Assembly: GCA_019418305.1 (NCBI GenBank)
Contig: DYCA01000032.1
Span: 1-17,801 of the forward strand
DNA length: 17,801 nucleotides
DNA from: Clostridiales bacterium
GTDB lineage: Bacteria; Bacillota; Clostridia; Oscillospirales; Butyricicoccaceae
Reading direction: 5' to 3'
Positions within the stretch are counted from its first letter, which is position 1; every line of letters starts with the position of its first letter. The position numbers were made by a program, and so were the translations under genes. Below the pieces are notes generated by a model that was given only the letters and a program-made list of their open reading frames with translations, was not told where the DNA came from and made no database searches. This document shows, piece after piece, positions 1 to 17,801 of this stretch.

Positions 1-2
1 CC

Positions 3-1088
3 TTCTTATCATTTGTCATACCGCTGATGATCCTCGCCTACGTTACTATGGGTATCGCCAATCTGAAAAACGGCGCGGGAAAACTGCTGCTCATCACCGT
101 AATCATCGCCTATGGTTCTACGCTGCTCGCAGGCTCGGCCTCCTATTTTGTGGCGCACAATCTGTTCCCCAGCTTTATGAGTCCCGATGCGCTGGAGCAA
201 ATCGCTGCGACAGCCGAAAATTCTCTGGAAACCTATTTCAGTCTGAGCATTCCCCCTCTGCTGGATACGCTTTCCGCTGTTGTACTGGCCTTTGTGCTCG
301 GCCTGTGTCTATCTTCGCTGCGCGGCAAAACCATCGGAGACACACTGTACAACGGTATCAGCGACTTCTCCGGTATCATTGACAAGGTGCTCCATTCGGT
401 CATCATTCCCCTGCTGCCGCTTTACATCTGCGGTACTTTCACCGATATGACCAAATCCGGTAAAACTTTCGCTATTCTGGGCATCCTATGGAAGGTATTC
501 CTTGTCGTCATCATCATGCATCTTATCTGCATCGTCATTCAATTCACCATCGCAGGTACTGTCAGCAAGAAAAACCCCTTCACCCTTATTAAAAACCAGA
601 TCCCCGGTTATGCTACCGCGCTTGGTACGCAGTCCTCTGCCGCAACCATCCCAGTTAATCTGCAGTGTGCGGAAGCGGACGGTGTTTCCGAGGAAATTCG
701 TAATTTCGTTGTTCCTCTGTGCGCCAACATCCATATGGCCGGCTCGATGATTACTATCACAGCCTGTGCAACCGCTGTCTGCCTGATGAATCAGCTCCCC
801 ATCAGCATCGCGACCGTAGTTCCCTTTGTCATGACGCTTGGCATTGCCATGATCGCTTCCCCCGGCGCACCCGGCGGCTCCATCATGACCGCACTCCCCT
901 TCCTGTACATGATTTTCGGTGCGGAAGCCGGCGACCCCAGCGGTCCGATCTGCGCCATCATGGTTGCTCTGTATATCACACAGGACTCCTTCGGCACGGC
1001 CTGCAACGTGTCCGGCGATAATGCAATCGGCGTTATTGTTGATACCATTTATCAGAAATTTATTAACAAAAATCCCGCAAAATCCTGA
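3..1088 (+). CDS. sstT: Dicarboxylate/amino acid:cation symporter (DAACS family), probably serine/threonine transporter; 5' end outside the window
   Basis: Membrane symporter that probably imports serine with a cation. The frame is open to the window edge, so the N-terminus is missing; what remains is about 360 residues of hydrophobic, multi-span protein. The HP1 signature reads SQSSAATIP, matching the SSAATLP of glutamate-transporter homologues, and the last-helix motif reads QDSFGTACNVSGD, matching D(x)MGRTMVNVTGD. The arginine that binds the acidic side chain in GltPh (R397) is a glycine here, and the NMDGT motif is HMAGS. SstT has QDS..TA.N at this place, so a neutral substrate is more likely than glutamate or aspartate. 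The two serine dehydratase genes start 30 bp downstream, which supports serine as substrate. Family membership is sure; substrate is inference. Confidence 0.85.
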   Translation, partial: FLSFVIPLMILAYVTMGIANLKNGAGKLLLITVIIAYGSTLLAGSASYFVAHNLFPSFMSPDALEQIAATAENSLETYFSLSIPPLLDTLSAVVLAFVLGLCLSSLRGKTIGDTLYNGISDFSGIIDKVLHSVIIPLLPLYICGTFTDMTKSGKTFAILGILWKVFLVVIIMHLICIVIQFTIAGTVSKKNPFTLIKNQIPGYATALGTQSSAATIPVNLQCAEADGVSEEIRNFVVPLCANIHMAGSMITITACATAVCLMNQLPISIATVVPFVMTLGIAMIASPGAPGGSIMTALPFLYMIFGAEAGDPSGPICAIMVALYITQDSFGTACNVSGDNAIGVIVDTIYQKFINKNPAKS

Positions 1089-1118
1089 TTATTCTGCAAT
1101 TAGGTAAGGAGAACATTC

Positions 1119-1787
1119 ATGTCCTTTGTCAGTGTTTTCGATGTTTTGGGGCCGAATATGATCGGCCCCTCCAGCTCCCATACAGCAGGAGCTGCCGTCA
1201 TCGCTTTTTTGGCGCACAAAATGATTGCTCCACCGCTGAAAAAAGTGGACTTTACCCTTTATGGTTCTTTTGCCAAAACCTATCATGGCCATGGCACCGA
1301 TCGCGCACTGCTGGGCGGTATGATGGGTTTTAATACGGATGATATCCGCATCCGCAATTCTTTCCAGATTGCCGCGGAGCGCGGACTCGCCTACAGTTTC
1401 ACTCCGTGCGAATCCGAAACAGACATACACCCGAACACGGTGGATATCCGCATGGAAAACACCCGTGGACAAGCGATGACTGTGCGCGGAGAATCGCTGG
1501 GCGGAGGCAAGGTACGCATCTCCCGCATCAACGGAGTCTCGGTGGATTTTACCGGCGATTACAGCACGGTTATCGTCGTCCAGCAGGACAAGCCCGGTGT
1601 CGTAGCACATATCACTAAGGTCCTCAGCGACAGCAATGTCAATATTGCTTTTATGCGTCTGTTCCGCGAGTCCAAAGGCAACACTGCCTATACCATCGTC
1701 GAATCCGACGGCCGGTTCCCGGAGGGCATTGCCGAACCGCTGCGCAACCACCCCCATGTGCATGACGTAATGATTGTAGAACCGTAG
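1119..1787 (+). CDS. sdaAB: L-serine ammonia-lyase, iron-sulfur-dependent, beta subunit
   Basis: Small subunit of the two-chain [4Fe-4S] L-serine dehydratase, which converts serine to pyruvate and ammonia in the cytoplasm. The protein has 222 residues, normal for the family. The N-terminal GPSSSHTAGA motif (about residues 16-25) is the conserved serine-rich segment of the beta domain. The C-terminal part (from about residue 148) is an ACT domain, with the typical DKPGVVAHITKVLSD core, a likely regulatory module. A TAAGGAG ribosome site lies 9-10 bp before the ATG. It is followed after 13 bp by sdaAA and preceded by the symporter, so the three probably form one operon for serine uptake and catabolism. 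Confidence 0.95.
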   Translation: MSFVSVFDVLGPNMIGPSSSHTAGAAVIAFLAHKMIAPPLKKVDFTLYGSFAKTYHGHGTDRALLGGMMGFNTDDIRIRNSFQIAAERGLAYSFTPCESETDIHPNTVDIRMENTRGQAMTVRGESLGGGKVRISRINGVSVDFTGDYSTVIVVQQDKPGVVAHITKVLSDSNVNIAFMRLFRESKGNTAYTIVESDGRFPEGIAEPLRNHPHVHDVMIVEP

Positions 1788-1800
1788 GGAGAGAAAATAT

Positions 1801-2670
1801 ATGGATTTCAAATCTGCCAAAGAACTGCTGGTGTTGTGCCAGCAGGAACAATGCCTGATCTCTGAGATCATGCGTCGTCGGGAATGCATTTTGGGTGAAA
1901 CAACCCGTGATATGGTGGATCACCGTATGGCTCGCGCACTGGAGATTATGCGCAATTCCGCCACACAGCCGCTGAAAAGCCCGACTAAGTCCATGGGCGG
2001 CCTGATTGGCGGAGAAGCCAAAAAGCTATCCGCTCATGCAGCCAAGGGCAAGGCAATCTGCGGCGATGTTCTGGTCAAAGCCATGACATACGCGGTAGCG
2101 GTACTGGAGGTCAATGCATCCATGGGCCTCATCGTAGCTGCCCCCACTGCCGGCTCGGCCGGTGTGGTGCCCGGTTTATTATTGGCACTGCAGGATTGCT
2201 ATAAAATTTCTGATGCACGCCTTATTGACGCGCTGTTTAATGCAGGTGCCATCGGCTATTTGGCCATGCGCAATGCAACCGTCGCCGGTGCCGTGGGTGG
2301 CTGTCAGGCTGAAATCGGCGTTGCAGCTGCAATGGCGGCCTCTGCGACTGTAGAGTTAATGGGTGGCACACCGGAACAAAGTTTGGACGCGGGCTCCACT
2401 GTTCTGATGAACATGTTGGGACTGGTCTGTGATCCTGTTGGCGGTCTGGTAGAATACCCCTGTCAGAACAGAAATGCCGCCGGCGTTGCCAACGCACTGA
2501 TTGCTGCCGAACTTTCACTCAGCGGAGTTCATCAGCTGATTCCATTCGATGAAATGCTGGCAACCATGTATGCCGTAGGACGACGCATCCCCATCGAGCT
2601 GCGGGAAACCGCGCTGGGTGGCTGCGCCGTCACCCCCTCCGCCTGTGAATTATGCGGCCGCTGCAGTTAA
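1801..2670 (+). CDS. sdaAA: L-serine ammonia-lyase, iron-sulfur-dependent, alpha subunit
   Basis: Large subunit of the same serine dehydratase, 289 residues, a usual length. It shows the PTAGSAGVVPG motif near residue 117 and the cysteines expected to hold the [4Fe-4S] cluster: C221 in EYPCQNRN, C275 in GGCAVTP, and a C-terminal cluster C282, C285, C288. Which of the last three are ligands cannot be settled by eye. A GGGAGAG site precedes the ATG. The operon ends here and three terminator hairpins follow. The enzyme is oxygen-sensitive in characterised members, in keeping with an anaerobe. Confidence 0.95.
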   Translation: MDFKSAKELLVLCQQEQCLISEIMRRRECILGETTRDMVDHRMARALEIMRNSATQPLKSPTKSMGGLIGGEAKKLSAHAAKGKAICGDVLVKAMTYAVAVLEVNASMGLIVAAPTAGSAGVVPGLLLALQDCYKISDARLIDALFNAGAIGYLAMRNATVAGAVGGCQAEIGVAAAMAASATVELMGGTPEQSLDAGSTVLMNMLGLVCDPVGGLVEYPCQNRNAAGVANALIAAELSLSGVHQLIPFDEMLATMYAVGRRIPIELRETALGGCAVTPSACELCGRCS

Positions 2671-2805
2671 CGAAAATTATTCCTCCTCTCTTCTGTGAAC
2701 CGCTCCAGATGCGCTTGCGGACGCTGTGCTTGGTCATTCCGCGCAGCAGGCATTGCGTTCCAAGTCATCGAACACCTAAGTCCCATGAAAATTTGAATTT
2801 TACGA
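2671..2805. other. Gene-free stretch before the terminators
   Basis: The 135 bases after sdaAA hold no convincing ribosome site or protein. They are probably the 3' untranslated part of the serine operon. I see no other structure here. Confidence 0.5.
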
Positions 2806-2840
2806 AGCCTGGCGTTTGTCAACGCCAGGCTTTATTTTTT
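2806..2840 (+). terminator. Intrinsic terminator of the serine operon
   Basis: A perfect 11-bp stem (AGCCTGGCGTT with AACGCCAGGCT) with a four-base loop TGTC is followed by TTATTTTTT. This is a strong rho-independent terminator placed 135 bp after sdaAA. Confidence 0.93.
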
Positions 2841-2861
2841 GTATACAGTCGCATTTTCTAC

Positions 2862-2888
2862 AACGCCGCCATTCGGCAGCGTTTTTTA
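2862..2888 (+). terminator. Second intrinsic terminator
   Basis: AACGCCGCC pairs with GGCAGCGTT around an ATTC loop with one mismatch, and a run of T follows. It lies about 20 bp after the first terminator. Confidence 0.75.
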
Positions 2889-2933
2889 TATGCAATCGAG
2901 AAGCATGCCCGCTCCAACTATCATGATACATAT

Positions 2934-2973
2934 AAAAAAAGAGATTCCCATTTTATCGGGAATCTCTTTTTTT
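2934..2973. terminator. Third, bidirectional terminator
   Basis: A perfect 16-bp stem runs from seven A plus GAGATTCCC to GGGAATCTC plus seven T, with an eight-base loop. A-tract and T-tract on the two sides let it work in both directions. It seals off the csrA-tldR-flagellin locus from the serine operon. Confidence 0.9.
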
Positions 2974-3005
2974 GCGCACATTTTCGACGGTTTAAACCCG
3001 CAGTC

Positions 3006-3022
3006 TGTTACAAAAAGTATAG
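3006..3022 (+). repeat. Left copy of an imperfect 17-bp inverted repeat upstream of csrA
   Basis: TGTTACAAAAAGTATAG. The reverse complement of 3142-3158 reads TGTTCCTAAAAGTATAG, 15 of 17 identical. This left copy also sits inside its own palindrome (GTTACAAAAA, six bases, TTTTTGTAAC, 3007-3032). It could be an operator half, a recombination site or part of a stem. Confidence 0.6.
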
Positions 3023-3053
3023 TTTTTGTAACGCTAAAAATACAGCATTACTT

Positions 3054-3086
3054 TTGACATCTATTGATTAAATCGGATGTTTAATC
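3054..3086 (+). promoter_or_regulatory. Possible promoter and operator region of csrA-tldR
   Basis: A perfect TTGACA (3054-3059) could be a -35 box, but no good -10 box lies 16-18 bp away; TTTAAT at 3080-3085 is 20 bp away, so the promoter call is weak. GATTAAA (3066-3072) and TTTAATC (3080-3086) form a 7-bp inverted repeat with a 7-base centre, an operator candidate. Confidence 0.35.
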
Positions 3087-3141
3087 GAAAAGTTAAGACT
3101 GTTTTTTAAAAAAAATCAAAATTGGGAGCATGCCCCAAAAG

Positions 3142-3158
3142 CTATACTTTTAGGAACA
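3142..3158 (-). repeat. Right copy of the 17-bp inverted repeat upstream of csrA
   Basis: CTATACTTTTAGGAACA on the plus strand, the inverted partner of 3006-3022 with two mismatches. It ends 20 bp before the csrA ribosome site. The 119 bp between the copies contain the TTGACA box and the small operator-like repeat. Confidence 0.6.
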
Positions 3159-3178
3159 ATATCCAGATATTAGAGCCA

Positions 3179-3187
3179 AGAGAGGGG
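3179..3187 (+). promoter_or_regulatory. Ribosome-binding site that fixes the csrA start at GTG 3194
   Basis: AGAGAGGGG lies just before the GTG at 3194. Starting there puts the conserved CsrA sequence V(M)LSLQIKSGE at residue 1, as in the family. The upstream TTG at 3122 has no comparable site and would add 24 unrelated residues. Confidence 0.75.
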
Positions 3188-3193
3188 TACATC

Positions 3194-3682
3194 GTGCTTT
3201 CATTGCAAATCAAATCGGGAGAATACATCACCATCGGTGAAAACGTGGTCATTCAGGTGTTCCAGCGCTCAGGTTCCCAATTTCGGCTTGCAATTCAAGC
3301 GCCCCGGGAACTGCCCATCATGCGCGGAGAAGTGCGTGAGCGAGACGGTTCTCCCCGACCGGAAAGCGTAGGTGAATTTTTCGATAGACAGGAAGCACGC
3401 AAACGTGCCAAGCATGTGCGGCGTCTTGCCGCCCAACGGAAGGCAGCTGCGACACGCGCGGACGCAGTGCAGCAGCTTCGGACAATTTTGGATGAGTTAG
3501 AATCGCTGCCGGAGGTTCAGCAGGCCGCACGCGCGCAGCTCAAGCGGCTTGAACTTGCCGAAACCAGTATGGGACAAGGAGGTGCGGCACCCGATGGCAC
3601 AGAGTCAAAACGGAATCATCATCCGCAACACCACCATCAAAGTGCAGCTCTATCCCACACCTGCACAGGCGACGCTGTTTGA
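3194..3682 (+). CDS. csrA: CsrA-like RNA-binding regulator with a long C-terminal extension
   Basis: Likely mRNA-binding translational regulator. Residues 1-50 align without gaps to CsrA: LSLQIKSGEYITIGENVV matches LILTRRVGETLMIGDEVT, and APRELPIMRGEV matches APKEVSVHREEI. The RNA-contact residues L4 and R44 are kept, R7 is lysine, but R6 is isoleucine. CsrA is normally 60-75 residues; this protein has 162. The extra 100 residues are basic and helix-prone, rich in Arg, Ala and Gln, with a likely coiled-coil at about residues 62-115. The last 29 codons overlap the next gene in another frame. In Bacillus, CsrA blocks flagellin translation; this gene sits two genes before a flagellin whose leader has a CsrA-type hairpin. 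No fliW, the usual antagonist, is visible. CsrA homology is clear by eye; the role of the tail is unknown. Confidence 0.85.
   Translation: MLSLQIKSGEYITIGENVVIQVFQRSGSQFRLAIQAPRELPIMRGEVRERDGSPRPESVGEFFDRQEARKRAKHVRRLAAQRKAAATRADAVQQLRTILDELESLPEVQQAARAQLKRLELAETSMGQGGAAPDGTESKRNHHPQHHHQSAALSHTCTGDAV
3576..3583 (+). promoter_or_regulatory. Ribosome-binding site that fixes the tldR start at ATG 3594
   Basis: AAGGAGGT, a near-perfect site 10 bases before ATG 3594, lies inside the csrA coding sequence. It shows that translation starts at MAQSQNG rather than at the earlier ATG 3549. The 89-bp overlap suggests the two proteins are made from one transcript. Confidence 0.85.
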
Positions 3683-4766
3683 TAAAACCTTCGATTGCTG
3701 CCGCTATCTGTGGAACCGGATGCTGACCGATCAGGCGCGATTTTATGCGGAAACCGATGTACATTTCATCCCTACCCCAGCCAAATACAAAAAAAGTGCA
3801 CCTTTTTTGAAAGAAGTTGATTGCGGCGCACTGATTTCGGTGCATCAGAACCTGCGTCGCGCTTTTCAGCAGTTTTTCGATCATCCGGATCGTTTTCGGC
3901 ATCCTGCCTACAAAAAGAAGAAGCATTGCAAAAGCAGCTATACCATCTATTGCCAATACTACCCGTCCGGAAAAGGCGCAAGCATCTATCTGACGGACAA
4001 CGGAATCCGACTTCCCAAGGCCGGAATCGTAAAAGCCAGATTATACCGCAAGCCGCTGCATTGGTGGAAGCTCAAAACTGCGACGGTCAACAAAAGCCCG
4101 TCCGGCAAGTACTTCTGCTCATTGACATTTGAGTATGCGGTAAAACCACCCAAAACGGTACAACCGACACAGGAAACCACGCTGGGACTGAATTATTCCC
4201 TGTCCCATTTTTACATAGACAGCAACGGACGCGCCGCTGATGCACCGCACTGGATACACCGCTCGCAAGACAAGCTCGGGCGGATGCAAAAGCGGCTTGC
4301 ACAGATGCAGCGCGGCTCAAAAAACTACGAGCAGCAGCTTCACAGGCTTCAGTGCCTGTATGAGCACATCGCCAACCAGCGAAAAGATTTCATTCACAAG
4401 GAGAGCCGGCGGATAGCCAACGCCTGGGACGCCGTGTGTGTGAAAGATACCGATATGGTGGAGATGTCGCAGACGCTCCAACTCGGCAATGTGATGGATG
4501 CGGGCTATGGACAATTCCGCACATACCTGCAATACAAGCTGGAACGTATGGGTAAGCCGTATATCATGGTGGAAAAATACTTCCCATCCGCCAAGACCTG
4601 CCACCGCTGCGGTGCAGTCAACGATGCGCTTGCCGCAGATGCACGTCGATGGCAATGCCCTTCCTGCGGTGCAGTGCTTATGCGCGCCAGCAATGCCGCA
4701 GAAAACCTGCGGAATCAGGGCCTCGCACAATATTACGAAAACCAAGGTCGGCGCATTCCCGCCTGA
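3594..4766 (+). CDS. tldR: Nuclease-dead TnpB homologue (TldR-type), candidate RNA-guided repressor
   Basis: Related to IS200/IS605 TnpB, RNA-guided nucleases with a RuvC domain. The 390 residues carry the N-terminal TnpB pattern (KVQLYPTPAQATLFDKTFDCCRYLWN, split here only by description), a WWKLKTATVNKSPSGKYF segment, the RuvC region and an intact zinc ribbon (C336, C339, C355, C358). All three catalytic acids are lost. In RuvC-I the GIDLG aspartate is N200 (LGLNYSLSHF). In RuvC-II the glutamate of IEDL is K284 (VCVKDTDM). In RuvC-III the DRDxNAAxN aspartate is A365 (RASNAAEN). These positions correspond closely to D191, E278 and D361 of ISDra2 TnpB. The frame is otherwise intact, so this looks like selection for a DNA-binding role, not decay. 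No TnpA is present. Nuclease-dead TnpB proteins that repress flagellin genes (TldR) are known in enterobacteria; the flagellin next door fits. Actual target unknown. Confidence 0.88.
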   Translation: MAQSQNGIIIRNTTIKVQLYPTPAQATLFDKTFDCCRYLWNRMLTDQARFYAETDVHFIPTPAKYKKSAPFLKEVDCGALISVHQNLRRAFQQFFDHPDRFRHPAYKKKKHCKSSYTIYCQYYPSGKGASIYLTDNGIRLPKAGIVKARLYRKPLHWWKLKTATVNKSPSGKYFCSLTFEYAVKPPKTVQPTQETTLGLNYSLSHFYIDSNGRAADAPHWIHRSQDKLGRMQKRLAQMQRGSKNYEQQLHRLQCLYEHIANQRKDFIHKESRRIANAWDAVCVKDTDMVEMSQTLQLGNVMDAGYGQFRTYLQYKLERMGKPYIMVEKYFPSAKTCHRCGAVNDALAADARRWQCPSCGAVLMRASNAAENLRNQGLAQYYENQGRRIPA

Positions 4767-4980
4767 CTTTCTCACAGAACCATCATACCGGTCGGGACAC
4801 CGGTGTATGCCCATTCGCTTGCGGCGCGGAGGCGTTGATCGGATCGAAAGAGTCCTATCTTCCGATGCGATCAGCGTTTCCGACGCAGCCGATGGGAACA
4901 AAAGACGGCAACCCGCTGCGTTTCACGGCGGCGCGCCCGAAGCCCGTATTTTCGGGCAGTCCACGAGAATCCAACATAAT
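4767..4980 (+). ncRNA. Candidate guide RNA (omega-RNA-like scaffold plus guide) for the dead TnpB
   Basis: TnpB and TldR proteins use an RNA made from the 3' end of their gene and the bases beyond it. This stretch has no credible protein and is rich in local pairing: TGATC (4836-4840) with GATCA (4869-4873), ACGCAGC (4883-4889) with GCTGCGT (4915-4921), GGG (4894-4896) with CCC (4912-4914), and a last hairpin GCCCG (4942-4946), TATTTT, CGGGC (4953-4957). GAAGCCC-stem-GGG-AGT is the usual look of an IS605-type right end just before the guide. The guide would then begin at about 4958-4963 (AGTCCACGAGAATCC and on). The exact RNA ends are not visible in the sequence; scaffold boundaries are inference. 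Confidence 0.55.
4950..4962 (+). repeat. First copy of a 13-bp direct repeat (scaffold end / guide region)
   Basis: TTTCGGGCAGTCC, identical to 5035-5047 and in the same orientation, 85 bp apart. This copy forms the 3' arm of the last hairpin of the candidate guide RNA and the first bases after it. Confidence 0.8.
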
Positions 4981-5002
4981 TTTGTTTTCATCCGGCCGAC
5001 GG
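4977..5002 (+). promoter_or_regulatory. Possible sigma-28 (SigD) flagellin promoter
   Basis: TAAT (4977-4980), 15 bases, then CCGACGG (4996-5002) resembles the SigD pattern TAAA-N14/16-CCGATAT with three mismatches overall. It would start flagellin mRNA near 5010, leaving a leader of about 130 bases. GCCGA-CGGG-TCGGC in the same place also forms a small hairpin, so the match is only suggestive. Confidence 0.35.
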
Positions 5003-5034
5003 GTCGGCTGAAATAGATTACATGCGCCAATAGA

Positions 5035-5047
5035 TTTCGGGCAGTCC
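5035..5047 (+). repeat. Second copy of the 13-bp direct repeat, in the flagellin leader
   Basis: TTTCGGGCAGTCC, 94 bp before the flagellin ATG and flanked by AATAGA on its 5' side. Same strand and direction as the copy in the candidate guide RNA, which is the geometry expected of a guide and its protospacer, but other origins are possible. Confidence 0.8.
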
Positions 5048-5089
5048 GGCCGGTTGCCTGAGACCCGGCGGCGCTCCACGACCTGTGCT

Positions 5090-5108
5090 GGGGCAAAAGG
5101 ATGGCCCT
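5090..5108 (+). promoter_or_regulatory. CsrA-type hairpin in the flagellin 5' leader
   Basis: GGGC (5091-5094) pairs with GCCC (5104-5107), extended by a G-T pair, and the nine-base loop is AAAAGGATG. CsrA prefers ANGGA shown in a hairpin loop, and CAAAAGGATG is close to its high-affinity consensus. A second AGGA lies in the flagellin ribosome site AGGAGG (5127-5132), 33 bp further on. Two sites, one upstream and one over the ribosome site, is the arrangement known for Bacillus hag. Confidence 0.6.
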
Positions 5109-5140
5109 GTCACATTAATCAGATTTAGGAGGAACCTAGT

Positions 5141-7231
5141 ATGCGTATTCAACACAACATTATGGCGATGAACGCCTACCGCAACTACTCAACTAACACC
5201 AGCGCGCTCTCCAAGAACCTGGAGAAGCTGTCTTCCGGTTACAAGATTAACCGCGCAGGCGATGACGCTGCCGGCCTTGCCATTTCCGAAAAGATGCGTG
5301 CGCAGATTACCGGCCTGGAAACCGCGCAGAAGAACGCGAAGGACGGCATCTCCCTCGTGCAGACCGCTGAAGGTGCGTTGACCGAAGTACATGACATGCT
5401 CAACCGTATGGTCGAGCTGGCGAACCAGTCCGCAAACGGCACTTACGACAACGACACCGACCGCGCCAACCTGCAGAAGGAAGTTGACCAGCTGCTGGAG
5501 GAAATCGACCGCATCGCCGATTCCGCAAATTTCAACGGCATCAACCTGCTCGATGGCACCATGTCCTCCGGCACCGTAAAGGCCAGCTACAATGCCCTGA
5601 GCGCTGCCGACATCAAGGGTCTGCTGCTGCCCGAGGCTGCTGCCAGCACAGCCGGCGTCGCTGGCACCAACACCATGCTGGAGACCAATGCCGATGCAGG
5701 CCAGCTGCCCTCCTTCTCGGTTGAACTGGACGGCCTGAGCCATATCGTAAAATCCGTAGCTACCGACACCTTTACGCTTACCATCGGCGGTCAAACGGCT
5801 TCGATTGCTGCGGGTGCATTCAATACTGCTGGATATAAGTACGGCGACAAGCTGGAAGCCTCCGATCTCGCTGAACTACTCGACGGCAAGCAGGTTACTC
5901 TGGACGGTATTGCTTACACCGCCAAGGCAAACGGTTCCAAGCTGGAATTCACCGCTGATGCTGTACCCGATAAGTCTATCAACGCGCACTATGACGTAAG
6001 CTTCACGGGTGTGAAGGGAAGCACGGTCGCCGCTACTTCCGGCGTTTACACCACCGGTGCCTATACTGCAGGCGGTGTTTCTACCAGAGACGCTGCCATG
6101 GAAGTCACTATTCAGCTGACGGACGGCAAGAGCTTGACCTTTAAGGCTGCAAGTCTGGCTCAGAACGCTACTATTGGCACCATCAAAACTGCGCTCCAAG
6201 CTGCTACTGCAAGCGTGGACGGCAAGACGTATAAGCTGAGTGATTACTTCACTGTTGGCACTGCTACGAACACGCTCACGTTCACCAGCGTAGAGAAGGG
6301 CGCCAATACCGCCAAGGTCACCAATGTTGCATATACCAAGGGCACTGGCACTGGCACAATGGCTGCTGCAGCCTCTACCGCTTGGGTTGCCGGCGCAGAC
6401 GCTTATGACAATGGTACCAGCGGCTCGATTAACGTCGGCTCGGTCAATATTGTGGTCAACGATCTGGTTACGCCGAATCAGCTGGCCAACACCGTGCTCG
6501 ACCTGTCCGGCAAGCTCACCGACGGCAGCAAGATCACACTGGGCGACCAGACCTATACCATCGCTGTCGGCGATGACAGCGCATTTGCTAATGTCTCTGG
6601 TGCGGTAAAGGTAGACGCTAACGCTACCGAGGAAGAAATCGCAAGCGCTCTGACTCAGGCTGCTAAGGATAACACCACCTTCTCGGTTGGTCATGTTGCC
6701 AACACCGGCAAGATCAGCCTGCAGCAGCTCCAGTCCGCTAAGGACTCCACTGATATGACCACCATGGATAAGCTGGCCAGCTATATTGGTGTGTCTACCG
6801 TGGATACCACCAAGGGCGAACCGATTGTCGGTAAGGGCCTGACCCTCCAGATCGGTGACACGAGCGATGATTTCAACCAGCTCACCGTAGACATTCAGGA
6901 CATGCACGCCAATTCCCTCGGCATTGCGGGCCTGAATATCAGCACGCAGGACGGTGCACAGGCTGCGGTTGACACCATCAAGAATGCGATCAACACCGTA
7001 TCCTCTGTCCGCGGTACGCTGGGCGCTACCCAGAACCGTCTGGATCACACCATCAACAACCTGTCCGTCATGACGGAGAACATTCAGGATGCTGAGTCCA
7101 CCATCCGCGACACCGACGTTGCCGACGAGATGATGGCTTACACCAAGAACAACATTCTGGTTCAGTCTGCTCAGGCAATGCTGGCGCAGGCAAATCAGGT
7201 TCCGCAGGGCGTTCTGCAGCTGCTGCAGTAA
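5141..7231 (+). CDS. fliC: Flagellin
   Basis: Filament protein (also called hag in Firmicutes), exported and polymerised outside the cell. The first 140 residues are the D0/D1 region (MRIQHNIMAMNAYR start, LSSGYKINRAGDDAAGLAIS motif, ANFNGINLLDG end). The last 110 residues are the matching D1/D0 region, ending in the family-typical QAMLAQANQVPQGVLQLLQ. The middle (about residues 145-585) is a variable domain rich in Ser, Thr, Ala and Gly, and I see no cysteine in the protein. At 696 residues it is much longer than the 270-500 common in Firmicutes, so surface domains are large and offer many O-linked modification sites. The ribosome site is AGGAGG 8 bases before ATG. The gene lies between a CsrA/dead-TnpB pair and a putative modification cassette. 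Confidence 0.97.
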   Translation: MRIQHNIMAMNAYRNYSTNTSALSKNLEKLSSGYKINRAGDDAAGLAISEKMRAQITGLETAQKNAKDGISLVQTAEGALTEVHDMLNRMVELANQSANGTYDNDTDRANLQKEVDQLLEEIDRIADSANFNGINLLDGTMSSGTVKASYNALSAADIKGLLLPEAAASTAGVAGTNTMLETNADAGQLPSFSVELDGLSHIVKSVATDTFTLTIGGQTASIAAGAFNTAGYKYGDKLEASDLAELLDGKQVTLDGIAYTAKANGSKLEFTADAVPDKSINAHYDVSFTGVKGSTVAATSGVYTTGAYTAGGVSTRDAAMEVTIQLTDGKSLTFKAASLAQNATIGTIKTALQAATASVDGKTYKLSDYFTVGTATNTLTFTSVEKGANTAKVTNVAYTKGTGTGTMAAAASTAWVAGADAYDNGTSGSINVGSVNIVVNDLVTPNQLANTVLDLSGKLTDGSKITLGDQTYTIAVGDDSAFANVSGAVKVDANATEEEIASALTQAAKDNTTFSVGHVANTGKISLQQLQSAKDSTDMTTMDKLASYIGVSTVDTTKGEPIVGKGLTLQIGDTSDDFNQLTVDIQDMHANSLGIAGLNISTQDGAQAAVDTIKNAINTVSSVRGTLGATQNRLDHTINNLSVMTENIQDAESTIRDTDVADEMMAYTKNNILVQSAQAMLAQANQVPQGVLQLLQ

Positions 7232-7273
7232 GCATAGCGGTTCCACACGGATTCAAAAACACCCGATGTATGT

Positions 7274-7299
7274 GGGGGCTGGGTTTCTGCCCGGCCCCC
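7274..7299 (+). terminator. Hairpin after flagellin, weak or partial terminator
   Basis: GGGGGCTGGG pairs with CCCGGCCCCC (one G-T pair) around TTTCTG. It is very stable, but followed by CTTCTATATGG rather than a clean T run. It may stabilise the abundant flagellin mRNA 3' end or end most transcripts while letting some pass to the next gene 32 bp on. Confidence 0.65.
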
Positions 7300-7330
7300 C
7301 TTCTATATGGTGAAATAAGGAGAACTCGTC

Positions 7331-9325
7331 ATGACAAAAACCCTCTTGCTGGCCCGAAAGCTGGTGCAGCTGAACAAAAAGGAAGCAGCGATGCAAGCCT
7401 ACTTCCTGGCACTTGAGAAAGTGGAAGAACTGGAACCGCAGGAAGAACTGGAGGCTGCCTCCTATATTTTTTTCGCCGAGGGAGACTATAAAATCTCCTT
7501 TACAACCTTTGTATCTCTATATAACCGAGGGCTGTTTCAGGCAGATCTGATGAATCTGATGATGCAGGCCTTTTATCTGCCCAATGTCCAGAAGCAGAAA
7601 AAGCTCTATGAACGTAACTGCCGCGCGCTGGGCCGCTATCCTTACCTGTTTCAAAAGGATTTTCCGGCCTTTGATTCGCTGCCCATTCTGTTTTTTCCCT
7701 TTGACGACAAGGGATATGTCCCCTATTTTAAGGCCGAAAACCGGTTTGGCGAGTATGTCAACTTTGACAATCCGGTGATTGACCGATACTTCTTTCAAGA
7801 TTTGGAAAACCCCATCCTTGCCAAGGATGTTTATTCTCAATATCAACTGGAATATTTATATGACAACGTGCGCAAAAGCGAATGGGTAGGCCGGGAGAAT
7901 CACATCTACCTGCACTATACCGATTGGATGCAATTTTGCGCGTATCTCCAATGTTTGGATTTTTCCGGGCTGCTGAAAGATAAAAAGTTTGTCTTTCTGA
8001 TGGAGGAGGAAATCAGCCAATATCCCATCGACTTTCAGGCTCGTTTCGGCATTGATTACAGCCAATTTTCCGTCAAGCCGATTGGAATCCGGGAAGTGCA
8101 TCGACTCATCTGGCACACGCAGCTCTCCACCCATAACGGCGGCGACTTTTTCAACGAAATTCTCTATGGACACCCCAATCTTCTTGCGTATGAATCCGTC
8201 ATGTTTGATAAAATGGAAGAGCTGATTCATCAGCAGCGCGAACAGGCAAAGGACGTGTCCCTCAAAAGCCCCTCTTATATCGTGCGGGAGCTGGCGCAGA
8301 TCCCTAACCCGACGGATAAAGACTGTCTGGTGACACTTTTCTTAAATTCCGATACCGTCAGCGGCGATATCCGCGGCAATTCCCGCATTGTCCCGGCGCT
8401 GCTGTTCCAGCCCCACTTTTCCAATGTCCTGTGCCGCATTGACTATGACCAGCCGAAAAATCAGGCGATCCTCACGTCGGATATTTATCAAAAGATCTCC
8501 CATTCTCCCCTGTTCCGCCAATTCAAATACATCAAGACATTCACGCCAATTCGGCGCCCTACCACCAGCTATGGCGCTACCGTGCGTTTTATGAGCAAAA
8601 GAACAGAGGAAGAGGGAAAAAAGCACGTCATCACGGATGTGTTTACAGAACGTCTGCTGAACCGCACTTTCATGGTGGATCAATGGGATCGACTTTTCCG
8701 GGATAGCATGCTGGTGCGGTTTGAGGACGGGAAACTCAATCCCCAAGCCACATTTACCGCTTTGGCAGAATTTCTCGACATTCCCTATACCGAAAGCATG
8801 ACCTACTGCTCCGGGCAAAGCGGACTGAACCCGGAATCCCTGCCGGGCAACGATCTGGGCTTTGACCCTGCCGCAATTTACCGTACCTATGATGAATATG
8901 TCAACGATGACGACCGTTTCCTGCTGGAGTATTTCATGCGGGATATATACGAAACATACGGTTATGACTTTCACTATTATCATGGCGAAACCGTGGATAT
9001 GGAGCTGATAAACGAAAAGCTGAAAGGCTTTCAGCATTTGGACCATGCCATCTTCCAGTCTTATAAGGATGCTACCGAACGAAATTTTAAGGATGCTACC
9101 GAACGAAATTTTGCGGTCATTTGCGATGATGAAGTCGTAAGGTCCACAGAGCAAAGCGATCGCATCGCGCAGGAGTACCTGGAGCGCTATGCCAAGAATC
9201 GCATGCGGGTGATCGGCATGCTGATGCAGACGCCCCAATTTGTCAACGCCAATGCCCAGCCGCTGCGTCTGATGAAAAAACTGAAGCTCAATCCGGCGCT
9301 GCTGGAGCAGCCTGTGTATCACTAA
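7331..9325 (+). CDS. Large protein with sulfotransferase-like C-terminal motif, putative flagellin-modifying enzyme
   Basis: I do not recognise a named family for the whole 664-residue protein. The first 110 residues are helical and TPR-like (KKEAAMQAYFLALEKVEEL, EGDYKISFTTFVSLYNRGL). From about residue 340 it resembles sulfotransferases: LFLNSDTVSGDIRGNSRI could hold the nucleotide loop, though the classic PRSGTS signature is absent. Residues 458-482 (DSMLVRFEDGKLNPQATFTALAEFLDIPY, a known VRYEDL-type 3'-phosphate element) are the clearest hint. No signal peptide or membrane span is visible, so it is probably cytosolic. AAGGAG stands 8 bases before ATG. The next gene makes a 3'-phosphonucleotide donor, which supports a transferase. 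A perfect 24-bp tandem duplication adds eight residues at 579-594. A glycosyltransferase role remains possible. Confidence 0.6.
   Translation: MTKTLLLARKLVQLNKKEAAMQAYFLALEKVEELEPQEELEAASYIFFAEGDYKISFTTFVSLYNRGLFQADLMNLMMQAFYLPNVQKQKKLYERNCRALGRYPYLFQKDFPAFDSLPILFFPFDDKGYVPYFKAENRFGEYVNFDNPVIDRYFFQDLENPILAKDVYSQYQLEYLYDNVRKSEWVGRENHIYLHYTDWMQFCAYLQCLDFSGLLKDKKFVFLMEEEISQYPIDFQARFGIDYSQFSVKPIGIREVHRLIWHTQLSTHNGGDFFNEILYGHPNLLAYESVMFDKMEELIHQQREQAKDVSLKSPSYIVRELAQIPNPTDKDCLVTLFLNSDTVSGDIRGNSRIVPALLFQPHFSNVLCRIDYDQPKNQAILTSDIYQKISHSPLFRQFKYIKTFTPIRRPTTSYGATVRFMSKRTEEEGKKHVITDVFTERLLNRTFMVDQWDRLFRDSMLVRFEDGKLNPQATFTALAEFLDIPYTESMTYCSGQSGLNPESLPGNDLGFDPAAIYRTYDEYVNDDDRFLLEYFMRDIYETYGYDFHYYHGETVDMELINEKLKGFQHLDHAIFQSYKDATERNFKDATERNFAVICDDEVVRSTEQSDRIAQEYLERYAKNRMRVIGMLMQTPQFVNANAQPLRLMKKLKLNPALLEQPVYH
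9065..9112 (+). repeat. Perfect 24-bp tandem duplication inside the putative sulfotransferase gene
   Basis: Two identical 24-base units (9065-9088 and 9089-9112), each coding KDATERNF in frame. The identity at the DNA level points to a recent slippage event. Confidence 0.97.
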
Positions 9326-9337
9326 GGAGGGGCGGTA

Positions 9338-10492
9338 ATGGAAAACAAGGGAACGGTTTACTTTTTTACCGGCCTGTCAGGCGCGGGTAAAACCACGGTC
9401 GGCGGCCTGTTTTACCGCCGCTTGAAAGCCACAAAATCCAACGCGATTTATCTGGATGGCGACGAAATCCGCGTGGCCTTCGGCGAGGATGTGGGATATA
9501 CGCAGGAAGAACGTCTGCGCTGGGCAGGGCGCATTTTCCGTGTATGCAAACTGCTTTCCGATCAGGGCATCGATGTGGTGTGCTGCTCCATAGCCATGTT
9601 TGACTCTGTGCGCTGCTGGAACCGGGCCAATATTCCCAACTACAAAGAAATTTATATTCGGGTCAAAAAAGAAACGCTCATGCAGCGCAACCAGAAGGGC
9701 CTGTATACCGCGGGCAAGAATGTAGTGGGCGTGGATTTGCCCTTTGATGAACCCAGGCATCCGGATCTCATCCTTCAAAACGACGGAGACTGCACGCCTT
9801 TGGAGCTAGTCGAGAACATCGAACGCGTTTTTTATCCCAACATCGTCGAGAATCCCATTGATAACACTGCGTACTGGAACCAATATTATCACAATCGTAT
9901 TTGCTCAACGGCGCCTTCACCTTTTGCACAGTATGTCGCCACATTGGTGGAGCCGGGCAAGACGCTGGTCGATTTAGGCTGCGGTAACGGACGGGATGCG
10001 TTGTTCTTTGCAAAACAGGGAATACAGGTAGTGGGAATTGATTTGTCTCACTCCGCCATTGACCAGCTCAATCAACAGCCCGCAAAAAACGCACGTTTTC
10101 TGTGCAGCGACTTTATTGCAAGCGACACGTATCAATCGGAGAGCTACGACTATGCCTACAGCCGTTTTACCATTCACGCCATCAACCAAAAGCAGGAGGC
10201 TATGCTGCTGCAAGCCATGTTCCGTGCGCTGAAACAGGGTGTAAAGTTCTTTATCGAAGTGCGCAGCGTCAATGATCCTTTATACGGCAAAGGCAAGGCA
10301 GTGGAGCGCAACGCATTCTTTTATGACAATCACTATCGCCGTTTTATCGTTCGGGATGAGCTGGTGGGTTCACTGGAAAAACGAGGTTTCCGTGTGGAAT
10401 ATGCCAGAGAGCAAACCGGTTTTGCGCCCTATGGCAATGACGATCCGCCGGTCATCCGCATTGTGGCGGTCAAACCTCAGAACGAGGTGTAA
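9338..10492 (+). CDS. CysC-like nucleotide 3'-kinase fused to a SAM-dependent methyltransferase
   Basis: Two-domain enzyme of 384 residues. Residues 1-170 are CysC-like: Walker A G12-LSGAGKT-T20, LDGDEIR at 39-45, and QKGLY near residue 122. CysC phosphorylates adenylylsulfate to PAPS. The FISPYR segment of true CysC is AMFDSVR here, as in kinases from surface-polysaccharide clusters; one such protein, Campylobacter Cj1415, was shown to phosphorylate CDP-phosphoramidate instead. Residues 185-384 are a class I methyltransferase with motif I VDLGCGNG at 211-218 and GIDLSHSAI after it. Fusion of the two is unusual. AAGGAGG overlaps the stop of the upstream gene, 7 bases before ATG, and a PHP phosphatase begins 3 bp after the stop. 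Likely supplies an activated group for flagellin decoration. Domain calls are firm; substrate is open. Confidence 0.85.
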   Translation: MENKGTVYFFTGLSGAGKTTVGGLFYRRLKATKSNAIYLDGDEIRVAFGEDVGYTQEERLRWAGRIFRVCKLLSDQGIDVVCCSIAMFDSVRCWNRANIPNYKEIYIRVKKETLMQRNQKGLYTAGKNVVGVDLPFDEPRHPDLILQNDGDCTPLELVENIERVFYPNIVENPIDNTAYWNQYYHNRICSTAPSPFAQYVATLVEPGKTLVDLGCGNGRDALFFAKQGIQVVGIDLSHSAIDQLNQQPAKNARFLCSDFIASDTYQSESYDYAYSRFTIHAINQKQEAMLLQAMFRALKQGVKFFIEVRSVNDPLYGKGKAVERNAFFYDNHYRRFIVRDELVGSLEKRGFRVEYAREQTGFAPYGNDDPPVIRIVAVKPQNEV

Positions 10493-10495
10493 GCG

Positions 10496-11317
10496 ATGGT
10501 GCAGATGGTTGACCTTCATACCCACTCCACGGCCTCCGACGGTCAGTATTCCCCCTCATGTCTGGTGCAAAAGGCCAAAAAAGCCGGTATCGGCGTCATG
10601 GCTCTTACCGACCATGACACGGTCGCTGGTGTAGAAGAAGCATGTCATGCCGGACTACGATGCGGTATAACCGTTTTGCGCGGGGTGGAGCTGGGCGCCA
10701 AAGAGGATCGGCATATGCACATTCTGGGGCTGGGTTTTCGCTCCGACTGTACACAGCTGACTCTGCTGTGTCAAAGGCTTCAGGATGGACGAGAGGAGCG
10801 GAAATACCGCATCATCGACTTTCTTCACGAAAAAGGGATTACTATTTCACTGGAAGAAGTAGAAACGCTGGCCGGCGGCAACATCATCGCCCGTCCCCAC
10901 TTTGCTCAGGTGATGCTCCGCCGAGGCTATGTCTCCTCCATTCGTGAGGCATTTGACCGCTATCTGGATACGGATGAGTATCAACGTATTGAACGTTTTA
11001 AAGCGGATGCCCGCACCTGTATTGACGTTATCCATCAAGACGGCGGCAAAGCAGTTCTGGCTCACCCCTATCAGCTGGGCTTTTCTTCCGAGAAGCTGGA
11101 TGCCACCCTTCACTGGCTGAGGAACTGCGGCTTAGACGCTTTGGAATGCTATTATCCGCGCCATACGTCAGAGATGGTACAAGCATATCTGAAGCTCGCC
11201 CAGCGATATGAACTCCATGTGAGTGCCGGCAGCGATTTTCACGGCCCCCAAGTTCGTCCGGACACATTGTTAACACCTACCCCATTAGAAAGCAACTGGT
11301 TTATGGAGAATACGTAG
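10496..11317 (+). CDS. PHP-domain phosphoesterase of the TrpH/YciV type, probable 3',5'-nucleoside bisphosphate phosphatase
   Basis: Metal-dependent phosphoesterase of 273 residues. All PHP metal motifs are present: D6-L-H8-T-H10, TDHD at 38-41, GVE (E65), RHMHILG (H75), LAHPYQ and SAGSDFHG near the C-terminus. The family includes enzymes that remove the 3'-phosphate from pAp and short 5'-phosphorylated RNAs (RNase AM). It follows the kinase-methyltransferase gene by 3 bp with GAGGTG as ribosome site, so it is surely co-transcribed. That position suggests it clears the pAp-like by-product left when a sulfotransferase uses PAPS. ATG 10505 is an alternative start. Family is sure; the recycling role is inference from context. 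Confidence 0.85.
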   Translation: MVQMVDLHTHSTASDGQYSPSCLVQKAKKAGIGVMALTDHDTVAGVEEACHAGLRCGITVLRGVELGAKEDRHMHILGLGFRSDCTQLTLLCQRLQDGREERKYRIIDFLHEKGITISLEEVETLAGGNIIARPHFAQVMLRRGYVSSIREAFDRYLDTDEYQRIERFKADARTCIDVIHQDGGKAVLAHPYQLGFSSEKLDATLHWLRNCGLDALECYYPRHTSEMVQAYLKLAQRYELHVSAGSDFHGPQVRPDTLLTPTPLESNWFMENT

Positions 11318-11432
11318 ACATGTCTGGCACAGTATACGCTTGAAAGGAAAAACTGCATTTCCCTCTTGATGCATCTATACTTGTATTTTCTGAGCTTGCA
11401 GCGGCCGATTGCTACTGCAAAAGAGATTTGGT

Positions 11433-11469
11433 AAAAAAGAGCAAGCAGCAACTGCTGCTTGCTCTTTTT
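11433..11469. terminator. Bidirectional intrinsic terminator
   Basis: AGAGCAAGCAGC pairs with GCTGCTTGCTCT around AACT, extended by five A-T pairs; T-runs stand on both strands. It ends the flagellin-modification operon on the plus strand and the relic genes on the minus strand. Confidence 0.92.
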
Positions 11470-11479
11470 GGATTCCGGC

Positions 11480-11703
11480 AGTTGTATCCCCAATCCTCGC
11501 GTACAATCTCTGCTGCGCAGTGACGGTAATTGTTCATCGGTCCCTTCGTGCTTCGCCATGGAAAACATCATTTGGTCCAATTTCTCCTGTGCGTTTTCCT
11601 CTACCTATGCTGGGGTTGGGTCGTGATATTGCTTACCGTCCGTTCCGATATGACATTATCTGCCCTCATGCAACGCTTCGTTCAACTTCTCCTGTATGTT
11701 CAT
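11480..11703 (-). pseudogene. Decayed mobile-element fragment, TnpV-like
   Basis: On the minus strand a ribosome site AAGGAG precedes ATG 11703, but the frame stops after 15 codons (MNIQEKLNEALHEGR). Further on, EENAQEKLDQMMFSMAKHEG from 11601 and, in another frame, MNNYRHCAAEIVREDWGY from 11537 recall the C-terminal part of TnpV, a small protein of clostridial conjugative or mobilisable elements (the ..QMEWVRRMNNIRxRAEEIV region). The order is right but frames are broken and the middle is missing, so it is a relic. The family guess rests on memory of the motif and is tentative. Confidence 0.35.
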
Positions 11704-12115
11704 ACAGGTCATCTCCTTCTTTGGATGAATCAATGCTGTAGCTGAACCGTAATAAATCCTGTATATCTGTTCTAGATCGGTATATTTCCATGTGTTCTAT
11801 TGGAACGCATGGGTTCTTCTCCAAACGGACAACTCGTATCATCCACCAAACCTTCCGGCAGAACGCCCGTTGGAACCTCAGTATCACGTTGCAAAATCGA
11901 AAGGGCAGGCTGACGACATAAGCGGCACAATCCCCTCTTGCGGAATATGCTGCGTTTACAATAGCTTCAGAGTACATACGCTGACGCTTGGTTTCACCTA
12001 CTTGTATCTGATCACATAGAATCTCAAAAGTAAGGTTGATAATTCTTGGAAAATCTTTGTTGCTATAGTCTTTGTCTATGGTAATCCACTTTAAGGATTC
12101 TGTTTGGATTTTCAT
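11666..12115 (-). CDS. Small hypothetical protein, possibly a mobile-element relic
   Basis: I do not recognise this 149-residue protein. Support for it being a real gene is the ribosome site AAAGGAGA 6 bases before ATG 12115. In addition a 42-codon frame (12112-12240, minus) ends in an ATGA overlap with this start, a sign of translational coupling. It begins MKIQTESLKWITIDKDYSNK and is basic, with several Cys and Trp residues (FCRKVWWMIRVVRL). Its last 13 codons run over the ribosome site and start of the TnpV-like relic, so its C-terminal end may be the result of a frameshift. No homologue function is offered. Confidence 0.4.
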   Translation of the reverse strand: MKIQTESLKWITIDKDYSNKDFPRIINLTFEILCDQIQVGETKRQRMYSEAIVNAAYSARGDCAAYVVSLPFRFCNVILRFQRAFCRKVWWMIRVVRLEKNPCVPIEHMEIYRSRTDIQDLLRFSYSIDSSKEGDDLYEHTGEVERSVA

Positions 12116-12161
12116 ACGACTTCTCCTTTGAGCAAAATCCTTATTTCGATACTGCCGCTTC

Positions 12162-12189
12162 TTGCGGTCTGCAAAATCTGTGATAGAAT
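12162..12189 (+). promoter_or_regulatory. Likely sigma-A promoter of the RpiR regulator gene
   Basis: TTGCGG (12162-12167), 16 bases, then TAGAAT (12184-12189) preceded by TGA, an extended -10 element. The leader to the ATG would be about 155 bases. Confidence 0.5.
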
Positions 12190-12352
12190 AAAGGTGCTCC
12201 TAGCGTTCAGCCCTTTCTGTCGGAGTTGGTGTGAGAACATTAATTCCAACAGATACCTGATTGCCGAGGAGCGTTTTATGCGTTCAATTTCATTTTATAA
12301 TTTACCCATTTATCGTTTGTCGCAAACCGACACAAAAAAAGGAGGGTTTGTC

Positions 12353-13165
12353 ATGGGCATGCTCTTCCACCGTCTGTTGATTATTCTCAACGAGGAAGAA
12401 GCGGACTCCACCTATTATCACATTGCGGTTGTCATGCTGCAAAATTTTGACGCGCTGCAGCATTACTCCATCAGCGAGTTGGCGGCGGCCTGTATGGTTT
12501 CAAAATCCACGATCTCCAAATTCATCCGTTATATCGGATATGAGGACTTTGCCGAGTTCCGTGATGCATCGGTATTTCTAGACAACAAATACCACAACCA
12601 GTTCAACTATGTAACCAACGTGATGGACTACATCCGGGATAACTCCCTTGACTCCTATATGCTCACCGTGCAGCAGGATATTGGCGAAACCTACCGCTCG
12701 CTGGACTGGGGCGCGGTGGATCATCTGGTACGGGATCTGGCGCACTATCAACGGATCGGCGCGTTTGGCCTGATGTTTTCCGAAACGGCTGCGCTGGATT
12801 TCCAGATCAAGCTGGCATACAACAAAAAATTCATTGTCACTAATCTGAATGATCTCAAGCAGGACAACTTTATCCAAAACGCTGGAGATGATGTACTAAT
12901 CATCGTATTCAGTGATTCCGGCGAGTTTCTGGACAAATACCAGCAGATCGACGATTTTGCCAACAAGCGCGCCTTTTCATGCACGCACGCCAAAGTCGTT
13001 GTTATCACCTCTAACCCGCAAATCGAGCACGACCCGCGGGTGGCCTATTGTGTTCGCTATCAGAAAACTCGCTCTCTGTGCACCCACCGCATGGTATATG
13101 GGGTGCTTACGGATATCATCGCCTATAAGTACCGAGAGTATGTGCAGAAAAACCAAAATATTTGA
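12353..13165 (+). CDS. RpiR/MurR-family transcriptional regulator
   Basis: Cytosolic DNA-binding regulator that senses a phosphorylated sugar. The start at ATG 12353 (MGMLFHRLL) is chosen because AAAGGAGGG lies just before it; the frame is open 83 codons further up without a site. Of 270 residues, about 35-70 form the N-terminal helix-turn-helix (YSISELAAACMVSKSTISKFIRYIGY), and about 125-240 a SIS sugar-phosphate domain (IGAFGLMFSETAALDFQIKL, DVLIIVFSDSGEFLD). A GH1 6-phospho-beta-glucosidase and PTS permease follow on the same strand, so beta-glucoside 6-phosphate is a likely effector. Beta-glucoside operons in Firmicutes are more often run by LicT/BglG antiterminators; none is seen here. 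Activator or repressor cannot be told from sequence. Confidence 0.88.
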   Translation: MGMLFHRLLIILNEEEADSTYYHIAVVMLQNFDALQHYSISELAAACMVSKSTISKFIRYIGYEDFAEFRDASVFLDNKYHNQFNYVTNVMDYIRDNSLDSYMLTVQQDIGETYRSLDWGAVDHLVRDLAHYQRIGAFGLMFSETAALDFQIKLAYNKKFIVTNLNDLKQDNFIQNAGDDVLIIVFSDSGEFLDKYQQIDDFANKRAFSCTHAKVVVITSNPQIEHDPRVAYCVRYQKTRSLCTHRMVYGVLTDIIAYKYREYVQKNQNI

Positions 13166-14797
<1,632 letters not shown>

Positions 14798-14818
14798 AGG
14801 GAGAGGGGGAAAAGAATC

Positions 14819-16684
14819 ATGGCGGCAAATTTGAACTATACAGAAATGGCGCATGATATCGTCCGGCTGGTCGGCGGTGCGGAGAATGTCGTTTCGCTGG
14901 GTCATTGCATGACACGTCTGCGCTTTGTGCTCAAGGATGAGAGCCATGCTGATACCGAACAGATCAAAGCTGTCAAAGGCGTTCTGGGCGTCGTTTCGGC
15001 TGGCGGACAGTATATGGTCATTCTAGGGCAGAACCTGCTGCCGGTCTATGAAACAGCGATCCGCGATTTCCATTTGAATGCCGGAGCGACGACAACGGAA
15101 AATCTGGACGCCAAAAAGCAGTCGCTCACCCTGAAAACCGCCGTGCTGGGCGCGCTGGGTTATGTATCCGGCGCGGTGGCTTCCATGCTGCCCGGTCTGG
15201 TCGCAGGCGGTATGCTCAAGGTCGTCCTGCTGCTGATTACGCTGGTGAACAGCGGTTTTGCAGATTCAACCACCTATGGTGTGCTCAGCGGCGTAGCAGA
15301 TGCGGCATTTTTCTTCATGCCGATTTTTGTGGCCTACGGCGCGGCCTCCAAGCTGGGTGCGACCCCCATTTATGCCATGATTGCGGCGGCAGCGCTACTA
15401 CACGGCAATTACACCGCACTCGTCACTGCCGGTGAACCTGTCACTTTTTTGGGTCTGCCGCTGTGGCTTGCGTCCTACTCCAGTTCCCTGCTGCCCGCGC
15501 TTCTGATCTCGCTGCTGGCCTTCTACATGGAGAAATTCTTCAACAAAATCATCCCCGGTATTTTCAAGTCGCTTCTAGTCGGGCTTTGCACCGTCACGGT
15601 GACCGCCTGCATCGGTTTTCTAGCACTTGCGCCGCTGGGTGGATTTCTGGGCACCTACCTTGCCAAAATCTTTGTATTCCTTGGCGATAATATTGGCTTT
15701 GTGGCAGTCGGTGCGCTGGCGGCCTGCCTGCCGTGGCTGGTCATGTGCGGTATGCATACGGCGCTAGTGCCTTTTATGACGCAAGCCCTTGTGGAGCCAG
15801 GCTATGATTCGATTTTCCGTCCCGCTTTCATCCTGCATAACATGGCCGAGGGCGGCGCTTGTATTGGCGTTGGACTGCGCGCTAAAAATGCGGATCAGCG
15901 TTCTGAAGCACTGGGTATCGCCTTTGGCTGTATCGTAGCCGGCGTAACCGAACCGGCGATCTACGGCATCAACCTGCCGCGTAAAAAGCCAATGATCGGC
16001 GTGATGGTCGGCGGCGCGGCGGGCGGCATTGTTGCGGCACTGTTGGGTGCGCGTGTGTACATTATGGGCTATTCGACCCTGCTGGCGCTGCCGATCTTCC
16101 AAGATACGATTATCGCTGCGGCGGCGGCAATCGCTGTGGCTATCATTGTATCGGCAGTGGTCACCTTCCTGATCACGTCGGATGCTGATTCCTCGATCAA
16201 CACAACGCAGGACACCGATACGCTTGCCCTCGCCCCCACATCGGATAACATGCTGACCGCGCCGGTAAACGGCGAGATGGTGGATATCGCCACCGTTAGC
16301 GATAAGACCTTTGCGGACAAGATTTTGGGCGATGGCGTTGCCTTTGCGCTCGAAGACGGTCTCATTACCGCACCTTGCAACGGCACAATCGGTATGCTGG
16401 CTGATACCGGACACGCTTTCGGCATGACGCGCACAGACGGCGTAGAGGTATTGGTACACGTTGGGATCAACACGGTCGAGCAAAATGGCAACGGATTTAC
16501 GCTTCTGGCGGCCGAGGGCGACACCGTGCAGGCCGGACAACCCATCCTTCGCGTGGATGTGGATATGCTGCGCAACAAGGGCTATGATATGACGACAATG
16601 TTAATCGTCACCGAGCCTGCGGGTAAAACGATCGCGTTTGTTCCGTTCGGCAAGGTCGACCGTGGACAGGTCATTACGAAATAA
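14819..16684 (+). CDS. bglF: PTS beta-glucoside-specific permease, EIIBCA
   Basis: Membrane transporter that phosphorylates a beta-glucoside during uptake, 621 residues, in the B-C-A domain order of BglF/BglP. EIIB (about 1-85) has its phosphorylated cysteine at C30 in GHCMTRLRF. EIIC (about 100-455) is strongly hydrophobic with the CGMHTALVPF and GVTEPAIYGI segments. EIIA (about 480-621) has both conserved histidines 15 residues apart, H532 in GHAFGM and H547 in VLVHVGI, as in IIA-Glc. A purine-rich GGGAGAGGGGG site precedes the ATG. The product sugar-phosphate would be handed to the GH1 enzyme encoded just upstream. All catalytic residues are intact; the sugar is inferred from family only. 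Confidence 0.95.
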   Translation: MAANLNYTEMAHDIVRLVGGAENVVSLGHCMTRLRFVLKDESHADTEQIKAVKGVLGVVSAGGQYMVILGQNLLPVYETAIRDFHLNAGATTTENLDAKKQSLTLKTAVLGALGYVSGAVASMLPGLVAGGMLKVVLLLITLVNSGFADSTTYGVLSGVADAAFFFMPIFVAYGAASKLGATPIYAMIAAAALLHGNYTALVTAGEPVTFLGLPLWLASYSSSLLPALLISLLAFYMEKFFNKIIPGIFKSLLVGLCTVTVTACIGFLALAPLGGFLGTYLAKIFVFLGDNIGFVAVGALAACLPWLVMCGMHTALVPFMTQALVEPGYDSIFRPAFILHNMAEGGACIGVGLRAKNADQRSEALGIAFGCIVAGVTEPAIYGINLPRKKPMIGVMVGGAAGGIVAALLGARVYIMGYSTLLALPIFQDTIIAAAAAIAVAIIVSAVVTFLITSDADSSINTTQDTDTLALAPTSDNMLTAPVNGEMVDIATVSDKTFADKILGDGVAFALEDGLITAPCNGTIGMLADTGHAFGMTRTDGVEVLVHVGINTVEQNGNGFTLLAAEGDTVQAGQPILRVDVDMLRNKGYDMTTMLIVTEPAGKTIAFVPFGKVDRGQVITK

Positions 16685-16716
16685 GATTCCCCTTTCTGCC
16701 AAGTTGACGGCAGCTA

Positions 16717-16757
16717 AAAGGCTCGGCGCAAAAATGCGTCGAGCCTTTCCTTTTATT
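16717..16757 (+). terminator. Intrinsic terminator of the beta-glucoside operon
   Basis: AAAGGCTCGGCGCA pairs with TGCGTCGAGCCTTT (one G-T pair) around AAAA, then CCTTTTATT. It lies 32 bp after the permease gene. Confidence 0.88.
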
Positions 16758-16890
16758 CTATACGAATATCTACTACATCAGAAAACCTGTATAGCTAATA
16801 AATCCATACGATATCGCTTTCTATACCAAGTACAGCACTGCTATGCCACACTTGCAGCTGCCGAAACAAAATTGTTCCATTGGGGTTTAG

Positions 16891-17618
16891 GAACGAATAG
16901 GACAGGCAGACAAATACGCCGCAGCAAACGAGAAAATCAATACCATTTACCACGAAAACAAAGGACGGTATGGGTATTGGCGTATCATGACAGCATTGAA
17001 TAGCCGTGGATTTCACTTCAATCACCAGACTGTTCAGCGACTGATGAAAGAGCTGAGCTTAGTCTGCCGTGTCAGGACAAAGAAATATTGCTCTTACAAG
17101 AGAGAAGTGGGCAAGAACGCACCCAATCTGCTCAACTGAGACTTTCGTGCCAAAAAACCAAACGAGAAGTGGGTCACCGATGTGACAGAATTCAGCCTGT
17201 TCGGACAGAAGCTGTATCTTTCGCCGGTTCTGGATTTACACAGCCTCTGTCTGGTTAGCTATACAATCTCTGAGCGGCCCACATCCAGTATAGTGACAAC
17301 CATGCTCAGCAAGGCTTTTGAAGCAATCCCGGATGGAACTGGACTAATTCTCCACTCTGCTCAGGGATGACAGTACCAGCACAAACCGTATCAGCGAATG
17401 CTCAAAGCAAAAGGCAACTGCCTGGATAATGCGGTAATGGAAAACTTCTTTGGACTTCTCAAAATGAGCTGTTATATCTGCAAGAATTTCAGTCTGCGAA
17501 TCACTTTAAACAAGAACGAATTGACTATCTGGACTATTACAACAACCGGCGTATTAAAGAAAGGTTTAAGGGCTTGCCGCCTGCGATTTACAGACAACAA
17601 GCCCTTTCAGTTGTTTGA
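16891..17618 (+). pseudogene. IS3-family transposase orfB (integrase core), inactivated
   Basis: The reading ERIGQADKYAAANEKINTIY, then HENKGRYGYWRIMTALNSRG matches the orfB HTH_21 region, and NEKWVTDVTEF opens the DDE core. Damage is threefold. TGA (near 17138) interrupts NLLN-DFRA. TGA (17368-17370) replaces the Trp of the usual HSDQGWQYQH, here HSAQG-QYQH, so the second catalytic Asp is also Ala. A one-base loss near 17480 shifts the frame: NCLDNAVMENFFGLLK is followed in the next frame by ELLYLQEFQSANHF and YYNNRRIKERFKGLPP, ending at TGA 17618. The N-terminus is missing. This is old, non-functional IS debris. Confidence 0.92.
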
Positions 17619-17659
17619 ACAATTCTTTCTTCAAAAGATTGTCTAACTTTTTTGGGGCA
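16891..17659 (+). mobile_element. IS3-family remnant with intact right end
   Basis: The stretch holds a broken orfB-type transposase and ends at 17659 with TGTCTAACTTTTTTGGGGCA (17640-17659). This is the typical ..CA right terminal repeat of the IS150/IS3 type, whose left partner would begin TGCCCC and A-rich. No orfA and no left terminal repeat are found upstream, so the left half is lost. The element is not mobile. Confidence 0.85.
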
Positions 17660-17705
17660 CTTCACATGCCTTTCCTATTGCATATTCAGCAAGTTGCACA
17701 AAAAG

Positions 17706-17741
17706 CCAAAAACCGACCTTTTCAAAAGAAAAGGTCGGTTT
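17706..17741 (-). terminator. Terminator of the minus-strand tRNA-Tyr
   Basis: AAACCGACCTTTTC pairs with GAAAAGGTCGGTTT around AAAA. Read on the minus strand the stem is followed by TTGGC after a run of T, 7 bp beyond the tRNA end. Confidence 0.85.
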
Positions 17742-17747
17742 AGACTC

Positions 17748-17801
17748 TGGTGGGAGGTGGTGGATTCGAACCACCGAAGTCATAGACGACAGATTTACAG
17801 T
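17748..17801 (-). tRNA. tRNA-Tyr (GTA), 3' part; 5' end outside the window
   Basis: On the minus strand the sequence reads CTGTAAA as the anticodon loop (anticodon GTA, Tyr), a long variable arm around TCTGTCGTCTATGACTTC, the T-arm GGTGG-TTCGAAT-CCACC, then ACCTCCC-A-CCA. A long variable arm is expected for bacterial tRNA-Tyr, and the CCA is encoded. The D-arm and 5' acceptor strand lie past the window edge. Confidence 0.93.

Follow-up and report, generated by a model that had tools for sequence, protein, structure and literature searches.

A csrA-like gene, tldR (a tnpB homologue), a structured non-coding stretch and, last, a flagellin gene lie in this order on one strand of the window, the 17,801-nucleotide stretch of Clostridiales DNA analysed here, which raises the question of whether they act as one switch and on which flagellin. 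An initial annotation had described the csrA homologue as overlapping an intact but catalytically dead TnpB, with the structured stretch and the flagellin gene following, and this was borne out by the coordinates, Pfam assignments, alignment and fold z-score. The genes and RNA elements were placed as follows.

3194..3682, + strand: csrA-like gene of 162 aa, extended at the C-terminus, GTG start, Pfam CsrA E 9e-16
3594..4766, + strand: tldR, TnpB homologue of 390 aa with RuvC residues lost, ATG start, three TnpB Pfam domains, NCBIfam guided_TnpB 218 bits
4785..4964, + strand: predicted guide-RNA scaffold, from fold and covariation
4827..4882, + strand: long imperfect stem-loop of the scaffold, candidate RNase III site, 23 predicted pairs
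4942..4957, + strand: short hairpin directly 5' of the guide, predicted fold
4965..4980, + strand: guide GAGAATCCAACATAAT, 16 nt, equal to the flagellin start codons (AT)G AGA ATC CAA CAT AAT
5089..5109, + strand: CsrA-site-like GGA hairpin in the flagellin leader, predicted fold, GGA invariant in eight aligned leaders
5126..5138, + strand: small predicted hairpin with the Shine-Dalgarno GGAGG in its loop
5141..7231, + strand: cassette flagellin gene, 696 aa, flagellin N and C domains

The csrA and tldR genes of the window overlap by 89 nt, those of G048 overlap too, and the fliC start lies 374 nt past tldR, so that both neighbours fall inside the 3 kb from tldR within which csrA and fliC define csrA-associated TldR loci (PMC13418256). 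The linkage of csrA, dead tnpB and flagellin was compared among 13 related loci, the window counted: flagellin lay 3' of tldR in 12, the contig of the thirteenth ending earlier, and csrA adjoined tldR in 10. The other three loci lack a csrA next to tldR, which qualifies the combined unit of the initial annotation. When the taxonomic order was searched (394 genomes in an even draw, with at most four candidates scored per genome), ten genomes matched at 1e-80; G001, G048:C2 and the two matches of G087 scored 667-716 bits and the remaining matches 275-397 bits, G047:C33 being the one of these that was looked at. Within the family of G003 (395 genomes, even draw) G003 alone matched at 1e-130. A scan of IMG/VR gave 16 loci, and the one looked at, the TldR-like L103, had the arrangement tldR-csrA-flagellin. 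The closest tldR DNA found was that of an uncultured Agathobaculum MAG, at 76%. Full-length matches to the upstream sdaA/sdaB genes occurred in eight genomes, of which seven contain no flagellin gene and G001 alone has one.

The TldR protein of the window lacks all three catalytic residues of the RuvC domain. In the alignment, which was read by eye, the first Asp was replaced by N or K and the Glu by K, R or Q in all 13 loci, and the last Asp was lost in 12; the RuvC residues were lost in L103, the fourteenth locus, as well. The D-E-D set was complete in two distant TnpBs aligned alongside, and the closest solved relatives in a PDB comparison were TnpB-type nucleases. Values of dN/dS for tldR were 0.06-0.10 in the seven pairs, out of eight, for which they were computable, at a saturated dS of 1.6-3.3, and the gene looks to be under purifying selection.

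The fold of 4785-4980 was more stable than those of all 200 shuffles (z -4.5), and the fold of 4981-5170 did not stand out from shuffles (z -0.4). Compensatory changes were seen at 27 of the 43 predicted scaffold pairs across 11 sequences. Rfam at gathering thresholds returned no matches, and tRNA scans found none in the window and none in positions 2900-3300 of L128, where a tRNA-Tyr-like end was judged by eye. The start of the guide was placed by eye, at the end of the conserved scaffold. Within 87 family genomes, 14 places lay at most one mismatch from the window guide; 11 were flagellin starts (one exact, ten with one mismatch) and three were other TldR guides, and a reversed-pattern control gave no matches in the same genomes. 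When each of the 13 guides was compared with the flagellins of its genome that have an MRIQHN-type start, the best place in every one of them lay within codons 1-11 and adjoined ..AT or ..AC. The atypical flagellin G002_C50 had no such match, and the guide of G087a had 4/16 mismatches even to the best other flagellin. These matches place the predicted DNA target at the very start of flagellin coding sequences and not in the promoter that the initial annotation had proposed. Since the predicted guide reads like the opening codons of flagellin genes in other bacteria, a competing flagellin is likely what the unit silences. Published csrA-associated TldR loci have guides that match an ORF for an alternative flagellin within their own genome (PMC13418256); for the window guide, the matches seen are to flagellin starts of relatives.

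The window csrA scored 37 bits and so falls short of the 73-bit cut-off of the NCBIfam csrA equivalog. The conserved Arg of the CsrA RNA-binding strand, R44 in E. coli, was present in all 13 aligned copies. The GGA hairpin of the window leader was reached by 14 of 100 single-letter shuffles. Such a hairpin was found in 19 of 21 leaders examined, own and other flagellins alike (at or below 0.05 against shuffles in 9 of the 21), and was not found in the own leaders of G087b and G002a. The guide-flagellin and leader comparisons omit the four of 25 flagellin loci that have no recognised start (L010, L012, L033 and L039); L033 carries an in-frame stop near the start and has three mismatches to the G049 guide, one of them in the first ten. 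The possibility that cassette flagellins escape CsrA because their leaders have no such GGA hairpin was rejected, given the hairpins in 19 of 21 leaders. Because the hairpins occur in cassette and other leaders, the sequence does not point to CsrA singling out the rival flagellin. A CsrA that serves homeostasis of all flagellins, as in CsrA/FliW systems, with TldR alone picking which one is off, is therefore a serious possibility, if not the one we would expect; the csrA-flagellin pairs without a tldR match in G049 and G087 and the tldR-flagellin loci without csrA (3/13) also speak for it. It sits less well with the overlap of csrA and tldR in the window and G048, and with CsrA RIP-seq in which the target fliC 5' UTR was one of only two regions above 3-fold (PMC13418256). 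The CsrA motif reported in a stem-loop of a fliC 5' UTR belongs to the target fliC (PMC13418256), and its window counterpart, motif and predicted fold, is in the leader of the cassette's own flagellin.

In the region upstream of csrA the following features were located.

2804..2833, + strand: terminator-like hairpin, 13 pairs and a T-run, 3' of the sdaA/sdaB genes
2934..2973, unstranded: 16-nt perfect dyad with A/T tails and a T-run, bidirectional terminator-like
3006..3028, unstranded: left inverted repeat of a candidate inverton, 20/23 positions pairing with the right arm
3072..3096, - strand: sigma-28-like promoter, TTAA-N15-TCCGAT, in the OFF orientation, directed away from csrA
3136..3158, unstranded: right inverted repeat of the candidate inverton, pairing with the left arm

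The upstream terminators claimed earlier correspond to the terminator-like hairpin and dyad. With three terminator-like sites, the region does not exceed the mean of 3.2 obtained from shuffles. The pairing of the inverted repeats was matched by 0 of 100 resampled sequences, and 3007-3032 is by itself a 26-bp dyad that appeared hix-like by eye. Published csrA-associated TldR loci have an invertible segment of about 120 bp with a FliA-type promoter (PMC13418256). In the window the repeats and the promoter-like site are present, a likely invertible promoter that the initial annotation had missed. As assembled, the promoter points away from csrA and the cassette would therefore be OFF. Among eight serine-type loci the sigma-28-like promoter was directed leftward in five (the window, G001, G009, G048 and G049) and rightward in two (G087a and G087b); in G011 a looser pattern matched both strands. 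Four tyrosine-type relatives had other repeats and a sigma-A-like promoter instead of hin and sigma-28. No recombinase was found in the window by tblastn with two Hin-type queries and one integrase query, and hin is absent directly upstream. The published csrA-associated loci have hin upstream in most cases and not in all (PMC13418256), so an adjacent hin is no required feature. The missing recombinase and the direction of the promoter would also be expected of a silent relic, locked OFF without an invertase of its own. This is unlikely, as tldR gave dN/dS of 0.08-0.10 against G001, G009 and G048 (dS saturated), 20 of the 23 repeat positions have kept their pairing, and G009 and G049, with no invertase in the examined flank, keep open genes and guides.

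The cassette flagellin of the window differs from the guide by two mismatches in the first 6 nt, three in 10 and five in 16, all of them synonymous. The own flagellin of L103 has 6/16 mismatches to its guide, and own flagellins match at 16/16 in G002a and 15/16 in G003 and G011. Seven loci have other flagellins in the same genome, a comparison that left out G002_C50 and the own flagellins of sister cassettes. Over the first 10 nt the own flagellin had more mismatches than the best other in six of these loci and tied in one; over the first 6 nt it was worse matched in three, with four ties. Permuting own flagellins among 12 loci gave P values of about 0.16 over 10 nt and about 0.30 over 16 nt. 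Universal sparing of the own flagellin was rejected, given the 0-1 mismatches in G002a, G003 and G011 and the non-significant permutation; a start-codon guide that mismatches the own flagellin is true of some branches and not of all. The close matches in those three genomes, together with the GGA hairpin and hairpinned Shine-Dalgarno of the window leader, would suit an autoregulatory role, the flagellin mainly damped by TldR and CsrA then being that of the cassette and not a rival one. We consider this very unlikely, because the mismatches of the window guide to its own flagellin include two in the first six positions and Enterobacter TldR has a 6-nt seed, defined by 2-nt mismatches, in which mutations de-repress FliC (PMC13418256). 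Natural guide-target mismatches of TldR homologues were tolerated with repression retained (PMC13418256). The probability that the gene is a decaying or still active IS605-type TnpB beside a flagellin by chance is negligible, for although Pfam and NCBIfam assign it to TnpB, all three catalytic residues are gone, there are signs of purifying selection, the csrA/flagellin linkage is conserved and the guides spell flagellin codons in 13/13 loci.

The locus is thus likely a csrA-tldR-flagellin cassette in which guided TldR blocks other flagellins, the CsrA-like protein holds back translation and an own flagellin is supplied, and it is probably a phase-variable flagellin-replacement cassette. TldR without catalytic residues would be led by the guide RNA, encoded right behind tldR, to where the coding sequences of other flagellins begin, and together with it would block their transcription. 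The CsrA-like protein would likely repress flagellin translation, and the cassette would provide its own flagellin as a replacement. A Hin-type recombinase acting from elsewhere may flip the sigma-28 promoter between the inverted repeats, and in the ON orientation one transcript would yield CsrA, TldR, guide RNA and replacement flagellin. What is read directly from the DNA is the gene order, the loss of three RuvC residues in a gene with signs of purifying selection, a covarying predicted scaffold, a putative start-codon guide and an own flagellin that is 5/16 off by synonymous codons. Homologues bind gRNA, fliC DNA and the fliC 5' UTR (PMC13418256). The initial interpretation is thus supported in part: the dual-level flagellin switch first proposed remains the best reading and fits these published experiments (PMC13418256), corrected in the points given above. 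A broader scheme is put forward tentatively, as a possibility: a self-sparing cassette independent of recombinase type, in which the guide would lie on those codons that are best conserved in other flagellins, the own flagellin would escape through synonymous recoding of them, and the inverton would be built in two ways (Hin-type sites with sigma-28 or tyrosine-recombinase-type sites with sigma-A), the Hin-type version being able, as would be the case in the window, to use an invertase encoded at another site of the genome.

In Salmonella hin-fljBA an invertible promoter precedes an alternative flagellin and a repressor of the other flagellin. The proposed logic would be the same, with RNA-guided repression replacing FljA; the window shares the alternative flagellin, the repressor of the other flagellin and, as a candidate, the invertible promoter, and differs in gene order and in having TldR and CsrA as repressors. 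In Bacillus and Clostridioides, hag is controlled by CsrA/FliW, with GGA motifs near the flagellin Shine-Dalgarno. The window shares CsrA and such motifs, but its csrA is divergent, tied to tldR and extended at the C-terminus. We know of no csrA in the phage-encoded tldR-fliCP of Enterobacter. That system shares TldR, a guide RNA and an adjoining replacement flagellin with the window but is prophage-borne, and its guide targets the promoter of the host fliC (PMC13418256). The same paper names Hin and the promoter inverton of Salmonella.

The initial annotation had called a combined unit largely uncharacterised, which no longer applies: a paper of May 2026 described csrA-TldR-fliC loci that have hin-flanked FliA promoters, a guide RNA cut by RNase III and guides that lie within fliC (PMC13418256). 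The window locus is a further member of these csrA-TldR flagellin units, described in related gut bacteria. With the Oscillibacter/Flavonifractor loci (PMC13418256, Nat Microbiol 2026) it shares csrA, a RuvC-mutated TnpB homologue and fliC, a guide RNA 3' of tldR that includes a long stem of the RNase III type (predicted in the window), a guide inside fliC ORFs, a GGA motif in a fliC-leader hairpin and an upstream candidate inverton with a FliA-type promoter. It differs from them (PMC13418256) in its lineage, in the lack of an adjacent hin and in a guide on the first codons that is mismatched to the cassette flagellin, and four of its relatives are of the tyrosine type, with other repeats and a sigma-A-like promoter. 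In a term search of the main text of PMC13418256, 'tyrosine recombinase', 'synonymous' and 'own fliC' were absent, and 'start codon' occurred in a figure legend only; neither a start-codon guide mismatching the own flagellin nor a branch with a tyrosine recombinase and sigma-A-like promoter replacing hin and sigma-28 was found there. No second paper on csrA-TldR loci was present among the matches listed, judged by titles and abstract starts.

CsrA-TldR switches are hereby extended beyond the genera named in the main text of PMC13418256, to an Agathobaculum/Butyricicoccus-type family. Synonymous codons in the seed provide a candidate rule by which a cassette may silence rival flagellins while sparing its own, and the exchange of both recombinase and promoter would suggest selection on the switching logic and not on one enzyme.

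The components of the locus lie on one strand of the window in the following order.

Upstream of csrA: sdaA/sdaB serine dehydratase genes (ORFs 1119 and 1801), the first assigned by Pfam and the second by eye
3194..3682, + strand: csrA, GTG start
3594..4766, + strand: tnpB homologue (tldR), ATG start
374 nt, + strand: gap between the tnpB homologue and the flagellin gene
5141..7231, + strand: flagellin gene

Terminator-like hairpins sit upstream of csrA, beside sdaA/sdaB. A search for tldR across the 87 genomes in the nearest MAG's family, at a threshold of 1e-60, gave 14 matches in 10 genomes. Eleven of these (8 genomes), the locus sequence L003 and the window formed a set of 13 loci, the other 12 having 49–76% protein identity to the window TnpB homologue. 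The remaining matches were used as alignment outgroups (G047:C33 and G033) or left out of the alignment (G047:C104). Inspection of the alignment by eye revealed that the first RuvC Asp was replaced by N or K and the Glu by K, R or Q in all 13 loci, and that the last Asp was gone in 12, being retained in G087a; both outgroup TnpBs retain D, E and D. The dN/dS of tldR was 0.06–0.10 in seven of eight pairs, the eighth not being computable, at saturated dS values of 1.6–3.3.

A flagellin gene was found downstream in 12 of the 13 tldR loci, window included; the contig of the thirteenth, G002c, ends after csrA. The csrA gene is 5' of tldR in five loci (window, G048, G049, G002a, G003), lies in the order tldR-csrA-flagellin in five (G087a, G087b, G024, G002b and, as far as its contig extends, G002c) and does not adjoin tldR in three (G001, G009, G011). 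A fourteenth locus, on IMG/VR contig L103, has the order tldR-csrA-flagellin. Three csrA-flagellin pairs had no tldR match at the same place (G049:C33, G049:C56, G087:C28).

The region at 4785-4980 behind tldR folds with a z of -4.5. The scaffold alignment took in 11 of the 13 loci, omitting G001 (insert in the last hairpin) and the shorter G002b, and at least one compensatory change was observed in 27 of 43 predicted pairs. A predicted 23-pair stem-loop at 4827-4882 resembles the RNase III-opened stem of the published Oscillibacter guide RNA, and the window scaffold terminates with a short hairpin followed by GGGCAGTCCAC. The insert in G001 is a long one, in the loop of the final hairpin ahead of the guide (L001 ~3264-3310). 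Guide starts were placed by eye at the scaffold end, that of G087b being uncertain by about one base, and the 16-nt guides fall in three registers on the flagellin ORF: nt 3-18 (seven loci), 9-24 (three) and 16-31 (three).

At up to one mismatch the window guide matched 14 places in 9 of the 87 genomes, and the reversed pattern matched none in the same search. Flagellin start codons account for eleven of the places, one an exact match (G047) and ten at one mismatch; the other three are guides belonging to other TldR loci. For four of the genomes whose flagellin the guide matches (G020, G046, G047, G052), the 1e-60 family search gave no TldR-grade match. The guide differs from the window's own flagellin at 5 of 16 positions, two within the first six, and the mismatches are all synonymous because both spell MRIQHN. 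For the Enterobacter TldR, PMC13418256 reports a 6-nt seed. Across the 12 loci that have an own flagellin, it shows two first-six mismatches in six (window, G009, G048, G087b, G024, G049), one in two (G001, G087a) and none in four (G011, G002a, G003, G002b). Seven loci are in genomes holding other flagellins, and here the own flagellin matched the guide worse than the best other in six over 10 nt (one tie), five over 16 nt (two ties) and three over 6 nt (four ties). Permuting own flagellins among the 12 loci gave P values of 0.16 (10 nt) and 0.30 (16 nt). Given these P values and the mixed mismatch counts, the predicted sparing characterises the branch of the window and certain other branches rather than holding as a general law, in a small sample. 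A further G049 flagellin gene (L033, G049:C59) has an in-frame stop near its start, one TAG being counted inside by the search.

The CsrA alignment comprised 13 copies (nine from tldR loci, three flagellin-adjacent without tldR, plus G002_C270), with six further copies and that of G024 outside it. An Arg, which we take to be R44, is conserved in all 13. GGA hairpins occur in 19 of 21 flagellin leaders, both own and other, and the GGA is unchanged in all eight aligned own-flagellin leaders. The window leader as a whole folds no better than shuffles (z -0.4), and single-letter shuffles reach its GGA hairpin in 14%. Since the hairpins occur in both kinds of leader and the window leader is close to shuffles, the sequence does not indicate that CsrA acts selectively on the rival flagellin.

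Upstream of csrA are two arms (3006-3028, 3136-3158) in which 20 of 23 positions pair, a level equalled by none of 100 resampled sequences. They enclose a minus-strand promoter-like site, TTAA-N15-TCCGAT. Similar arms were found by search in G001, G009 and G048, and by eye only in G011, G049, G087a and G087b. The sigma-28-like site points leftward in the window, G001, G009, G048 and G049 and rightward in G087a and G087b; G011 was ambiguous and the G024 flank too short. A serine recombinase is encoded upstream in G001, G048, G011, G087a and G087b; none was found in the flanks searched of the window, G009 and G049. Upstream of the G049 candidate inverton is a ten-residue Hin-like scrap (L067 3281-3310, E 0.18), perhaps a lost invertase or a chance match. 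A tyrosine integrase lies upstream instead in G002a, G003 and G002c. These loci and G002b carry repeats GATAATACACTATTATC / GATAATAGTGTATTATC, 139–140 nt apart (L002 3534-3692, L003 2138-2296; also L068 for G002b and L069 for G002c), and in all four a sigma-A-like TTGACA-N17-TATTAT overlaps one repeat; this promoter-like site faces right in G002a, G003 and G002b and left in G002c. In these four loci, tyrosine-recombinase-type repeats and a sigma-A-like promoter stand in place of the Hin/sigma-28 design. The mixed promoter orientation among loci supports predicted inversion in both types.

The nearest genome by sdaA/sdaB DNA is G013 (90%), full-length matches being present in eight genomes (75–90%). 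The sdaB terminator and a 55-bp tRNA-Tyr-like stretch, on which ARAGORN makes no tRNA call, are ~0.8 kb apart in G013 vs ~14.9 kb in the window (2838 and 17747), so the cassette lies on a segment that G013 lacks at this position. The segment, 2839-17746, appears island-like, with a truncated tRNA-Tyr-like end. Seven of the eight genomes gave no flagellin match, a soft absence as several are drafts; the eighth, G001, has one. Motility is patchy among the window's relatives. The same segment holds, at 12104-16684, an RpiR-type regulator (Pfam HTH_6) followed by beta-glucosidase and PTS permease ORFs assigned by eye, a putative sugar operon, and, at 16638-17646, broken frames resembling by eye an IS3-family transposase. 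The genes behind the flagellin (7331-10492) encode a 664-aa protein, whose C-terminus matches sulfotransferase very weakly (E 0.14), and an APS-kinase/methyltransferase fusion; in G087a the flagellin is followed by a 670-aa protein that begins similarly and matches sulfotransferase just as weakly (L064 7518-9530). Their products could possibly sulfate the flagellin or its glycan, drawing on locally produced PAPS.

PMC13418256 describes csrA-linked TldRs in gut commensals, guides placed on fliC ORFs by RIP-seq and ChIP-seq, CsrA on the fliC 5' UTR, guide RNA cut by RNase III, hin upstream of most csrA-TldR loci and, in Flavonifractor plautii, ~120-bp inversions carrying a FliA promoter. Neither Agathobaculum nor Butyricicoccus is named in its main text, and the window is therefore a further member of this kind of locus. 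Relative to that main text, two features seem to be additions: a guide on the start codons that, in some branches, mismatches the own flagellin synonymously, and the version with tyrosine-type repeats and a sigma-A-like promoter. Confidence in both of the following readings is slightly reduced, as the six-nt comparison and the ambiguous G011 promoter weaken two steps. That the cassette spares its replacement flagellin by synonymous recoding and does not depend on one recombinase type is a tentative proposal that we hold to be rather doubtful. The broader reading is probable: a csrA-tldR-flagellin cassette that would silence a rival flagellin and supply its own replacement, under an invertible promoter.
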